Source: Burkholderiales bacterium (GTDB lineage: Bacteria > Pseudomonadota > Gammaproteobacteria > Burkholderiales > Burkholderiaceae_C). Taken from it: a stretch of DNA of 64,000 nucleotides. This document shows positions 1 through 64,000 of this stretch, piece by piece. Positions within the stretch are counted from its first letter, which is position 1. Each line of letters opens with the position of its first letter. The stretch covers positions 1-64,000 of the forward strand of contig JAJUGJ010000008.1 in assembly GCA_029268225.1 (NCBI GenBank). The letters are read 5' to 3'. The notes under the pieces were generated by a model. It did not search any database and was not told where the DNA came from. It saw only the letters and a program-made list of their open reading frames with translations. Both the position numbers and the translations under genes were made by a program.

Positions 1-999
1 GCCGATGTAGGTGGCTTCCATCGGGTCGTTGGTCAGGGGCTTGTCCTTGTGACCTGCGATGTTCTTGGCCTTGGCGTACGCCGACCACTTCTTGATGAAG
101 TCCGCATTGGTCGGGTTCTTGATGGACATGAAGTAGTTCCAGGCAGCCAGGTGGCCGACCAGAGGCTTGGTGTCCACGCCGCGCAGCTCTTCTTCACCCA
201 CCGAGAAGGCGACCACCGGCACGTCCTTGGCCTTCAGGCCCTGGTTGCCCAGTTCCTTGTAGAACGGCACGTTGGAGTCGCCGTTGATGGTGGAGACCAC
301 GGCGGTCTTCTTGCCTTCAGACGAGAACTTCTTGATCTTGGCGATGATGGTCTGGTAGTCGGCATGGCCGAAGGGGGTGTACTCCTCCATGATGTCGGCA
401 TCGGCCACGCCCTTGGACTTCAGGAAGGCCCGCAGGATCTTGTTGGTGGTGCGGGGGTACACATAGTCGGTACCCAGCAGCACGAAGCGCTTGGCCGAGC
501 CGCCGTCCTTGCTCATCAGGTATTCCACAGCAGGGATGGCCTGCTGGTTGGGCGCGGCGCCGGTGTAGAACACGTTCTTCTCCAGCTCTTCACCCTCGTA
601 CTGCACCGGGTAGAACAGCAGGCCGTTGTTTTCCTTGTAGACCGGCAGCACCGACTTGCGCGACACCGAGGTCCAGCAGCCGAAGGTCACGGCCACCTTG
701 TCTTGTGTCAGCAGTTGCTTGGCCTTTTCGGCAAACAGGGGCCAGTTGGAGGCAGGGTCCACCACCACGGGTTCGAGCTTCTTGCCCAGCAGCCCGCCCT
801 TGGCGTTGATCTCGTCGATCGCCATCAGGACGGTGTCCTTCAGCACGGTTTCCGAGATGGCCATGGTGCCCGACAGCGAGTGCAGCACGCCGACCTTGAT
901 GGTGTCGGCGGCCTGGGCCATGGAACTGAAAGCCAGGCCGGCCACGCCCAGGGCGACGGCGGTCAGGGAGGCAGTGGCACTGCGGCGAGAGATGTTCAT
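1..999 (-). CDS. urtA: Urea ABC transporter substrate-binding protein UrtA (C-terminus beyond window)
   Basis: Periplasmic receptor that binds urea and delivers it to the UrtBCDE permease/ATPase complex. The ATG at 999 opens a 333-residue stretch that runs off the left edge (the family is usually about 420 residues). It starts with a signal peptide (MNISRRS, hydrophobic core, cut near SSMAQA-AD at residue 30), then the type I binding-protein start KVGVLHSLSGTMAISE. The blocks DPASNWPLFAEKAKQLL, FGCWTSVSRKSVLPV and FYPVQYEGEE are typical of UrtA rather than of branched-chain amino-acid receptors. urtBCDE are expected to follow to the left, outside the window. A perfect palindrome lies 78 bp upstream (1077-1092), and the urease genes and a transporter-like sensor kinase lie close by, so control by urea or nitrogen state is likely. 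Confidence 0.95.
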   Translation of the reverse strand, partial: MNISRRSATASLTAVALGVAGLAFSSMAQAADTIKVGVLHSLSGTMAISETVLKDTVLMAIDEINAKGGLLGKKLEPVVVDPASNWPLFAEKAKQLLTQDKVAVTFGCWTSVSRKSVLPVYKENNGLLFYPVQYEGEELEKNVFYTGAAPNQQAIPAVEYLMSKDGGSAKRFVLLGTDYVYPRTTNKILRAFLKSKGVADADIMEEYTPFGHADYQTIIAKIKKFSSEGKKTAVVSTINGDSNVPFYKELGNQGLKAKDVPVVAFSVGEEELRGVDTKPLVGHLAAWNYFMSIKNPTNADFIKKWSAYAKAKNIAGHKDKPLTNDPMEATYIG

Positions 1000-1076
1000 G
1001 GGAAGCGCTCCTTGGAGACGGTGGGTTGAACGAATCAGAGTGAATTCAGTGTGCCCACCGGGGCTGGAGCGAGGAA

Positions 1077-1092
1077 TACGCCATGTGGCGTA
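1077..1092. promoter_or_regulatory. Palindrome upstream of urtA (operator candidate)
   Basis: TACGCCA-TG-TGGCGTA is a perfect 7-bp inverted repeat in the divergent gap between urtA and the methyltransferase gene. The GTACGG at its right edge (1090-1095) recurs as CCGTAC at 7053-7058 in front of ureA and the sensor kinase. The size suits a dimeric regulator such as the nearby LuxR-type response regulator. That link is inference. Confidence 0.45.
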
Positions 1093-1172
1093 CGGATGGC
1101 CTACGAGGGCGCACAGGTCGCGTTTGAAGGTGCCACCATGACGTCAGATGCCCCCCATGCGACACTGTCGAC

Positions 1173-1910
1173 ATGAGCGAGCAAGCGCGGCTGCACCAGA
1201 ACAGCCAGACCCTTTCCCTGAGTTTCGAGTCGTCCTTGATCCAGAGCTGCATGAGCCTGGCGGACCCCGACGAGCTGGTGCTGGACTACACCCGCGCGAT
1301 GATGGGTTTTCTCTTGTTGAACCCCGCGCCACGGTCTGTGCTGATGATCGGACTGGGAGGTGGTGCGCTACACAAGTACATCCACAAGCACCTGCCCGAG
1401 ACGGACCTGACCACGGTGGAGATCAACCCCGGCGTCATTGAGTTGCGGCAGGACTTCTGCATCCCGCCAGATGACGAGCGCTCACGCATCGTGTGTGCGG
1501 ACGGGGCGGCGTTTCTCGCCAAACCCACACATCAGTTCGACATCATCCTCGTCGATGGCTTCACGGGCGAAGGCATCCCGGATGCGCTGTGTTCACCCGG
1601 CTTTTACCGACGCGTGAAGGCGGCCTTGACGCCGCAGGGGGTGATGGTGGCCAATGTGCAGGCCGACACCGAGCAAACACGCGAGATCATGAAACGCGTG
1701 GGGCGGGTGTTCGACGGCGCCACACTGTCGTTTGAATCAGACGAGGGCGGCAACGACATTGTGCTGGCTGCTGCTCAAGAGGCCTTGAACGCTGCCGCGC
1801 AAGCGTTTGAGTCGCGGTGGGATGCGCTGTGCGAGCCTCACAAAGCCACGCTGGCCGCGGCCTCCACCCGACTGCAACGCGCCTTGCTGAAAGGCCTTCG
1901 CCCATCATGA
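1173..1910 (+). CDS. Spermidine-synthase-like methyltransferase-fold protein
   Basis: A 245-residue protein with the Rossmann core of the spermidine synthase/SAM-methyltransferase superfamily: the nucleotide-binding loop SVLMIGLGGGALHKYI around residues 54-69, the acidic end of strand 2 in TTVEINPGVIEL, then DGAAFLA and DIILVDGFTGEGIP. It lacks the full N-terminal beta domain of true SpeE proteins (about 285 residues), so the substrate is uncertain. Proteins of this kind are usually annotated fused-like or spermidine-synthase-like. Its stop overlaps the start of the Nudix gene (ATGA at 1907-1910), so the two are translationally coupled. Start: the ATG at 1173 is the first in frame upstream of the conserved core. 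Confidence 0.8.
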   Translation: MSEQARLHQNSQTLSLSFESSLIQSCMSLADPDELVLDYTRAMMGFLLLNPAPRSVLMIGLGGGALHKYIHKHLPETDLTTVEINPGVIELRQDFCIPPDDERSRIVCADGAAFLAKPTHQFDIILVDGFTGEGIPDALCSPGFYRRVKAALTPQGVMVANVQADTEQTREIMKRVGRVFDGATLSFESDEGGNDIVLAAAQEALNAAAQAFESRWDALCEPHKATLAAASTRLQRALLKGLRPS

Positions 1911-2425
1911 GCTACCAGTACTGCCCGCAATGTGCCCGCCCCTTGCACATCCGAGAAGACCAAGGGATGTCGCGACACGCCTGTCCAGACGACGCTTGCG
2001 GCTTTGTGCACTGGGACAACCCGGTTCCCGTCGTCGCAGCCGTGGTGGAGCATGAAGGGCACATCATCCTGGCCCGCAACAAGGCCTGGGCTGCCCCGTT
2101 TTACGCCCTCATCACCGGCTTTCTGGAGAAGACCGACAGCTGCCCGGACGAAGCGGTCAAACGCGAGGTGAACGAGGAGCTGGGCCTGACCGCCCAGGCC
2201 GCTCACTTCATCGGTCACTACCGGTTTGAGCGCCAGAATCAGATCATCCTGGCGTATCACGTGCCTTGTACCGGCCACATCGTGTTGGGGGAAGAGTTGT
2301 CGGACTACAAACGGCTCGAACCTGCCAAGGTGCGCTACTGGCCTGTGGCCACAGGTTTGGCCTTGCGTGACTGGCTGGTGTCGCAAGGCCACACACCGCA
2401 GTCGCTGGACGTGCCCAAACTCTGA
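1907..2425 (+). CDS. Nudix hydrolase with N-terminal zinc ribbon
   Basis: A 172-residue protein. A zinc ribbon (C6-x2-C9, C26-x4-C31) precedes a Nudix fold, the arrangement of NudC-like NADH/dinucleotide pyrophosphatases without their N-terminal domain. The Nudix box spans residues 71-94 (G71, then R86-E87-x2-E90-E91-x-G93). It is one residue longer than the standard GX5EX7REUXEEXGU, and D77 stands where the first Glu is expected. The second zinc pair is also spaced CX4C instead of CX2C. The metal-binding REVNEE core is intact, so it is probably active on a nucleoside diphosphate-linked substrate, unknown here. The start overlaps the upstream stop by 4 bp. Confidence 0.85.
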   Translation: MSYQYCPQCARPLHIREDQGMSRHACPDDACGFVHWDNPVPVVAAVVEHEGHIILARNKAWAAPFYALITGFLEKTDSCPDEAVKREVNEELGLTAQAAHFIGHYRFERQNQIILAYHVPCTGHIVLGEELSDYKRLEPAKVRYWPVATGLALRDWLVSQGHTPQSLDVPKL

Positions 2426-2437
2426 GGACGCCCACGG

Positions 2438-3412
2438 TCAGCGCGCCTTCAACTGCCCCACCCGGCTCAGAGCCAGCCCCGCCGCCGCCGTGCGGGTTTC
2501 GACCCCCATCTTAGCAAACACGCTCTCCAGTTGCTTTTTGACCGTGGCCGGGCTGCTGCCCAGGATGTCGCCAATGTCACGGTTGGTCTTGCCCTTGACG
2601 ACCCAGTACAGCACCTCACCTTCGCGGGCGGTGAGCTTGAAGGTCTGACTCAGGGCTTCCATGGCGGCCTGGTCAGAGCTTTCCTGCATGACCAGTAACC
2701 ATTCGTCGTCACCCGTGGGTTGGTGCAGAGTGAAACGCAGACAGCTGTGCCCCTGGTTCACCGTCCAACTCGGCGCGGGAACGGGCACATCGCCCTGCCC
2801 GGCCTGATCCTGCTGTCGCGACACAGCCAGACGCAGCCAATCCAGCAACTCAGGCGGCGCCACGGCCTCAGGGGTGTCAAAGTAGCGCTGCAAGAGCTTG
2901 CGGGCCAAGGGTGTTTGCCACAGCACCTTGCCCTCGCGCAGGTGCACGGTGAGCGAGGCGTGGCCGAATGCGTCGAGCGCATTGCGCGCTTGGCGCGACT
3001 GGCGGGCCGCCTGCATGTGTGTCTCGATGCGGGCGAGCACCTCGCGCGGGCGAATGGGCTTGACCACGTAATCCACGCCGCCGGCTTGAAACGCCGCCAC
3101 CACATGCTCGGTTTCGGCCAAGCCCGTCATGAAGACGATAGGGATGTGGCTGGTGTCGGGTTGCGCTTTCAGGCGTCGCGCCACCTCGAAGCCATCCATG
3201 CCGGGCATCACGGCATCGAGCAGGATGATGTCGGGCACCGCCTGGCTGGCACGCTGCAGGGCTGCCTCGCCGTGGGTGGCCACCAGCACGGTGTAACCAC
3301 CGTCGTCGAGGGCATCGTGCAACAGGGACAGGTTGTCCGGCACATCGTCCACGATGAGCACGACGTCGGTGCGGCTGCGGTCAAGTCGGTCGAACATGGG
3401 GTGGTCGTTCAT
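2438..3412 (-). CDS. LuxR/NarL-type response regulator, partner of the NCS1-kinase
   Basis: 324 residues from the ATG at 3412 (a TTG at 3421 would overlap the upstream stop). An N-terminal receiver domain carries the acidic pair in LIVDDVPDN, the phospho-acceptor Asp of IILLDAVMPG (about residue 66) and the conserved Lys of YVVKPI (about 118). A 100-residue linker follows, then a C-terminal LuxR helix-turn-helix (LTAREGEVLYWVVKGKTNRDIG, ending near residue 320). It begins 5 bp after the stop of the hybrid kinase gene, so the two form an operon and very likely a phosphorelay pair. Its expected targets are the urea genes on either side. That is inference from position. Confidence 0.9.
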   Translation of the reverse strand: MNDHPMFDRLDRSRTDVVLIVDDVPDNLSLLHDALDDGGYTVLVATHGEAALQRASQAVPDIILLDAVMPGMDGFEVARRLKAQPDTSHIPIVFMTGLAETEHVVAAFQAGGVDYVVKPIRPREVLARIETHMQAARQSRQARNALDAFGHASLTVHLREGKVLWQTPLARKLLQRYFDTPEAVAPPELLDWLRLAVSRQQDQAGQGDVPVPAPSWTVNQGHSCLRFTLHQPTGDDEWLLVMQESSDQAAMEALSQTFKLTAREGEVLYWVVKGKTNRDIGDILGSSPATVKKQLESVFAKMGVETRTAAAGLALSRVGQLKAR

Positions 3413-3417
3413 CAGGT

Positions 3418-6400
3418 TCAAAGAGCGGGCACGGCCGTGGGGGCCGGGCTGTCTGACGTGGGTGAAGCCTGGCTCGGGGGCTGAGCTTGGGCCAGCGCCT
3501 CTTCGATCAGCGTGGCCATGGCATCCAGGTGGAACTGGCGGGCCAAGGTGCGCATGCGTTGCACGAAGGGCTCGCAGTGGGGCTCGTCTGCGGCAATCTG
3601 GTCCAGCGCCTTGTGAACGCCCCGGACGTAGCCGGCATGGATCTGATCCTCCAGCCGGCGCAGAGCCGCCTCAGATGGGTAGACGGTGGCCGCACCGACA
3701 GGCGCGGACAGGCTGGCGACCTCGGCAGGACGCTCGGCCACGATCCAGTCCAATTGCAGCTGCCGCCCCAACCAGTCCAGCAACTCGGCCACGCGCACGG
3801 GCTTGACGATGAAGTCATCGGGCGTGATGCCAACGTCGTTGTCCAGGGCCTTGTCAAAGGCGTTGGCCGACACGATGGCGACCGGCGCGGTGCTGAGGCC
3901 TTCAGTGAGGATGGCGCGCAGGGTGCCCCAGCCGTCCAGGCCGGGCATGGCCAGGTCCATGAAAAGTGCGTGGGGTTGCAACTGCGGCGGCGTTTGTCGC
4001 AGGTGCGCCAGGCAATCCAGGCCAGAGGCCAGAGGCGTCACCTCAAAGCCCAAAGGACTCAGGATGCGCACCAGCAGACCACGGTCGGCCTCTTCGTTGT
4101 CGACCACCCAGATGCGGCGGCGCTCACCGGCATAGCCAGTGCGCTGCCCCTGCATCACGCGCTGCGCCACGTCAGAAGCACGCACCTGAGGCAGGAACAG
4201 GCGGATGCGGAAGGTGGTACCCACGCCCTCCTGGCTGGTGACCTTCATCTCACCCCCCATCAGATCGGTCAGCATCTTGCTGATGGTCAAACCCAGGCCG
4301 GTGCCGCTGGCTGCGTTGCCCGCGGCCGACGAGCCCCGCGCAAAGGGTTCGAACACCTTGTCCAGTTCACTCTGCGCAATGCCAGGGCCGGTGTCACTGA
4401 TCTCGATCAGCGCAATCTCACGGGCGTAGCGCACCTTGAAGGTCACTTGCCCCACGGTGGTGAACTTGACCGCGTTGCCCAGCACATTGAGCAAAATCTG
4501 CCGCACCCGCCGTTCGTCCGCACGCACGGCCTCGGGCAGATTGCGCTCGATGTCGGCCACGAAGCGCAGGTGTTTGGCTCGGGCCTCGTGCTCGATCAGG
4601 CCGGTGATCTGCTGCAGCAACTCGTCCAGCCGCACGGGCTTGACGTCCAGCGAGAGTTTGCCACTTTCGATGCGGGCAATGTCCAGCGTGCCCTCGATGA
4701 GCGACAGGAGGTGATCTCCGCCCCGCTTGATGACGCCCACTGCGTGCTTCACGTGTTCGGGCAGCTGGTGGTCTTCGTCGAGCAATTGGGCGTAGCCCAG
4801 GATGCCGTTGAGCGGGGTGCGTAACTCGTGGCTGATGGTGGAGATGTAGCGGCTCTTGGCCTGGTTGGCCTGGTCGGCGGTCTGCTTGGCCTGTTGCAGC
4901 TTGCCATCGGTGATGCGGTGTGATTCGATTTCTTGCACCAGCAGATGGGTCTGGCGGTTGGATTCCTCCTGAGCGACCTGCCGGCTCTTGTGCGTGAGCA
5001 CCAACCACCAGCCGACCACGCCCACGATCAACAACAGGGCCGCAAACACCTTGATGAAGGCGGCCTCCAGCATGGCGGCGGTGGCCGCAGGCGAGCCCAG
5101 GTCCAGCGCCACCATGTCGCGCACCTGTTGCTGGTAGACCAGACCGAAGACGCCCGCCAGCAGCGGGGTGAGCACCAGCATGATGAGCAGGAACTGACCC
5201 AGCTCGGTGTCCACTCGCCGCCAGACGAAGGCCGGCACCACGGCCCGGCCGATGTTGCGCCACTGCTCAGCCCAGCGCGCAGACGCCGGTTTGCACAGGT
5301 CCTGACAGCGCGCGTCCAGCGAGCAGCACAGCGAGCAGATGAAGCCCTGGTAAGCCGGGCAATGGGCCACGTCGTCGGCCTCGTACTCGCGCTCGCACAC
5401 GGTGCAACGGTGCAGGGCTTTGAGACGAATGACCCGGCTCAGGGGCTGGCCCGCCTCGCTCTCATCAAGATGTGGCAGTGGTTTCAGCACACCCGAGATC
5501 GACGCACAGTGGGACGTCGCACCCGGCATGGTCTCCACCTCTGGCTGACGCGCCAGGTAATAGCGCCCCTGCGTAGCCCAGGCAATGAGCGGCGAGGTCG
5601 TGAACGCCACCACCATGGCCAACACCGCCGAGAAGGCTTGGGCCAACTCGCCCAACCAGCCCACATAGGCCATCACCGACACCAGCGAGGCCAGGCCCAT
5701 CGCCCCCACGCCCACCGGGTTGATGTCATACAAATAGGCGCGCTTGAACTCGATGCCCTTGGGCGACCAGCCCATCGGCTTGTTCACCACCAAGTCAGCC
5801 ACCACGGCCATCATCCAGGCAATGGCAATGTTGGAGTACAGGCCCAGCACCTTGCCCAGGGCCTGGAACAGGTTCAGCTCCATCAGCAGCAGCGCGATCA
5901 AGGCGTTGAACACCACCCACACCACCCGCCCGGGGTGGCTGTGCGTGAGCCGCGCAAAGAAGTTCGACCACGCCAGCGAGCCCGCATAGGCGTTGGTCAC
6001 GTTGATCTTGATCTGCGAGATCACCACGAACACCGCCACCGCCCCGATGGCCAGCGAAGGCGAACTGAAAATCTTCTCCCACGCCACCAGGTACATTTGG
6101 TTCGGGTCCACCGCGCGCGCCACCGGAATCGCGTAGCTCATCGCCAACCAGGCCAGCAGCGCCCCACCCAGCATCTTCAACACACCCAGGATGACCCAGC
6201 CCGGCCCGCCCACGAACACCGCCGCCCACCAGCGGCCCGCGCGCTCGGGTCGCTTTTCGGGCATGAAGCGCAGGTAGTCGGCCTGCTCGCCCATCTGCGT
6301 GATCAGGGCAATGCCCACGGTCAACGCCGAGCCAAACGCCAGCAGGTTGAACTCGCCATACGCGCCCGTCGCCCCCGGGTAGGCCGCCAGGTCCTGCAAG

Positions 6401-7038
6401 ATGGTCGGGTGCTCACGGAACACCACGATGAAGGGCAGCACCAGCATCACCAGCCAGATGGGCTGGGTGATCAACTGCAGGCGGCTGATGATCGTCACCC
6501 CGTGGGTGACCAGCGGCACCACCACCAGCGCACAGATCAAGTAGCCCCAGGCCGGCGGAATGTCAAACGCCAGCTCCAGGGCGTAGGCCATCACGGCCGC
6601 CTCCAGCGCAAAGAAGATGAAGGTGAAGGACGCGTAGATCAGCGATGTGACGGTGGAGCCGATGTAGCCAAAGCCCGCCCCGCGCGTGAGCAGGTCCATG
6701 TCCAGCCCATGACGCGCGGCATACACGCTGATGGGCCAGCCCACCAGCAAGATGATGAGCCCCGTGGCCAGGATCGCCCAGAAGGCGTTGATGAAGCCAT
6801 GGTCCACCAACAGGGTGGCGCCGACGGCCTCCAGCACCAGAAAGGACGCGACCCCGAAGGCCGTGTTGGCCACCCTCGCCTCGCTCCAGCGGCGGGCCGA
6901 GCGAGGCGTGAAGCGCAGCGCGTAGTCTTCCAGGGTTTCGGACGCCACCCAGCTGTTGTAGTCCCGACGCACCTTCACCACGCGCTGCAAAGCCTCGCTG
7001 GCGGGGTCGATGGTGTGGGGCAGGTCTGGGTCTTGCAT
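3418..7038 (-). CDS. Hybrid sensor histidine kinase with NCS1 permease input domain
   Basis: 1206 residues, inner membrane. Residues 1-500 form an NCS1-family permease (nucleobase/allantoin/hydantoin type) with about 12 hydrophobic helices. Residues 545-582 are a cysteine-rich knot: C545, C548, C560, C568, C571, C572, C578 and C582, probably metal-binding. Two further helices lie at about 614-635 and 661-682. HisKA follows with the phospho-acceptor His737 (ISHELRTPLNG), then an ATPase domain (NAVKFT at 855, DTGPGI at 882, SGTGLGL at 911). A receiver domain has D1028 and K1079. The C-terminal helical segment shows no clear Hpt histidine. Starting at ATG 7038, the gene is divergent from ureA across a 107-bp gap and followed by its response regulator. 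Known transporter-kinases such as CbrA use an SSS transporter. Sensing of urea or a ureide here is inference. Confidence 0.93.
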   Translation of the reverse strand: MQDPDLPHTIDPASEALQRVVKVRRDYNSWVASETLEDYALRFTPRSARRWSEARVANTAFGVASFLVLEAVGATLLVDHGFINAFWAILATGLIILLVGWPISVYAARHGLDMDLLTRGAGFGYIGSTVTSLIYASFTFIFFALEAAVMAYALELAFDIPPAWGYLICALVVVPLVTHGVTIISRLQLITQPIWLVMLVLPFIVVFREHPTILQDLAAYPGATGAYGEFNLLAFGSALTVGIALITQMGEQADYLRFMPEKRPERAGRWWAAVFVGGPGWVILGVLKMLGGALLAWLAMSYAIPVARAVDPNQMYLVAWEKIFSSPSLAIGAVAVFVVISQIKINVTNAYAGSLAWSNFFARLTHSHPGRVVWVVFNALIALLLMELNLFQALGKVLGLYSNIAIAWMMAVVADLVVNKPMGWSPKGIEFKRAYLYDINPVGVGAMGLASLVSVMAYVGWLGELAQAFSAVLAMVVAFTTSPLIAWATQGRYYLARQPEVETMPGATSHCASISGVLKPLPHLDESEAGQPLSRVIRLKALHRCTVCEREYEADDVAHCPAYQGFICSLCCSLDARCQDLCKPASARWAEQWRNIGRAVVPAFVWRRVDTELGQFLLIMLVLTPLLAGVFGLVYQQQVRDMVALDLGSPAATAAMLEAAFIKVFAALLLIVGVVGWWLVLTHKSRQVAQEESNRQTHLLVQEIESHRITDGKLQQAKQTADQANQAKSRYISTISHELRTPLNGILGYAQLLDEDHQLPEHVKHAVGVIKRGGDHLLSLIEGTLDIARIESGKLSLDVKPVRLDELLQQITGLIEHEARAKHLRFVADIERNLPEAVRADERRVRQILLNVLGNAVKFTTVGQVTFKVRYAREIALIEISDTGPGIAQSELDKVFEPFARGSSAAGNAASGTGLGLTISKMLTDLMGGEMKVTSQEGVGTTFRIRLFLPQVRASDVAQRVMQGQRTGYAGERRRIWVVDNEEADRGLLVRILSPLGFEVTPLASGLDCLAHLRQTPPQLQPHALFMDLAMPGLDGWGTLRAILTEGLSTAPVAIVSANAFDKALDNDVGITPDDFIVKPVRVAELLDWLGRQLQLDWIVAERPAEVASLSAPVGAATVYPSEAALRRLEDQIHAGYVRGVHKALDQIAADEPHCEPFVQRMRTLARQFHLDAMATLIEEALAQAQPPSQASPTSDSPAPTAVPAL

Positions 7039-7053
7039 GGTGAGGGTTCAATC

Positions 7054-7090
7054 CGTACCCTGACATCGCAATTTCGATGCCGCCGGTACG
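7054..7090. promoter_or_regulatory. Inverted repeat in the sensor kinase/ureA divergent promoter region
   Basis: CGTACC (7054-7059) pairs with GGTACG (7085-7090), and inside it CATCG (7064-7068) pairs with CGATG (7075-7079), giving nested two-fold symmetry midway between two divergent starts. CCGTAC is shared with the edge of the palindrome upstream of urtA. This is an operator candidate for coordinated control of the kinase operon and the urease operon. Confidence 0.4.
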
Positions 7091-7145
7091 CGGCCCCTTT
7101 GACTGGCTTTGAAACTTGCCTTGCCCCTGGCCCTGACACGACACC

Positions 7146-7448
7146 ATGGAACTGACGCCACGCGAAAAAGACAAGCTGCTGATCTTCACCGCCGCCCTGC
7201 TGGCCGAGCGGCGCAAGGCCCGCGGTCTCAAGCTGAACTACCCTGAGGCGGTGGCCCTGATCTCGGCGGCCATCATGGAAGGCGCCCGCGACGGCAAGAG
7301 CGTGGCCGCCCTCATGAGCGAAGGCAAGACCGTGCTGAGCCGCGACGATGTGATGGACGGGGTCGCCGACATGATCCCCGACATCCAGATCGAAGCCACC
7401 TTTCCGGACGGCACCAAATTGGTGACCGTGCACCAACCCATTGCATGA
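7146..7448 (+). CDS. ureA: Urease gamma subunit
   Basis: 100 residues, the standard length. [20 protein letters not shown], the [14 protein letters not shown] block and the ending [12 protein letters not shown] are diagnostic. UreA packs with UreB and UreC in the cytoplasmic (UreABC)3 nickel enzyme that hydrolyses urea to ammonia and carbamate. It is the first gene of the plus-strand urease operon, 20 bp before a small membrane protein gene. ureD, often the gene just upstream of ureA, is not here: the upstream DNA is the divergent promoter region. Confidence 0.97.
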
Positions 7449-7467
7449 CCCTGTTCAAGGCACCAAC

Positions 7468-7653
7468 ATGAAGCACAACCCGCTGATCACCCCCCTGACC
7501 ACCTTGGCCGCCCTGCTGAGCACCGGCGCTGCCCACGCCCACGAAGGCCACGGCCTGCCGGGCATCTCCCACTGGCACAGCACCGACGTGCTGGGTTTCA
7601 TCGTCGTGGCTGCCCTGGTGGCAGGCGTCATCTGGTTCAAGGGCCGCAAATGA
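7468..7653 (+). CDS. Small His-containing membrane protein between ureA and ureB
   Basis: 61 residues from the ATG at 7468. It has a signal peptide ([20 protein letters not shown], cut near AHA), a short periplasmic stretch rich in histidine ([16 protein letters not shown]) and one C-terminal membrane helix ([15 protein letters not shown]) ending in KGRK. Its stop overlaps the ureB start (ATGA at 7650-7653), so it is co-translated with urease. Five histidines within about 15 residues just outside the membrane suggest metal contact, for example nickel handling. That is inference, and I do not recognise a named family. An in-frame GTG/ATG extension upstream to 7441 lacks a better ribosome site. 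Confidence 0.75.
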
Positions 7654-7970
7654 TGTCAGACCGCGTCACGCCAGGCGAGCTGCTGATCGACGGCCCCGAC
7701 CTGCCCATCAACCCCGGCCGCCGCACCCTGACGCTGGTGGTGGAAAACGCAGGCGACCGCCCCATCCAGGTGGGCTCGCACTACCACTTCGCCGAAACCA
7801 ACGGCGCGCTGCGCTTTGACCGCCCGGCGGCTCAGGGCATGCGCCTGAACATCGCCTCGGGCACCGCCGTGCGCTTTGAGCCCGGTCAGCAACGCACGGT
7901 CGAGCTGGTGGACTACGCCGGTGCGCGCGTGGTCTACGGCTTCCGCGGCCTGACCCAGGGCCCGCTCTGA
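7650..7970 (+). CDS. ureB: Urease beta subunit
   Basis: 106 residues, close to the usual 101-110. [17 protein letters not shown] at the N-terminus, [13 protein letters not shown] in the middle, and the C-terminal [18 protein letters not shown] followed by VYGF are the UreB signatures. It forms part of the cytoplasmic urease complex. The start at 7650 overlaps the stop of the small membrane protein gene, and a second ATG follows directly at 7653. ureC begins 64 bp downstream after an AAGAAGGA-type ribosome site. Confidence 0.97.
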
Positions 7971-8034
7971 CACCCTGCCCACCCGACCTGCACCACCGGA
8001 CCCTTGAACCGCCTCTGAAGAAGGACACGCCAAG

Positions 8035-9762
8035 ATGGCAAGCATCCAGCGCCGCGCCTACGCGGAAATGTTCGGCCCCACCGTGGGCGACCGCCTGCGC
8101 CTGGCCGACACCAACCTGATCCTCGAAGTCGAACAGGACTACACCCTGCGGGCTGGCGGCTACGGCGAAGAGGTGAAGTTCGGTGGCGGCAAGACCATCC
8201 GCGATGGCATGGGCCAAAGCCAGGTCTGCAACGGCCCCGGCGCCATGGAGGCTGCCGACTGTGTGCTGACCAATGCCCTCATCCTCGACCACTGGGGCAT
8301 CGTCAAGGCCGACATCGGCATCAAGGCGGGGCGCATCGTCAAGATCGGCAAGGCCGGCAACCCCGATGTGCAACCCGGCGTGGACATCGTCATCGGCCCC
8401 GGCACCGAGATCGTCGCCGCAGAAGGCATGATCGTCACCGCCGGCGGCATCGACACCCACATCCATTTCATCTGCCCTCAGCAGATCGAGGAAGCCCTCA
8501 GCAGCGGCGTGACCACCATGATCGGCGGTGGCACCGGCCCGGCCACGGGCACCTTCGCCACCACCTGCACGCCCGGCCCCGACAACATCGCGATGATGCT
8601 CAAGGCCGCCGAAGCGTTCCCGATGAACCTGGGCTTTTTGGGCAAGGGCAACGCCAGCCAACCCGAAGCACTGCGCCAACAGGTGAACGCCGGCGTGATC
8701 GGCCTGAAGCTGCACGAGGACTGGGGCACGACGCCCGCGGCCATCGACACCTGCCTCAGCGTGGCCGAAGAGACCGACATCCAGGTCGCCATCCACTCCG
8801 ACACGCTCAACGAATCGGGCTTTGTGGAAGACACGGTGGCCGCCTTCAAGGGCCGCACCATCCACAGCTTCCACACCGAAGGTGCGGGCGGCGGACACGC
8901 ACCCGACATCATGAAGGTGGTGGGCGAGCTCAACGTGCTGCCCTCGTCCACCAACCCGACGCGCCCCTTCACGGTCAACACCATCGACGAGCACCTCGAC
9001 ATGCTCATGGTGTGCCACCACCTCGATGCGTCCATCGCCGAAGACCTGGCTTTTGCCGAGAGCCGCATCCGCCGCGAAACCATCGCCGCCGAGGACATCC
9101 TGCACGACCTGGGCGCCATCAGCATGTTCTCGTCCGACTCGCAGGCCATGGGCCGCGTCGGCGAGGTCATCTTGCGCACCTGGCAAACCGCCCACAAGAT
9201 GAAGGCCCAGCGCGGCAAGCTGCCCGGTGACACCGACCGCCACGACAACGCCCGCATCAAGCGCTATGTGGCCAAGTACACCATCAACCCGGCGCTGGCT
9301 CACGGCGTGGCACACGAGGTCGGCAGCATCGAAGAAGGCAAATGGGCCGATCTGGTCATCTGGCGCCCGGCCTTTTTCGGCGTCAAGCCCAGCATCATCA
9401 TGAAGGGTGGTTTCATTGCCGCAGCCGCGATGGGTGACCCCAACGCCTCCATCCCGACGCCACAACCAGTGCACTACCGCCCGATGTTCGGCGCCTTTGG
9501 TGGCGCGGTGGCCCGCACCTCGCTCACCTTCCTGAGCCAGGCGGCCATTGCCGCGGGCGTGCCCGGCCAGCACGGGCTGAAGAAACAGGTCGTGGCCGTG
9601 AAGGGCTGTCGCACGGTCAAGAAAACGGACATGGTGCACAACAGCTACCTGCCCACCATGGAGATCGACGCCCAGACCTACCAGGTACGCGCCGATGGCA
9701 AGTTGCTGACCTGCGAGCCGGCGGTGAGCCTGCCGCTGGCCCAGCGCTACTTCCTGTTCTGA
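8035..9762 (+). CDS. ureC: Urease alpha (catalytic) subunit
   Basis: 575 residues (the family is about 567-575). All bi-nickel centre residues are present: H142 and H144 (DTHIHF), the lysine that is carbamylated, K225 (GLKLHEDWG), H254 (AIHSD), H280 (SFHTEG) and D368 (FSSDSQ). The mobile-flap cysteine C327 and the catalytic-flap H328 (MVCHHLD) are also intact. It hydrolyses urea in the cytoplasm after UreDEFG-dependent nickel insertion. The start is the ATG at 8035 after GAAGAAGGACACGCCAAG. The accessory genes ureEFG do not follow directly, because a chemoreceptor gene intervenes. Confidence 0.98.
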
Positions 9763-9990
9763 GCGATCCATCACAGCATCGTGTCACGCACATGACACCG
9801 GGATGTCACATCGATGAACGCCGCGATGTTCGGGGATCCGTCACAAAGCGCTCAAGCTGACACATTCCTTTCGTGATCGCCAAAGAAGATGGCGGCGGCC
9901 GTGCTGCGTCAGGACGCAGGTGGGCCGTCGTCAGGCATGGGATGGGGTGCGCCCGGCTGACGAGCTCAGACGCCCCCGAACAGGACTCCC

Positions 9991-11559
9991 GTGCAATTTT
10001 TCGTTCGACTCCGTGATTGGAAGGTCGGCACCCGCCTGGCCTTTGGCTTTGGCCTGATTCTCTCCCTGCTGTGCGTCGTCGCCGTGCTGGGCATGCTGGG
10101 CATCGAGCGCAGCCGCGCGATGCACAACATCTTTGAAGAAGCCCTGGCCTTGCGCCAGCAAGGCAGCCACGTCAACACCCTGCTGCAACAAGACCTGGTC
10201 AAGACCCAGGCCATCATCCGCTCGGCCGGCATGCCCGAGGTCGTCGAGCGCTTCAAGCCCGAGCTGCAAGCTGCTGACCAGACCATTGCCCAGGTGCTGC
10301 AAAAGCTGGCCAGCAACCCGGTCGTTGCCGTCAAGACCCAGGCCAACACCCTGCGCACGCAACACCAGCAGTATGTGAAGACCCGCAACGAGGTGCTGGA
10401 GTTGGTCGAAACCGGCCAAACCCTGCTGGCCACCGAGCAAGAAAATCAGGTGCTGCTGCCAGCCGCCGCAGCCGTGACCCGTGAGAGCGACAAGCTACTC
10501 CAGCAAGTCGAACAGCACACCCAGGAAGCACAGGCCAACTTCGCACACACCACGGCCACCGCACAGTGGCTCATCGGCGCCTTGACCCTGGTCACCTTGC
10601 TGGCGGGCACGGCATGGGCATGGTTCATCGCCCGCTCGGTGAGCCGCCCCGCCCTGGCCGCCATGCAGGTCAGCGAAGCCATTGCCGAGGGACGACTGTC
10701 CCACTCGGTCCACGTCGAAGCGGGCCAGGATGAACTGGGCCGCATGCTCGACTCCATGCGCCGCATGCGCACCAATCTCCTGCAGCTCACCGGTGAGGTG
10801 CGCAACCAGTCTGAACAGCTGGCCGTGACCTCGCACCAGGTCGCCACCGACGCCACCCACCTGTCGCGCAGCTCGCAAGAGCACGCCAGCGAGCTGGCCC
10901 AGTCGCGCCAGGCTTTGCAACAGATCGAGGCCGACATCTCCGACAACCTCTCGCGCACCCACCAGGCCAGCCAACTGGCCTCGACCGCGCGCGAAGTGGC
11001 CCAGGAAGGTCGCAGCTCCATGACCCGCGTGATCGACACCATGCGCGGCATCCACACGTCCAGCAAGCGCATGAGCGACATCATCGGCGTGATCGACGGC
11101 ATTGCCTTCCAGACCAACATTCTGGCCCTGAACGCCGCCGTAGAAGCCGCTCGTGCAGGTGAACAAGGCCGCGGCTTCGCCGTGGTCGCCTCCGAGGTGC
11201 GCTCGCTGGCACAGCGCTCGGCCAACGCCGCCCGCGAGATCAAGCAGCTGATCGTGGACAGCGCCAACCGCGTCACCGAGGGCGCCGATCTCGTTGAACA
11301 GACCGGTAACACCATCCACAACCTGCAAAACACCATCGATGAGGTGGCCCAGCTCATCACCCACCTGACCCAAACCAGCCAGGAACACGCCCAAGGCATT
11401 GGCAACGTGCGTGAAACGGTGCACCGCCTGGACGAGGCCACCCAGCACAACATGGTGCTGATGACCCAGAGCACTCAGGCGGCTGAAGGGTTGAAGTCAC
11501 AGGCCGACCGCCTGCTGGCCTCCGTGTCCTTCTTCCAACTGAGCCCCTCCGGCACCTGA
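9991..11559 (+). CDS. Methyl-accepting chemotaxis protein inside the urease operon
   Basis: 522 residues from a GTG start at 9991 ([19 protein letters not shown]). A first membrane helix lies at about residues 17-40, then a periplasmic region of about 150 residues (four-helix-bundle type by length and heptads), a second helix ([19 protein letters not shown], about 190-210), a HAMP linker, and a methylation/signalling domain with the hairpin tip [18 protein letters not shown]. There is no CheR-docking pentapeptide at the C-terminus. It sits between ureC (228 bp away) and ureE (57 bp away), all on the same strand, so it may report urea or ammonia gradients. The ligand is unknown. Confidence 0.95.
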
Positions 11560-11616
11560 GGTCGGCACGGGGTCGCTACACTTTGTGGCTTCACCTGAAG
11601 TGCAAAGCGAGCCCCC

Positions 11617-12348
11617 ATGCTGACCGTCAACAAGCTCCTCCCCCAGGGCCAAGGCCTGGCCCCCGTGCTGCTCAAACGCGCCGCCGCCGTGCAACTGGAC
11701 TGGGATGTGCGCCAGAAAAGCCGCTTTGACGCGGTGGACAGCCAAGGCCGCAGCCTGGGCGTGTTCCTGCCCCGCGGCACCGTGGTGCGCGGCGGCGATG
11801 TGCTGGTGGCCGAAGATGGCAGCATGATCCGTGTGGAAGCCGCGCCTCAGAACGTGCTGGTCATCACGCCGTGCAGCGAGCATGGCTCACCGTTTGACCT
11901 GACGCGTGCGGCCTACCACCTGGGCAACCGCCATGTGCAGATCGAGCTGCAGCCCGATCACCTGAAGATCGAGCCCGATCATGTCCTGGCCGACATGCTG
12001 CGCGCCATGCACCTGACGGTACGCGAGACGCAGGCCGCGTTCGAGCCCGAGGGCGGCGCCTACGCTGCGGGTGGGCATGGTCACAGCCACGGTCATGGTC
12101 ATGGTCATGGTCATGGTCATGGTCATGGTCATGGTCATGGTCACGAGCATGAACACGCGCACTCCCACGCGCACGGCGAGGCCGGCCACGTTCACGGCCC
12201 CGGCTGTGGACATGACCACGGTACGCCGACAGGTGCAGAGGGTGCGGCGGCCGCCGCCCCCACCTCACGCGGCAAGCCCATCGGCATCGCGATCAAGGCC
12301 GCCCCGGTGCCCCACGTGCACGGCCCGGGCTGCGGTCACGACCACTGA
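11617..12348 (+). CDS. ureE: Urease nickel metallochaperone UreE with long His-rich tail
   Basis: 243 residues, longer than most UreE proteins (about 150-200). Residues 1-75 form the peptide-binding domain. The metal-binding domain follows and includes the conserved GNRHVQIELQ block. From about residue 154 there is a histidine tail of alternating His-Gly, then HEHEHAHSHAHG, and two HVHGPGCGHDH modules near residues 195 and 235. UreE delivers Ni2+ to the UreABC-UreDFG complex; the tail should bind several nickel ions. It lies downstream of the chemoreceptor and 121 bp before ureF. The tail contains a hexanucleotide repeat tract, described separately. Confidence 0.96.
   Translation: MLTVNKLLPQGQGLAPVLLKRAAAVQLDWDVRQKSRFDAVDSQGRSLGVFLPRGTVVRGGDVLVAEDGSMIRVEAAPQNVLVITPCSEHGSPFDLTRAAYHLGNRHVQIELQPDHLKIEPDHVLADMLRAMHLTVRETQAAFEPEGGAYAAGGHGHSHGHGHGHGHGHGHGHGHGHEHEHAHSHAHGEAGHVHGPGCGHDHGTPTGAEGAAAAAPTSRGKPIGIAIKAAPVPHVHGPGCGHDH
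12091..12144 (+). repeat. GGTCAT hexamer tract in ureE
   Basis: Eight perfect copies of GGTCAT (12091-12138) plus a GGTCAC variant encode alternating Gly-His. Because the unit is six bases, slippage would change the number of Gly-His pairs without a frameshift, altering tail length and nickel capacity. Confidence 0.95.
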
Positions 12349-12469
12349 CTGCACGCGAACGCCACGCGACCCCATCCAGGTCGACCTGCATCCGCCTCAC
12401 GGATGCACCAAAACGAAGCGCCCGGGCATGGTGCTTGCTTGATTCCAGCAAGCCCCACACACCAGCCCC

Positions 12470-13228
12470 ATGCCCCGCGTTCTCGCCCGCCCCGCCCCCC
12501 TGCCTCCCGCCGCCCGCCTGCAACTGATGTGGCTGGCCTCGCCCGCCCTCCCCGTGGGTGGCTTCAGCTATTCCGAAGGGCTGGAGTCGGCCATCGACAC
12601 CGGCCGCGTCACCGACGAAGCCCAGGCCGCCGACTGGCTGCTGCAGCAACTCCACCTCAGCCTGGCCCGCGCCGACCTGTCCGTCGTCGCCCGCGCCGTG
12701 GCCGCCTGGCAGCGCCACGATCTGGCCCGCATCACCGAACTGAACGCCTGGATCACGCACACCCGCGAAACCAGCGAGTTGCGCCAACAAACCGAACAGA
12801 TGGGCCGCTCCCTGGTGGAGTGGCTGCGCAACCGCTCGGGCGATGCGCTGTCTCACCCTGCTGATCAGCGTCTGGCCCAATGCGCCGCACTGAGCCCCGC
12901 CCCCAACTGGCCCATCGCCTTTGCCCTGGCCGTGGCCCAGTGTCTGCCCGCCCAGACCAACGCAGACACCATGCTCGCCGCCCAACACGAGGCCCTGCTG
13001 AGCTTTGCCTTCGGTTGGGCAGAGAACATGGTGCAAGCCGCCATCAAGGCCGTGCCCCTGGGCCAAAGCGCCGGCCAGCGCATCCTGCAAATCCTCATCG
13101 ATGCCATCCCCGATGCCATCGACCACGCCCTGGCCCTGCCTGACAGCCAACGCCAGGCCTTCACTCCCATGCTGGCCATCCTCAGCGCCCAGCACGAACA
13201 CCAGTACTCACGCCTTTTCAGATCATGA
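12470..13228 (+). CDS. ureF: Urease accessory protein UreF
   Basis: 252 residues, all-helical. [21 protein letters not shown] near the N-terminus is the UreF signature, followed by RARETSE-like text ([17 protein letters not shown]) and the C-terminal [19 protein letters not shown]. UreF works with UreD and UreG as the activation scaffold on apo-urease and gates the GTPase activity of UreG. Its stop overlaps the start of ureG (ATGA at 13225-13228), so the two are translationally coupled. The ATG at 12470 was chosen because it is directly upstream of the conserved core. Confidence 0.95.
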
Positions 13229-13869
13229 GCAACCTGCATCACATCCCCGGCCGCACCAAGAAGCTCCCTCCCCTGCGCGTGGGCGTAGGTGGGCCGGTTG
13301 GCTCCGGCAAAACGACCCTGCTCGAAATGCTGTGCAAGACCATGCGCGAGCAATACGACCTGGTCGTCATCACCAACGACATTTACACCAAGGAAGACCA
13401 GCGTCTGCTGACCGTGGCCGGCGCCCTCGACCCGGATCGCATCATGGGCGTGGAAACCGGTGGCTGCCCGCACACCGCAATCCGCGAAGACGCCTCCATC
13501 AACCTGGAAGCCGTGGACCGCATGCTGGCCAAGTACCCGAACGCCGACATCGTCTTCATCGAGTCGGGTGGGGATAACCTGGCGGCGACCTTCAGCCCCG
13601 AGCTGAGCGATCTGACGATTTACGTGATCGACGTGGCGGCGGGCGAGAAAATCCCGCGCAAAGGCGGCCCCGGCATCACCAAGAGCGACCTGTTTGTCAT
13701 CAACAAAACGGATCTGGCGCCCTATGTGGGGGCCAATCTGGACATCATGGAGGCCGATACAAAGCGGATGCGGCCGACGCGCCCCTTCGTGATGACCAAC
13801 CTCAAGACCCAAGCCGGTCTGCGCGATGTCATTGGCTTCATCGAAACCAAAGGCATGCTCACGGCCTGA
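13225..13869 (+). CDS. ureG: Urease accessory GTPase UreG
   Basis: 214 residues. A SIMIBI-class GTPase that supplies GTP-driven nickel transfer. The P-loop is [17 protein letters not shown] (about residue 22), with the NDIYTKEDQ segment, the metal-binding CPH motif in [23 protein letters not shown] and the guanine-specificity [10 protein letters not shown]. It is the last gene of the urease cluster. Two bases after its stop begins a sequence resembling a tRNA 3' end, the left edge of the mobile island. Confidence 0.97.
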
Positions 13870-13871
13870 AG

Positions 13872-13895
13872 TGGTCCCCAGCCTGGAAGCGAACC
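13872..13895. other. Left attachment site (attL-like)
   Basis: These 24 bases, starting TGGTCCCCAGCC and ending CGAACC, match the first 25 bases of the minus-strand tRNA-Arg end (20703-20727), except that one C is missing from the C-run and G replaces T before CGAACC. It lies 2 bp after the ureG stop. The imperfection suggests an old insertion or a hybrid crossover site. Confidence 0.75.
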
Positions 13896-13921
13896 CTCTA
13901 GGCAAAGTGAGCACTTTCTCA

Positions 13922-13945
13922 AAAGTTGCCCCCAAAGTTGCCCCC
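13922..13945. repeat. Tandem AAAGTTGCCCCC repeats (integrase arm-site candidates)
   Basis: Two perfect, adjacent 12-bp copies, about 25 bp inside the left attachment site, with a weaker GGCTGCCCCC at 13956-13965. The core GTTGCCCCC recurs three times near the integrase start at the other end of the island. Confidence 0.6.
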
Positions 13946-14212
13946 ATCGGATGAGGGCTGCCCCCTTTTGGGCCTGGATCAGGTGGCAAGCCAAGCGGCC
14001 CATGACCAAGCCGCCCGGCCCCTTTCATCGCGTTGACCCCCCCCTATTTGAAAATTGGAGCTGTGCGAAGATTGCCTAGGCGGCCGGTTTCCAGCTGAGG
14101 GAGTCTGAACTTTTGACCCTCCCCCTCCATCCGTGACCGTCCAGACGCCCGAAGAAACACCCCGCACGCGGCAGAAAAAACGGGTACGCGCTCGGGTTTC
14201 ACACTTTTTTTT

Positions 14213-14328
14213 GTGGGGACAGTGGGGACAAACACGAAAACAGCATGTAAGCCATTGATTCATAATGATTATTCTGTCCCCACATGGGTGTGGGGACAAC
14301 CCAAAACAGTGTGGGGACAGTGGGGACA
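14213..14328. repeat. Iteron cluster GTGGGGACA with AT-rich segment (crr/ori candidate)
   Basis: GTGGGGACA occurs at 14213-14221, 14222-14230, 14290-14298, 14311-14319 and 14320-14328, and inverted at 14275-14283. Two of the pairs are directly abutting 9-mers. Between the left pair and the inverted copy is an AT-rich stretch (about 14244-14273). Initiator-binding iterons beside an AT-rich segment are the usual make-up of a replication origin. The same core appears in the second cluster at 19134-19248. Short reading frames over this area are only translations of the iterons. Confidence 0.75.
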
Positions 14329-14349
14329 AACTCACCCGGCGAGTGCCGC

Positions 14350-15261
14350 AAGCCTGCCCATCCCTTCCCCTGGTGTGTGAGTCTGTTTTTGCAGCGCGTA
14401 AGGCACCCACCACGCGGCCCCACCGCACCCGGCAGCTCACGCCTACCGCTGAGGCGCTGTCCTGGTCGTCATCCCGTAGCACCGGGCACCGGGCACCGGG
14501 CACCGAGCACCAGGGACAGGTCAGGTCAGGTCAGGTCAGGCCAGGCCAGGCAAGCAGGGCCAGGGCTGGCGCAGGCCGCCGTCCTGGTCGTGCTGGCGGC
14601 CTCGATGCCACCACCAGCGCCAGCAGCTCACGCCCACGGCTGAGGCGCTGTCCTGGTCGTCAGGATGTACCGCAACAGAGCACCAGGGACAGGCGCAGGC
14701 AGGCAGGGGCCAGCGCTGGAAGCCTCGATGCCACCCAGAACCAAAGCCGCCCATCCCTTCCCCTGGTGTGTGAGTCTGTTTTTGCAGCGCGTAAGGCACC
14801 CACCACGCGCCCCCCACCGCACCCGCCAGCTCACGCCTACGGCTGGGGCGCTGCCCCGTCCTGGTCGTCATCACGTAGCACCGGGCACCGGACACCGAGC
14901 ACCAGAGGCAGCACAGGCACAGGCAAGCAAGGGCCAGGGCTGGCGCAGGCCGCCGTCCTGGTCGTGCTGCGGGCCTCGATGCAGCCCCCCAGCGCCAGCA
15001 GCTCACGCCCACGGCTGGGGCGCTGGCTTGGTCGTCAGGATGTACCGCAGACCAAGCACCGGGGACAGAGCACCAGGGACAGGCGCAGGCAGGGGCCAGG
15101 GCTGGCGGCCTCGATGCCACCTAGAACCAAAGCCGCCAATCCCTTCCCCTGGTGTGTATCTGTTTTTGCAGCGAGGAAGGCACCCACCACGCGGCCCCAC
15201 CGCACCCGTCCGCTCACGCCCACGCCTCAGGCGCTGTCCTGGTCGTCAGGTTGTGCCGCAC
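14350..15261. repeat. GC-rich higher-order repeat field
   Basis: No believable gene. The block TGTGTGAGTCTGTTTTTGCA and its flanks recur with the T-run at about 14386, 14779 and 15163, giving a unit of about 393 and 384 bp. Within each unit, CAGCTCACGCC-type blocks at 14433, 14624, 14827, 14998 and 15210 show a sub-period near 170-210 bp of two alternating types. Short tandem arrays add to it: GGGCACC-like 7-mers (about 14475-14510) and TCAGG 5-mers (about 14519-14550). The third unit is cut by the IS element at 15262. Open frames here arise from low stop density. Confidence 0.85.
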
Positions 15262-15302
15262 TGGAGTTGACCCACTTCGGTGGACGGGTATTGGTTTGAT
15301 TC

Positions 15303-16205
15303 TCAAACCGTTTCGGGCGCTGTCTCGACGCATTGAGGGGTGTTTTCGACAACATCAAACAAGGCTTCTTGGCTCCTTTCAAAGTTCATGGGTGAGAGGT
15401 GGCCCAAGCCGCTGTGGCGGCGTCTGGGGTTGTACCAACCTTCAATCCATGTGAAGACAGCCATGCGTGCCTGAGCTTTGCTTTGGAAGCTGTTGCGCTC
15501 AATCAGTTCGCCTTCAAGACTGGCGAAGAAGCTCTCTGCCATTGCGTTGTCGTAGGCATCGCCCACCGTCCCCATGGAAGGCCGAACGCTCATCTGACGG
15601 CAGCGTTCGCCGAAGGCCAGACTCGTGTACTGGCTACCCTGGTCCGAGTGATGGATGACGCCCTTGGGCTTGCGCTGCTCCAATGCCATGTTCAACGCCG
15701 CGAGAACAAGGTCTGAGGTCATGCGTTCACCCATGGACCAGCCCACGACCCGGCGACTCCATACGTCGATGACCACGGCCAAGTAGAGGAATCCCATCCA
15801 GGTGGGCACGTAGGTCATGTCAGCTACCCACAACTGGTTCGGCCCGCTGGCGCGGAAGCGCCGGTTGACCAAGTCCCTGGCAGGCACCTCATGCTTGTTG
15901 CGGCGGGTGGTCACAGTGAACCCACGCCTCTTGCTGATGCCATGCAGACCTGCTGCACGCATGAGACGCGCCACGCGCTGACGACTGATGCACACGCCTT
16001 GCTCCATGAGCTCAGCTCTCACGCGTGGCATACCATAGGACTCGTAGGAGTCCTTGTGAACCTGGCGGATACGCTCAGTCATCACTGCGTTGGCAATACT
16101 GCGCTGAGAGGGGTTGCGGTCACGCCAAGCGTAGAAGCCACTGGCTGACACGCCCAGCACTCGGCACATCGTGCGCACGGGTAGGTCGGCCTGGTTCGCG
16201 TTCAC
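15303..16205 (-). CDS. IS3-family transposase OrfB (catalytic)
   Basis: 300 residues from a GTG at 16205. The frame continues open upstream of it (residues DFHEVFGL), as expected for an OrfAB fusion made by -1 frameshifting within the orfA end. An HTH_21-like segment (SYESYGMPRVRAELMEQG) precedes the rve integrase core with the DDE residues: D in WVADMTYVPTWMGFLY, D in IHHSDQGSQYTS, and E in NAMAESFFASLEGELI. The C-terminal YNPRRRHSGLGHLSP is typical. It catalyses copy-out/paste-in transposition of the element. Confidence 0.95.
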   Translation of the reverse strand: MNANQADLPVRTMCRVLGVSASGFYAWRDRNPSQRSIANAVMTERIRQVHKDSYESYGMPRVRAELMEQGVCISRQRVARLMRAAGLHGISKRRGFTVTTRRNKHEVPARDLVNRRFRASGPNQLWVADMTYVPTWMGFLYLAVVIDVWSRRVVGWSMGERMTSDLVLAALNMALEQRKPKGVIHHSDQGSQYTSLAFGERCRQMSVRPSMGTVGDAYDNAMAESFFASLEGELIERNSFQSKAQARMAVFTWIEGWYNPRRRHSGLGHLSPMNFERSQEALFDVVENTPQCVETAPETV

Positions 16206-16525
16206 GAGTCCGAAGACTTCGTGGAAGTCGCGTCGCTGCGACCCGCAAACCAGGCCGTAGCCTTTGCCAAGATGTCCCGCTCCATCTGAACCTGACGTAA
16301 CTGTCGGCGCAATCGCACCAACTCTTCACGCTCGGCAGTGGTCAGCCCCTCCTTGCCTGGTAAAGGCTTGCCACTATCGATGGCTGCCTGCCCCACCCAA
16401 TTGGTGATGGATTGCGCAGTGACACCGAACTCACGAGAGAGCTCTGCTGGAGAGCGGCCAGCTCGAACGAGCTCGACCATCTGTTGCCGGAATTCCGCCG
16501 GATATGGCGGGCGTACTTTGGACAT
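16202..16525 (-). CDS. IS3-family transposase OrfA
   Basis: 107 residues from the ATG at 16525. A helix-turn-helix (AELSREFGVTAQSITNWVGQ) is followed by a leucine-zipper-like helix (AEREELVRLRRQLRQVQMERDILAKATAWFA), the standard OrfA layout. It overlaps the orfB start by 4 bp. OrfA binds the terminal repeats and modulates transposition. An in-frame extension upstream to 16561 lies in the terminal repeat and is unlikely to be used. Confidence 0.93.
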   Translation of the reverse strand: MSKVRPPYPAEFRQQMVELVRAGRSPAELSREFGVTAQSITNWVGQAAIDSGKPLPGKEGLTTAEREELVRLRRQLRQVQMERDILAKATAWFAGRSDATSTKSSDS

Positions 16526-16579
16526 CTTCGACTCCTTGAACACAAAGCATGATGTGTCCACGGAACCGGGTCAACTCCA

Positions 16580-16775
16580 TGTCCGCTATCACGCGCAGGA
16601 CTTGCATTAGGTCGCCTGTGCGGCCCTCGCCGCCTGAGCGCTCAATGCTTTGAGCGGCAACACGCGCAACCGCCTCAATCTGACTCAGGCCGCGCTGTGA
16701 GAGCTGGTCCATTGTCTTGATGCTGGACCGTAACGTTTGAATCCGCCCGTCCAGGGCTTGATGCGGGCCGCTCAT
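16580..16775 (-). pseudogene. Third gene of the satellite early operon, truncated by the IS
   Basis: The frame opens with an ATG at 16775 that overlaps the stop of the 164-aa gene (ATGA). It encodes about 65 native residues (MSGPHQALDGRIQTLRSSIK and on to LMQVLRVIADMEL) before running into the IS terminal repeat at 16579. The visible part is helical and charged. I recognise no family, but its position in a C4-RNA-controlled operon suggests a phage/satellite early function. The rest of the gene, and whatever lay beyond it, is missing on the far side of the IS. Confidence 0.7.
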
Positions 16776-17266
16776 GCCGCCCCCCCACGCTCTGACTGCC
16801 CGCCAAGTGTTCTAGACAATGAGGGAGGCTGAATAACTCTGAGAAGCCCTTTGGCGATCAACATATCGCGATAGGAGTTCACAGCCACCGACCGCACCTC
16901 AGCCGCCACATCGGACCCAGCGGCGACTACTTCGCCGCTCTCGTTCAGCACAGCAAACGAACCGGGCTCACCGGCAATCGTCACTGAAGCCCCCTCATGA
17001 ACCACGCCACTGATAAGGACTCCACCTGCGATTGGCTCGCCCCAAACCCGCACATGCCCCTCGCCTTTCAACATGGCCCTGTAGAAATTCACACACACCG
17101 TAGCCAACACACGGGCCACGTCATCCCCCAAGGCAACAATGCTGCCATCAGCCGCGAGGACAGCTAACACGCCAGGTTGCCCCTCAATGGTCAAGGTCAG
17201 GGGCTTGCCAGCAGTTCGCGCAATCACGATGCCGGGTAGGCGTCCGGTCTTTTGCGTGCCGATCAT
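16772..17266 (-). CDS. Satellite early-operon protein with duplicated module, unknown function
   Basis: 164 residues from the ATG at 17266, overlapping the upstream stop (ATGA), so translated by coupling. It holds two tandem copies of a module of about 55 residues: GQPGVLAVLAADGSIVALGD with VNFYRAMLKGEGHVRV (about residues 24-75), and GEPGSFAVLNESGEVVAAGS with VNSYRDMLIAKGLLRV (about 89-145). Each has a beta-rich half (an apparent ligand- or metal-neutral beta meander) and a helix. I do not recognise the family. It probably belongs to the P4-like early region; no catalytic motif is evident. Confidence 0.75.
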   Translation of the reverse strand: MIGTQKTGRLPGIVIARTAGKPLTLTIEGQPGVLAVLAADGSIVALGDDVARVLATVCVNFYRAMLKGEGHVRVWGEPIAGGVLISGVVHEGASVTIAGEPGSFAVLNESGEVVAAGSDVAAEVRSVAVNSYRDMLIAKGLLRVIQPPSLSRTLGGQSERGGAA

Positions 17267-17478
17267 GCAGCCACCTCCAGCGCACGCAGCGCATTGAGGG
17301 CAGACAGGGCCTGCACAGCCTTGCGAGCCGCACCGGGCACATTGGCCGCAGGCTGGCGCAGGTGATACAGGGCCACGCTGAGAGCGTTTTCGGCTTGGGC
17401 GTGAAGCTGGGAGATTTCCAGCTCAGAGAGAGGGACAGGCGCAGCGGATGAGCTGGCCAAGGTCATGACCGTGGACAT
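17263..17478 (-). CDS. Small first gene of the satellite early operon
   Basis: 71 residues from the ATG at 17478, preceded by AAGGAG eight bases upstream. An alternative start 33 bp further upstream has no such site. It is a helical protein: a low-complexity Ser/Ala/Pro N-terminus, then SELEISQLHAQAENALSVAL and a leucine/alanine-rich end. No family recognised. Its ribosome site overlaps the second half of the RNA segment complementary to the antisense RNA (17490-17498), so its translation, and through ATGA overlaps that of the next two genes, could be directly controlled by RNA pairing. Confidence 0.75.
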   Translation of the reverse strand: MSTVMTLASSSAAPVPLSELEISQLHAQAENALSVALYHLRQPAANVPGAARKAVQALSALNALRALEVAA

Positions 17479-17489
17479 GGTTTCAGGCT

Positions 17490-17537
17490 CCTTATCGAGA
17501 CTTGAAGCCACCCGCAGCGTTCTTACGCGCAGCGGGT
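17490..17537 (-). promoter_or_regulatory. seqC-like target: hairpin plus ribosome site
   Basis: On the minus-strand RNA, ACCCGCUGCG pairs with CGCUGCGGGU (17537-17510, one mismatch) and displays GUAAGAAC in the loop. Further on, CGAUAAGG (17497-17490) merges into the AAGGAG ribosome site. Both segments are complementary to parts of the antisense RNA (UUCUUA and CCUUAUCG). Confidence 0.65.
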
Positions 17538-17605
17538 GGGCGGGATGTTAAGAACACGCGATAAGGCGTGCGGACGCCCTTACGGGTAGCCCCATCCCGC
17601 CCGCA
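17535..17605 (-). ncRNA. C4 / P4 CI-like antisense immunity RNA
   Basis: The minus-strand RNA folds with a perfect 10-bp closing stem GGGCGGGAUG/CAUCCCGCCC (17602-17593 with 17547-17538), an inner hairpin GGCGU-CCGC-ACGCC, and the motif CUACCCGUAAGGG, all in the style of the C4 antisense RNA family. The segment CCUUAUCGCGUGUUCUUAAC (17566-17547) is complementary to a target upstream (17681-17700) and to another downstream (17490-17526). That three-part arrangement is how P4 immunity RNA causes premature termination of the early transcript. Protein-like frames across it (such as GLPVRAS) are shadows. The family assignment is from memory of its features, not a covariance search. Confidence 0.75.
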
Positions 17606-17680
17606 ACCAACAGCACGCCATTGCAGCGCACCGGAAATGTTCGGACGTGACAAAGCCTCACTGTCGGGGAGGCTGCACCG

Positions 17681-17700
17681 CTTATCGATGGTGTTCTTAC
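17681..17700 (-). promoter_or_regulatory. seqA-like target of the antisense RNA
   Basis: The RNA GUAAGAACACCAUCGAUAAG (17700-17681) pairs with the antisense segment at 17566-17547 in two blocks, UAAGAACAC:GUGUUCUUA (9 bp) and CGAUAAG:CUUAUCG (7 bp), separated by a small internal loop. It lies about 20 bases after the predicted transcript start. Confidence 0.65.
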
Positions 17701-17725
17701 GCACCGGGCCTTTCGGCTTGGGCGG

Positions 17726-17756
17726 ATTATTGCACGCAGGTTGGCTGGGGTGTCAA
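17726..17756 (-). promoter_or_regulatory. Sigma-70 promoter for the antisense RNA/early operon
   Basis: On the minus strand, a perfect TTGACA (17756-17751) is followed after 19 bases by AATAAT (17731-17726). The predicted start near 17719 leads into the seqA-like target, the antisense RNA, and then the early genes, as for the P4 late-early promoter. Confidence 0.65.
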
Positions 17757-17886
17757 GCCCTGGTGACGCTAGGTGCTGGCGCTGGTGGACTAATCCAGAC
17801 GTCAAGACAAAAAGTGACCCACGCTTTGCACCTCACGCAGTCGTGACGCCATAGTGGCCAGGTCAAAACTGTAGGAAAGGAATGAC

Positions 17887-18069
17887 ATGGACACCCTCGA
17901 TATGCACACAGCGACAGTCGTTATCCGGGCTTGCCAAGACGAACAAAACCCAACTACCCAAGCGGAGGCGCAGAGAAAGCGCGATGAGTGGCTGAGCCAG
18001 ATACAGGCGGGCTGGCTTGAAGCGTCTGAGCCAGTCGCTCAAGTCTTGGCATCAAGCGGCGCTCAGTGA
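17887..18069 (+). CDS. Small hypothetical protein divergent from the immunity region
   Basis: 60 residues with an ATG at 17887 and a good ribosome site (AGGAAAGGAATGAC). The protein is polar and helical (AEAQRKRDEWLSQIQAGWLE), with no signal peptide and no family that I recognise. It is transcribed away from the antisense RNA promoter and ends 63 bp before a bidirectional terminator. It may be an island regulator or anti-immunity product, but nothing in the sequence demonstrates that. Confidence 0.5.
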   Translation: MDTLDMHTATVVIRACQDEQNPTTQAEAQRKRDEWLSQIQAGWLEASEPVAQVLASSGAQ

Positions 18070-18131
18070 GCGTCGGTGTCGTGCCAACGTCATGCTGCAT
18101 TCAATGCCGGCCAGAAGGCAACACCAGCCAT

Positions 18132-18159
18132 AAAAAAAGGGAGCCAAGCTCCCTTTTTT
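18132..18159. terminator. Bidirectional Rho-independent terminator
   Basis: GGGAGC-CAA-GCTCCC stem with seven A on the left and six T on the right. It closes the small plus-strand gene and, from the other side, the toxin-antitoxin operon whose last stop is at 18181. Confidence 0.92.
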
Positions 18160-18180
18160 GCCTTCGCGTGCGTCGCCCAG

Positions 18181-18516
18181 TTAGGCGGCCTTCTTGCGCT
18201 TTTCAATGTCGTGATCGACCTCATCAGCCTTTTGGGCATGATGCTCCATCACTTCCTTCAAGCCTTCAGGGGCAAACCGTTGAAGGATGTCGCGCATCAA
18301 CGGCTGGTAGCCAACGCCGTGATGATTGGCAATCAGCTTGTAGGCGTCGATCAACTCCTTAGGCAAGCGAATGGAAATCGCTTGCATACCCAAGCTGGAA
18401 TCAATGGCTGCCTCTAGATCAACCGAGACGGCGCGTACATGGTCCTCGCTAGCGCCCAAAGCGCGGGATTCCCATGCTTCATCGGTGCTTTCAAGTCTGT
18501 CCTGTGCCTTCGTCAT
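18181..18516 (-). CDS. CopG/BrnA-like antitoxin
   Basis: 111 residues from the ATG at 18516, which has AGGAGAAGCAACG just upstream. A GTG at 18537 would overlap the preceding gene. The central QAISIRLPKELIDAYKLIA, followed by a helix and GYQPLMRDILQRF, is a ribbon-helix-helix DNA-binding unit of the kind found in BrnA/CopG antitoxins. The C-terminus is charged (KADEVDHDIEKRKKAA). The gene is 17 bp after the toxin-like gene on the same strand, the toxin-first order typical of brnTA. It probably neutralises the toxin and represses the operon. Confidence 0.8.
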   Translation of the reverse strand: MTKAQDRLESTDEAWESRALGASEDHVRAVSVDLEAAIDSSLGMQAISIRLPKELIDAYKLIANHHGVGYQPLMRDILQRFAPEGLKEVMEHHAQKADEVDHDIEKRKKAA

Positions 18517-18533
18517 CGTTGCTTCTCCTAGAG

Positions 18534-18821
18534 TCACCGCCCATGGCGGTCATAAATTGCAAGTTCCACGGGGTTCGGTTCGTACGCAGTGCGTAAATGA
18601 ACTAGCCCGTCTTTAAAAATAAAAACAACCTTGAGTTGCCTGTCCTCATTGGTCGGAGCAATGAACCACATGGTGGCTGGGTCGCTTCGATGATCTTCCC
18701 GGGAGTCCTCCAGGAACAGGCCACACTTGTTTGCAAAGCACTGCTCAACCTCACGACGAGACACCTGGTGCTTGTCAGCCAGCTTATCGAGCGTCGCTTG
18801 TGAGATGAGCAAATTTTTCAT
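18534..18821 (-). CDS. BrnT-like toxin candidate (small RelE/DUF4258-type fold)
   Basis: 95 residues from the ATG at 18821. The pattern of an N-terminal helical segment (LDKLADKHQVSRREVEQCF), then EDHRSDPATMWFIAPTNEDR, LKVVFIFKDG and VHLRTAYEPN resembles the small BrnT/RelE-like family that is often mis-named ADP-ribosyl-dinitrogen-reductase hydrolase and paired with a CopG antitoxin. If correct, it would be a ribonuclease that halts translation. It is the first gene of the pair and lies in the island as likely cargo for maintenance. Assignment from motif memory only. Confidence 0.7.
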   Translation of the reverse strand: MKNLLISQATLDKLADKHQVSRREVEQCFANKCGLFLEDSREDHRSDPATMWFIAPTNEDRQLKVVFIFKDGLVHLRTAYEPNPVELAIYDRHGR

Positions 18822-19316
18822 AGGCGCAAGATGTTGGTTCGTTACTGTAGCACGCTGTATATACACGCATGTTAGGTTATTTCAATGGCCCCTATGCAGT
18901 GACAGCCCCGCCCGATGGGGGGTGGCACCAGGGAGAACCCCGCCGCGCACGATTCCGCAAGCGTCTACAGCACAGGCAAGGCCGCCCCACCAGATGAGGC
19001 GCAGCGCAAGCCAGCACCGGACCGAAAGCACCAGACAGCGTCAGCAGGGACGGAGGCCGGGCAGCCTCAGAGGGAAGGCAGGGAGAGAACACCTCTTATG
19101 AATGAATGTCTCTCTATCTCTTCTCTCTTATACGTCCCCACTTAGTCCCCACTTAGTCCCCACATCGTCCCCACAGCCTCCAAACGCCTCCCGCCCTGTG
19201 TTCATCGGGCATGTGAGCCGTTCCGGCCATTTGTCCCCACGTCCCCACCGAAAATCATTCCCAAAATGCAGAAAGCGGCCCGATTGAGCCGCTTTCGCCT
19301 GGTGTGGGGCCAGCCG
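18822..19316. other. Gene-free stretch between the TA pair and the integrase
   Basis: About 495 bp. I see no believable coding frame. It contains a GC-rich part (18895-19080), a pyrimidine-rich stretch (19107-19130) and the iteron cluster at 19134-19248. Nothing else stands out. Confidence 0.7.
19134..19248. repeat. Second iteron cluster (GTCCCCAC), helically phased (ori candidate)
   Basis: GTCCCCAC starts at 19134, 19145, 19156 and 19167, exactly 11 bp apart, then at 19233 and 19241. This is the reverse complement of the GTGGGGAC core at 14213-14328. Regular one-turn phasing implies cooperative binding of one protein along one face of the helix. Confidence 0.75.
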
Positions 19317-20528
19317 TCAGGCCGTCTTGAAGGGGATCACGTCTGCCCCTCGGGCCAGCTTCGCCAGGTGCTCACCCCACCACTGCATTAGCTTGGTGCG
19401 CTCGGGCAACCAGTTGGCCCGGTTGTAGGCCGCCCGCACGCCGTCCCGCTCTTCATGGGCCAACTGCTTCTCGATCACATCCGAATTCCACCCCGCCTCA
19501 TTGGCACAGGTCGAAAACAGCGTGCGGAAGCCGTGGGCGGTCGCCATGCCCTTGTAGCCCATGCGGGCTAGAGCACTGTTCAGGGTGCCGTCACTGATTG
19601 GCTTTCCGGGGTAATAGGGCGACGGGAACAGCAGCCCCTTTGCATCCTCAGCGGGCAGGATGCTGGACAGCAGCTCTAGGGTCTGTGATGAGAGGGGCAC
19701 CAGGTGCTCCGTTTTCATCTTCATGCGCTCAGCGGGGATGCGCCACAGCGCCCGCGCCTGGTCGAACTCTTCCCAGCGCGCCCCCCTCAGCTCACCAGGT
19801 CGCACGGCTGTCAGCACCAGGAGCTGCAAGGCTGCCTTTGTGGCTGGCTCCCCCTGGTACTCCCCCAGGAGCCGCAGGAACTGGGGCGTCTCGCGCTCAG
19901 ACAGCGCCGCCCGGTGTCTCACGATCTGGCGCTTGAGGATTTCGGCTGGTTTGAGGGAGTACGTGGGGTCCGTGTCCGTCAGCTCATGGGCCACCGCGTA
20001 CCGATACACCGCCTTGATGCGCTGGAACACCCGCCCCGCCGTCTCTCTTGCGCCGCCCGCCTCGATGCCCTGCACCAGCTCACGCACGTCAGCAGGCCGC
20101 ACGCCGGACACAGGCAAGCGCCCGAAGGCCGGAAACACGTGATTGACCAGGGAGGCCCTCACCGCTGCATGGGTGCCCTCATCCCAGGTGGGGGCGCTCT
20201 TGTCCAGCCAGGCCAAGGCCACGGCCTCAAAGGTGCGCAGACTCGCCGCCTTCTTGGCCGCCTTGTCAGACTTGCGCGCTTCGCTCGGGTCAACGCCCTC
20301 CCCCAGCATCTTGCGGGCCTGGTCGCGCCGCTCCCGCGCCTCTTTCAATCCCACGTCAGGGTAGGTGCCCAGGCTGACGCGCTTTTCCTTGCCGTCCACC
20401 CGGTACTTGAGCCGCCACCACTTGCCGCCGCTGGGGGCCACTTCCAGGTAGAGCCCGCCGCCGTCAAACAGCTTCACGGCCTTTTAGGCTGGCTTGGCAT
20501 TGCGCACGGCTGTATCGGTCAGGGGCAT
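19317..20528 (-). pseudogene. P4-type tyrosine integrase, in-frame stop at codon 15
   Basis: The natural start is the ATG at 20528 (MPLTDTAVRNAKPA), but codon 15 is TAA (20486-20484). After it the same frame continues as KAVKLFDGGGLYLEV without a break to 19317, so one substitution would restore about 403 residues. The catalytic set is intact: R in TAVRPGELRGARW, K in MKMKTEH, H and R in HGFRTLF, H in QLAHEE, and Y in AAYNRAN. A GTG at 20477 could restart translation and give a 386-residue protein lacking the start of the N-terminal arm-binding domain. The gene lies beside its target tRNA. Either an inactivated integrase or one with reduced function. Confidence 0.9.
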
Positions 20529-20577
20529 GGGGGCAACTCCAAATGGGGGCAACTCAGATGCCCCCAATGTTGCCCCC
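20529..20577. repeat. GTTGCCCCC repeats at the integrase start
   Basis: Two inverted copies (GGGGGCAAC at 20529-20537 and 20545-20553) and one direct copy (20569-20577) lie directly upstream of the integrase start. With the pair near the left attachment site, they are candidates for arm-type binding sites and for autoregulation of the integrase gene. Confidence 0.6.
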
Positions 20578-20626
20578 ACGCTGCACCGGCTGTCAACGCA
20601 CCACCCCGGACACGCACGGACGAAAA

Positions 20627-20659
20627 AAAGCCCTAGAGCGTTGATTTCTCTAGGGCTTT
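20627..20659 (-). terminator. Rho-independent terminator after tRNA-Arg, inside the island
   Basis: Perfect 12-bp stem AAAGCCCTAGAG/CTCTAGGGCTTT with a 9-base loop. On the minus strand the stem is followed by a run of seven T. It lies 43 bp beyond the tRNA 3' end, on the island side of the attachment site, so the island supplies the tRNA terminator and shields itself from read-through. Confidence 0.9.
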
Positions 20660-20702
20660 CTGTTTCCGTGGACTTCCGAGAAAATCCGTAAATGTGCGGG
20701 TA

Positions 20703-20727
20703 TGGTCCCCCAGCCTGGAATCGAACC
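20703..20727. other. Right attachment site (tRNA 3' end)
   Basis: The last 25 bases of tRNA-Arg(CCT), matched by the degenerate copy after ureG. Integration keeps the tRNA intact because the element restores its 3' end. Confidence 0.75.
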
Positions 20728-20777
20728 AAGATTTGCCCCTTAGGAGGGGGCTGTCTTATCCATTAGACGACTGGGAG
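20703..20777 (-). tRNA. tRNA-Arg (anticodon CCT)
   Basis: Minus strand. The acceptor 5' strand CTCCCAG pairs with CTGGGGG (one G-T pair), the D-stem is GTCT/AGAC, and the anticodon arm is GCCCC-CTCCTAA-GGGGC with anticodon CCT. The T-arm is CTTGG-TTCGATT-CCAGG, and the CCA end is encoded. It reads the rare codon AGG. Its 3' half serves as the integration target of the adjacent island. Confidence 0.95.
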
Positions 20778-20796
20778 AGACCAGCCGCGGATTTTA

Positions 20797-21153
20797 CTAT
20801 GCGAGTGCGTCAGGCGAGACGCGCAGCTCTTCCACGGTGTAGCCCTCTCGGGTGAGGGCTTCCTTCAGCCATTGCGGCTGCATGCCCTCCCCGTCCCAGG
20901 TTTGCAGGGTCAAGGGGTGACGGTACTTGGGGCCTTTTGACGCAGGGGGCGGCGGTGCAGGCGCTCGTGGCGCCTGCGGGCCCATGTCGAGTTCGTCGGC
21001 CGTGATCTGCCAGAAGTCCACCAGCTTGCGGATGGCACGTACCGTCGCTTCTTGTTCGGGAGTCAGCATGTGAAAGCTCTGCAACTGCCGGACATCATGC
21101 CCGATTCGCGCCGCGCTGGATGAAGAGAACACATGCGCAGCGGCGGCGCTCAT
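20797..21153 (-). CDS. H-NS family nucleoid-associated protein
   Basis: 118 residues from the ATG at 21153; an ATG at 21069 would give 90. The N-terminal part has a short helix (EQEATVRAIRKLVDFWQITADEL), then a Pro/Ala linker. The C-terminal DNA-binding module KYRHPLTLQTWDGEGMQPQW corresponds to the TWxGxGxxPxW motif of H-NS/Bv3F-type proteins, with one unusual Glu in the GxG loop, where arginine or lysine is more common. Such proteins silence AT-rich foreign DNA. It lies just outside the island, next to its target tRNA, and is divergent from a chemoreceptor gene. Confidence 0.8.
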   Translation of the reverse strand: MSAAAAHVFSSSSAARIGHDVRQLQSFHMLTPEQEATVRAIRKLVDFWQITADELDMGPQAPRAPAPPPPASKGPKYRHPLTLQTWDGEGMQPQWLKEALTREGYTVEELRVSPDALA

Positions 21154-21185
21154 TATTTTTCCAACTTTTGATCACTTTTTTCAAA

Positions 21186-21207
21186 TTCATCATGTCCGCA
21201 TGATGAA
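21186..21207. promoter_or_regulatory. Perfect 9-bp inverted repeat between hns-like and chemoreceptor genes
   Basis: TTCATCATG-TCCG-CATGATGAA lies in the AT-rich divergent gap, 33 bp upstream of the hns-like start. Operator or hairpin; the binding protein is unknown, and autoregulation by the H-NS-like protein is possible. Confidence 0.5.
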
Positions 21208-21298
21208 AACACCTTGCGAAGATGCGGGTAAACGAGACAATGTCAGGAATTTAACATTCCCCGATGATGGTGCTTGACGCCACGTATCGGAGCCTGAC

Positions 21299-22864
21299 AT
21301 GCGCTTGAACCTGCCCGTCCTGGACGAAGAGTATCCATTCCCCGATGGCGAATCGCTGGTGTCCACCACCGATCTCAAAGGGCACATCGTTTATTGCAAC
21401 CCTGCCTTCATCCGGGTCAGTGGCTACTCGCGCGAGCAGTTGCTGGGCCAGCCCCACAACATCATCCGTCACCCCGACATGCCAGCGGAGGCCTACCGTG
21501 ACATGTGGGCCACCATCAAAAGCGGTCAACCCTGGTCCGCGTTGGTCAAGAACCGTCGTGCAGATGGCCGCTACTACTGGGTGCAAGCCAACGTCACGCC
21601 ACTGCTCGACAACGGCCAACCCACGGGCTATATGTCGGTGCGCACCCAGCCCAGCAGAGAGCACGTCGAGGCCGCCACCCGGCTGTACGCGCTGATGCGC
21701 GCCGAGGCCAACTCAGGCAGACTGGTCCATACGCTGCACCAAGGATTGGTCGTGAAGAACTCGCTGGGAGGTCGCTTGGCACGAGCCTTCCAGCTGGACA
21801 TGGCGGACCGCCTCACACTCGGCGTCATGGTGTTGGTCACCATCGCGCTGGCCGTGGGATCATCCGCTGGCGGCGGCACATTGGGAACGGGCGGCTGGGC
21901 TGCCCTGGTCGGCTCATGGCTGATCAGTCTGATCGCGGCCAAAATCCTGTTCGCCCAAGTCGCCACGCAGCCGCTGCGGGAATTGTTGAGCGCAGCGAAC
22001 ACCCTGGCCGCAGCCGATTTGACGGTGCACATCACCAGCCGACGCGGTGGTGGCATGGGACGCCTCGCGCGCGCACTCAATCAGCTCAAGGTCAACCTGG
22101 CGACCACAGTGCAAGACGCACGCACCGAGGTCGAGCAAATGAATGTGGCCACCCAGGAAATCGCCACGGGCAATCACGACCTGTCCACACGCACGGAGTC
22201 CCAGGCAGCCGACCTGCAAGAAACCGCCGCGTCGATGGAGCAGATCACCAGCATGGCGCGTCAAAATGCCGCGACAGCCGAACAAGCGGCCGAACTGGCT
22301 CGCCAGACCACACAGATCACAGAGCGCAGCGGCCTGGCGGTCGACGATCTGACCCGCACCATGCACCTGATCGAGGAATCGTCCAAGCGCATTCACGACA
22401 TCATTCAGGTCATCGACTCCATCGCCTTCCAGACCAATATTCTCGCGCTCAACGCCGCCGTTGAAGCCGCGCGAGCCGGTGAGCAAGGTCGTGGCTTTGC
22501 GGTGGTGGCCTCCGAGGTTCGGGCACTGGCCCAACGCACGGCCACCGCGGCACGCGAGGTCAAACAGCTGATCACCGACTCCAGCGAGAAGGTCAAGGCA
22601 GGCAGCGAGCTTTCCGACTCCGTTCAAGGCACCATGAAGGAGGCATTGAGCTCGGTATCGGAGGTGGTGCACCTGGTGGACACCATCAGCCAAGGTGTGA
22701 CCGCGCAGTTGCAGGACATTTCCCAGATCAACAACGCGATCACCAACCTAGACAACATCACGCAGCAAAATGCCGCTGCGGTGGAGCAGATCGCGGCGGC
22801 CTCCAGCTCTCTGGCCGACCGGGCCAAGGTCGTCTCCGACTCGGTACAGGTCTTCAAACTCTGA
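21299..22864 (+). CDS. PAS-domain (Aer-like) chemoreceptor
   Basis: 521 residues. An N-terminal PAS domain without a signal sequence ([36 protein letters not shown], up to about residue 115) is followed by two closely spaced membrane helices (about 165-215), a HAMP-like region, and a signalling domain with the tip [21 protein letters not shown]-first, cytoplasm-facing receptors of this type (Aer) sense redox or oxygen through FAD; HPDMP and the IIRHPD region match that subgroup. It would signal through CheA/CheW, whose genes are not in the window. The flagellar export genes lie further right. Confidence 0.93.
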
Positions 22865-22952
22865 GCCAGAAGCACACGCCCCCCGGGCAGATACGGGCAG
22901 ACGACAAGGCGAGACCTCGCTAGACTGTGGGCGCCTTGTCTGAGAGCTCCCC

Positions 22953-23696
22953 ATGAAAATCGCCCTGCTGTCCGATCTCCACGCCAACCGACAGGCCGTC
23001 GAGGCGGTCTGGCAGCACGCGCAAGAGCAAGGTTTTGACCAGTTGGTCATGCTGGGCGATTACGTCGACTACGGCGCCGACCCGGTCTGGGTGGTGGAAT
23101 TTGCCCAGGCACGTGAAGCGGAGGGCGCGGTGCTCGTGCGCGGCAATCACGACGATGCGCTCAGCGCCGAAACCACCAGCAAGATGTCTTCACACGTGGC
23201 GCCATCGCTGGAGTGGACCTTCGCTCAGCTGAGCCAGAAGCAGAGGGAGTGGCTCACCGCCCTGCCCCTGACCGCCGAGGTGGGCCCTTGTCTGATGGCC
23301 CACGCCAACGCCCACAACCCAGCTCACTGGGAATACCTGCAGGGTCGCTCCGAAGCTTCGCGCAGCCTCATGGCGAGCCAGCAGCCTTTTGTGTTTTGTG
23401 GTCATGTCCACCAGCAGTGCCTGTATCACCTGTCCAACCTGGGCAAGTCCGGCGAGTTCATCCCCGTTGATGGGGTGCCGATCAGCCTGTCGCCCGCGCG
23501 GCGCTGGCTGGCGATCCCCGGGTCCGTGGGCCAACCCCGTGACGGGAATCCCGCGGCGTGCTACGCCACCTTCGACACGGGCAGCGCCACCCTCACGTTT
23601 TTCCGCGTGCCCTACGACCATGACACGGCCGCCCAGCGCATCGTCGATGCCGGGTTGCCCGTCAGCTATGCCCAAAGGTTGATCCATGGTCGATGA
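22953..23696 (+). CDS. Metallophosphoesterase (calcineurin-like)
   Basis: 247 residues. The metal-binding motifs are in order: SDLHANRQA (D and H), GDYVDYGADP (D), GNHDDAL (N and H), the MAHANAHNPAH segment and GHVHQQ (H, H). This resembles the YfcE/ApaH-like branch with a C-terminal beta sandwich; the substrate is unknown and could be a nucleotide or phosphoprotein. It overlaps the start of the kinase gene by 11 bp, so phosphatase and kinase are produced together. That makes protein-phosphate removal a possible role (inference). Confidence 0.92.
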   Translation: MKIALLSDLHANRQAVEAVWQHAQEQGFDQLVMLGDYVDYGADPVWVVEFAQAREAEGAVLVRGNHDDALSAETTSKMSSHVAPSLEWTFAQLSQKQREWLTALPLTAEVGPCLMAHANAHNPAHWEYLQGRSEASRSLMASQQPFVFCGHVHQQCLYHLSNLGKSGEFIPVDGVPISLSPARRWLAIPGSVGQPRDGNPAACYATFDTGSATLTFFRVPYDHDTAAQRIVDAGLPVSYAQRLIHGR

Positions 23697-25104
23697 AGCC
23701 AACGGTGGCGGCTTGGAGCCTGGCGCGCTCGTCGACAACTACCGTCTCAAAGAGCGCCTGCACCAGGGTGGCATGGCCACGCTGTGGGACGTGGAGCGGG
23801 TGGACGGCCCCAGTGACCTGCCCTTGATCATGAAGATCCCCCGCATCAAAGGCGGGGAAGATCCGGCCACCATCGTCGGCTTCGAAGTCGAGCAGATGGT
23901 GATGCCCATGCTGCAAGGCCCGCATGTGCCGCGCTTTGTGGCCAAGGGTGACTTTACGCGCCGCCCCTACATCGTGATGGAGCACATCCCGGGGCACTCG
24001 CTGCGCCCGCGGCTGGACGAGGCCCCGCTGCCCATCGACGACGTGGCCGACATCGGCCAGAAGGTGGCTTTGGCCCTGCACGCGTTGCACAAGCAGCATG
24101 TGGTGCACCTGGACGTCAAACCCAGCAACATCCTGTTCCGCCCTTCTGGCGAGGCCGTCTTCGTGGACTTCGGCCTGTCGCGCCACGACCACCTGCCCGA
24201 CTTACTGGAAGAAGAGTTCGAGCTGCCCATGGGCACCGGGCCCTACATCTCCCCCGAGCAGGTGCAGTTCGTCCGCAACGACCCCCGCAGCGACCTGTTC
24301 GCGCTGGGCGTCATGCTCTACCACCTGACCACGGGCGAGCGCCCCTTTGGCCAGCCCACCACCGTGGCAGGCCTGCGCAAGCGCCTGTACACCGACCCGA
24401 TTCCGCCGCGTGTGCACCGCGCCGATACGCCGCCGTGGCTGCAAGAGGTCATCCTGCGCTGCCTGGAGGTGGACCCGAACGAGCGCTACCAGAGCGCGGC
24501 GCAGTTGGCGCTGGACCTTCAGCATCCCGAGCAGATTGCCCTGACGGCGCGTGCCCAGAAAATGGCCACGCAGAGCCGACTGGACACCTTCAAGCGCTGG
24601 TTCAAGGCCGTGGGGGCCGAGCCCAAGCCCGACGCCACCGCGAGTCAGCACGTGGAGCGCTGCCCCATCATCATGGTGGCCATTGGGGTCAAGAACAGCA
24701 CACCCGAACTTGACAAGAAGCTGCTGGGCACGGTGCGCCGCATCATGCAGACCGAAACCCGCGCCCGTCTTGCCTGCGTCAGCGTGATGAAGACCAATCG
24801 CATCGCGATGGACACTCTCACGGATGCCGAGGGCAATAGCCTGCATGTGCAGCAACTGGTGCACATCAAGCACTGGGCCCGCCCCCTGCAGCAACAACTG
24901 GGACTGGACGAACAGCGTTTGACCTTCCATGTGCTGGAGGCACCAGACACGTCCGCCGCCATCGTGGAGTTCGCTGCCAAGAACCAGGTCGACCACATCG
25001 TGATGGGGGCGCGCGGCAATTCCGCGCTGCGGCGTTACCTGGGCAGCGTGAGTGCCCAGGTCGTGGCCGAGGCGGATTGCTCGGTCACCGTGGTGCGGGT
25101 GTAA
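23686..25104 (+). CDS. Ser/Thr protein kinase fused to a universal stress (UspA) domain
   Basis: 472 residues. Hanks-type kinase at residues 17-290: glycine loop LHQGGMATLW, Lys50 (LPLIMK), catalytic loop HLDVKPSN (D143, K145, N148; HLD replaces HRD), DFG at 161-163, and PYISPEQ in place of APE. A UspA-like domain covers about 325-472 with the nucleotide-binding pattern MGARGNSALRRYLGSVS near the C-terminus. No membrane helix is seen, so it is cytoplasmic. The start overlaps the phosphoesterase stop. Kinase-UspA fusions suggest stress- or ATP-level-dependent phosphorylation. Substrates cannot be read from the sequence. Confidence 0.92.
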   Translation: MVDEANGGGLEPGALVDNYRLKERLHQGGMATLWDVERVDGPSDLPLIMKIPRIKGGEDPATIVGFEVEQMVMPMLQGPHVPRFVAKGDFTRRPYIVMEHIPGHSLRPRLDEAPLPIDDVADIGQKVALALHALHKQHVVHLDVKPSNILFRPSGEAVFVDFGLSRHDHLPDLLEEEFELPMGTGPYISPEQVQFVRNDPRSDLFALGVMLYHLTTGERPFGQPTTVAGLRKRLYTDPIPPRVHRADTPPWLQEVILRCLEVDPNERYQSAAQLALDLQHPEQIALTARAQKMATQSRLDTFKRWFKAVGAEPKPDATASQHVERCPIIMVAIGVKNSTPELDKKLLGTVRRIMQTETRARLACVSVMKTNRIAMDTLTDAEGNSLHVQQLVHIKHWARPLQQQLGLDEQRLTFHVLEAPDTSAAIVEFAAKNQVDHIVMGARGNSALRRYLGSVSAQVVAEADCSVTVVRV

Positions 25105-25164
25105 GCCCCCTGCCCAGGCATCACACCGTCACCGCGGTCAGCCTGGGCCGTGTCCGACCCAGCC

Positions 25165-27492
25165 TCAGGCGAGCGCCTGCAGCTTGAACACCTTCTGGAA
25201 GGCGTCCACCGCCTTGCCCTTGCGGGCGCGCTTGCCCACGTGGGCCACATAGGCCGAGTTGCGCACATCCTCTTCCTTGGGCTTTGCACCGCGGGTGGTG
25301 CCGATCACGCGCACGCCGTTGTGGCAGCTCGCCACCGAAATCAGCGGCGCCTTCTGGGCGTCCACATCCATCAGCGTCAGGCCACGCCCGCCGTTCGACT
25401 GCAGCTTCAGCTCGTCCAGGCCAAACACCAGCATGCGACCGTCTTCGCTCAGGCAGGCCACCTGGGTGTGCGCGGGCTGCACCAGCACCGGCGGCAGCAC
25501 CTTGTCGCCCTCGTCCAGGGTCTGGAAGCCCTTGCCGCCCTTCTGGCGCGTCACCAAGTCGCCCAGCTTGGCCAGCAGGCCAAAGCCACCGCTGTTGGCC
25601 AGCAGCACGGTCTGATCCACCTGACCGGCCATATAGTGCAGCGGCTGCGTGCCCGATTCCAGCTCGATCATGGTCGTGATGGGCTGGCCATCGCCACGCG
25701 CGCCCGGCAAGGCGCTCACCGGCACGCTGTAGACGCGCCCGTTGCTGCCGATGACGATGAGCGGGTCCACCGTACGGCATTCAAACGTGCCATACAGGCC
25801 GTCGCCGGCCTTGAATGCGAAACCGGCCGGATCGTGGCCATGGCCCGTGCGCGCACGCACCCAGCCCTTTTCGCTGATGACCACGGTCACTGGCTCGTCG
25901 AGCACCTTCACCTCGGCCACGGCGCGCTTTTCGGCCTGGATCAGGGTGCGACGCTCGTCGCCATATTGCTTGGCGTCGGCCTCGATTTCCTTGACCACGG
26001 TGCGCTTGAGCACGCCGGGGTTGTTCAGGATGTCTTCCAGCTTGGCCTGCTCGGCACGCAGCTCGGACAGTTCCTGCTCGATCTTGATGGCCTCCAGCCG
26101 CGCCAGTTGACGCAGGCGGATTTCCAGGATGTCCTCGGCCTGCCGGTCGGACAGCTTGAAGCGCTCGATCAGCGCGGCCTTGGGCTCGTCGCTGTTGCGG
26201 ATGATGGCGATCACCTCATCGATGTTCAGCAAGACGAGCTGGCGGCCTTCGAGGATGTGAATGCGGTCCATCACCTTGCCCAGGCGATGCTGGGTGCGGC
26301 GGGTGACGGTGTCCATGCGGAAGCCGATCCACTCGCTCAGGATCTGACGCAGGCTCTTTTGCGTGGGCTTGCCGTCCGCGCCGATCATGGTCATGTTGAT
26401 CGGGGCCGAGCTTTCCAGGCTGGTGTGGGCCAGCAAGGTGGTGATCAGCTCCTGCTGCGCCACCGTGCGGGTCTTGGGCTCGAACACCAGGCGCACTGGC
26501 GCGTCCTTGCTGGATTCGTCGCGCACAGCGTCCAGCACCGACAGCACCGTGGCCTTGAGTAGGTTTTGCTCCGCGGTCAGAGCCTTCTTGCCGGACTTGA
26601 TCTTGGGGTTGGTCAGCTCCTCGATCTCTTCGAGCACTTTTTGCGAGCTGGTGCCATGCGGCAGTTCGGTCACCACCAGCTGCCACTGGCCACGCGCCAG
26701 GTCTTCGATCTTCCAGCGGGCGCGCACCTTCAGGCTACCCCGGCCACTGCGGTAGGCATCCTGGATGTCTTGCGGACTGGAGATGATCTGGCCACCACCG
26801 GGGAAGTCCGGTCCCTGAACGATGTCGAACAGCTCGGAGTCGGGCAGATGCTCGTTCTTGATCAGGGCCACGGCGGCCGAGGCCACCTCGCGCAGGTTGT
26901 GGCTGGGGATTTCCGTGGCCAGGCCCACGGCGATGCCGCTGGCGCCGTTGAGCAGCACGAAGGGCAGACGTGCGGGCAACTGGCGCGGCTCTTCGGTCGA
27001 GCCGTCGTAGTTGGGCACAAAGTCCACCGTGCCCATGTCGATTTCGTCGAGCAGCAGGCGCGAGATCGGCGTCAGACGGGCTTCCGTGTAGCGCATCGCA
27101 GCGGCACCATCGCCGTCGCGTGAGCCGAAGTTGCCTTGGCCGTCCACCAGCGGGTAGCGCAGCGCGAAGTCTTGCGCCATGCGCACCATGGCGTCGTAGG
27201 CAGCAGTGTCGCCATGCGGGTGGTAGCGGCCCAGCACGTCACCGACCACGCGGGCGCTCTTGACCGGCTTCGCCCCGTTGGCACCGCTGAAGCCCAAGCC
27301 CATGCGCTCCATCGCGTACAGGATGCGGCGCTGCACGGGCTTTTGGCCGTCGCACACGTCCGGCAAGGCCCGCCCCTTGACCACGCTCAGCGCGTATTCC
27401 AGGTAGGCACGCTCGGCGTAATGGGCCAGGGTCAGAGATGGGCTGCCATCACTGTCACGGGGTGGATTGAAATCGATCGTTTGCTGAGACAT
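25165..27492 (-). CDS. parC: DNA topoisomerase IV subunit A
   Basis: 775 residues. The catalytic tyrosine is Y135 in [10 protein letters not shown]. The winged-helix region [38 protein letters not shown] contains the quinolone-determining positions. The C-terminal beta-pinwheel is shorter than in GyrA and lacks a GyrA box (QRRGGRG), which separates it from gyrase; [13 protein letters not shown] is the nearest sequence. With ParE it decatenates daughter chromosomes. parE lies 9 kb away on the same strand instead of next to it. Convergent with the kinase gene to the left. Confidence 0.95.
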
Positions 27493-27715
27493 CGTCGCTC
27501 AAGAGGGTTCCACGAGGTGGAACGAAGTGTAGGGGTGCTGCAAGCGCACAGTGCGGCTTGGCCAATGCCCTTGATTTTGCCGCATCCCCTCAGTGCCCCA
27601 CCGCACGCTGTTGCGCGGCCCGACGCCGCCACACCCCTGAATGTCTTGGCTTTGCATCGATTCAAGCCCATTCAAGAGGTCTGCCCAGTCGGCGCTCCTG
27701 CCTATCCTCGGTGGC

Positions 27716-29275
27716 ATGACATACAGTGTGGTGTGGTTCAAGCGCGACCTCAGGGCGGCCGATCACCGCGCTCTGACCGAGGCGGCACGGCATGGGCCGG
27801 TGTTGTGCCTTTACGTGGTCGAGCCCAGCCTGTGGCTCCAGCCCGATGCCGCCGCGCAGCATTACGCCTTCATCGCCGAGAGCCTGCGCGACCTGTCGCA
27901 CGACCTGCGCAGGCTGGGCGCCAAGCTGAACGTGGTCACCGGTGAAGCGGTGGACGTGCTGCAGCGTTTGTACACCCTCGCTCCCTTTGAGCGCCTGTGC
28001 GCCCACGAGGAAACGGGCAACGATGTCAGCTACCAACGTGACAAGGCCGTGGCGCGGTGGTGCCGCGCCCAGGGTGTGCAATGGCAGGAATGGCCACAAT
28101 TCGGCGTGGTGCGTCGCCTGAAAAGCCGCAACACCTGGCAAGCGCATTGGGAAGCACACATGGCCGCCGCCCTGCTGCCCGCCCCGACCCTGCAAGACGT
28201 GCCCCTGCCCTGGACCGAGCCTGCGCCTCCCACTTTCCAGGCGCTGGGCTTGTTGGAGGACATGCCTCCCAGGCGCCAGCCAGGTGGCCGCCATGAAGGG
28301 CTGGCTGTGCTGCAAGACTTCCTCACCGAACGGTGTGCGCAGTACCGCGGCGGCATCTCCTCGCCGCTGTCGGCGCCCAATGCCTGCTCACGCCTGTCTC
28401 CGTATCTGACGTATGGATGCCTGAGCATGCGGGAGGTCGTGCAGGCCACGCGGCACCAGATCCACACGCTGCCCGAGGTGGCATCCCCCAGCGCCAGCCG
28501 CCAGCGTGCCGGACTGCAGGCCTTCCTGAGTCGACTGTACTGGCACTGCCACTTCATTCAAAAACTGGAGTCCGAGCCCGAGCTGGAGTGGCGCAACCTG
28601 CACCGTGGCTACGACGGCCTGCGCGAAGGCGATTGGAACGAAGCGCACTTTCAGGCGCTGGTGCAGGCGCGAACCGGCTGGCCCTTGGTGGACGCCTGCG
28701 TGACCATGCTGCACCACACCGGCTGGCTGAACTTCCGCATGCGGGCCATGCTGGTCTCGGTGGCCGCCTACCCGCTGTGGCTGCACTGGCGCCCGGTGGG
28801 CCAGTGGCTGGCGCGCGAGTTTCTGGACTACGAGCCCGGCATCCACTGGAGCCAGATGCAGATGCAATCGGGCACCACCGGCATCAACACCACACGGGTC
28901 TACAACCCCATCAAGCAGGCGCACGACCACGACCCGCACGGGCACTTTGTGCGCCGCTGGCTGCCTTACATGCGCAAGGTGCCCCAGACCTGGCTGTTCG
29001 AACCCTGGCGCATGCCTGCTGACGTGCAGGCGCGTTGCGGGCTGCAGGTGGGCGTGGACATCCCTGTCCCGCTGGTAGATCTGGAGCAGGCCACGCGCAC
29101 GGCCAAGACACGGCTACACAGCCTGCGCGCGCAGCCGGAGGTGAAAGCGGGCAAGGCCGCCATCGTGGCGCGGCACGGCTCCCGCAAACGCCCCGCAGGG
29201 CGCAGCGGCAACCTGGGAGGTGCATCACGCAGCACAGCGCCCGCCGAAACCACTCAACTGACGCTGGAGTTCTGA
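27716..29275 (+). CDS. Deoxyribodipyrimidine photolyase/cryptochrome family protein
   Basis: 519 residues from the ATG at 27716 (MTYSVVWFKRDLRAADHRAL). The N-terminal antenna-binding alpha/beta domain is followed by a helical FAD domain with YLTYGCLSMREV, FLSRLYWHCHF, RTGWPLVDACVTMLHHTGWLNFRMR and the WSQMQMQSGTTGINTTRVYNP block. The C-terminal tail after residue 470 is basic and of low complexity. The tryptophan-bearing motifs are typical of light-driven DNA repair enzymes, but repair and signalling members cannot be told apart by eye. It is followed directly by the DUF2256 gene (TGA then ATG, no gap). An in-frame start further upstream lacks a conserved N-terminus. Confidence 0.9.
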   Translation: MTYSVVWFKRDLRAADHRALTEAARHGPVLCLYVVEPSLWLQPDAAAQHYAFIAESLRDLSHDLRRLGAKLNVVTGEAVDVLQRLYTLAPFERLCAHEETGNDVSYQRDKAVARWCRAQGVQWQEWPQFGVVRRLKSRNTWQAHWEAHMAAALLPAPTLQDVPLPWTEPAPPTFQALGLLEDMPPRRQPGGRHEGLAVLQDFLTERCAQYRGGISSPLSAPNACSRLSPYLTYGCLSMREVVQATRHQIHTLPEVASPSASRQRAGLQAFLSRLYWHCHFIQKLESEPELEWRNLHRGYDGLREGDWNEAHFQALVQARTGWPLVDACVTMLHHTGWLNFRMRAMLVSVAAYPLWLHWRPVGQWLAREFLDYEPGIHWSQMQMQSGTTGINTTRVYNPIKQAHDHDPHGHFVRRWLPYMRKVPQTWLFEPWRMPADVQARCGLQVGVDIPVPLVDLEQATRTAKTRLHSLRAQPEVKAGKAAIVARHGSRKRPAGRSGNLGGASRSTAPAETTQLTLEF

Positions 29276-29509
29276 ATGCGCATGCGCAAAAAAGCCGACC
29301 TGCCGACCAAGGTGTGTGCCTGCTGCCAGCGGCCCTTCGCTTGGCGCAAGAAATGGGCGCAGGTGTGGGACGAGGTCAAGTACTGCTCGGACCGGTGCCG
29401 CCACAGCCGCACACCCCTCACTTCGGCAAGCTCAGCGTCACCTTCAGTCCCTGAGCCGACTCAAAGCACAAGGTCCCGCCGTGCAACTCTGCCACGCGCA
29501 CCGCGATAG
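29276..29509 (+). CDS. DUF2256 zinc-ribbon-like small protein
   Basis: 77 residues. The core KADLPTKVCACCQRPFAWRKKW with DEVKYCSDRCR is the whole DUF2256 motif: two CxxC-type cysteine pairs and the WRKKW basic patch. The usual protein ends near residue 45-55. Here a Ser/Thr/Arg-rich extension runs on to a TAG at 29507-29509, so the last 92 bp overlap the 3' end of the histidine kinase gene on the other strand. This family is often found beside cryptochrome/photolyase genes; its function is unknown. Confidence 0.88.
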   Translation: MRMRKKADLPTKVCACCQRPFAWRKKWAQVWDEVKYCSDRCRHSRTPLTSASSASPSVPEPTQSTRSRRATLPRAPR

Positions 29510-30800
29510 ACAGACCCAGGCCAGACCCCGAACGGGTGTGATCACCCCGGGCAAACCTCCGCCCCAGTTGCGGCAACATCTCGTCTGACACCCCTGGGCC
29601 TGTGTCCTGAATGACCACCGAGACCTCGTCCGCGGTCTCGCTGACCGTGACGTGAACCTCCCCACCTGCCGGGGTGAACTTCAGTGCATTTCCCAGCACG
29701 TTGCGCACGGCCAGGCTCACCCATTGCGGCTGGGCTCCGACGTGACACAGATGCTCGGGGGCCTCCAGCGACAGCGCCACGTCGGCCCGGACGGACATCA
29801 AGGCCAGCTCGGCCATTTCCTGGCGAACCAGCTCCGCCACATCCAGCCCAGGCTGCCACCCAGGCCACACGGCACGTGCAGCGCGGTCCAGACGGCCATC
29901 CAGATGGTGATCCAGTCGAGCCAGCGCCAACAGCTGCTCGGTCAACGTGTTGGCACGCATCAGCCCCGCGCGGGCCTGCTTCAGTGCGTTGTCTCGCTGG
30001 GTGTCGTCCACCGCACCTTGCGCGACTTCGATCTGCGCCATGGCAGCGGCCAGCGGCGTGCGCAGTTCGTGCGAGGCATCGGCGGTGAACTGGCGCTCCA
30101 GGCCCAGTGCCCGGTCCAGGCGGGCCAGCAAGGCATTGATTTCATTGAGCAGCGGGGTCACTTCCCTTGGCACCTCGCTGGTGTCGATGGGAGACATGTC
30201 CTGACCTTGGCGCTGCGACACCTGTCGTCCCACCTCTTTCAGGGGCCTCAAGCCCCGACGCACCGCCCAGCTCACCACGAACACCAGCGCCAGCGCCGTC
30301 ACCAGGGACGGCAAGATCAAGCCCAAAGCCATGCCACGGGCCAGCTCGTCGCGCTCCGTCATGGCACGCAGCACGGCCGTCCATTCGCCATGAACATGAT
30401 CGTGATGCCACAGCACGCGCCACGTGGTGCCCTGCAACGCGACGGGTCGCAGACTATCAGGCGCCCCCGCCACTTCATCGTCATGACTCGGTCGAGCGGT
30501 GAAGGACAAGGCCGGGGCCATCGGGCTGCGATACAACAGGTCACCCTGGCCGCTCCAGCGCAGCACCGACAATGGCGGCTCGTCATCGTCATGGTCGCGA
30601 CTGACGGCCAACTCCAGCGCCTTCTGCAACCCCGGGACCGACATGCGCAAATAAGGCTGAGCCACCTCATCGAGCTGCCTTGCATCGATCTCATCGACCT
30701 CGTGCAGCACCGACACATAGGACGTGAAGGCCATGACCAGCCAGATCGGGATCAGGACGGCCAGCAGCAGCCGCGTGAGCCGATCACGCAAGGAACGCAT
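29418..30800 (-). CDS. QseC/PmrB-like sensor histidine kinase
   Basis: 460 residues. Membrane helix 1 at about 11-30 (LLLAVLIPIWLVMAFTSYV), a periplasmic sensor of the 2CSK_N type (about 30-150) with RDHDDDEPP acidic residues, and helix 2 at about 165-187 (LGLILPSLVTALALVFVVSW). HAMP follows, then HisKA with the phospho-acceptor in TADASHELRTPLAA, and an ATPase domain with NVLGNALKF, DTGPGVSD and GSGLGLSI. Its start shares one base with the stop of the response regulator (TGATG), so they form an operon. An acidic periplasmic stretch is compatible with cation sensing, but the stimulus is unknown. Confidence 0.93.
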   Translation of the reverse strand: MRSLRDRLTRLLLAVLIPIWLVMAFTSYVSVLHEVDEIDARQLDEVAQPYLRMSVPGLQKALELAVSRDHDDDEPPLSVLRWSGQGDLLYRSPMAPALSFTARPSHDDEVAGAPDSLRPVALQGTTWRVLWHHDHVHGEWTAVLRAMTERDELARGMALGLILPSLVTALALVFVVSWAVRRGLRPLKEVGRQVSQRQGQDMSPIDTSEVPREVTPLLNEINALLARLDRALGLERQFTADASHELRTPLAAAMAQIEVAQGAVDDTQRDNALKQARAGLMRANTLTEQLLALARLDHHLDGRLDRAARAVWPGWQPGLDVAELVRQEMAELALMSVRADVALSLEAPEHLCHVGAQPQWVSLAVRNVLGNALKFTPAGGEVHVTVSETADEVSVVIQDTGPGVSDEMLPQLGRRFARGDHTRSGSGLGLSIAVRVAELHGGTLCFESAQGLKVTLSLPK

Positions 30801-31468
30801 CAGGCGGCTCCCACTGGAGTAAGCATGTAGCCCACGCCACGCATGGTCTTGATCCAGTCAGAGCCCAGTTTGCGCCGCAGTTGGTAAATGTAGACCTCGA
30901 TGGCGTTGCTGGAGACGTCGTCATCCCAGGCGTACAGGGATTCGATCAACTGCGCCTGCGAATAAGGACGCCCCGGCTGGCTGATGAGCTTGGCCAGCAC
31001 GTTGAACTCGCGAGAGGACAAGTCCACCGGCTCGCCTTGCAAGGTCACCATCCGGCGGGCGGGGTCGAGCACCAACGCGCCACAGGTGAACACCGGGCTG
31101 GCCTGTCCCAGCGCCCGACGCACGCGTGCCCGAATCCTGGCCCCCAGCTCGTCCAGCGCGACGGGTTTGACCAGGTAATCGTCGGCCCCGACATCCAGGC
31201 CGGCAATCCGGTCGGTCAGGGCATCGCGGGCCGTCAGCAAGAGCACCGGGGTGGTATCCCTGCGGGCGCGCAGACGCTGCAAGAGCTCCACGCCGGTCAA
31301 ACCCGGCAACTGCCAGTCCAGCACCACGCAGTCATAGCGATGGGCGAGCATGGCGGCCTCGGCCTCGTCGCCCCGCTGCAGCCAGTCCACGGCGTAGCCT
31401 TGCTGGATCAACCCCTGCTGCAGGCCATCACCCAGCAAAACATCATCTTCGACCAGCAAAACCCGCAT
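30800..31468 (-). CDS. OmpR/QseB-like response regulator
   Basis: 222 residues. A receiver domain with LLVEDDVLLGD, the phospho-acceptor Asp in CVVLDWQLPG and Lys in DYLVKPV, then an OmpR-type winged helix (LSSREFNVLAKLISQPGRPY, SNAIEVYIYQLRRKLG, TMRGVGYML). It lies in an operon with the downstream kinase (1-base overlap). Its start lies inside the end of the upstream LTA-synthase-like gene (26-bp overlap), so all three are probably co-transcribed. It may control envelope genes, including its upstream neighbour (inference). Confidence 0.95.
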   Translation of the reverse strand: MRVLLVEDDVLLGDGLQQGLIQQGYAVDWLQRGDEAEAAMLAHRYDCVVLDWQLPGLTGVELLQRLRARRDTTPVLLLTARDALTDRIAGLDVGADDYLVKPVALDELGARIRARVRRALGQASPVFTCGALVLDPARRMVTLQGEPVDLSSREFNVLAKLISQPGRPYSQAQLIESLYAWDDDVSSNAIEVYIYQLRRKLGSDWIKTMRGVGYMLTPVGAA

Positions 31469-33410
31469 CGTTCGGAGAGCGCACGCCCTTCATTGACAGA
31501 CCCTGGTGATGGTAAGCCCACGCAGCCCCCTGGTACCAGCTGATGGCATCGGCGACCTGAGACGAACTCATCGGGGCGGCACGGTCGCGGTCTTCTCCGC
31601 CATCCACCAAGGTGGTCTGCACGGCGCCCCGAGAGTCCAGACGCACCAAGGCATGGTCGGTCAGGTAGCCCAGATCCTGGTAGGTGCTGATGAAGGCACG
31701 CTCACGTCCCGGCTCCAGGTCAAACAGGTCGTAGCCCAGGAAGCGGCTCTCGTATTTGAAGTGCAGCAGGCCCAGCAACGTGGGGGCAATGTCAATCTGG
31801 CTGGCCAAGCGGTCCATCTTGGCGGGGGCGATGTGAGCCGGCGCATAGATCAGGGCCGGGATGTGATAGCGCTCCACCGGCAGGTCGGTTTTGCCGGCGC
31901 TGGAGGCGCAGTGGTCGGCCACGATGACGAACACTGTGTCCTTGAACCAGGGCTTTTGGGCCGCACGGTCCAGAAAGTTGCCAATCGCCCAGTCGGTGTA
32001 CTTCACCCCGCCTTCCCGGCCCTTGTGCGATGGGATGTCAATGCGCCCTTCCGGATAGGTGTACGGACGGTGGTTGGACGTGGTCATCACGTGCATGAAC
32101 GAGGGCTTGCCCCGCGCAAAGGACGCATCTGCCTCCAACAGCGCCTGGCTGAACAGGTCCTCGTCGGCCACGCCCCAGATGTTCTCGTGGTGGATGCGCT
32201 CGGCCGGGATCGCCATGCGGTCGACCACCTGGTAGTGGTTGGCACTGAAAAACGCGTTCATGTTGTCAAAGTAACCATAGCCCCCGTACACGTAGCGGGT
32301 GTCATAGCCCTTGGACGCAAAGACGCTGCCCAGAGAAAACAGGTCGGCATTGCCCGGCCGCTTCACGATGGACTGGCCCGGTGTGGGCGGCAAGGACAGC
32401 GACAAGGCCTCCAGCCCCCGCACTGTCCGAGTGCCTGTGGCATACAGCCGGGTGAACAGCAGGCCCTGATCGGCCAACGCATCCAAACGAGGCGTCAGCC
32501 CACGCTGGTTGCCGAAATGCGCCAGGTAGTCGGCCGAGAGGCTCTCCACCGAAATCAGCACCACGTTCAGGCGCTTCTCAGGCTGACCATCGTCCACGAT
32601 CCGGGTCAGGTCCATCGGGTTGTTGGATGCCAGGCGGGCGTGGGGCGTTGGCAACTGCTTGCGCAGGCGGGCCATGGCCTCCGCCGCTGGCAGGCTTTGG
32701 TAGAAGTGCTCGTAATCCAGCTCGTTGTGACGCAGCGCCGAGAAGAACTCGTAGACGCCATCACCGCTCAGGGCATTCACGTAGCGGTTGTTCGACTGAT
32801 CCTTCCAGTGGCCGTCGACCACCGCGTGGGCCATGCTCACCGCTCCCACCACAACCACCGGCAGCCCCCAACGGACCCAGCGCGGCAGCCCGTGGTCCGA
32901 TCGCGGCACCAACACACGACGCCCCCTCCACACCAGGGCCGTGGCAACCAAGGCCAAAACCGACAGGATCACGCCAACGGGATAGGACTCGCGGATGTTG
33001 CCAATCACCTCGTGGGTGTACAGCAGGTAGTCCACCGCAATGAAGTTGAAGCGAGAGCCAAACTCATCCCAGAAGATCCACTCCGAAATGCCAATGAACA
33101 GCATCAGCGCCACCCAGGCAACCATGCCTGCCGCCATGAGGATGCGAAAACCCCGCCGAGCCAGCCACTTGGCTGGTATCACGGCCAGAAACAGCATCAG
33201 AGGCATCAGCAAACTGGCGCCTGCCAGCAGGTCATAAACCAGCCCCACACCGAACACCTGAGCAGCCAGCGCCAAGCTCCATGGCGCCTGCCCCCCGGTT
33301 TTGATCCACAACGAGGCCCGCAGCACCGCCCCCAACAGCACAAACAACGCCAGCAAGGACACATAGCTGTGCCAGCGGCCCCACTTCGAGGGGGAACGCA
33401 GTTGTTCCAT
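31443..33410 (-). CDS. LTA synthase family membrane sulfatase-fold protein
   Basis: 655 residues from the ATG at 33410 (a GTG at 33419 is also possible). Five hydrophobic helices fill about residues 18-190, then a periplasmic sulfatase/alkaline phosphatase-fold domain from about 255: NVVLISVESLSADYL (metal Asp/Glu), TGTRTVRGLEALSLSLPP (nucleophilic Thr), HVMTTSNHRPYTYP and VIVADHCASSAGKTD (Asp, His). In Gram-negatives such proteins transfer phosphoglycerol or phosphoethanolamine to envelope glycans or lipids; the acceptor is unknown here. It overlaps the response regulator gene by 26 bp, suggesting that a two-component system controls envelope modification. Confidence 0.87.
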   Translation of the reverse strand: MEQLRSPSKWGRWHSYVSLLALFVLLGAVLRASLWIKTGGQAPWSLALAAQVFGVGLVYDLLAGASLLMPLMLFLAVIPAKWLARRGFRILMAAGMVAWVALMLFIGISEWIFWDEFGSRFNFIAVDYLLYTHEVIGNIRESYPVGVILSVLALVATALVWRGRRVLVPRSDHGLPRWVRWGLPVVVVGAVSMAHAVVDGHWKDQSNNRYVNALSGDGVYEFFSALRHNELDYEHFYQSLPAAEAMARLRKQLPTPHARLASNNPMDLTRIVDDGQPEKRLNVVLISVESLSADYLAHFGNQRGLTPRLDALADQGLLFTRLYATGTRTVRGLEALSLSLPPTPGQSIVKRPGNADLFSLGSVFASKGYDTRYVYGGYGYFDNMNAFFSANHYQVVDRMAIPAERIHHENIWGVADEDLFSQALLEADASFARGKPSFMHVMTTSNHRPYTYPEGRIDIPSHKGREGGVKYTDWAIGNFLDRAAQKPWFKDTVFVIVADHCASSAGKTDLPVERYHIPALIYAPAHIAPAKMDRLASQIDIAPTLLGLLHFKYESRFLGYDLFDLEPGRERAFISTYQDLGYLTDHALVRLDSRGAVQTTLVDGGEDRDRAAPMSSSQVADAISWYQGAAWAYHHQGLSMKGVRSPNDAGFAGRR

Positions 33411-33504
33411 CAGATCCACGCAAAATGACCAAGACGCCGCATTGCATCAGTCTTGGCTGAGGCGAACCTGAAGACCGCGCCCTCAGGCCGATACACTTTT
33501 TCGC

Positions 33505-35052
33505 ATGACCACGCTGCGACTGATCCTGGGTGACCAGCTCAACCCCTGCCACAGCTGGTTCACCGAGGTGAGCCCCGAGGTGGTCTATGTGCTGATGGAG
33601 ATCCATCCCGAGATGGACTACGTCCTTCACCATGCCCAGAAGATTCTGGCCATCGTGGCGGGCATGCGGGACTTCGCCCGGCAACTCAAGGCCGATGGCC
33701 ATCGCGTGCGTTACGTGGCCCTGGACGACCCGTCCAACCGTCAATCGCTGTCCGACAACCTCGACGCCCTGGTGCGCCACTACGGCGCCAAGCGCATCGA
33801 GTATCAGGAACCAGACGAATGGCGGCTGGACCAGCAACTGATGAACTGGAAGAAAGGTGCTGAAAGCCAACATGACCTGACTTGCCAGCGCACCAGCAGC
33901 GAGCACTTCTACACCGAGCGAGGGGAAGCCGCCGCGCTCTTCGCGGGCCGCAAGCAGTGGCTGATGGAACACTTCTACCGCCAGATACGGGTGAAGCATC
34001 TGGTGCTGCTGGACGCAGACAACCCCAAGCGCCCCGCTGGCGGGCAATGGAACTTCGATCCCGACAACCGCAAAACCTGGAAGGGATCGCCCCCGCTGCC
34101 CGCCGACTGGCGCACCCCGCACGACCACAGCGCCCTCTGGCAAACCTTGTGCGACGCCGGCGTGCGGTCTTTCGGCAACCCACAGGCTGCTCAACTGGCC
34201 TGGCCCCTGAACCGCGCTGAGGCCCTGCAGCACCTCGACGCCTTCATCAACCACGCCCTGCCCCACTTTGGCGACTACCAGGATGCCCTCACCCAGCAAG
34301 GCTGGCGCGTCTTTCACTCCCTGCTGTCCTTCGCGCTCAACACCAAAATGTTGAACCCGCGTGAGGTGGTGGCCCGCGCCGAGCAAGCCTGGCTGAACGG
34401 TGATGCCCCCCTCCCTGCCGTCGAGGGCTTCATCCGCCAGATCCTGGGCTGGCGCGAGTACGTGCGCGGCGTCTACTGGGCGCACATGCCCGCCTACGTC
34501 ACCCACAACGCGCTGGGCCACACCCAGCCCCTGCCTGAATGGTTCTGGACGGGCGACACCCGCATGGCCTGCCTGGCCCACGCCATCGGTCAGTCGCTCA
34601 CCCACGCCTACGCCCACCACATTCAGCGGCTGATGGTGATCGGCAACTTTGCCCTGCTGGCTGGCTTGTCCCCCCAGGCGGTGCATGAGTGGTACCTGGG
34701 CATCTACATCGACGCCTTCGAGTGGGTCGAGCTGCCCAACACCCTGGGCATGAGCCAGTTTGCCGACGGCGGCCTGCTCGCCACCAAGCCCTATGTGTCC
34801 AGCGCCAGCTACCTGCACCGCATGGGCGACCATTGCCAAGGCTGCCACTACCGACACCAGGACCGGATCGGCCCCCAGGCTTGCCCCTTCAATGCCCTTT
34901 ACTGGGACTTTCATCTGCGCCATGCTGAGCACCTGCAAAGCAACCCGCGATTGGCCATGGCCTACCGCAACCTGAGCAAGATGGACGCCGACACCATCGA
35001 CGCCATACAGACTCAGGCCGGTGAACTGCGCAACCGACTGCACGCCCTATGA
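33505..35052 (+). CDS. Iron-sulfur bacterial cryptochrome/(6-4) photolyase (FeS-BCP/PhrB type)
   Basis: 515 residues, typical for the family. It opens with TTLRLILGDQLN and has four cysteines placed to hold a 4Fe-4S cluster: C356 (TRMAC), C444 and C447 (GDHCQGCHYR) and C460 (PQACPFNALYWDF). The FAD-domain blocks GWREYVRGVYW, HHIQRLMVIGNFALLAG, EWYLGIYIDAFEWVELPNTLGMSQ and ATKPYVSSA are all present. Members repair (6-4) photoproducts or act as photoreceptors. The stop overlaps the next gene (ATGA at 35049-35052), a coupling that makes a functional link with that kinase-like protein plausible. Confidence 0.95.
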   Translation: MTTLRLILGDQLNPCHSWFTEVSPEVVYVLMEIHPEMDYVLHHAQKILAIVAGMRDFARQLKADGHRVRYVALDDPSNRQSLSDNLDALVRHYGAKRIEYQEPDEWRLDQQLMNWKKGAESQHDLTCQRTSSEHFYTERGEAAALFAGRKQWLMEHFYRQIRVKHLVLLDADNPKRPAGGQWNFDPDNRKTWKGSPPLPADWRTPHDHSALWQTLCDAGVRSFGNPQAAQLAWPLNRAEALQHLDAFINHALPHFGDYQDALTQQGWRVFHSLLSFALNTKMLNPREVVARAEQAWLNGDAPLPAVEGFIRQILGWREYVRGVYWAHMPAYVTHNALGHTQPLPEWFWTGDTRMACLAHAIGQSLTHAYAHHIQRLMVIGNFALLAGLSPQAVHEWYLGIYIDAFEWVELPNTLGMSQFADGGLLATKPYVSSASYLHRMGDHCQGCHYRHQDRIGPQACPFNALYWDFHLRHAEHLQSNPRLAMAYRNLSKMDADTIDAIQTQAGELRNRLHAL

Positions 35053-36614
35053 CAAGCTCTTCCCCCGTTCAGCCTGACACGACCTTGATCGAGCACCTGT
35101 GTCAGCAACGGCGGGCGCGGCTCATCGAAACCCACATCTCCTGGGTGCTGCTGGACGGCCACGACGCCTGGAAGATCAAGAAGCCCCTGCGGCTCCCTTT
35201 TCTGGATGCCAGCACGCTGGCCCTGCGTCAGCAACTCTGCGAGGAAGAACTCCGACTCAACCAACGTCTGGCCCCGTCCCTCTATCTGGACGTCACCCCC
35301 ATCACCGGCACCCCGAATGCGCCCAAGCTCGGCGGGAGCGGCCCGGTGATCGACTACGCCGTGCACATGCGTCAGTTTCCCGATGGTGCCCTGCTCTGTG
35401 AGTTGCTTGACGCCGATCAGAAACAGCGCGCGACTGACCCGTCTCAACCGCCCACACCCCAGCCGTCACCGTCGCTGCTCGACGCGCAACTGGACAACTT
35501 CGCCCCGCATCTCGCCGCCTTCCATCGCCACGCCGATATCGCCCCCGCCACCAGCCCTTACGGCAGTCCTGAACTGGTCGAGCGTACCACCCGCGACGTG
35601 CTGCGCAACCTCACCGACATTGGCAGCGAAGCCCTGAGCGCCCCCTTCGCGGCCTGGCTGAACGCCCAAGCCCCTCTGCTGCGCCCCATCTGGGCACAGC
35701 GCCAGTCGCAAGGCCGCATCGTCGAAGGCCATGGCGACCTGCACCTCGCCAACGTGGTGCTGCTGGACGGCACACTCACTGCCTTCGACTGCATCGAGTT
35801 CGACCCAGGTCTGCGCTGGGGCGACCCGCTCAGTGACGTCGCCTTTCTGGTGATGGACCTGATGGCCCACCAGCGCACCGACCTCGCCTACCGCTTCCTT
35901 AACGCCTATCTCGATGCCAGCGGCGACCATGCCGGCCTCCCGGTGCTGCGACACTATCTGGTCTACCGCGCCCTGGTGCGTGCCCTCGTGGCCCGCATCA
36001 AGGCAGGCAAAGGACAGGCGCCAGCCGGCCCCGACTACCTGGCGCTGGCCCACCCCCTGATTGCCCCGGCCTCCCCCCGGCTGCTCATCACCCATGGCGT
36101 GTCAGGCTCCGGCAAGACATACGTCACGCAGGCTCTGCTGGAGCAAGCGGGCGCCGTCCGTCTGCGCTCCGACGTGGAGCGCAAGAGGTTGTTTGGCTCG
36201 TCGCCCCAGCTCTACAGCCTCGATCGCACCCAGGCCACCTACACCCACCTGCATGACCTGGCTCAGCGGAGCCTGCAAGCCGGCTGGCCCACCATCGTCG
36301 ACGCGACCTTCCTGGATCACGACGAACGCGAACGCTTCCGGCATCTGGCGGCAACGCAATCGGCCCCCTTCGCCATCCTGCACTGCGAAGCGCCCCGTAC
36401 GACCCTGGAAGCCCGCCTCACCGCACGGCAACACGCGGGCAAAGATGCGTCAGACGCGGACGTCAATGTGCTGGCCCAGCAGCTGCAACGCGACACGGCG
36501 CTCCACATCGAAGAGGCGCCCTACACCCTGCACGCCAGCACCGACCAGCCCGGCTGGGCTCAGCGGCTCTCGCAACACTGGCTGGCGATGGACACCTCCA
36601 CCAACCAGCAGTGA
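35049..36614 (+). CDS. Aminoglycoside-phosphotransferase-like/AAA ATPase fusion
   Basis: 521 residues. The N-terminal domain is kinase-like: WKIKKPLRLPF (nucleotide-binding lysine region), the catalytic loop EGHGDLHLANVVLLDG (about 226-241) and the metal motif AFDCIEFDP (about 245-253). The C-terminal domain is a P-loop kinase with Walker A GVSGSGKT at 350-357, RLRSDVERKRLFG and VDATFLDHDERERF, as in small-molecule or polynucleotide kinases. This two-domain arrangement recurs in proteobacteria; the substrate is not known. It is translationally coupled to the iron-sulfur photolyase gene and convergent with parE, 15 bp apart. Confidence 0.88.
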   Translation: MTSSSPVQPDTTLIEHLCQQRRARLIETHISWVLLDGHDAWKIKKPLRLPFLDASTLALRQQLCEEELRLNQRLAPSLYLDVTPITGTPNAPKLGGSGPVIDYAVHMRQFPDGALLCELLDADQKQRATDPSQPPTPQPSPSLLDAQLDNFAPHLAAFHRHADIAPATSPYGSPELVERTTRDVLRNLTDIGSEALSAPFAAWLNAQAPLLRPIWAQRQSQGRIVEGHGDLHLANVVLLDGTLTAFDCIEFDPGLRWGDPLSDVAFLVMDLMAHQRTDLAYRFLNAYLDASGDHAGLPVLRHYLVYRALVRALVARIKAGKGQAPAGPDYLALAHPLIAPASPRLLITHGVSGSGKTYVTQALLEQAGAVRLRSDVERKRLFGSSPQLYSLDRTQATYTHLHDLAQRSLQAGWPTIVDATFLDHDERERFRHLAATQSAPFAILHCEAPRTTLEARLTARQHAGKDASDADVNVLAQQLQRDTALHIEEAPYTLHASTDQPGWAQRLSQHWLAMDTSTNQQ

Positions 36615-36629
36615 AAAGACCAATCGACC

Positions 36630-38627
36630 TCAGACGTCGACTTCCACCTCGTTGCCGTGCAACTCCATCAGTTCACGGCGTGAGGCGGCTTCGCCCTTGC
36701 CCATCAGCTTGGTGAACGAGTCTTCCGTGGCGTCAAAGCCCGGCTCACCATAGGCCACCGGCAGCAATCGGCGCGTTTCAGGGTTCAGCGTGGTGTCCCA
36801 CAGCTGCTCGGCGTTCATCTCACCCAGGCCCTTGAAGCGGCTGATGGTCCAACTGCCTTCCCGGCATCCTTCCTTGCGCAGCTTGTCCAAAATGGCCGTC
36901 AGCTCGCCCTCGTCCAGCGCGTACAACTTGGCTGCAGGCTTCTTGCCCCGCGCCGGCGCATCCACGCGGAACAGCGGCGGGCGCGCAATGTAGATGTGCC
37001 CCGCCTCGATCAGCTTCGGGAAGTGGCGGAAAAACAGCGTCAGCAGCAACACCTGGATGTGTGAACCGTCCACGTCCGCGTCCGACAGGATGCAGACCTT
37101 GCCATAACGCAGTCCACTCAGGTCAGGCTCATCGTTCGGCCCGTGCGGATCCACTCCGATCGCCACCGAGATGTCGTGGATTTCGTTGTTCTTGAACAGC
37201 AGGTCACGCTCCACCTCCCAGGCGTTGAGCACCTTGCCGCGCAGCGGCAGCACCGCCTGCGTTTCCTTGTCGCGCCCCATCTTGGCACTGCCCCCGGCCG
37301 AGTCCCCTTCAACCAGAAAGACCTCGTTGAGGCTGATGTCACGGCTCTCGCAGTCTGTCAGCTTGCCCGGCAGCACGGCCACGCCAGAGCCCTTCTTCTT
37401 CTCGACCTTCTGGCCCGCCCGCTGGCGCGCCTGCGCCTGCTTGATCACCAATTCGGCCAGCTTCTTGCCGTACTCCACATGCTGGTTCAGCCACAGCTCC
37501 AGGCTGGGCTTCACATAGGTGCTCACCAGGCGCAAGGCATCACGGCTGTTCAAGCGCTCCTTGGTCTGCCCTTGGAATTGCGGGTCCAGCACCTTGGCGC
37601 TCAGCACAAAGCTGGCGCGCGAAAACACGTCATCGGGCATCAGCTTCACGCCCTTGGGCATCAGCGAATGCATCTCGATGAAGCCCTTGACCGCCTGGAA
37701 CAGCCCGTCCTTCAACCCGGACTCGTGCGTTCCACCTGCCACCGTCGGAATCAGGTTGACGTAGCTCTCGCGCATTGGCGAGCCTTCCTCGGTGAAGGCC
37801 ACACACCAGGCCGCGCCTTCGCCCTCGGCAAAGTTCTCGGTCTCGCTGCCGCTGGCGTACTGCTCACCCTCGAACAGCGGAATCAGCGGGTCCGTCGACA
37901 ACGTCTGCGTCAAATAGTCACGCAAGCCGCCTTTGTACAGCCAGGTCTGTACCTCGCCGGTTTTCTCGTTCGTCAGGGTGATGGTCACCCCCGGCATCAG
38001 CACGGCCTTGCTGCGCAGCATGTGCACCAGTTCGCCCTTGGGCAACTCGGCACTCTCGAAATACTTGGCGTCCGGCCAGGCGCGCACGGTCGTGCCGTTC
38101 TTGCGGTCACCCGAAGCGGCCGGGCGCACCGTTACCGGTTCTATCACGTCGCCGCCGCTGAAAGCCAGTGTGGCCACCTGCTTGTCACGGCACACCGTCA
38201 CCTGCAAGCGGGTGGACAGCGCATTGGTCACGCTCACGCCCACGCCGTGCAAGCCACCCGAGAAGCTGTACGCCCCGCCGGAGCCCTTGTCGAACTTCCC
38301 CCCCGCGTGCAGGCGCGTGAACACGATCTCGACCACGCTGACGCCCTCTTCGGGATGCAGGCCAAATGGAATGCCCCGCCCATCGTCTTCCACGCTGATC
38401 GAACCATCGGTGTGCTGCGTCACGGCAATGCGCTTGCCAAACCCCGCCAGCGCCTCGTCGGCCGCGTTGTCAATCACCTCCTGGATGATGTGGAGGGGGT
38501 TGTCGGTCCGGGTGTACATGCCCGGACGCTGTTTGACGGGCTCCAGGCCCTTGAGAACGCGGATGGAGCCCTCGCCGTACTCGGCATTGGGCTGGCTGGA
38601 AGATTTGGCGGCAGGCTTCGAAGACAT
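36630..38627 (-). CDS. parE: DNA topoisomerase IV subunit B
   Basis: 665 residues. A GHKL ATPase domain (EVIDNAADEALAGFG near residue 54, VEDDGRGIP, GLHGVGVSVTNALS) is followed by a transducer and the TOPRIM domain with EGDSAGGSAKMGRD and the DADVDGSHI metal motif, then a C-terminal ParE/GyrB tail (RFKGLGEMN). The length fits ParE, not the longer GyrB of this group. It hydrolyses ATP to drive ParC-mediated decatenation. It lies 73 bp after the flagellar operon on the same strand. Confidence 0.95.
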   Translation of the reverse strand: MSSKPAAKSSSQPNAEYGEGSIRVLKGLEPVKQRPGMYTRTDNPLHIIQEVIDNAADEALAGFGKRIAVTQHTDGSISVEDDGRGIPFGLHPEEGVSVVEIVFTRLHAGGKFDKGSGGAYSFSGGLHGVGVSVTNALSTRLQVTVCRDKQVATLAFSGGDVIEPVTVRPAASGDRKNGTTVRAWPDAKYFESAELPKGELVHMLRSKAVLMPGVTITLTNEKTGEVQTWLYKGGLRDYLTQTLSTDPLIPLFEGEQYASGSETENFAEGEGAAWCVAFTEEGSPMRESYVNLIPTVAGGTHESGLKDGLFQAVKGFIEMHSLMPKGVKLMPDDVFSRASFVLSAKVLDPQFQGQTKERLNSRDALRLVSTYVKPSLELWLNQHVEYGKKLAELVIKQAQARQRAGQKVEKKKGSGVAVLPGKLTDCESRDISLNEVFLVEGDSAGGSAKMGRDKETQAVLPLRGKVLNAWEVERDLLFKNNEIHDISVAIGVDPHGPNDEPDLSGLRYGKVCILSDADVDGSHIQVLLLTLFFRHFPKLIEAGHIYIARPPLFRVDAPARGKKPAAKLYALDEGELTAILDKLRKEGCREGSWTISRFKGLGEMNAEQLWDTTLNPETRRLLPVAYGEPGFDATEDSFTKLMGKGEAASRRELMELHGNEVEVDV

Positions 38628-38700
38628 GGCGCAATTCTACGAACGAACCGCACCTGCTTTCGGCAGGACGCTTCCATGCGCCCCACCTTCCCTGCGGCGC

Positions 38701-39462
38701 TCACATGAAATAGGCCATCATGCGCTCCAGCGCCATGCTCAACGGAACCTCCATCATCGGCAAGGTCAACCACAAACCTGTGAACCCGACCGACAAGGTC
38801 ACCGGGAAACCGATCGAAAAGACGTTCATCTGTGGTGCGACCCGGGCAATCAGTCCCAGAACCATGTTGACCAGCAGCAACATCGAGACCACCGGCAACG
38901 CCACCCACAGGCCCAGCTTGAAAATCTCTGCGCCCCATACCTGAGGCTTGACCTGCTGAAGAAAAGCCAAAGGCTCAGGCGAGACGGGAAACGCATGAAA
39001 GCTCTGCAAAACGGCTCCCGTGAGCAACAGATGCCCGTTCATCACAACGAACAACCACAAAGCCGTGGTGCCGAAAAACCGGCTCACCCCGTTGACCTGG
39101 CCGCCCATCATCGGGTCAAAAAAGCTCGCAAAGCTCAAGCCCATCTGCAAACCGATCAGCTCACCGGCAAACTCGATGGCGGCAAACACCACCCGCGCAG
39201 CAAACCCCATGGTCAACCCGATCAACACCTGCTGCACGATCACCATCACCGCCTGCGGTGAATTGATCGCAATGTCCGGCATGGGGGGCAAGCTGGGCTG
39301 CGCGCAAATCACGATCAAAATGGCCAGGGACAGGCGCACCCGCCGTGGCACCGAGCGCTGCGACAACACGGGCGCCGTCGTGAAAATACCTGCCACCCGG
39401 AAAAACGCCCACAACCAGGGCGTGATCCAGGCCAGCACCTGCGCTTCGGTGAAACTGACCAC
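38701..39462 (-). CDS. fliR: Flagellar export gate protein FliR
   Basis: 253 residues from a GTG that follows the fliQ stop without a gap. Membrane segments include LWAFFRVAGIFTTAPVL, AVMVIVQQVLIGLTMGFAARVVFAAIEFAGELIG and TALWLFVVMNGHLLLTGAVLQ; the GLQMGLSFASFFDP stretch is the FliR signature. It forms the FliP5-Q4-R1 export gate in the basal body centre. Last gene of the fliF-to-fliR transcript. FliR and FlhB cooperate; flhB is not in the window. Confidence 0.95.
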   Translation of the reverse strand: MVSFTEAQVLAWITPWLWAFFRVAGIFTTAPVLSQRSVPRRVRLSLAILIVICAQPSLPPMPDIAINSPQAVMVIVQQVLIGLTMGFAARVVFAAIEFAGELIGLQMGLSFASFFDPMMGGQVNGVSRFFGTTALWLFVVMNGHLLLTGAVLQSFHAFPVSPEPLAFLQQVKPQVWGAEIFKLGLWVALPVVSMLLLVNMVLGLIARVAPQMNVFSIGFPVTLSVGFTGLWLTLPMMEVPLSMALERMMAYFM

Positions 39463-39732
39463 TCAGCCCACCACAGTCGGGATCGATTCCAGCACGCTGC
39501 GGATGTAGTCCACCAACGTAGACATCATCCACGGACCGGCCAACCCCAGCGTGGCAAACGCGGCCAACAGCTTGGGCACGAACGACAAGGTCGCTTCATG
39601 AATCTGTGTGGCGGCCTGAAAGATCGACACCACCAGGCCCACCGCCAGCACCACCAGAGTGATCGGTCCACACACGATCAAAAGGGTCAGCAAGCCGTCG
39701 CGGGCAATCGTCAATACCTGTTGCGATTCCAT
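39463..39732 (-). CDS. fliQ: Flagellar export gate protein FliQ
   Basis: 89 residues, the usual length, with two membrane helices: GLLTLLIVCGPITLVVLAVGLVVSI and KLLAAFATLGLAGPWMM. The AATQIHEATLSFVPK loop is a strong FliQ signature. Four copies surround the FliP/FliR core in the export gate. It starts 18 bp after fliP ends and abuts fliR. Confidence 0.96.
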   Translation of the reverse strand: MESQQVLTIARDGLLTLLIVCGPITLVVLAVGLVVSIFQAATQIHEATLSFVPKLLAAFATLGLAGPWMMSTLVDYIRSVLESIPTVVG

Positions 39733-39750
39733 CGTGAAACTCCGTGGCCG

Positions 39751-40548
39751 CTACTGCACGAAACTCGCCGCCAGAGAGCCCAGCAGCAGGTTCCACCCGT
39801 CGGCCAGCACGAACAGCATCAGCTTGAACGGCAGGGCCACCATCACCGGCGACAGCATCATCATCCCCAGGCTCATCAGCACACTGGCCACGATCATGTC
39901 GATCACCAGGAAGGGAATGAAAATCAGGAAGCCAATCTGGAAAGCGGACTTCAATTCGCTCGTCACAAACGCTGGCACCAGCACACGCAACGGCACCGTC
40001 TCGGGCGTGACCTGCCCCTCCAGCTTCGCCAGACGCGTGAACAGGCCCAGATCCGACTGGCGGGTCTGCTTGAGCATGAAGGCCCGCATCGGTCCCTGGC
40101 CACGCTCCAGCGCCTCATTGAAGGAGATCTGATTGGCCGCAAAAGGCTCGTATGCCTCCTTGTAGACCTTGTCGAGCGTCGGCCCCATCACGAACATCGT
40201 CAAGAACAGGGACAGCCCGATGATGACCTGATTGGGCGGCGATGAAGCCGTGCCCAACGCCTGGCGCATCAGACTCAAGACGATCACGATGCGGGTGAAG
40301 CCGGTCATCATCAGCAACAGCGCCGGCAAAAAGCTCAGTGCCGTGAAGAACAGCAGCGTCTGAATCGGCACGGAGTAGCTGTTGCCCCCGCCCTGCCCGA
40401 CCATCAAAGGCAACCCGGCTCCCGTGGGTGCCGCCGCCTGAGCCCAAGCCGCGGCCCCCGCCCCGGCCAAAATCAGTGCCAGAGCGCCCTTCAGCCAGAC
40501 CGGCCATGCCAGGCGCGGCAAACGGTATTGAACATGCACCCGCATCAT
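39751..40548 (-). CDS. fliP: Flagellar export gate protein FliP
   Basis: 265 residues. A cleavable signal peptide (hydrophobic core to GAAAWAQA), then four membrane helices with [74 protein letters not shown] and [13 protein letters not shown], all classic FliP. Five copies make the export channel. The start overlaps the fliO stop (ATGA). Confidence 0.97.
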
Positions 40549-40904
40549 TGGGGCTCCTGAGGCTTGGCCATCTTGCCGCGCAGGAGCTGCGCAAAAGCTG
40601 GCACGGCAGGCTGGCTGGCCCCACTGTCCGCAGGTGGGGCCAACGGGGCCATCGTGTGCAAGGTGTTGATCTGCTGGGAGGTCACGCCCAGCACCAGCCA
40701 GGTCCGAGACTCGCCCTCACCCACCTCTACGGTCACGATGCGCTGCCCCGGCCCCAGGTTCAGGTTCCCCACGGGCTTGACAGGCGCCTGCCCTCCCCCC
40801 AGCGCCCCATTGGCCAGGCCCGAGCGCTTCAACAACCACAGGCTCACCGGGATCAAAGCCACGATCACCACAAACCAGACAATCAGCAGCCCTGTTGACG
40901 CCAT
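40545..40904 (-). CDS. fliO: Flagellar assembly protein FliO
   Basis: 119 residues from the ATG at 40904 (a GTG lies two codons upstream). One N-terminal membrane helix ([22 protein letters not shown]) and a cytoplasmic SH3-like part with [35 protein letters not shown], which carries the FliO pattern of a V-x-V strand followed by WLVLGV. FliO chaperones FliP assembly. It sits between fliN and fliP, and ATGA overlap couples it to fliP. Confidence 0.92.
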
Positions 40905-40949
40905 GTTCACGTTCTGTACCCCTGCGGCGCGCGCGCGCTCACCGCGTTC

Positions 40950-41441
40950 TCAGTTACCACGGCTCAAGCGACGCATGCGCTCAGACGGCGTCACGATGTC
41001 GGTCAGACGGATACCAAACTTGTCGTTCACCACCACCACTTCGCCCTGGGCGATCAGGAACCCGTTGACCAGCACGTCCATGGGCTCACCCGCCAGCGCG
41101 TCCAACTCCACCACCGAACCCTGCGCCAGTTGCAGGATGTTCTTGATGGGAATGCGCGTGCGCCCCAACTCCACCGTCAGCTGGACAGGGATGTCGAGGA
41201 TCATGTTGATGTCGTTGCCCGCCGGCATGGCTGGCGCAGACGATCCGAAGTTCGCGAACGCGGCAGGCGTGGCCTGCTGCACAGGATTGCTCACCTCGCT
41301 CGCGGCTTCCGCAAAGGGATCAGAAGCCATCGAGCCAGAGGAGGTACTGGCTTGCTGAGCGAGTGCGGCCTCCCATTCGGCCGCCATGGCGTCCTGCTCG
41401 GCGTCGGCACCCGAAGGCGGGAATTCTGCAGGGTCAGACAT
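40950..41441 (-). CDS. fliN: Flagellar motor switch protein FliN
   Basis: 163 residues from the ATG at 41441, preceded by GGAG. An acidic/Ala/Ser-rich N-terminal extension of about 80 residues precedes the SpoA domain (MILDIPVQLTVELGRTRIPIKNILQLAQGSVVELD, LVNGFLIAQGEVVVVNDKFGIRLTDIV). FliN forms the lower C-ring, binds FliH and is needed for switching. It overlaps the fliM stop by 8 bp. Confidence 0.96.
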   Translation of the reverse strand: MSDPAEFPPSGADAEQDAMAAEWEAALAQQASTSSGSMASDPFAEAASEVSNPVQQATPAAFANFGSSAPAMPAGNDINMILDIPVQLTVELGRTRIPIKNILQLAQGSVVELDALAGEPMDVLVNGFLIAQGEVVVVNDKFGIRLTDIVTPSERMRRLSRGN

Positions 41442-42435
41442 TGTTGTCTCCAATCCAGCCCGTGTGGCCGGAGGTCAGTAAATTGTTCACACGCAACGCG
41501 TATTTGCCGTTCGACGTACCGTAGTAGCTGTCAAACACCGGCACCCCGTCCACCTTGGCCTGGATGACCTTTTCCAAGTCCAGCTCGATGAAATCCCCCG
41601 GCTTCAGCGCCAGCAACTGCTCGACGGTGGCAGGTGCATGCCCCAACTCGGCCACCAACTCCACCTCGGCGGACTGGATCTGCTGTGTCAACAACTTCAC
41701 CCAACGGCGGTCGGGCTCCACCGAATCGCCTTGAATCGACGAGAACAGGATGTCACGAATGGGCTCGAAGGTCGCGTACGGAATGCAGAAATGGATGGTG
41801 CCCGTTGAATCACCAATTTCCAGCGTGAATGAACAACACACCACGATCTCACCCGGCGTGGCCACCGTGGCGAATTGAGGTTGCATCTCCGAACGCTGGT
41901 AGTCCAACTCGATCGGGTAGATGCCTTGCCACGACTTCTTGTATTCCTCGGTGATCACGTCGACCAGGCGGCGAATGATGCGCTGCTCGGTCGCCGAGAA
42001 GTCACGCCCCTCAATGCGGGTGTGGAACTTGCCGGCGCCGCCAAACAAGGCGTCAATCACCGAGAACACCAAGGTGGGCTCGCACACAATCAGGCCAGAG
42101 CCCCGCAGGGGACGCACTGCCATGATGTTGAAGTTGGTGGGCACCACGATTTCACGCAAGAAGGCGCTGTACTTCTGCACCTTGATGGCCCCCACCGACA
42201 CCTCGGGCGACTTGCGGATGAAGTTGAACAGGCCAATGCGGATGTTGCGCGCGAACCGTTCATTGACGATTTCCATCGTGGGCATGCGCCCACGCACGAT
42301 CCGTTCCTGCTGCGCCAGGTTGTAATCGCGCACGCCCTCGGTGGGCGCCTCTTCCTGCTCCAGCTTCTGGCTTTCGCCCGTGATGCCCTGCAGCAGGGCA
42401 TCAACTTCGTCTTGAGAGAGGATTTGCTGATTCAT
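41434..42435 (-). CDS. fliM: Flagellar motor switch protein FliM
   Basis: 333 residues. The N-terminal CheY-P-binding peptide LSQDEVDALLQG is present, followed by the CheC-like middle domain (ARNIRIGLFNFIRKSPEV, LRGSGLIVCEPTLVFSVIDALFGG) and the C-terminal SpoA domain (LLALKPGDFIELD, GVPVFDSYYGTSNGKYALRV). FliM links CheY-P binding to motor reversal. Coupled with fliN by overlap. Confidence 0.97.
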   Translation of the reverse strand: MNQQILSQDEVDALLQGITGESQKLEQEEAPTEGVRDYNLAQQERIVRGRMPTMEIVNERFARNIRIGLFNFIRKSPEVSVGAIKVQKYSAFLREIVVPTNFNIMAVRPLRGSGLIVCEPTLVFSVIDALFGGAGKFHTRIEGRDFSATEQRIIRRLVDVITEEYKKSWQGIYPIELDYQRSEMQPQFATVATPGEIVVCCSFTLEIGDSTGTIHFCIPYATFEPIRDILFSSIQGDSVEPDRRWVKLLTQQIQSAEVELVAELGHAPATVEQLLALKPGDFIELDLEKVIQAKVDGVPVFDSYYGTSNGKYALRVNNLLTSGHTGWIGDNNV

Positions 42436-42480
42436 GGCCGGTGACTGCTTTGAACGGTGATCAAGGAATTCGACCGCCGC

Positions 42481-43119
42481 TCACTGGATGATGAAGTTCG
42501 CGTAGTGCACTTGGAGGATGGGGTTGTATTCTTCCACCTTCTTTTTCTTGCGCTTCTTGGGCGCGGGTGCTTCAGCCTCACCATCCTCCGCCGACGCTGC
42601 ATCGCCCTCAGGTTCGGGCTCGTCGATCTCGTACCCCATGGCACGTGCTGCGCCCCGCTGAATTTCGCCTGCCAGCTTGACCTTGCCCTCGGCGGTCAAC
42701 AATTCCTCGGCCGTCTTGTGCGACAGGATCAGCAAGATGGCATTGCGGATGGCAGGCATGTAGAGCTTCATGTCCTCGCCCACTTTGGCATCATCCACCT
42801 GCAGGTTGATCCCGATCTGAGCGAAACGCTCGGTTTCGCGATCGGCCAGGTTCACGATGAACGGATCCAGTGGCACGAAGATCGGCGGCGCATCGGATGC
42901 GGGCTTCTTCTTGGTGGGTGCTTTGGCCTCTTCAACCTGCGCCGCAGCATCACCCTCATCGCCCTCCTCGTGGGCCATGTTCTTCTTCATCAGCAGAAAA
43001 GCCCCCACGCCGGCGAGCAGCAACACCACCACAACCACCGCCACGATGATGAGGAGTTTCTTGGAGCCCTTCTTCGGGGCATTGCCTTCGGCCTGATTGG
43101 CTGCGGGGGCAGCTGACAT
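42481..43119 (-). CDS. fliL: Flagellar basal body-associated protein FliL, with acidic/basic insertion
   Basis: 212 residues from the ATG at 43119. One membrane helix (LLIIVAVVVVVLLLAGVGAFLL), then the periplasmic domain PIFVPLDPFIVNLAD and RNAILLILSHKTAEELLTAEG. Most FliL proteins end shortly after this with a final beta strand. Here about 30 charged residues (PEPEGDAASAEDGEAEAP and then KKRKKKK) lie between the domain and the terminal strand YNPILQVHYANFIIQ. FliL surrounds the stator and helps torque and swarming. The effect of the insert is unknown. Confidence 0.93.
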   Translation of the reverse strand: MSAAPAANQAEGNAPKKGSKKLLIIVAVVVVVLLLAGVGAFLLMKKNMAHEEGDEGDAAAQVEEAKAPTKKKPASDAPPIFVPLDPFIVNLADRETERFAQIGINLQVDDAKVGEDMKLYMPAIRNAILLILSHKTAEELLTAEGKVKLAGEIQRGAARAMGYEIDEPEPEGDAASAEDGEAEAPAPKKRKKKKVEEYNPILQVHYANFIIQ

Positions 43120-43199
43120 TCGCGTATCTCCTGGGTGAGAGGACACGTACCCAGGAAAGGCACGCACCCATAGGTGGATTATTCGAAGTCAGCGCGCCA

Positions 43200-43242
43200 G
43201 TGAAGAATCAATAAGCGACGTGAAACACGCCTGATTCTTCAC
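43200..43242. promoter_or_regulatory. Perfect 11-bp inverted repeat between fliK and fliL
   Basis: GTGAAGAATCA (43200-43210) and TGATTCTTCAC (43232-43242) enclose 21 bases, in the 138-bp gap after the fliK stop. No T-run follows on either side, so it is more likely an mRNA-processing or stabilising hairpin or an operator than a plain terminator. Confidence 0.6.
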
Positions 43243-43257
43243 CGAGGCGTCACCGCC

Positions 43258-44634
43258 TCAAGCGTAGAGGTCCAGTCCACCCGGTCGCCCGGCACGCGGG
43301 GCTCTCACCTCACGCATACCAGACCCATCCCCCTCTTCGCCCGCCCCAGCAGAGGCAGACGATCCGGCAGACACGCCACGTGCCCCATCAGACGGGGCGG
43401 ACTGTTGCCCAAATGACTGCTGCGCGGTCTGGGATGAGACCCCACCGCCCGTCAGATTCAGACCCACATCGCTCAAGGCCGACGACAGCGCAGACATGCT
43501 GGCTTCGATGGCTTTTCTCGTTTCAACTGCCGCAGCAGCGAAATCGACCTGTGCCGATTGTCCCTCAAGTGCGATCTTCACCTGAATGGGTCCCATGTCC
43601 GCTGGGTTGAGATGCAACTCGGCGGTCATCGGGCCATCGGTGCGGGCAGTGTTCACCCACAGGCTGACCTTCTCGGCCAAGGCTTGGCCGAAATCAGCAT
43701 GCCCCAAAGGCGTGGGCAAGGTGGCAGACTCATGACGAACCGGCGCTGCCGAGGGCAAACCACCTGGGCGGACGTTCACCCCGGCACTCAAACCTGCCAG
43801 GGGTGTCGCTTCGCTGCGAGAAAGTTCGGCACCCAAATCGCCCGAACCTGCGCGCCCCAACAAGCCCTCCAACTGCAACCCCGCCAAAGTGGTGGTTTGC
43901 TGCCACTGTGTCAGGTCCAGGGCCACAGCCCCCGGGTCCGCCTCCACCCCTGCCGCCTCCTGAGCCAGCGTGTCTGCATCCGTGGCCAGCAGTTCGGTCA
44001 CATGCCCCTCGTCCTGAGGCAAATCCTCCGCTCCGGCGGCAAGCGCCTCGGCGCCGGTCACCGTGTCGGGCTTGGCCTCCGCGGGCAAACCGGCCAGCCA
44101 GGCCATCATGCTCACCGAATCGGCAACTGGCTTCACGTCCTCCGCGGGCCCTTCTTTGACTTCCCCCTCCACACGTCCAGACTCAGTGGCAGCGCGTGCC
44201 TCCCCCCCGTCGGACACAGAACCAGCGCGAGCGCCGCGCTCCACACCACGCTCGGACTTGACGGGCGACGACGTCCTGGCGGGCTCGCTCGGCACCGATT
44301 CAGGCTGCACAGGAGTCTTCTGAGTGGCCAAAGCCTGCTGACGCACACGCGCCAGCGCTTGCTCATTGGCACGTGCTGCGGCCTGGGCTCGGGCCGCTGG
44401 ATCTTGTGAGGCAGGCTGACGCGGAGCGGCCTTCGGGGTTGTCGCCTGAGATGGCGTTGGCGGCGACTGCCATGCTTGCCCCTGCTGGTTCATCAGACTG
44501 GCGAAACTCTGGGGGGCTGCCGGCCCCTCTGCGCCACGCACCTGAGCCTGCAAACGGGCCAGCATCTCGCCGGCGCCAGAAACAGCCCCTTGAGACGACA
44601 CAGTGGATGTGGATGACTTGATCGGTGTGCTCAT
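43258..44634 (-). CDS. fliK: Flagellar hook-length control protein FliK
   Basis: 458 residues from the ATG at 44634 (an upstream in-frame extension is low-complexity and has no ribosome site). It is a long, Ala/Gln/Ser/Pro-rich disordered ruler up to about residue 320, then the FliK C-terminal domain with LRLNPADMGPIQVKIALEG-type text (here AELHLNPADMGPIQVKIALEGQSAQVDF). It ends with a Ser/Gly/Ala-rich tail. FliK measures hook length and switches export specificity through FlhB. Variable length is normal for this protein. Confidence 0.93.
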   Translation of the reverse strand: MSTPIKSSTSTVSSQGAVSGAGEMLARLQAQVRGAEGPAAPQSFASLMNQQGQAWQSPPTPSQATTPKAAPRQPASQDPAARAQAAARANEQALARVRQQALATQKTPVQPESVPSEPARTSSPVKSERGVERGARAGSVSDGGEARAATESGRVEGEVKEGPAEDVKPVADSVSMMAWLAGLPAEAKPDTVTGAEALAAGAEDLPQDEGHVTELLATDADTLAQEAAGVEADPGAVALDLTQWQQTTTLAGLQLEGLLGRAGSGDLGAELSRSEATPLAGLSAGVNVRPGGLPSAAPVRHESATLPTPLGHADFGQALAEKVSLWVNTARTDGPMTAELHLNPADMGPIQVKIALEGQSAQVDFAAAAVETRKAIEASMSALSSALSDVGLNLTGGGVSSQTAQQSFGQQSAPSDGARGVSAGSSASAGAGEEGDGSGMREVRAPRAGRPGGLDLYA

Positions 44635-44644
44635 GTCAGGATCC

Positions 44645-45127
44645 TCACAGGGTGGTGCTGGCCATGGGGTTGCCGCCGCCGGGCATCGAGGCGGAAAGGC
44701 GCGCGGCACGCGAGGCCATCTCGTCCGTTGCCTTCTGCTCTTGCCGATCCTGTCGGACGCGTTGTTCCAACAAACGCTTGTCAATCAACTTGGATACCGC
44801 TGCCACGCGACGTTCGCGCTCCACCAACTCCAATCGGCTGCGCTCCATCAAGGCCTGCGCCTGCGCCACCTGCTGGTCTTGTGCCCCCACGGCATCCCCG
44901 AGACGCTGCATGAAATCCTGGTAACAACGCACGATTTCCATGCCGCCAGACTGACGAAATTGCGCCTGCCAGCGATTTTGATAATCACGACGCCAGTCGG
45001 CGAGCGACTGCGCCTGCTGGCGCGCCGCCTCGTAGGCCTTGCGTCGCGCCTCGTGCGCCGCGACAGCCTCGTCGCGGGCCTTCTCTGCGGCCTCCAGCAC
45101 GATCAGCAGCGATTGCGTGGCACTCAT
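44645..45127 (-). CDS. fliJ: Flagellar export protein FliJ
   Basis: 160 residues from the ATG at 45127, behind CAGGAGACAGG. Almost entirely coiled coil (ARDEAVAAHEARRKAYEAAR, ERERRVAAVSKLIDKRLLEQRV) with the LADWRRDYQNRWQAQFRQSGG patch seen in beta-proteobacterial FliJ. It forms the central stalk of the FliI hexamer, like F1 gamma. It follows fliI after a 41-bp gap that contains a hairpin. Confidence 0.9.
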   Translation of the reverse strand: MSATQSLLIVLEAAEKARDEAVAAHEARRKAYEAARQQAQSLADWRRDYQNRWQAQFRQSGGMEIVRCYQDFMQRLGDAVGAQDQQVAQAQALMERSRLELVERERRVAAVSKLIDKRLLEQRVRQDRQEQKATDEMASRAARLSASMPGGGNPMASTTL

Positions 45128-45140
45128 GAACCTGTCTCCT

Positions 45141-45155
45141 GCCCCCATCGGGGGC
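45141..45155. promoter_or_regulatory. Small hairpin before the fliJ ribosome site
   Basis: GCCCCC-ATC-GGGGGC, followed by TTTTC on the plus strand. On the minus-strand flagellar mRNA it lies between the fliI stop and the AGGAG site of fliJ, so it could influence fliJ translation. The T-run faces the other direction, so it is not a terminator for this operon. Confidence 0.4.
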
Positions 45156-45168
45156 TTTTCTCAGCCTA

Positions 45169-46590
45169 TCACTGCGCGACGATCTGGTGAAGGGCATCCA
45201 CACTGTCAGGCATGTATGCCGGTGTGTGCATGCCCTGCTGAAGCATCCTCACCATTGCAGGGTGAGCTCGCACAGCCAGATCCAGATCGTGGTCGTGACC
45301 AGGCACATAGGCGCCCAACTGAATCAGATCACGGGCTTTGCTGTACTTGGACCACAACTGGCGGAATCGCCGCGCATCGTCGATATGTTGAGGCTCTGCG
45401 ACATTGGTCATCACCCGAGAAGCGGACCTTTCTATGTCAATTGCCGGAAAATGTCCGGATTCCGCAAGTTCTCGGGACAAAACAATGTGCCCATCCAGGA
45501 TGGCGCGGGCAGCATCGGCAATCGGATCTTGCTGGTCGTCTCCCTCGGACAGCACGGTATAGAAAGCCGTGATCGAACCGTGGCCATTCAAACCGTTGCC
45601 GCTGCGCTCCACCAATTGAGGCAGCTTGGCAAAGCACGAAGGCGGGTAGCCCTTCGTGGCGGGAGGCTCGCCGATTGCCAGGGCAATTTCACGCTGTGCC
45701 ATCGCATACCGCGTGAGTGAATCCATCAGCAACAGCACATGCAATCCCTGATCACGGAAATGTTCCGCGATGGCCGTCGCATAGTTGGCGCCCTGCATCC
45801 GCGTCAAAGGGGGGGCGTCCGCGGGTGCTGCCACCACCACGGAGCGGGCCAACCCCTCCTCCCCCAGGATGTCCTCAATGAACTCCTTGACTTCGCGGCC
45901 ACGCTCACCAATCAAACCCACCACGATGACATCGGCCTGGGTGTAACGGGCCATCATCCCCAGCAACACGCTCTTGCCCACCCCCGAGCCCGCGAACAGG
46001 CCCAAACGCTGCCCACGTCCGACCGTGAGCATCGCATTGATCGCACGCACCCCAGTATCGAGAGACTGACGCACGGGATCCCGGTCCATGGCATTGATGG
46101 CGCGCCGCACGAGCGGCTCACTGCGCACATCCTGCAGGGGACCTTTGCGGTCCATCGGCTCCCCTTGGGCATTGACCACGCGCCCCAGCAGGCCAGTACC
46201 AATCGGCATGTGGCGCGTGCGGTCTTCACTGCGCCGCCAAGGGTGGTTCACCCGTCCCAAAACCGGCGGATTCACAGGGGTACTCACCGGCACCACCCTT
46301 GCCCCACTCGCCAGACCATGCACCTCGGCGGTGGGCATCAGATAAGCGCGGTCACCGGCAAAGCCCACCACCTCGGCCAGCACGGGCGTCTTCTCCAGGC
46401 GGCTTTCCGAATGGATCTCACAGACGGCCCCCACCGGCAAACGCAAACCTGCGGCCTCCAGAACCAATCCAGCCACCCGAACCAGTTTTCCCTGACTCTC
46501 CAAAGGCATGGGCGTCGCCGCACACCGGTCCAGATCATCCAGATACCGGTTCCAGCTATCGAGCAGCGAACTCTTGGCCCGAGCGTTCAT
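45169..46590 (-). CDS. fliI: Flagellum-specific ATPase FliI
   Basis: 473 residues. Walker [21 protein letters not shown] (around residue 190) and Walker [35 protein letters not shown] are the FliI/type III ATPase signatures. The LPVGAVCEI and [19 protein letters not shown] segments belong to the N-terminal barrel. It energises substrate unloading at the export gate. The start overlaps the fliH stop (ATGA). Confidence 0.97.
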
Positions 46591-47639
46591 ACCGAGCCTG
46601 CATCATCCTGGGGTGACGCGTGTGAATCCCACTCGCCTCGCACCCCTTCATCAAGCCGACTCGGCTGACGCGCTGTCGGCACGCGACTCTCATGTCCACC
46701 TTGCCAAGGCGCCTGATGCCCCATGGCGCCCGCAGCACGCTCCCAGCGTGACTCGACCGTGGCATCCACCAAGGCAATGTCGGAGTCGACCAGACACCCC
46801 CCCCGTGTGATCGAGGTGTCTGCCACCAAGCGTGCACCACGCGATTGCAAGAGCTCAGCCAGCTGACCGTGCACCAGCGCATGGTCCTCCGGATGCAAGC
46901 GCAGCACAATCTGGCGAGCCGAACTCAACAGCGCCGACAACGCTTGCTCGGCCACGTCCACCACCAATTCCGGGCGATCAATCAACTCACTGCGGACCAC
47001 CTGGCGCGCCAGCTCCAAGGAGACCCCTGCCACGCGGCCGGCCAGTTGCTGCTCCAGGGCATCCAGGCGCTGTTGCATGGACTCGACCAATGCACCGACC
47101 TGCTCGTTCATGTAGTGAGCCATCTGCTCGGCTTGAGCCTGCTTGTAGCTCTCCAGCGCGGCCAAACCGTTGCGGTAACCATCCTGATAACCGCTCTGCC
47201 GCGCCGCCTCCACCATGGCCTCCACATCCGGAGCTGACTGCGCCGCCTGCGCAGCCGCGCGGGCTGCAGCTTCAGCCTGCGCCTGGGCTTCGGCTTCAGC
47301 CTGCCCTGGCACACCTCCCACGATGGGACGCCAATTGGGCGGACGCGGCGCTTGGCCACTCGACTGACCAGCTTGGCCCATCGGTGGGGGCTGTTTGGGC
47401 TTGCCTGCCCCCTGCGCCCCTTGCCCCGACTTCATGGCAGGGCGGATCTCGGCTGCCGCGCGCTCTGCCAAGGTAGGCTTGCGCACCCCACCCTCGTCGG
47501 TTGCTGCGGCTGGTGCCGGTTGCTCGAATGTTTCAGGATGCCACGCGGCAAAAGAGCCCAGTTCCTCGCGAGGAATGAACCGAGCGTAGGGGTTGGATGA
47601 CCCACCTCCGCCCGGCTGTCCCGGCTTAGACGTACTCAT
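46587..47639 (-). CDS. fliH: Flagellar assembly protein FliH
   Basis: 350 residues from the ATG at 47639, which lies within the last codons of fliG (14-bp overlap). N-terminal [21 protein letters not shown], a long Ala/Gln/Glu-rich coiled region, then the C-terminal stator-like domain ([46 protein letters not shown] in variant form, and [21 protein letters not shown]). It escorts and inhibits FliI and tethers it to FliN. Longer than the enteric form (235 residues) because of the disordered N-terminus. Confidence 0.93.
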
Positions 47640-48621
47640 CGTCGCCTCCGCCACCCAGGACGATCTGGCCTTCGTCGGACAGACGACGCACGATCTTCAG
47701 CAATTCCTTCTGCTCGGCCTCAACCTCGGACAGCTTCACCGGGCCACGCGACTCCAAATCCTCACGCAACGTTTCGGCCGCACGGCTGGACATGTTCTTG
47801 AAAACCTTGTCCCGGATCTCGGGCGATGCCCCCTTGAGGGCGATGATGAGCGACTCAGTCTGCACTTCCTTGAGCAGAGACTGGAAGCCCTTGTCGTCCA
47901 GTTTGATCAGGTCATCGAAGGTGAACATGTTGTCCATGATCCGCTGCGCCAGATCCCCATCGGCTTCACGGATGTAGTCCAGCACGGAAGTCTCGATGCT
48001 CGAGCCCATCATGTTGATGATCTCCGCAGCGGGCTTGACCCCACCCAGCGACGACTTGCGAACCTGTTGACCACCGGCCAGCACCTTCGACAGCACCTCA
48101 TTGAGGTCCTTCAACGCGGAAGGCTGAATGCCGTCGAGCGTGGCAATGCGCACCATCACTTCGTTGCGCTGCCGTTCAGGGAAGCATTTCAGAACGGACG
48201 ATGACTGATCCGGGTCCAAATGCACCAAGATCGCCGCGACGATCTGCGGGTGCTCATTGCGCAACAACTCCGCCACCGAGCCAGGGTCCATCCACTTCAG
48301 GCTTTCGATGCCCGTGATGTCACTGCCTTGGATGATGCGATCGATCAGCAGGTTTGCCTTGTCGTCCCCCAAGGCCTTGCGCAACACCGCCTTTATGTAC
48401 TCATCGTTGTCGGCCACCAGCACACCCATGTCGGTGGACTCCTGGGCGAACCGGTCCAGGACATTGCCGATGCGCTCCTTCGTCACCGAACGCATGCGAG
48501 CAATCGCCTCACCCAGGTGCTGAACCTCTTTGGGTTCCAGATGCTTGAAGACCTCGGCGGCCTCCTCCTCCCCCATCGACATCAGCAGGATGGCTGCATC
48601 TTCCACACCTTTTTCATCCAT
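47626..48621 (-). CDS. fliG: Flagellar motor switch protein FliG
   Basis: 331 residues. The N-terminal domain (DAAILLMSMGEEEAAEVFKHLEPKEVQ) binds FliF. The middle has the EHPQ motif (LRNEHPQIVAAILVHL). The C-terminal torque domain includes LIKLDDKGFQSLLKEV and RDKVFKNMSSRAAETLREDLESRGPVKLSEVE with the conserved charged residues. It converts stator work into rotation. fliF ends 15 bp upstream. Confidence 0.97.
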   Translation of the reverse strand: MDEKGVEDAAILLMSMGEEEAAEVFKHLEPKEVQHLGEAIARMRSVTKERIGNVLDRFAQESTDMGVLVADNDEYIKAVLRKALGDDKANLLIDRIIQGSDITGIESLKWMDPGSVAELLRNEHPQIVAAILVHLDPDQSSSVLKCFPERQRNEVMVRIATLDGIQPSALKDLNEVLSKVLAGGQQVRKSSLGGVKPAAEIINMMGSSIETSVLDYIREADGDLAQRIMDNMFTFDDLIKLDDKGFQSLLKEVQTESLIIALKGASPEIRDKVFKNMSSRAAETLREDLESRGPVKLSEVEAEQKELLKIVRRLSDEGQIVLGGGGDDEYV

Positions 48622-48636
48622 CGCGCGCGTCCTCGC

Positions 48637-50370
48637 TCAATTGTTCATCCAGCCGCGCACCACCTGTGCCATTGCCTGCGGATTGCCACGAGCCAGGGCA
48701 CGCGCCGATTCCAGTCGACGATCCACCCCGGGCGGCTCCAGCGCGGCCAGTGCCTGACCATCAGGCCCCAGCGCCACGCCACTTCCGGGCAAGGCCGGCA
48801 ATTCCTGAACGTCGTCGACGACAGCGCTGAGCTTACCCTGTTCTGCGCCCTCGGGTGGCACAGGCTGCGCTGCCTTGATGGCGGGGCGAATCGCCCCGAA
48901 CACCACAATCAAAGCCGCCAAGGTCAGTGCTGCGGGCACGGCCAGTGTGCGAATCAGGTCAACAGTCTCCGGCTGCTGCCACAGGGGCGTGTCCACCGGC
49001 TCCTCCTTCACCACCTGGAAGGGCGTGTTCACCACCTTGATCGAGTCACCGCGCCGCTCATCCACACCAATGGCTTCGCGCACCAGCGCTGTGAGCTTCT
49101 CCAATTCCTCGTCGGGGATGGGTTGCGTGGTCGTCTTGCCTTTGGCATCCGTGATCGTGCGATGGTTCAACACCACCGCGGCATTCAAACGCTTGATGTT
49201 GCCCGTGGCGCTGCGCGTCACCCGCACCGTCTTGTCCACTTCGTAGTTCGTCACCGCCTCACGCCGGCCATTGGTCAGGGCACTGCCGTTGGGCTGTGCC
49301 GCCTGCAGAGGGGCTGCTGCGCCGTTGATGGGAGCAGTCGCCGGCACGGGTGGCTGATTGGTCGTTGCGCCCGGCACGCCCGCCGGCGTGGCACCGGCAC
49401 TGCCAGACTGCTCACTGGTCTGCTGACTGCGGACGGTGACCTGCGCGTCTGCGCCCTGATTGGGCTTGTACTCCTCCGCCGTGGACTCTGTTTGCGAAAA
49501 GTCCAACTCAGCTGTCACCTGCGCGCGCAAGTTCTCCTTGCCCACCACCGGCTCCAGAATGTCGCGGATGCGCTGGGCAAAGTTGGCCTCAATCTGGCGA
49601 ACGTACTGCAGTTGCTGCGCATCCAGACCGGCGTGGTCTACCCCCTCCTGCGGCCCCGACAGCAACGCACCCGTCTGGTCCACGATGCTCACGGCCTTGG
49701 GTGACATCTCGGGGACACTCGAAGACACCAGGTGCACGATGCCGGCGATCTGCCCGCGGTCCAAGGTGCGGCCACTGAAAAGCGTCAGCACCACCGACGC
49801 CGAGGGCTTTTGCTGCTCACGGAAAAAGCCATTCTGGTTCGGCAATGCCAGGTGCACCCGGGCACTCTGCACACTCGACAAAGCCTGGATCGAGCGCACC
49901 AACTCGCCCTCCAGACCTCGCTGAAAGTTCAGCCGCTCCTGAAACTGAGTGGTGCCGAACTTCTGGTTCTCCATCAACTCGAACCCAACCACCGAGCCCT
50001 TGGGCAGGCCCGCTGACGCAAGCTTCAAGCGCACGTCGTGCACCTTGTCGGCCGGCACCAGGATCGCAGCGCCCCCATCTGCATGCTTGTAAGGCACCTG
50101 CATCTGCTGCAACTGGGCCAAGATGGCCCCCCCGTCCTTGTCGGACAGGTTTGTGTACAGCACGCGGTAATCGCCCTCGCGCCCCCACAACATCATCGCC
50201 ACAAAAATCGCAACGATGGCGGCAATCCCACCGCCCAGCATCAGCTTGCGCTGCACAGGCAAAGCCATCACCCGCTGGGCAAAGCCGGGCGGCTGGGACG
50301 CGCTGGCCTCAATCACCTGACTCGGTGACAGTGGCGCAACGGACTGAGGGTTGGCAACAGAGACTTCCAT
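48637..50370 (-). CDS. fliF: Flagellar MS-ring protein FliF
   Basis: 577 residues from the ATG at 50370 (MEVSVANPQ; a longer in-frame start lacks support). A first membrane helix (LMLGGGIAAIVAIFVAMMLW, about 45-64) is followed by the ring-building motifs YRVLYTNLSDKDGGAIL, GSVVGFELMENQKFGTTQFQERLNFQRGLEGEL and VQSARVHLALP, then a variable loop with Ala/Pro-rich text, a second helix (LAVPAALTLAALIVVF) and the C-terminal FliG-binding helix. First gene of the minus-strand flagellar transcript. Confidence 0.97.
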   Translation of the reverse strand: MEVSVANPQSVAPLSPSQVIEASASQPPGFAQRVMALPVQRKLMLGGGIAAIVAIFVAMMLWGREGDYRVLYTNLSDKDGGAILAQLQQMQVPYKHADGGAAILVPADKVHDVRLKLASAGLPKGSVVGFELMENQKFGTTQFQERLNFQRGLEGELVRSIQALSSVQSARVHLALPNQNGFFREQQKPSASVVLTLFSGRTLDRGQIAGIVHLVSSSVPEMSPKAVSIVDQTGALLSGPQEGVDHAGLDAQQLQYVRQIEANFAQRIRDILEPVVGKENLRAQVTAELDFSQTESTAEEYKPNQGADAQVTVRSQQTSEQSGSAGATPAGVPGATTNQPPVPATAPINGAAAPLQAAQPNGSALTNGRREAVTNYEVDKTVRVTRSATGNIKRLNAAVVLNHRTITDAKGKTTTQPIPDEELEKLTALVREAIGVDERRGDSIKVVNTPFQVVKEEPVDTPLWQQPETVDLIRTLAVPAALTLAALIVVFGAIRPAIKAAQPVPPEGAEQGKLSAVVDDVQELPALPGSGVALGPDGQALAALEPPGVDRRLESARALARGNPQAMAQVVRGWMNN

Positions 50371-50579
50371 GGGGCGACATGATGCATGGGATTGCGCACC
50401 GAACCGACTCGGCACCTCAACCCACCTTGACTGATGCTGATTATTGAGACTTCCGAGACCCCCCTTACCCGAAACAGCGCCCGATTTGTCAACTTCTTCA
50501 GCGCATCAGCCTCCGAACGCATGATTACAGTGCGAAGTGTGGTGGTCGACACCACGCCTCAGTTGGCATCCCCCACATC
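50371..50579. promoter_or_regulatory. Divergent fliF/fliE intergenic region with inverted repeat
   Basis: 209 bp between two divergent flagellar genes, so it should hold both promoters. An inverted repeat GTGGTG-GTCGA-CACCAC at 50539-50555 lies 25 bp before the fliE start. I see no clear sigma-54 or sigma-28 hexamers that I would defend. Confidence 0.45.
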
Positions 50580-50930
50580 ATGGACCTCAAACTCAAACCC
50601 TTCGACTTCGCTCAGGCCGCCGCCAAAGCCGGCATGGCCGACGTCGCACGCCGGGTCGAGGCCAACACACGCCTCGGGAGCACGGCAGACACTGCCGCAG
50701 TCGAGAAACCCAGCTTTCAGAATGCCTTCACCGGCGCGCTGAACTCCATCAGCCGGGCGCAAGCAACTGCCTCCACCATGCAGCGCGAAGTTCAGTTTGA
50801 CAACCCCACCGTCAGCCTGGAAGAAACCATGATCGCGATGCAAAAGGCACAACTGGGTTTCCAGTCCGCCGTTCAGGTGCGCAACAAGCTCGTTCAGGCG
50901 TATACCGATATCATGAACATGCAGGTTTGA
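50580..50930 (+). CDS. fliE: Flagellar hook-basal body protein FliE
   Basis: 116 residues, typical. The C-terminal ISRAQATASTMQREVQFDNP with VSLEETMIAMQKAQLGFQSAVQVRNKLVQAYTDIMNMQV matches the FliE rod-adaptor helices. It connects the MS ring and export gate to the rod. Divergent from fliF, so it is expressed separately, unlike enteric fliE which is also monocistronic. 22 bp before the MFS transporter start. Confidence 0.96.
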   Translation: MDLKLKPFDFAQAAAKAGMADVARRVEANTRLGSTADTAAVEKPSFQNAFTGALNSISRAQATASTMQREVQFDNPTVSLEETMIAMQKAQLGFQSAVQVRNKLVQAYTDIMNMQV

Positions 50931-50952
50931 GCCCCACGCTCCCCTGCCTGTC

Positions 50953-52173
50953 ATGACCACCTCCTCCCGCCCCCTGCCGCTGGTGCAACTCCTGCTCTGC
51001 GGAGCCCTCGTTGTCACCCTTTCCATGGGCATTCGCCACGCGTTTGGCCTGTGGTTGCAACCCATCACGCAGGCGCATGGCTGGAGCCGCGAGCATTTCT
51101 CTCTCGCTCTCGCGCTCCAGAACTTGGTCTGGGGTGCGGCTGGCCCGTTTGTGGGCTGGTGGGCCGACCGAAGCGGTGCATTCAAAGTACTGTGGGCAGG
51201 CGGCATCCTGTATGCGTTGGGCCTGTTCGGCATGGCCACCACCACCGAGCACCTCCCCTTCTTGTTGACCACGGGCGTGACCATCGGTCTGGCACAGGCC
51301 TGCTGCACCTACTCTGTCATCTACGGCATCATTGGTCGCAACATCAGCGCCCAGCAACGATCCTGGGCCATGGGCATCACGGCAGCAGCAGGCTCTTTCG
51401 GCCAGTTCCTCATGGTGCCACTGGCCAGCACCCTCCTGCACCGAATGGACTGGTCTGCCGCGCTGCTGGCATTGGCCCTGTCGGCCTTGCTGATCGGACC
51501 CATCGCGTTCGGCTTGCGAGAGTCCCCTCAGGATGCCCCCCCGACAGGCAGCCCCGCACCTCAGTCGGCCTCGGCGGCCCTGCGCGATGCCTTGGGGCAC
51601 CGTGACTTCCTGCTCCTGACTGCGGGTTACTTTGTTTGCGGCTTTCAGGTTGCCTTCATCGGCATTCACCTACCAAGTTACCTCAAAGACCAGCAACTTG
51701 GCCCAGAAGTGGCCACAACCGCCCTGGCGCTCATTGGGCTTTTCAACGTCATTGGCACCTATGCTGCAGGCGCACTTGGCCAGCGTCTGCGCAAGAACTG
51801 GATCCTCTCAGGCATCTACCTGTCGCGCGCCCTGGTGATGATCGTTTTCATCAGCCTGCCACTGAGCCCCCTGAGCGTGGGCATTTTTGCGGCCGTGATG
51901 GGCACTTTGTGGCTCTCCACGGTCCCGCCCACCAACGCCGTGGTCGCACAAATGCATGGTGTACGCCACCTCTCCATGCTCGGCGGCATCGTGTTCTTCT
52001 CCCATCAGATTGGCTCTTTCATGGGCGTGTGGCTGGCCGGGCGGCTCTACGACGCCAGCGGCAGCTATGACGTGGTCTGGTGGCTCGCCATTGCCCTCGG
52101 CGTGATTGCCGGCGCCCTGAACCTGCCCATCCGCGAACACCGTGCCCCCGTGCCCCGCACGGTTGCACCCTGA
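50953..52173 (+). CDS. Major facilitator superfamily transporter (oxalate/formate-antiporter-like)
   Basis: 406 residues, 12 predicted helices. The N-terminal GIRHAFGLWLQPITQAHGWSREHFSLALALQN and WGAAGPFVGWWADRSGAFKVLWAGG (motif A type loop), QACCTYSVIYGIIGR, and the late VPPTNAVVAQMHG and LSMLGGIVFFSHQIGSFMGVWLAGRLYD are typical of the OFA/monocarboxylate-like MFS group common in Burkholderiales. Substrate unknown. The gene follows fliE closely but has no flagellar role that I know of. Confidence 0.85.
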   Translation: MTTSSRPLPLVQLLLCGALVVTLSMGIRHAFGLWLQPITQAHGWSREHFSLALALQNLVWGAAGPFVGWWADRSGAFKVLWAGGILYALGLFGMATTTEHLPFLLTTGVTIGLAQACCTYSVIYGIIGRNISAQQRSWAMGITAAAGSFGQFLMVPLASTLLHRMDWSAALLALALSALLIGPIAFGLRESPQDAPPTGSPAPQSASAALRDALGHRDFLLLTAGYFVCGFQVAFIGIHLPSYLKDQQLGPEVATTALALIGLFNVIGTYAAGALGQRLRKNWILSGIYLSRALVMIVFISLPLSPLSVGIFAAVMGTLWLSTVPPTNAVVAQMHGVRHLSMLGGIVFFSHQIGSFMGVWLAGRLYDASGSYDVVWWLAIALGVIAGALNLPIREHRAPVPRTVAP

Positions 52174-52178
52174 GCCTC

Positions 52179-52313
52179 ATGCCTGCGCCCCGCCGCGCCC
52201 TTGTCGCGCTGAGCTACCTCGCCGCCGCACTGGCGCTCGGCCTGGTGTTCTCGCTCTACTTTTCGCCGGACCTGGTCATCGATCTGGCTGGACGCCTATG
52301 GAGTTGCTTCTGA
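52179..52313 (+). CDS. Small single-helix membrane protein
   Basis: 44 residues, starting 5 bp after the transporter stop. MPAPRRALVALSYLAAALAL begins a long hydrophobic helix, followed by SPDLVIDLAGRLWSCF. The positive N-terminus and single helix predict an inner-membrane microprotein. No family recognised. Its tight linkage to the MFS gene suggests a small partner, which is inference. Confidence 0.6.
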   Translation: MPAPRRALVALSYLAAALALGLVFSLYFSPDLVIDLAGRLWSCF

Positions 52314-52376
52314 GCTCGCCAGCTGCCGATATCCATGCTTTCAGCCTATTAGAATGAACAAATAGAAGGAAACACC

Positions 52377-53258
52377 ATGAAACCCATTTTTGGCAGCATC
52401 GTCGCCCTGATCACCCCCCTGTTTGAAGACGGCAGCGTCGATTACGACACCCTGCGCAAACTGATCGACTGGCACATCGCTGAAGGTACCAACTGCATCG
52501 GCGTGGTCGGCACCACAGGCGAGTCCCCGACCGTGTCGGTGGAGGAGCACTGCGAGATCATCCGCATTGCGGTCGAGCAAGCTGCAGGCCGCGTGCCCAT
52601 CATGGCTGGCGCCGGCGCCAACTCCACCCGCGAAGCCATCGAACTGAGCCAATTCGCCAAGAAGGTTGGCGCAGACTGCACTTTGCAGGTCGTGCCTTAC
52701 TACAACAAGCCGACCCAGGAAGGCATCTACCAGCACTTCAAGGCCATCGTCGAAGCTGTGGACATCCCGGTGGTGCTCTACAACGTGCCCGGCCGCACGG
52801 TCGCCGACATGCTGCCCGAGACTGCCTTGCGCCTGGCCCAGTTGCCCGGCGTCATCGGCATCAAGGAAGCGACCGGTAACCTCGATCGCGCTGCCTGGCT
52901 GATCAAGCAGGCCCCGAAGGGCTTCTCCATCTTCTCAGGAGACGACCCCACAGCCGTGCACCTGATGACCATGGGCGGCCACGGCAACATCAGTGTCACC
53001 GCCAACGTCGCCCCGCGCGACATGGCCGAGCTGTGCAAGGCCGCCATGGCGCAGGACGCCAAGCGTGCCATCGAGTTGCACATGAAACTCCTGCCGCTGC
53101 ACAAGCAACTCTTCGTTGAACCCAACCCGATTCCAGTCAAGTGGGCCCTGGCTCACATGGGCAAAGCTGGCGGTGCCCTGCGCCTGCCTCTGACGCCCCT
53201 GTCTCCGGCATCGCAAGAGCTGGTCAAGGCTGCTTTGCACGAATCCGGGGTGCTGTAA
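52377..53258 (+). CDS. dapA: 4-hydroxy-tetrahydrodipicolinate synthase
   Basis: 293 residues. It condenses pyruvate with aspartate semialdehyde, the first committed step to lysine and meso-diaminopimelate. The Schiff-base lysine is K163 (GIKEATGN), the proton-relay Tyr is Y135 (VLYNVPGRT), and the pyruvate/aldehyde loop is GTTGESPT (45-52). The start has AGAAGGAAACACC just upstream. bamC follows after 58 bp, a conserved beta/gamma-proteobacterial pair. Confidence 0.97.
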
Positions 53259-53316
53259 CCCCTCCGATCCTGACCCTCTCCCGACACGCAGGCGTCGGGA
53301 TCTGACTTCCAAGCAC

Positions 53317-54462
53317 ATGCCCAATACACCTCGTCAATCGACTCCCCTCGTTCTGGGCGCCACCTTGGCGTCCCTGCTGCTGGTTTCCGGCTGCTCGACC
53401 ATCAACGACGCCCTGGGTGGCGACAAGGTGGACTACCGCACCAGCGGTGCGAAAACCGTGCGCCTTGATGTCCCCCCCGATCTCAGCCAGCTGCCGGGTC
53501 AGGTTCGCTACAGCCAGCTTTCCTCTTCGTCCATCAGTGCCAGCAGCCTGAACCGCGCAGAAGCCGCCGCCAGCTCGCAAGCCAGCGTGGCCGTCGCCAA
53601 CAAGGGCGGCGTGAAGCTGGAGCGACAGGGGCAAAGCCGCTGGCTGGTGGTCGATCAGCCAGCTGACAAGGTGTGGAATCAGGTCAGCAAATTCTGGGAA
53701 GACAACGGTTTCAGCCTGTCCGTCAACCAGCCCGAAGTCGGCGTGATGGAAACCACCTGGGCCGAGAACCGCGCCAAGGTTCCCAAAGATGGCCTGATTC
53801 GCGAGACCCTGGGCCGTGTCTTCGACATGCTCTACGACACCGGTGAGCGTGACATGTACCGCACCCGCATCGAACGCACCGCCAATGGCACAGAGGTCTA
53901 CATCAGTCATCGCGGCATGAGCGAAGAGTATGAAGACAGCAAGAAGGAGCGCACCACCTGGCGCGCTCGGCCAAGCGATCCCGGTCTTGAAGCGGAAATG
54001 CTGTCTCGCCTGATGCTCGTCCTGGGCAGCACGCAAGAGGAAGCTGATGCACTCAAACGTGAATCGACACAAGCGCCTGCGCCCACGGTGGCAGCAGCCA
54101 ACCTTGCCCAACTCAATGCACAGGGCAACGGCCTGACGGTGGCCGCCGACGCAGACACCACCTGGCGTCGCGTGGGGCTTGCCCTTGATCGCAGCGGCTT
54201 TACGGTCGAGAACCGTGATCGTCGTCAAGGCAGCTTTGAGGTACGCCTGTCGGCCAACGACCCTTCTGCTGCCAAGCCGGGTTTCTTCTCACGCCTGTTT
54301 GGGGCTGGGGACACGAGCGAAGGCAGCCTGAGCCGCTATCAGGTGATGGTGCAAGGTCAGGGCAACAGCAGCATCGTGAGCGTTCTGGATGAGCAAGGCA
54401 AACCTGCCACCAGCGCAACGGCCAAACGTATTGCCAAGCAGCTGCAGACCGAGCTCAACTGA
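53317..54462 (+). CDS. bamC: Outer membrane assembly lipoprotein BamC (NlpB/DapX)
   Basis: 381 residues. A lipoprotein signal peptide with lipobox VSGC (Cys26), then a disordered N-terminal stretch with VDYRTSGAKTVRLDVPPDLSQLP (the BamD-binding segment), and two helix-grip domains (WLVVDQPADKVWNQVSKFWEDNGF near residue 108 and TTWRRVGLALDRSGFTVENRDR near 285). It is part of the BAM complex that inserts outer-membrane proteins. It follows dapA as in many proteobacteria and is closed by a terminator. Confidence 0.93.
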   Translation: MPNTPRQSTPLVLGATLASLLLVSGCSTINDALGGDKVDYRTSGAKTVRLDVPPDLSQLPGQVRYSQLSSSSISASSLNRAEAAASSQASVAVANKGGVKLERQGQSRWLVVDQPADKVWNQVSKFWEDNGFSLSVNQPEVGVMETTWAENRAKVPKDGLIRETLGRVFDMLYDTGERDMYRTRIERTANGTEVYISHRGMSEEYEDSKKERTTWRARPSDPGLEAEMLSRLMLVLGSTQEEADALKRESTQAPAPTVAAANLAQLNAQGNGLTVAADADTTWRRVGLALDRSGFTVENRDRRQGSFEVRLSANDPSAAKPGFFSRLFGAGDTSEGSLSRYQVMVQGQGNSSIVSVLDEQGKPATSATAKRIAKQLQTELN

Positions 54463-54502
54463 ATCATGCTCACCGGGTCGCTCACGGCGACCCTCAAAAA
54501 AG

Positions 54503-54537
54503 CAAACCCGGACGGCAGTTGGCCTCCGGGTTTTTTT
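54503..54537 (+). terminator. Terminator of dapA-bamC
   Basis: AAACCCGGA pairs with TCCGGGTTT across a 12-base loop, followed by a further T-run. 40 bp after the bamC stop. Confidence 0.9.
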
Positions 54538-54583
54538 CATGGCGGGCATGAACAGCACGCCATTTCGAGAAGTACTGACGAAA

Positions 54584-54609
54584 AAAAACCGCTCCGAAGA
54601 GCGGTTTTT
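54584..54609. terminator. Terminator of the small lipoprotein gene
   Basis: CCGCTC-CGAA-GAGCGG with A-run on one side and T-run on the other, so functional on both strands. It lies 18 bp after the minus-strand lipoprotein stop, between two converging genes. Confidence 0.9.
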
Positions 54610-54626
54610 CTGCGGCTGAACTAAGA

Positions 54627-54851
54627 TTAGTTCGAAGCAGCGGAAGCAACTTCGGAAGCAGCTTCAACAGCAGCCGAAGCGCCTTCGGAAGCAGCGGAAG
54701 CGACTTCGGAAGCGGCTTCAACAGCGGGAGCAACTTCGGAAGCGACTTCGGAAGCAGCGGAAGCGGCTTCAACAGCGGCTTCTTCCTTCTTACCACAAGC
54801 GGCCAGGGCAACGGCAGCGATCAGCGAAGCCAGCAGGAGCGACTTTTTCAT
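54627..54851 (-). CDS. Small Ala/Ser/Glu-rich repeat lipoprotein
   Basis: 74 residues. MKKSLLLASLIAAVALAACG is a lipoprotein signal (lipobox ALAAC, Cys19) followed by KKEE, then about 50 residues built from repeats of EAASEVASAAS type. The mature part should be a single amphipathic, Lpp-like helix. Ribosome site GAGGATAAAAGC. Such Ala-rich lipoproteins are frequent and unnamed in Comamonadaceae; function is unknown. The DNA repeats (about 30 bp, GCTTCAACAGC and GCTTCCGAAG types) could expand or contract in frame. Confidence 0.8.
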   Translation of the reverse strand: MKKSLLLASLIAAVALAACGKKEEAAVEAASAASEVASEVAPAVEAASEVASAASEGASAAVEAASEVASAASN

Positions 54852-54967
54852 GCTTTTATCCTCAATGGAGTGTCAATAAAACCGGTGATATTGGAAATAT
54901 GTGCGACGCCACACATTGGCTTCGCTCAGTATTCAGCTGTGAATTATACGGCGGATCAGGCTAACCC

Positions 54968-55519
54968 TTATAGCCCCAGCGTGGTTGGTGGCAAAGCATC
55001 GTGTGATCGTTGCGAAATTACATCAACTTCCGACAACCAATCGCCGATGACAGCCGGGTCTCGCGTCCACAGGCCCCTGCCTACCAGGGGTTCCATGACG
55101 CGCAAAGCCAATTTCTCATGCAACACCAGCAGGGTGGGTACCGATGACGCCAGATCCTCAGGAGCCTGGCGACACAACACCCGATGCGACCAGACTTTGC
55201 GCCACTGGACCCATCGCGGATGACTGTGCGCGAAGCCATCGAAGTTGGCAGCCAAAACCTGACAATGAATCTCCCGGGCCGACCCTAGAACCCATTGCTG
55301 GAACGCCTCGACCACCTCCCGATGGCCGAGAGGCCAGTGTGTGAAATCACGGTCGCTGAGGGTGATGCATCCTGGCTCGGCAGCTGCCATCGCCATGGCC
55401 GCACTGACGCGATCGGCAAAATCACGCCAACTGCCAATTCGGCCAGACAGCTCTGATGCGGGGTGGAGCTCGGCACTGGCCGCACGCCCCTCGGTCGGCT
55501 TCGGGATATTTCCGCTCAT
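54968..55519 (-). CDS. Hypothetical protein upstream-coupled to the ribosomal hydroxylase gene
   Basis: 183 residues, soluble, no signal peptide. It contains CITLSDRDFTHWPLGHREVVEAFQQW, ANFDGFAHSHPRWVQWRKVWSHRV and CRQAPEDLASSVPTLLVLHE. The pattern suggests an alpha/beta fold of the phospholipase-D-like or RES-like size range, but I do not recognise a family. It follows the RoxA-type gene on the same strand with a 27-bp gap, so the two form an operon. No clear ribosome site decides the start. Confidence 0.75.
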   Translation of the reverse strand: MSGNIPKPTEGRAASAELHPASELSGRIGSWRDFADRVSAAMAMAAAEPGCITLSDRDFTHWPLGHREVVEAFQQWVLGSAREIHCQVLAANFDGFAHSHPRWVQWRKVWSHRVLCRQAPEDLASSVPTLLVLHEKLALRVMEPLVGRGLWTRDPAVIGDWLSEVDVISQRSHDALPPTTLGL

Positions 55520-55546
55520 GCCTCGGATCTTTGCACGCTCAAGACG

Positions 55547-56782
55547 TCAAGCCAAGGGGTGCAACCACCCATCTTCCGCCCACTGGTTCAACAACTCGCG
55601 CACCGCCTCGCTGACCTTCGCCACCGATGCAGCCGGCAGGAAGCGCTGATCGGCCAGTTCGCGCAAATGCCGCGCATCCTTGCCGCCCGCGCGCCATGAT
55701 TCACCGTTGGCAAACACGCGCTGCCCGTCGTACATCATGCGGGTACGCGGGTCCAACTTCACGCCCACCCCGTCAGGCAGGGGCTCTCCGGGCTGGAACC
55801 ACACCCGCGGTTTGGGCTCCGTCAGGATCTCACCCAACGCCGACTGCAGGCCGGCTTCATCCTTGATCAGGCGTGCCACGGCATCGGCGGTGAACTTCTG
55901 CAAGGCCTCAGGGATCAGGCCCGGGTTCTTCGTCGCCGTTTGCTTCGGGTCTTGGTACAGGCGCGCCTTGTCGACCGTGTCCATGGCCTCCATCCAGCGA
56001 ATCAGCACCTCGCGCCCCAGATCGGTGGACTCCGGCACGCGGAAACCGATCGAACAGGTCATGCACTCACCTTGGGCAATGCCATCGTGCGCCCAGCGAG
56101 GCGGCAGGTACAGCATGTCGCCGGGCTCCAGCACGTGCTCTTCCTCGGGTACAAAATGGGTCAGGATCTTGAGCGGCACGTCGTCCTGCAGGCGAGCATC
56201 CTTCAGTGGCCCGATGCGCCAACGGCGCTGTCCGTGCACCTGCAGCAGGAACACGTCGTAAGAGTCGTAATGCGGGCCCACGCCGCCGCCATCGGTGGCA
56301 TAGGAGATCATCAGGTCATCCAGACGCGCATCGGGCACAAAACGGAACTGCTGCAGCAATTCGTAGGCAGCGGGCACGTGCAGGTCCAGCCCTTGCACCA
56401 ACAAGGTCCAACCGGGCTGCTCCACCGGAGGCAGGCTGCGTCGGCTCAGGGGGCCGTGGGTCAACTGCCATTGCCCCGGCACAGCGCTTGTCTTGCTGCG
56501 AGCCTTCTTTTGCACCGCAGAACCTGTGGCGTGTTCACGTACGATCAGGCGCGATTCGACGTCGTCCTGCCCCGCCAAGGCAAACAGCTTGGCGCGCTCG
56601 ATGGGACTGCGCACACCGGGTATCGCCTGGCGGATCAGCAAAGGCTTCTTCTGCCAGTACTTCCGCATGAAGGTCTCGGGCGACATGCCGCCCAGCAAAG
56701 GCGTGATTTGGTCGATGGGCAGTGGGCCGGCCGGTGCGGCCGACGGGGCCGCCACAGATGCAGAGGTTTTGGTCGATTTCAT
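55547..56782 (-). CDS. JmjC-cupin oxygenase, 50S protein uL16 arginine 3-hydroxylase type (RoxA/YcfD)
   Basis: 411 residues from the ATG at 56782 (MKSTKTSASV), close to the family's 370-410. GMSPETFMRKYWQKKPLLI is the YcfD N-terminal block. The Fe(II) facial triad is H171 and D173 (VGPHYDSYDVF) plus H232 (YLPPRWAHDG), and R-x-W nearby. The C-terminal winged helix contributes to dimerisation. This 2-oxoglutarate/Fe(II) enzyme hydroxylates ribosomal protein L16 in other bacteria. Divergent from slyD. Confidence 0.9.
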   Translation of the reverse strand: MKSTKTSASVAAPSAAPAGPLPIDQITPLLGGMSPETFMRKYWQKKPLLIRQAIPGVRSPIERAKLFALAGQDDVESRLIVREHATGSAVQKKARSKTSAVPGQWQLTHGPLSRRSLPPVEQPGWTLLVQGLDLHVPAAYELLQQFRFVPDARLDDLMISYATDGGGVGPHYDSYDVFLLQVHGQRRWRIGPLKDARLQDDVPLKILTHFVPEEEHVLEPGDMLYLPPRWAHDGIAQGECMTCSIGFRVPESTDLGREVLIRWMEAMDTVDKARLYQDPKQTATKNPGLIPEALQKFTADAVARLIKDEAGLQSALGEILTEPKPRVWFQPGEPLPDGVGVKLDPRTRMMYDGQRVFANGESWRAGGKDARHLRELADQRFLPAASVAKVSEAVRELLNQWAEDGWLHPLA

Positions 56783-56919
56783 GCCCGCATTGTGGCGCCA
56801 TCTGTACCTATTGAGGATGATTCCGCTCAACGAAAACAACCCTGCTTGGCAGGCGCCCCCACAGGGCTGACGCACAAGCCGATTGCACGCCCCCCGCTAC
56901 CTCGTGAGATGATCGCGGC

Positions 56920-57441
56920 ATGATCATTACCTCACCCTGTGTCGTGAGCCTGGTGTGGCGTCTGGAAGATGCCCAAGGCAACTTGGTAGACGAGCTCAAC
57001 GAGCCGATGGAATTCCTGTTGGGCGGCGAAGACCTGCTCCCCAAGGTTGAAGAGACGCTGTTGGGCCAGAGCGTGGGCTTTGAGGCCCACCTGCATCTGG
57101 AGCCTGAGCACGCGTTCGGCGACTATGACGCCGACCTGGTGTTCTTCGAAGAGCGCGATATTTTCCCGCCCGAAGTCGCCGAAGGCATGCAGTTCGAAGG
57201 CCCGCCCGAAGGCTCGAAAACGCCGGACCTGAACCCCGACGCCATCTACACCGTCACCGAGGTGTACGACAGCCACGTGGTGCTCGACGGCAACCACCCC
57301 TTGGCCGGCTTGGCCGTGCGCATCAGCCTGAAAGTTCTGGACGTGCGCCCCGCAACCGAAGAGGAAATCGAGCAGGGCTCGGTGTCAGAGGCCCTGCTGG
57401 GTTTCACACCCTCTGCCCCGCCGGGCGAAACACTGCACTGA
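56920..57441 (+). CDS. slyD: FKBP-type prolyl isomerase SlyD-like
   Basis: 173 residues. A split FKBP domain (VSLVWRLEDAQGNLVDELNEPMEFLLGG; VGFEAHLHLEPEHAFGDYDADLVF) with the insert-in-flap chaperone domain between about residues 70 and 130. The C-terminus is short and lacks the His/Cys metal tail of enteric SlyD. It assists protein folding in the cytoplasm. A terminator follows 20 bp after the stop. Confidence 0.9.
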   Translation: MIITSPCVVSLVWRLEDAQGNLVDELNEPMEFLLGGEDLLPKVEETLLGQSVGFEAHLHLEPEHAFGDYDADLVFFEERDIFPPEVAEGMQFEGPPEGSKTPDLNPDAIYTVTEVYDSHVVLDGNHPLAGLAVRISLKVLDVRPATEEEIEQGSVSEALLGFTPSAPPGETLH

Positions 57442-57461
57442 CCCTCATTCCCCTGCTTGTC

Positions 57462-57484
57462 TGGCCGCCTCGTGCGGCCATTTT
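57462..57484 (+). terminator. Terminator after slyD
   Basis: TGGCCGC-CTCGT-GCGGCCA followed by TTTTC. Confidence 0.85.
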
Positions 57485-57528
57485 CTTGCGCGCTGTGCTG
57501 GGCACGCGCGCGGGCAGATGCCAGCCGG

Positions 57529-57978
57529 TCAGCCTCGGCCGGTTGAGCCGAAACCACCCTCCCCTCGCTCGCTGGCATCGAAGCTCTCCACCTGGCGGAA
57601 CTGGGCTTGAACGACGGGCACGATGACGAGCTGAGCAATGCGCTCCAAAGGCTGGATGGTGAAGGCCTCACTGCCTCGGTTCCAGCAACTCACCATCAGC
57701 GGCCCCTGGTAGTCCGAGTCGATCAAGCCGACCAGGTTGCCCAGCACGATGCCATGCTTGTGGCCCAGGCCTGAGCGCGGCAGGATCATCGCCGCCAGAC
57801 CGGGGTCGCCCAGGTGCATGGCCAGACCGGTGGGAATCAGCTGCGCCTGGCCGGGCTCCAGCACCACTGGCGCGTCCACACAGGCGCGCAGATCCAGGCC
57901 GGCGCTGCCGGGGGTGGCGTAGGCGGGCAAGGCGTCCGCCACGCGGGCGTCAAGGATGCGGATGTCAACGGTGGTCAT
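57529..57978 (-). CDS. dut: dUTP diphosphatase
   Basis: 149 residues, the trimeric dUTPase length. Motifs in order: GSAGLDLRA (1), [15 protein letters not shown] (2), [13 protein letters not shown] (3, catalytic Asp), [10 protein letters not shown] (4) and the C-terminal P-loop-like [12 protein letters not shown] (5). It removes dUTP and makes dUMP for thymidylate synthesis. The start overlaps the coaBC stop (ATGA), a common pairing. Confidence 0.97.
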
Positions 57979-59207
57979 GGGTTCACAGCTTGAAGTCGTT
58001 GGGCGATGTCTTGCATCAAGGCCCGGGCCAGGGTGAGTTTGTCGGCGCGGCCGCCGTCCGGGGGTAAAGCGCGATCGGAGGTCGCGTCGATCAGCAGCAG
58101 CGCGTTGTCGTCCCGGCCGAAGGTGGCCGGTCCGAGGTTGCCCACGATCAGCGGGATGCGCTTGCGCAGCATCTTGGCGCGGGCATGCTCCAGCAGACGC
58201 TCGCTTTCGGCGGCAAAGCCCACGCAGTAAGGTGCGTCGCTCAGGCCTGCCACGGCGGCGAGGATGTCGGGGTTCTCGGTGAGCTCGAAGGTCGGCACGT
58301 CCTTGCCGCCCTCCTTCTTGATCTTGTGCTCGGCTGAATTGGCCGGACGCCAGTCGGCCACCGCGGCGGTGGCGATGAAAACGTCATGCTGCGGCGCCTG
58401 GGGCACCACGGCATCGAACATCTGCTGCGCCGTCATCACATTCTGGCGACGCACGCCACGCGGGGTAGGCTGGTGCACCGGGCCGGCCACCAGGGTGACC
58501 TCGGCGCCGGCTTCTCGCGCAGCCCGCGCGATGGCAAAGCCCATCTTGCCGCTGGAGTGGTTGGTGATGCCGCGCACCGGGTCGATGGGCTCGAAGGTCG
58601 GGCCGGCCGTGATCAGCAGGCGCTTACCCGCCAGCACCTTGGGCTGAAAGAAGGCGATCAGATCTTCCAGCAACTCGGCGGGCTCGAGCATGCGGCCGTC
58701 ACCCACTTCGCCACAGGCCTGGTCACCACAGCCGGGGCCCAGGATGACGGCGCCATCGACCTGCAGTTGCGCGACATTGCGTTGCGTGGCCGGGTGGGAC
58801 CACATCTCGCGGTTCATGGCGGGCGCCACCAACAGGGGGCAACGCTCGCGAGGGCGGGCGAGGCAGGTCAGGCTGAGGAGTTCGTCGGCACGGCCTTGAA
58901 CGAGGCGGGCGATGAAATCGGCACTGGCCGGGGCCAGCACGATGGCGTCGGCCTCTCGCCCCAGGTTGATATGCGCCATGTTGTTGGGCTCGCGCGCATC
59001 CCACTGGCTGGTCACGACCGGACGGCCCGACAAGGCCTGCATGGTCACCGGCGTGATGAAGGATGCAGCCGCTTCGGTCATGACCACCTGTACGGTGGCC
59101 CCTGCCTTGGTGAGCAGGCGCACGAATTCGGCCGATTTGTAGCAGGCGATGCCGCCTGTCAGGCCCAGCACGATGTGCTTGCCTTGAAGATCTGCGCATT
59201 TTGACAT
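57975..59207 (-). CDS. coaBC: Bifunctional phosphopantothenoylcysteine decarboxylase/synthetase
   Basis: 410 residues. CoaC flavoprotein domain: [15 protein letters not shown] at the start, [21 protein letters not shown], and the PAMNREMW motif. CoaB domain from about residue 190: [39 protein letters not shown] and EKIKKEGG-type [10 protein letters not shown]. It makes 4'-phosphopantetheine for coenzyme A. Operon with dut. Confidence 0.97.
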
Positions 59208-59364
59208 GGGCCGGACTCTATCAGGCTTGAATCGATCCGAGCGACATCCACTACCGGACGCCTGTCCTTCCTCAAGCTAACATCCAGGGGCGTCGAAATA
59301 CTTGGACGTGGGGCACGAGGACGCTGACCTCAGCAGCTACGCCAACATCAGGAGCGTCAAAGTC

Positions 59365-61371
59365 ATGCGATTGTTGTCCATCTGGTCCGCAGGGATCGCC
59401 ATTTTCCTGGGAGGTTGCGCCGCTACCACTCCCCTACCCGCCGACATGTCTAGCGGACCGGACGACGTCCTGATCGCTCGAATCCAGCGTGGAGAGATAC
59501 CCCTGTTTCCGGCATATTCCGAGACTGACGGCGCGCCACACCGATCAATGGTATGCGACTGGGTTCATCAGGGCAGGCGGGACGTCGTGGCCGCGTGGCT
59601 GGATCAGAACCACCACGCGGGTAGAGATAACATCGTTCAAAAGGTACCTTTGCTGGCCTGTGTTTCCAGCGAGGCTGATTACCAGCACTATAAGCGTATG
59701 GGCGCAACCAATGCAGCCTATGGGGGGAAGCAATGGGACCACGATGGGGCCCCTTGGTGGATCACCACGTCTCTGCACGATGCCATCTCGAATGCGAATG
59801 TAGAGGCCGTTGCGGCCCACCTGGCCGACCGCGTTGACATCGAAGGCCTCCCGCGTTACCGCACGACAGCGCGCCGACCTTTGGAGCATGCACTGGAGAT
59901 CAGGCACTTTCTAATGCAGCGAGGCGGCCAATCACGGGCGGGACTTTGGCCTGCGGCAGGCTTCAACCCGATGGGTGAGTATGTTCGCCTGGATCCAAAC
60001 ATGCTGAAGCGCATGGATCGGATTCTGCGGATCTTGATGGAAAGCGGCGCCCACACCACCGAGTCGGCTGCCGCAAGCGGCTACAAGGTCTCTGTGCAGC
60101 AGTATTACCGGTCAGAACCAGAGTTCGCACGACTGCTGAGCCAGGGAGATCGTGTTCATCAACTCCACAACAACTGCCTCTATGCCGATGACTTGGCCTC
60201 CTGCCAACAACTTGTGGCGATCACCGACCCTCTCTCGAAAAAGGGACGCGATGCAAGCAAGCAGCTGGCCTCGCTAGAGGCGGAGCAAGACCTTTGGTCA
60301 AAGAGGCTGGCCCGCCAAGCCTGCAGCTTGGTCGAGACCGACTGGGTCTACCTGAGTTCAGCCTGCCGTAACCGCCTCGCGGACGGGAAAGGCCAAGCTC
60401 AGTCGCGCAATGGCAAAGCTGTGTTCAATGGCACCTTCCGAGCAGGGACTTTTGTCGAGGGCCGCTATAGCAGAGAAGGCAAACCGCTCTACGAGGGCCC
60501 CTTCCTCAACGGAAAGGCCGAGGGCGTGGGCATCTGCTGGAGCCAAGGTCAGCCAGAAGAATGCCGCATGGTCCAGTGGAAGCGCGTCGATGCCTTGCAG
60601 CAGCAGCGCGATGAGCAGGCTCGCCAGCGCGAACAGGCAGAGCGCGACAGGCGCGAGCAAGAGGAAGCGCAAGAGCGCGGGCGCCGCATCGCCGCTGAAG
60701 ATGCCCGCCGAGCCCGGGACAGGGCTGCTCAGGAGGCCAGTGATGAGCGTCGGCAACAGCGCGCCATGAGCACCGCCTTGGGGAATCGCAGCAGTGAGAG
60801 CGGCCTGGAGTCGACGCTGCATTTCAACGAGCGCATGGAACAGATCCGCCGGCAAGGCATGGCTGACATTGAACGGGCACGCACCCAGCAACAACAATCC
60901 GAAGCCCGGAAGACCACACGAGATCGAAATTCACAGCCACCAGGCCAAGTCAATACGAGCCGCCAAGCGTCTGCCCGCACGACCTCCCCTGCGAGCACTG
61001 CCACGGCTGCTCCTCGCTCAACTGCAACACCGCTGCCCGCTGCTACACGGCCACCGACCACGGCGTCCGCGGAAGACGATGGATGCCTCACAAGTGTGGG
61101 TTGGTGCGCCGGTTCCGGGCAACTGCTCGAAACGGCTAGCACTTACACGGTCCGTGTCACCAACAACTGCCCGCACCGGCTCTACACCAAGATTTGCATG
61201 GAGATGAAAGACGGTCGACAAAGCTGCGAGAGCCATGGCCACACCAGTCAACAACAAGCCAGTGCCAGCTACAACCGAACGGACGCAAGCGGTCGATTCA
61301 CGGTCCGCTCGGTCGGCTCGGTTCAATCCGGCAAAGACTGGGTTTGCTCCGCCAAAGTAAGTGGCTGGTAA
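59365..61371 (+). CDS. Large composite lipoprotein of unknown function
   Basis: 668 residues from the ATG at 59365 (AGGAGCGTCAAAGTC upstream). The lipobox is FLGGC (Cys18). Residues 40-250 resemble irregular ankyrin-like helical repeats (SLHDAISNANVEAVAAHLADRVD, RILRILMESGAHTTESA). About 330-400 has a MORN-like pair (KAVFNGTFRAGTFVEGRYSREG and YEGPFLNGKAEG). 410-540 is a highly charged coiled coil (QQRDEQARQREQAERDRREQ). A Thr/Ala/Pro linker follows, and then a C-terminal cysteine-containing beta domain (TNNCPHRLYTKICMEMKDG). Codon use looks less GC-biased than in its neighbours, suggesting transfer. I recognise no whole-protein family. Confidence 0.8.
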   Translation: MRLLSIWSAGIAIFLGGCAATTPLPADMSSGPDDVLIARIQRGEIPLFPAYSETDGAPHRSMVCDWVHQGRRDVVAAWLDQNHHAGRDNIVQKVPLLACVSSEADYQHYKRMGATNAAYGGKQWDHDGAPWWITTSLHDAISNANVEAVAAHLADRVDIEGLPRYRTTARRPLEHALEIRHFLMQRGGQSRAGLWPAAGFNPMGEYVRLDPNMLKRMDRILRILMESGAHTTESAAASGYKVSVQQYYRSEPEFARLLSQGDRVHQLHNNCLYADDLASCQQLVAITDPLSKKGRDASKQLASLEAEQDLWSKRLARQACSLVETDWVYLSSACRNRLADGKGQAQSRNGKAVFNGTFRAGTFVEGRYSREGKPLYEGPFLNGKAEGVGICWSQGQPEECRMVQWKRVDALQQQRDEQARQREQAERDRREQEEAQERGRRIAAEDARRARDRAAQEASDERRQQRAMSTALGNRSSESGLESTLHFNERMEQIRRQGMADIERARTQQQQSEARKTTRDRNSQPPGQVNTSRQASARTTSPASTATAAPRSTATPLPAATRPPTTASAEDDGCLTSVGWCAGSGQLLETASTYTVRVTNNCPHRLYTKICMEMKDGRQSCESHGHTSQQQASASYNRTDASGRFTVRSVGSVQSGKDWVCSAKVSGW

Positions 61372-61416
61372 CGCCCGACGGAGCCCGGGTGGGCCGTTAG
61401 GCCAGTGACACGGACG

Positions 61417-62463
61417 TCAGCGAGGGCTCACAGCCCCCAGTTGGCTTCGGTAGGCACTGGGCGACATACCGGTCCAGCGCTTGAACGCGAAGGTGAATGC
61501 CCGGCGATCGGAAAAGCCCAGCTCATCACTGATGGACTCCATGCTGATGGCACGGCGGCGCAGCATCACTTGAGCGCGATTGCACTTGGCCTCAGACTGG
61601 ATGTCCACGTATTTGACGCCTTCGGTTTGCAAGCGGCGCTGCAGCGTGCGAGGGTGCAGGCCCAGGGCATTGGCTGTGGCCTCCAGCCCCTCACGCAGCA
61701 ACTCCGGGCGACGCTCCAGCGCCCAGCGGACCTCATCGACAATGCGGCGCTCGCCCCCTTCCTGGCTCAAGCGACGCTCAATGCGTTGACGCGCCTGGCT
61801 CAGTGCTTCGGGCACAGGGGCATTCAAGGGCATGTCCAGCCAGCGGCGGTCCATCACCAGGGCATCAGCCCCTTCGTTGAAGAAGACCGGCACGCCGAAA
61901 TGGTCGGCAAAGCGCTGCTGATGAGCCGGCGCGGGCATGGCCATGCGCACGGACAGCAACCAGTGCGAGCCACGCGTGGCACGCTTGATCAACTGATTGA
62001 CGGCGGCCAGCACGACCTCGCGCACATGGCACATCTCCCGCGGATCAATGTCCGGGACGTCCATCACGACACGCAGGTGGGCCTCGGCGCCGAACTCATC
62101 CAGTCGCAACGACATCCAGGGCACCAGCAGTTCACGGGCCCAGCCAGCAAGTTCCAGCAACTCGCGGATGCTGGAGCTGGAGCTCACGAACGCATCGAAC
62201 TCGGCGTAGTGCTCAAACATGAAGTTCTCGCCCAACGCGAACGGAAAGTGATGTCCACGGGCGCGCTCGACGCACAGCGTGAAAGCTTTGAAGAGGTTGA
62301 TTGGAGACACCCGCAACTGGGCGTGTGGGTCATGCTGACTGATCCCCAGTTCGCGCAAAACCGGGTCGATCGTGAAGCCGCACACGGAGGCGGCTTGGCG
62401 CCAGCTTCCCAGAGACGGAACGGGCACGGACGATGTGGACAAGGAGCGTTGCATAGTGGGCAT
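61417..62463 (-). CDS. AraC-family transcriptional regulator (arabinose-binding-like N-terminus)
   Basis: 348 residues from the ATG at 62463 (an ATG at 62454 is equally possible; neither has a strong ribosome site). The N-terminal domain is of the AraC_binding_2/Arabinose_bd kind used by OruR/ArgR-like regulators. The C-terminal double helix-turn-helix is LHPRTLQRRLQTEGVKY and ISDELGFSDRRAFTFAFKRWTGMSPSAYR. It shares architecture and wording with the next gene to the right, so the two are paralogues. Targets unknown. Confidence 0.92.
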   Translation of the reverse strand: MPTMQRSLSTSSVPVPSLGSWRQAASVCGFTIDPVLRELGISQHDPHAQLRVSPINLFKAFTLCVERARGHHFPFALGENFMFEHYAEFDAFVSSSSSIRELLELAGWARELLVPWMSLRLDEFGAEAHLRVVMDVPDIDPREMCHVREVVLAAVNQLIKRATRGSHWLLSVRMAMPAPAHQQRFADHFGVPVFFNEGADALVMDRRWLDMPLNAPVPEALSQARQRIERRLSQEGGERRIVDEVRWALERRPELLREGLEATANALGLHPRTLQRRLQTEGVKYVDIQSEAKCNRAQVMLRRRAISMESISDELGFSDRRAFTFAFKRWTGMSPSAYRSQLGAVSPR

Positions 62464-62639
62464 CAAAACAGGCGCATTTCAAGACTGCTGAGTCGCGTCT
62501 GGACAGCTCAAATCTATGCCGTCGCCCAGGGGTGCACAAGGAAGGGCCACCCTCGATAAGGATCATTTCACGCCACAGGCACCCATGTGGTTGTCGTGAA
62601 AACCCGCACGATACCCCTGCATTTAGGGGGCTTACCGCG

Positions 62640-63704
62640 TCAATGTTGCTGCTCTCGCCATGCGCTGGGCGTCAATCCTTCCCACCGTTTGAAAGCGGCG
62701 GTGAACGCGCGGCGGTCTGAAAACCCCAGACGCAAGCTGATCTCGTCGATGGAGGGCTGGCCCTGCTTGAGCCACTGGCAGGCGAGACGGTGTCGCATCC
62801 GCGCCTGGACAGCCAGATAGCTGTCGTTCTCGTCCTTCAGGCGACGCTGAAGGGTGCGGGGATGCAGGTTCAGGCGCTCGGCCATGTCCTCCACACCCAA
62901 GGCCAGCAACTCGGGCTCTCGCTGCAACAGGGCCTCGATCTCGGCCGCCACACCCTGACGCCGCGCTTCACGGCCCAGGCGTTGCTCGGCGAGAAACTGG
63001 GCCTGCTCGTGCAAGGCCGGAAAGGCACCTTCCAAGGGCAGGTCCAAGAGGTGACGCTCGAACCGCAGGGCGTCGGCGGACGCGTTGAAGTTCACGGGGA
63101 CGCCAAAGAACGCCTCGATCTGGGCCGCGTGTGGCACGGGAGGCCCCTTGAGGTCGATGCCGATGAAGCCCGTTTCAGAGCCCTGCAAGGTACGCCCGAA
63201 CTTGCGAATGCACGCCAAGGTGGCGTGGATGACGAGGTGCAAGGGCAAGGCGTGCGCGACAAGCTTTTGCAAGGGCAGGTCGAACGCCACGCAGACCCTG
63301 GCTTCGTCGCCCTGCTCTTGCACTTCCAGCGTCAACCAGGGCAGCACCATCATGCGAGCCAGATCAGCCGCCCGCAGGGCATCACGCAGGCTGGGACTGG
63401 TGGTCAGCAGGGTCTCGAACTCGGGCAGGGACTCGAAGGCGAAGGTGTCGCCCAGCACCAGCGGAAAGTACTGGTCCGGCGAGAGCGCCACGCACTGCTC
63501 CAGCAGCGAGATCAGCTGCAAGGGAGACACCCGCGCGTCTTCCAGCCGAATCAGGTCGATTTTGATACCGGCTTCTTTGAACAAGGGCTGAACGTTGAAG
63601 CCACATTTGGTGGCCGCCTTGATCCACGCAGAGAGCATGAACAAGGGGATGGGCTTGATGCCCATGGCTTCCAGAACGGCAGGAGGTGGCAGAGGGATAC
63701 GCAT
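62640..63704 (-). CDS. AraC-family transcriptional regulator, paralogue
   Basis: 354 residues from the ATG at 63704. An upstream in-frame start at 63752 would put a perfect hairpin inside the coding region and is rejected. The N-terminal domain covers about residues 20-210 and the C-terminal AraC HTH about 265-350 (LHPRTLQRRLKDENDSY, ISLRLGFSDRRAFTAAFKRWEGLTPSAWR). It lies 73 bp after the metal-dependent hydrolase gene, which it may regulate. The related proteins in other genera often sit beside lipid- or hydrocarbon-oxidation genes. Confidence 0.92.
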   Translation of the reverse strand: MRIPLPPPAVLEAMGIKPIPLFMLSAWIKAATKCGFNVQPLFKEAGIKIDLIRLEDARVSPLQLISLLEQCVALSPDQYFPLVLGDTFAFESLPEFETLLTTSPSLRDALRAADLARMMVLPWLTLEVQEQGDEARVCVAFDLPLQKLVAHALPLHLVIHATLACIRKFGRTLQGSETGFIGIDLKGPPVPHAAQIEAFFGVPVNFNASADALRFERHLLDLPLEGAFPALHEQAQFLAEQRLGREARRQGVAAEIEALLQREPELLALGVEDMAERLNLHPRTLQRRLKDENDSYLAVQARMRHRLACQWLKQGQPSIDEISLRLGFSDRRAFTAAFKRWEGLTPSAWREQQH

Positions 63705-63713
63705 GGACGAAAT

Positions 63714-63740
63714 CGGCACACCCACAGTCAGGGTGTGCCG
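63714..63740. promoter_or_regulatory. Perfect 10-bp inverted repeat before the AraC-like start
   Basis: CGGCACACCC-ACAGTCA-GGGTGTGCCG lies 10 bp upstream of the AraC-type start and 38 bp after the hydrolase stop. On the minus strand it is followed by ATTTCG only, so it is a weak terminator at best. Operator for the adjacent regulator, or an intercistronic hairpin. Confidence 0.55.
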
Positions 63741-63777
63741 AAGTCTAACCACAATGGCAGGACGTGCCTGCGAGGGT

Positions 63778-64000
63778 TCACCGCATCATGGCCGCACGGG
63801 CCATTTCGCTCGCCTCGATGGGATCACGGTGGCGGTTGAAGCCGGCCAACCACTCCTCGTAACCCGGTTGATCGGCTTCCTGCCAGGGGTGGTAGCCCGG
63901 CTTGTAGTACTGGATGTAATGCTTGTGCGTGGGCCACAGGAAGCCGCCAGGCTTGAGCAGCCAATGGATGCCCTTGATGTTGAGCTTGACGCGCTCCCAG
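63778..64000 (-). CDS. Metal-dependent hydrolase (COG3687/PF10118 type), C-terminal fragment
   Basis: Only the last 74 residues are in the window. The frame (WERVKLNIKGIHWLLKPGGF, then YIQYYKPGYHPW, and a charged tail ending ARAAMMR) resembles the C-terminus of predicted metal-dependent hydrolases, whose final part carries a YFRPGFHPW-like motif. No catalytic part can be seen here. It is upstream of, and on the same strand as, the AraC-type regulator. Confidence 0.7.
   Translation of the reverse strand, partial: WERVKLNIKGIHWLLKPGGFLWPTHKHYIQYYKPGYHPWQEADQPGYEEWLAGFNRHRDPIEASEMARAAMMR

Follow-up and report, generated by a model that had tools for sequence, protein, structure and literature searches.

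Gene and domain organisation

The window, i.e. the whole stretch of 64,000 nucleotides that was analysed (contig JAJUGJ010000008.1 of Burkholderiales assembly GCA_029268225.1), encodes near its start a hybrid histidine kinase with a permease head, a response regulator (RR) whose gene shares 4 bases with the end of the kinase gene, and urtA (Table 1). The urease genes (7146-13869, plus strand) are divergent from the kinase, and positions 7039-7145 form the intergenic region between kinase and ureA. Everything that defines a hybrid histidine kinase was found in the protein: HisKA (residues 727-793) with its histidine, HATPase_c (841-949) and a receiver (Response_reg, 976-1088) with its aspartate. 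The RR combines REC and GerE, as expected of the NarL/LuxR type. This arrangement, including the adjoining regulator and the divergent urease genes, had been proposed in an initial annotation and was confirmed by Pfam and residue checks. NCBIfam yielded only generic kinase matches, all below their cut-offs.

Table 1. Features of the locus, in window coordinates
Feature	Position	Strand	Basis
urtA, partial (cut by contig start)	1..999	-	79% identity to annotated UrtA of L089
Putative RR operator TACGCCATGTGGCGTA, only TACG-N8-CGTA in the window	1077..1092	.	pattern search
LuxR/NarL-type response regulator (RR), REC + GerE	2438..3421	-	Pfam
Hybrid histidine kinase with permease head, 1206 aa, ATG start	3418..7038	-	ORF + Pfam
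Receiver domain, D1028	3775..4113	-	Pfam + residue check
HATPase_c	4192..4518	-	Pfam
HisKA, phosphoacceptor H737	4660..4860	-	Pfam + residue check
Two extra membrane helices, about residues 612-684	4987..5205	-	model helices + hydropathy
Eight-cysteine module, residues 545-582, likely cytosolic zinc finger	5293..5406	-	Cys conservation
NCS1-like permease head, residues 1-510, 12 helices	5509..7038	-	AlphaFold2 model + Foldseek matches CodB, Mhp1
Sigma54-like -24/-12 element CGGCATCGAAATTGCG, directed towards the kinase gene	7067..7082	-	pattern search
ureA	7146..7448	+	Pfam
ureB	7650..7970	+	Pfam
ureC	8035..9762	+	Pfam
ureE, ureF, ureG	11617..13869	+	

The permease head and the cysteine module

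Judged by the helices of the model and by hydropathy, residue 490 is preceded by 12 membrane helices; a further pair, also noted initially, spans about 612-645 and 650-684. When the AlphaFold2 model of the head was compared with solved structures by Foldseek, the LeuT-like 12-helix fold was closest to NCS1 transporters, the best matches being CodB (7qoa; E 5.8e-9, target-normalised TM 0.76) and Mhp1 (2jln; E 8.3e-9, TM 0.66). The Pfam NCS1 family PF02133 did not list the head at any E value up to 10, a range in which HMMER filtering removes most matches beyond about 0.1; its sole match in the organism's own genome was a different gene, and a HMMER search of PDB sequences with alignment A2 gave no NCS1 match. 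The head was described initially as a complete NCS1 permease; because PF02133 does not detect it, we call it "NCS1-like", a label that refers to the fold. SSS and STAC each have a Pfam model, and neither matched the whole protein at 0.001, nor residues 1-722 when E values up to 10 were allowed.

After helix 12 come eight cysteines (545, 548, 560, 568, 571, 572, 578 and 582), all invariant in the 73 kinases of alignment A1, which comprises the window and 72 of the best 80 kinase loci among 576 relatives. The module is not specific to kinases: C545, C548, C568 and C571 are also present in two stand-alone permeases, and a four-cysteine or longer form ends all four stand-alone permeases whose tails were read. 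In the HMMER search with alignment A2 it matched PDB sequences of zinc-finger or RING type only weakly (best E 0.74). The eight cysteines are where the initial annotation had put them; the term "knot" finds no support, and the module looks more like a small zinc-finger-type domain, probably on the cytosolic side of the membrane. Of the redox or metal input suggested for it, the redox role is less likely, and a structural zinc site is favoured because the module also ends stand-alone permeases.

Distribution and genomic neighbours

The head was matched in 54 of 398 genomes of a spread Pseudomonadota sample and in 536 plasmid records of PLSDB. Genes were labelled from annotated reference proteins by BLAST thresholds. 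In the phylum-wide sample, urt, urease or formamidase (fmdA) genes adjoin 54 of 56 kinase regions, and the other two are at contig ends. These 56 regions derive from 60 places, of which G000 (the window) and G236 (a 94-aa fragment) were not fetched and L166 and L167 were left out (31% and 29% identical, reading frames of 552 and 489 aa, urt, ure and fmd genes not found; also outside the stand-alone counts below); the partial frame G842:C123 was left out as well. A contig search, in which the best 80 of 576 relatives were used, gave ure and/or urt within the fetched flank at 60 of these 80 loci. The 20 without either were followed up in 15 cases, leaving out L032, L039, L062, L065 and L067. The initial annotation had named homologues scattered away from urea or purine genes as evidence against its proposal, and such scatter is not seen in the main sample. 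The link is weaker in a class sample of more distant homologues, where urt, ure or fmdA is near 8 of 15 kinase regions and absent nearby from seven.

Among these seven, L276 and L286 are on short stretches. G527 carries two copies, near other genes. Within the set L329-L335 only the neighbour of L330 was identified, an allophanate hydrolase. By eye, the neighbours of the Zoogloea kinases resemble PilS/PilR-type and Kup-type genes; a urea carboxylase beside these kinases, suggested by gene length, was rejected because it is at odds with the gene starts.

Recurrent neighbours are urtABCDE, urease, formamidase and aliphatic amidase, with allophanate hydrolase in the one identified case. Urease-linked and formamidase-linked paralogues co-occur inside one genome. 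One clade of 89 kinases (support 0.997) holds 65 of the 71 urease-labelled and none of the formamidase-labelled kinases; six urease-labelled ones sit outside it. The proposed tie of the input to urt/ure is strongly supported as regards urea uptake and use, but the neighbours do not point to purine or allantoin precursors. A head sensing allantoin, hydantoin or cytosine, with urt/ure downstream of purine breakdown, might be expected from the substrates of its closest solved folds, CodB (cytosine) and Mhp1 (hydantoin). Yet the genes that recur are urt, ure, fmdA, fmdB and amiE, xanthine dehydrogenase genes were seen near one of nine annotated kinase records opened, and close stand-alone homologues sit in urease or formamidase operons. 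We consider such a purine sensor very improbable and rejected it as a candidate.

Stand-alone homologues of the head

Stand-alone homologues were found inside urease operons in all eight cases examined. In 4/4 others they begin fmdA-fmdB-amiE operons divergent from the kinase, at the place where urtABCDE otherwise stands, and in three of these four a palindrome (see below) lies between kinase and operon. Both operon settings point to the same small substrates. We are evenly divided on a wider proposal: that these proteins form an unrecognised family of NCS1-like permeases for urea and short-chain amides, with a cytosolic cysteine-finger tail, which serve urease and formamidase operons as stand-alone importers; that the kinase is such a permease, finger included, fused to a kinase core to give a dedicated membrane receptor for urea; and that in the urease-linked clade urea then took the place of an amide as ligand, the candidates for residues that set specificity being Y152, G242, T247 and M249.

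The head might itself still be a working urea or amide importer, so that the kinase would read transport flux as a true transceptor instead of being a non-transporting receptor. Residues such as Q248, E251, Q252, K344, N346 and N349 are among those invariant in 36 kinases and two stand-alone permeases, and the SLC5 head of CbrA is described as transporting histidine (PMC7918813). However, in the phylum sample urt, a separate importer, accompanies 47 of the 56 kinase regions, and four other kinase regions have a stand-alone permease alongside, which would make transport by the head redundant. We regard a transporting head as possible but on balance doubtful, and favour a receptor derived from a transporter.

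A putative operator upstream of urtA

The TACG-N8-CGTA palindrome of the window lies 77 bp upstream of urtA. Where urtA follows the kinase and RR genes, the palindrome was found in 34 of 35 urtA upstream regions; the single miss is the window itself, in which the urtA start was mis-set and the site is at 1077. It is also present in 35 of 43 divergent kinase-urtA regions, and the eight exceptions have a one-base variant (four) or weaker ones only (four). Where the kinase lies away from urtA, the palindrome still precedes urtA in all 20 genomes tested: in 5/5 with kinase and urtA starts about 10-245 kb apart, and in 15/15 whose kinase locus has no urtA within the fetched flank. No palindrome was found upstream of urtA in 35 kinase-less genomes with a close urtA (picked, non-randomly, among the best-scoring urtA matches of 167 urtA-positive genomes), or upstream of second urtA copies in 20 genomes with another kinase type, 19 of them with a formamidase-linked kinase and one (G111) with the upstream side of its kinase cut off. 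In the distant sample, the strict palindrome is at the expected place in 5 of the 8 regions with urt, ure or fmdA. It also precedes the kinase in L286, and in L329 and L331-L335.

The organism's own genome has one exact copy of the extended form and one copy with a single mismatch; a control pattern read backward matches four places. The palindrome is thus not rare by number alone, and its weight comes from position and conservation.

The initial annotation had envisaged the RR at both divergent promoter regions, and only the urtA side of this proposal stands. The strict form was found in none of 65 ureA-kinase intergenic regions, and a strict operator there was rejected. A degenerate form scoring above the best of 320 shuffled sequences occurs in 16 of 64 such regions, and that of the window is not among them. 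Urease is therefore not a predicted direct target of the RR in this genome, and the best reading is that it is under direct control only in some relatives. The ureA-kinase regions are enriched in sigma54-like elements, as judged with a pattern fixed after dyads in these regions had been seen. Such an element upstream of the kinase suggests that nitrogen limitation controls the amount of sensor made.

Since co-occurrence is what ties the RR to the palindrome, making it a putative operator, the site could belong to another regulator, with the kinase and RR sensing something else, such as ammonium or nitrogen status, and merely co-inherited with urt; the sigma54-like elements, too, suggest general nitrogen control at the locus. 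Against this, the palindrome tracks the kinase across the distances given above and even where urtA is outside the fetched flank, and is missing from all kinase-less controls. We think another regulator unlikely.

Proposed mechanism

We consider it likely that this kinase is a receptor derived from a transporter, that it responds to urea or short-chain amides, and that it controls urt through the RR. The head would bind urea in the urease-linked clade or a short-chain amide, e.g. formamide, in formamidase-linked relatives; no measured feature separates urea from another amide as the ligand. Binding would change the conformation of the head, and the HisKA-ATPase core would receive this change by way of the cysteine finger and the pair of extra helices. 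Phosphate would then move from H737 to D1028 and on to the RR, directly or through an HPt. The RR may bind the palindrome ATACGYCANNTGRCGTAT upstream of urtA and so control the Urt ABC importer, positively or negatively, and the kinase level would be set by nitrogen limitation through the sigma54-like element.

To our knowledge, dedicated bacterial receptors for external urea are little known. UreR of enterics is of the AraC type and acts inside the cell. If our reading is true, the genome and plasmid counts above describe a widespread dedicated urea receptor, for which an operator and a regulon are predicted and which is matched by a putative urea/amide permease family. With the sensor beside stand-alone homologues, and urease- and formamidase-linked paralogues in one genome, how a transporter becomes a receptor is directly testable.

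Comparison with known systems

The literature searched contained no paper on the permease-headed kinase or the palindrome, no functional data on any member and no regulator of this type for the Urt/Fmd importers; with most subscription journals outside its scope, this speaks only weakly for absence. For Paracoccus, induction of urt and ure is reported, and the part of that account available to us includes no kinase of this type (PMC5424462). GrtK of Burkholderia glumae was rejected as a characterised member, being a 427-aa PilS-type kinase (PMC12918730). The Urt/Fmd importers of urea and short-chain amides, with the FmdA formamidase, would be the putative regulon here, i.e. output and not sensor.

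CodB and Mhp1 resemble the head in fold, but it is 16-18% identical to them in the Foldseek alignments, is missed by PF02133, and differs in its kinase fusion and C-terminal cysteine module. Ks-Amt5 of an anammox bacterium, in which an ammonium transporter is fused to a histidine kinase, likewise uses the transporter of a nitrogen substrate as sensor head, but with an Amt fold and a different ligand (PMC5764959). The SLC5/STAC histidine kinases CbrA, CrbS/MxtR and RpuS share a complete LeuT-fold transporter head on a HisKA-type kinase, and CrbS/MxtR, too, is of the hybrid kind, with a receiver (PMC7918813). The present kinase differs from them in its NCS1-like head, in the cysteine module and two extra helices that replace STAC-PAS, and in its urea and amide gene neighbours.

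The kinase and its locus

The initial annotation had read the kinase as a permease-headed hybrid histidine kinase, and this order was borne out by domain and helix analysis of the product: the permease head (residues 1-510) is followed by an eight-cysteine module, two more helices, HisKA, HATPase_c and a receiver. An AlphaFold2 model was built from a 73-sequence alignment (mean pLDDT 77.6, pTM 0.78). We counted 12 membrane helices in the head, whose top PDB matches in a Foldseek search were CodB and Mhp1. The Pfam family PF02133 did not match the head, which is thus filed as NCS1-like by fold and not as a PF02133 member. The cysteine module lies C-terminal to helix 12 and, given a cytosolic N terminus, would be cytosolic, a compartment in which a disulphide knot is unlikely. 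A zinc site would fit three features of the module: short modelled strands, its CxxC...CSLC spacing, and matches to zinc-finger proteins that are weak and fall short of significance (best E 0.74).

ureA starts divergently from the kinase gene across a gap of 107 bp. Beyond it come a 70-aa ORF, ureB and ureC, then a chemoreceptor gene, and then ureE, ureF and ureG. The chemoreceptor gene sits within the urease cluster and encodes a candidate urea chemoreceptor; homologues occur at the equivalent position in region L009 (88%) and adjoining ureC in L025 (59%). Many relatives carry a larger HupE/UreJ gene at the position of the 70-aa ORF, which is perhaps a shortened UreJ.

Features of the kinase locus in the window
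Feature	Position	Strand	Remarks
urtA (urea/amide importer)	1-999	minus	contig start, which is the window start, falls inside the gene
TACG-N8-CGTA palindrome	1077-1092		upstream of urtA; putative operator of the response regulator
LuxR-type response regulator (RR) gene			REC-GerE domains; directly after the kinase gene, four-base overlap
Kinase gene	7038-3418	minus	1206 aa
70-aa ORF	7441-7653	+	hydrophobic stretch; between ureA and ureB
Methyl-accepting chemotaxis protein	9991-11559	+	4HB_MCP, HAMP, MCPsignal; between ureC and ureE
rve-type transposase gene and phage-type integrase by tRNA-Arg(cct)	15303-20777		likely an integrated element directly downstream of the urease cluster

Distribution and neighbour genes

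In an even draw of 398 Pseudomonadota genomes, the head was matched in 54, the window's own genome counted (E at most 1e-10); two of these (G194, G236) gave weak or fragmentary matches only. Long frames of at least 894 aa, as for the kinase, were found at 57 of the 60 matched places. Regions were fetched for 58 places, and the kinase was present in 56. Its neighbours there were urt, fmdA (formamidase) and amiE (aliphatic amidase) in 14 regions, urt and fmdA in 20, urt and amiE in 1, urt alone in 5, ure and urt in 7, ure in 5, fmdA alone in 2 and none in 2; both of the latter (L143, L165) meet a contig end at the kinase or just upstream. Among the best 80 of 576 relatives in genome_contigs, flanks of up to 10 kb contained both ure and urt at 24 loci, ure at 33, urt at 3 and neither at 20. 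A more distant class sample yielded head homologues in 17 of 369 genomes, with urt, ure or fmdA near the kinase in 8 of 15 regions.

Among annotated records, those of Chelatococcus, Paraburkholderia, Klebsiella, Methylobacterium and Burkholderia vietnamiensis have urtABCDE and formamidase genes by the kinase. Rhizobium and Thioclava have urt but no formamidase there, and Mitsuaria has urease, with urt about 8 kb away. The annotated Azospirillum lipoferum kinase has neither urease nor urt alongside. In genome G527, a distant homologue of the kinase (L274, 6849-13348) is found in the vicinity of a gene that, judged by eye, looks at its start like form II RuBisCO, and a second copy (L275) has a different context; neither context conforms to the urea/amide rule.

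Plasmid records matching the head numbered 536, of which 342 were from Klebsiella, and 306 of the 536 (all hosts) were typed conjugative. Large Klebsiella plasmids commonly carry homologues of the head; the record examined (L092) carries the kinase, urtABCDE and a formamidase-annotated gene. The shorter kinases of L151 and L158 (frames of 894 and 899 aa), with fmdA downstream, are a possible variant, for which a partner RR was not found at the threshold used.

A palindrome upstream of urtA

A spaced-dyad count over intergenic regions, with 20 shuffled sets as control, yielded TACG-N8-CGTA, which did not occur in any shuffled set. Of the 38 divergent kinase-urtA regions left after de-duplication, 31 contain it (35/43 without de-duplication), as do 34 of 35 regions counted in which urtA follows the kinase and RR genes; the 35th is that of the window, which was missed through a misplaced start and has its site at 1077-1092. 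A position-weight scan of the whole window puts that site at 25.5 bits, against 5.3 for the runner-up. A single such site per 64 kb is near chance expectation on its own, and in the own genome a backward-read control has more matches than the palindrome itself. The weight of the palindrome comes from its position and conservation.

It is found in all five urease-type genomes in which urtA starts about 10-245 kb from the kinase, in none of 35 urtA regions from genomes that lack the kinase and in none of 20 second urtA copies (genomes with another kinase type). When 15 of the 20 loci with neither ure nor urt were followed, all 15 genomes had urtA and ureC elsewhere, with the palindrome upstream of that urtA. 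In the distant class sample, 5 of the 8 linked regions have it where expected.

Strict copies are absent from all 65 ureA-kinase intergenic regions, and degenerate copies occur in 16 of 64. In two further loci, L328 and L336, the palindrome stands directly at urease, in the stretch separating the kinase from ureJ or ureD. Using the sigma54 consensus, we found sigma54-like elements directed at the kinase in 43 and at ureA in 25 of 64 regions (0.3 each expected from shuffles); the window has one only in the direction of the kinase gene.

Stand-alone permeases and specificity

Permeases of about 535 aa without a kinase (L093, L094) are 42-43% identical to the head. All eight examined homologues of this type (Klebsiella L094, Acinetobacter L093, L271, L353-L357) are located among urease genes or immediately next to them. 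In a second type (L272, L350-L352), all four permeases head a permease-fmdA-fmdB-amiE run divergent from a kinase, in the place occupied by urtABCDE in other genomes, and three of the four gaps contain the palindrome. This replacement of Urt by a stand-alone permease is our best evidence that the head may bind the same small amides as Urt. Four permease tails were read: L093, L094 and L271 have a short 4-Cys form and L272 a long form. Two much more distant permeases without a kinase (L166, L167) have no urease or formamidase neighbours.

In a FastTree phylogeny of 165 heads, 65 of the 71 kinases labelled urease by their neighbour genes fall into one clade of 89 (support 0.997), together with 21 unlabelled and 3 urt-labelled but no formamidase-labelled members; six urease-labelled kinases lie outside. 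Y152, A157, P162, G242, T247 and M249 show complete or near-complete fixation (at least 97%) in the 65 urease-labelled kinases of the clade, and each reaches at most 9% among 45 formamidase-labelled heads. Three genomes (G246, G379, G225) contain both kinase types, each by its own gene set. Clade split, type-specific residues and dual-type genomes together suggest that the ligand may have changed from an amide to urea, a reading of the sequences that is testable.

Past co-occurrence, we infer a mechanism in which urea bound in the head would alter kinase activity via the finger and the extra helices, phosphate would pass from H737 to D1028 and on to the RR, and the RR would act at the urtA palindrome. 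We assume that its effect on urtA is activation; it may instead be repression.

Our literature search found no paper on the NCS1-like kinase. Formamide uptake by a formamidase-linked Urt has been suggested as possible from colocalisation (PMC13209695). The closest known designs are the SLC5/STAC kinases CbrA and CrbS (PMC7918813, PMC13022988) and the Amt-kinase (PMC5764959).
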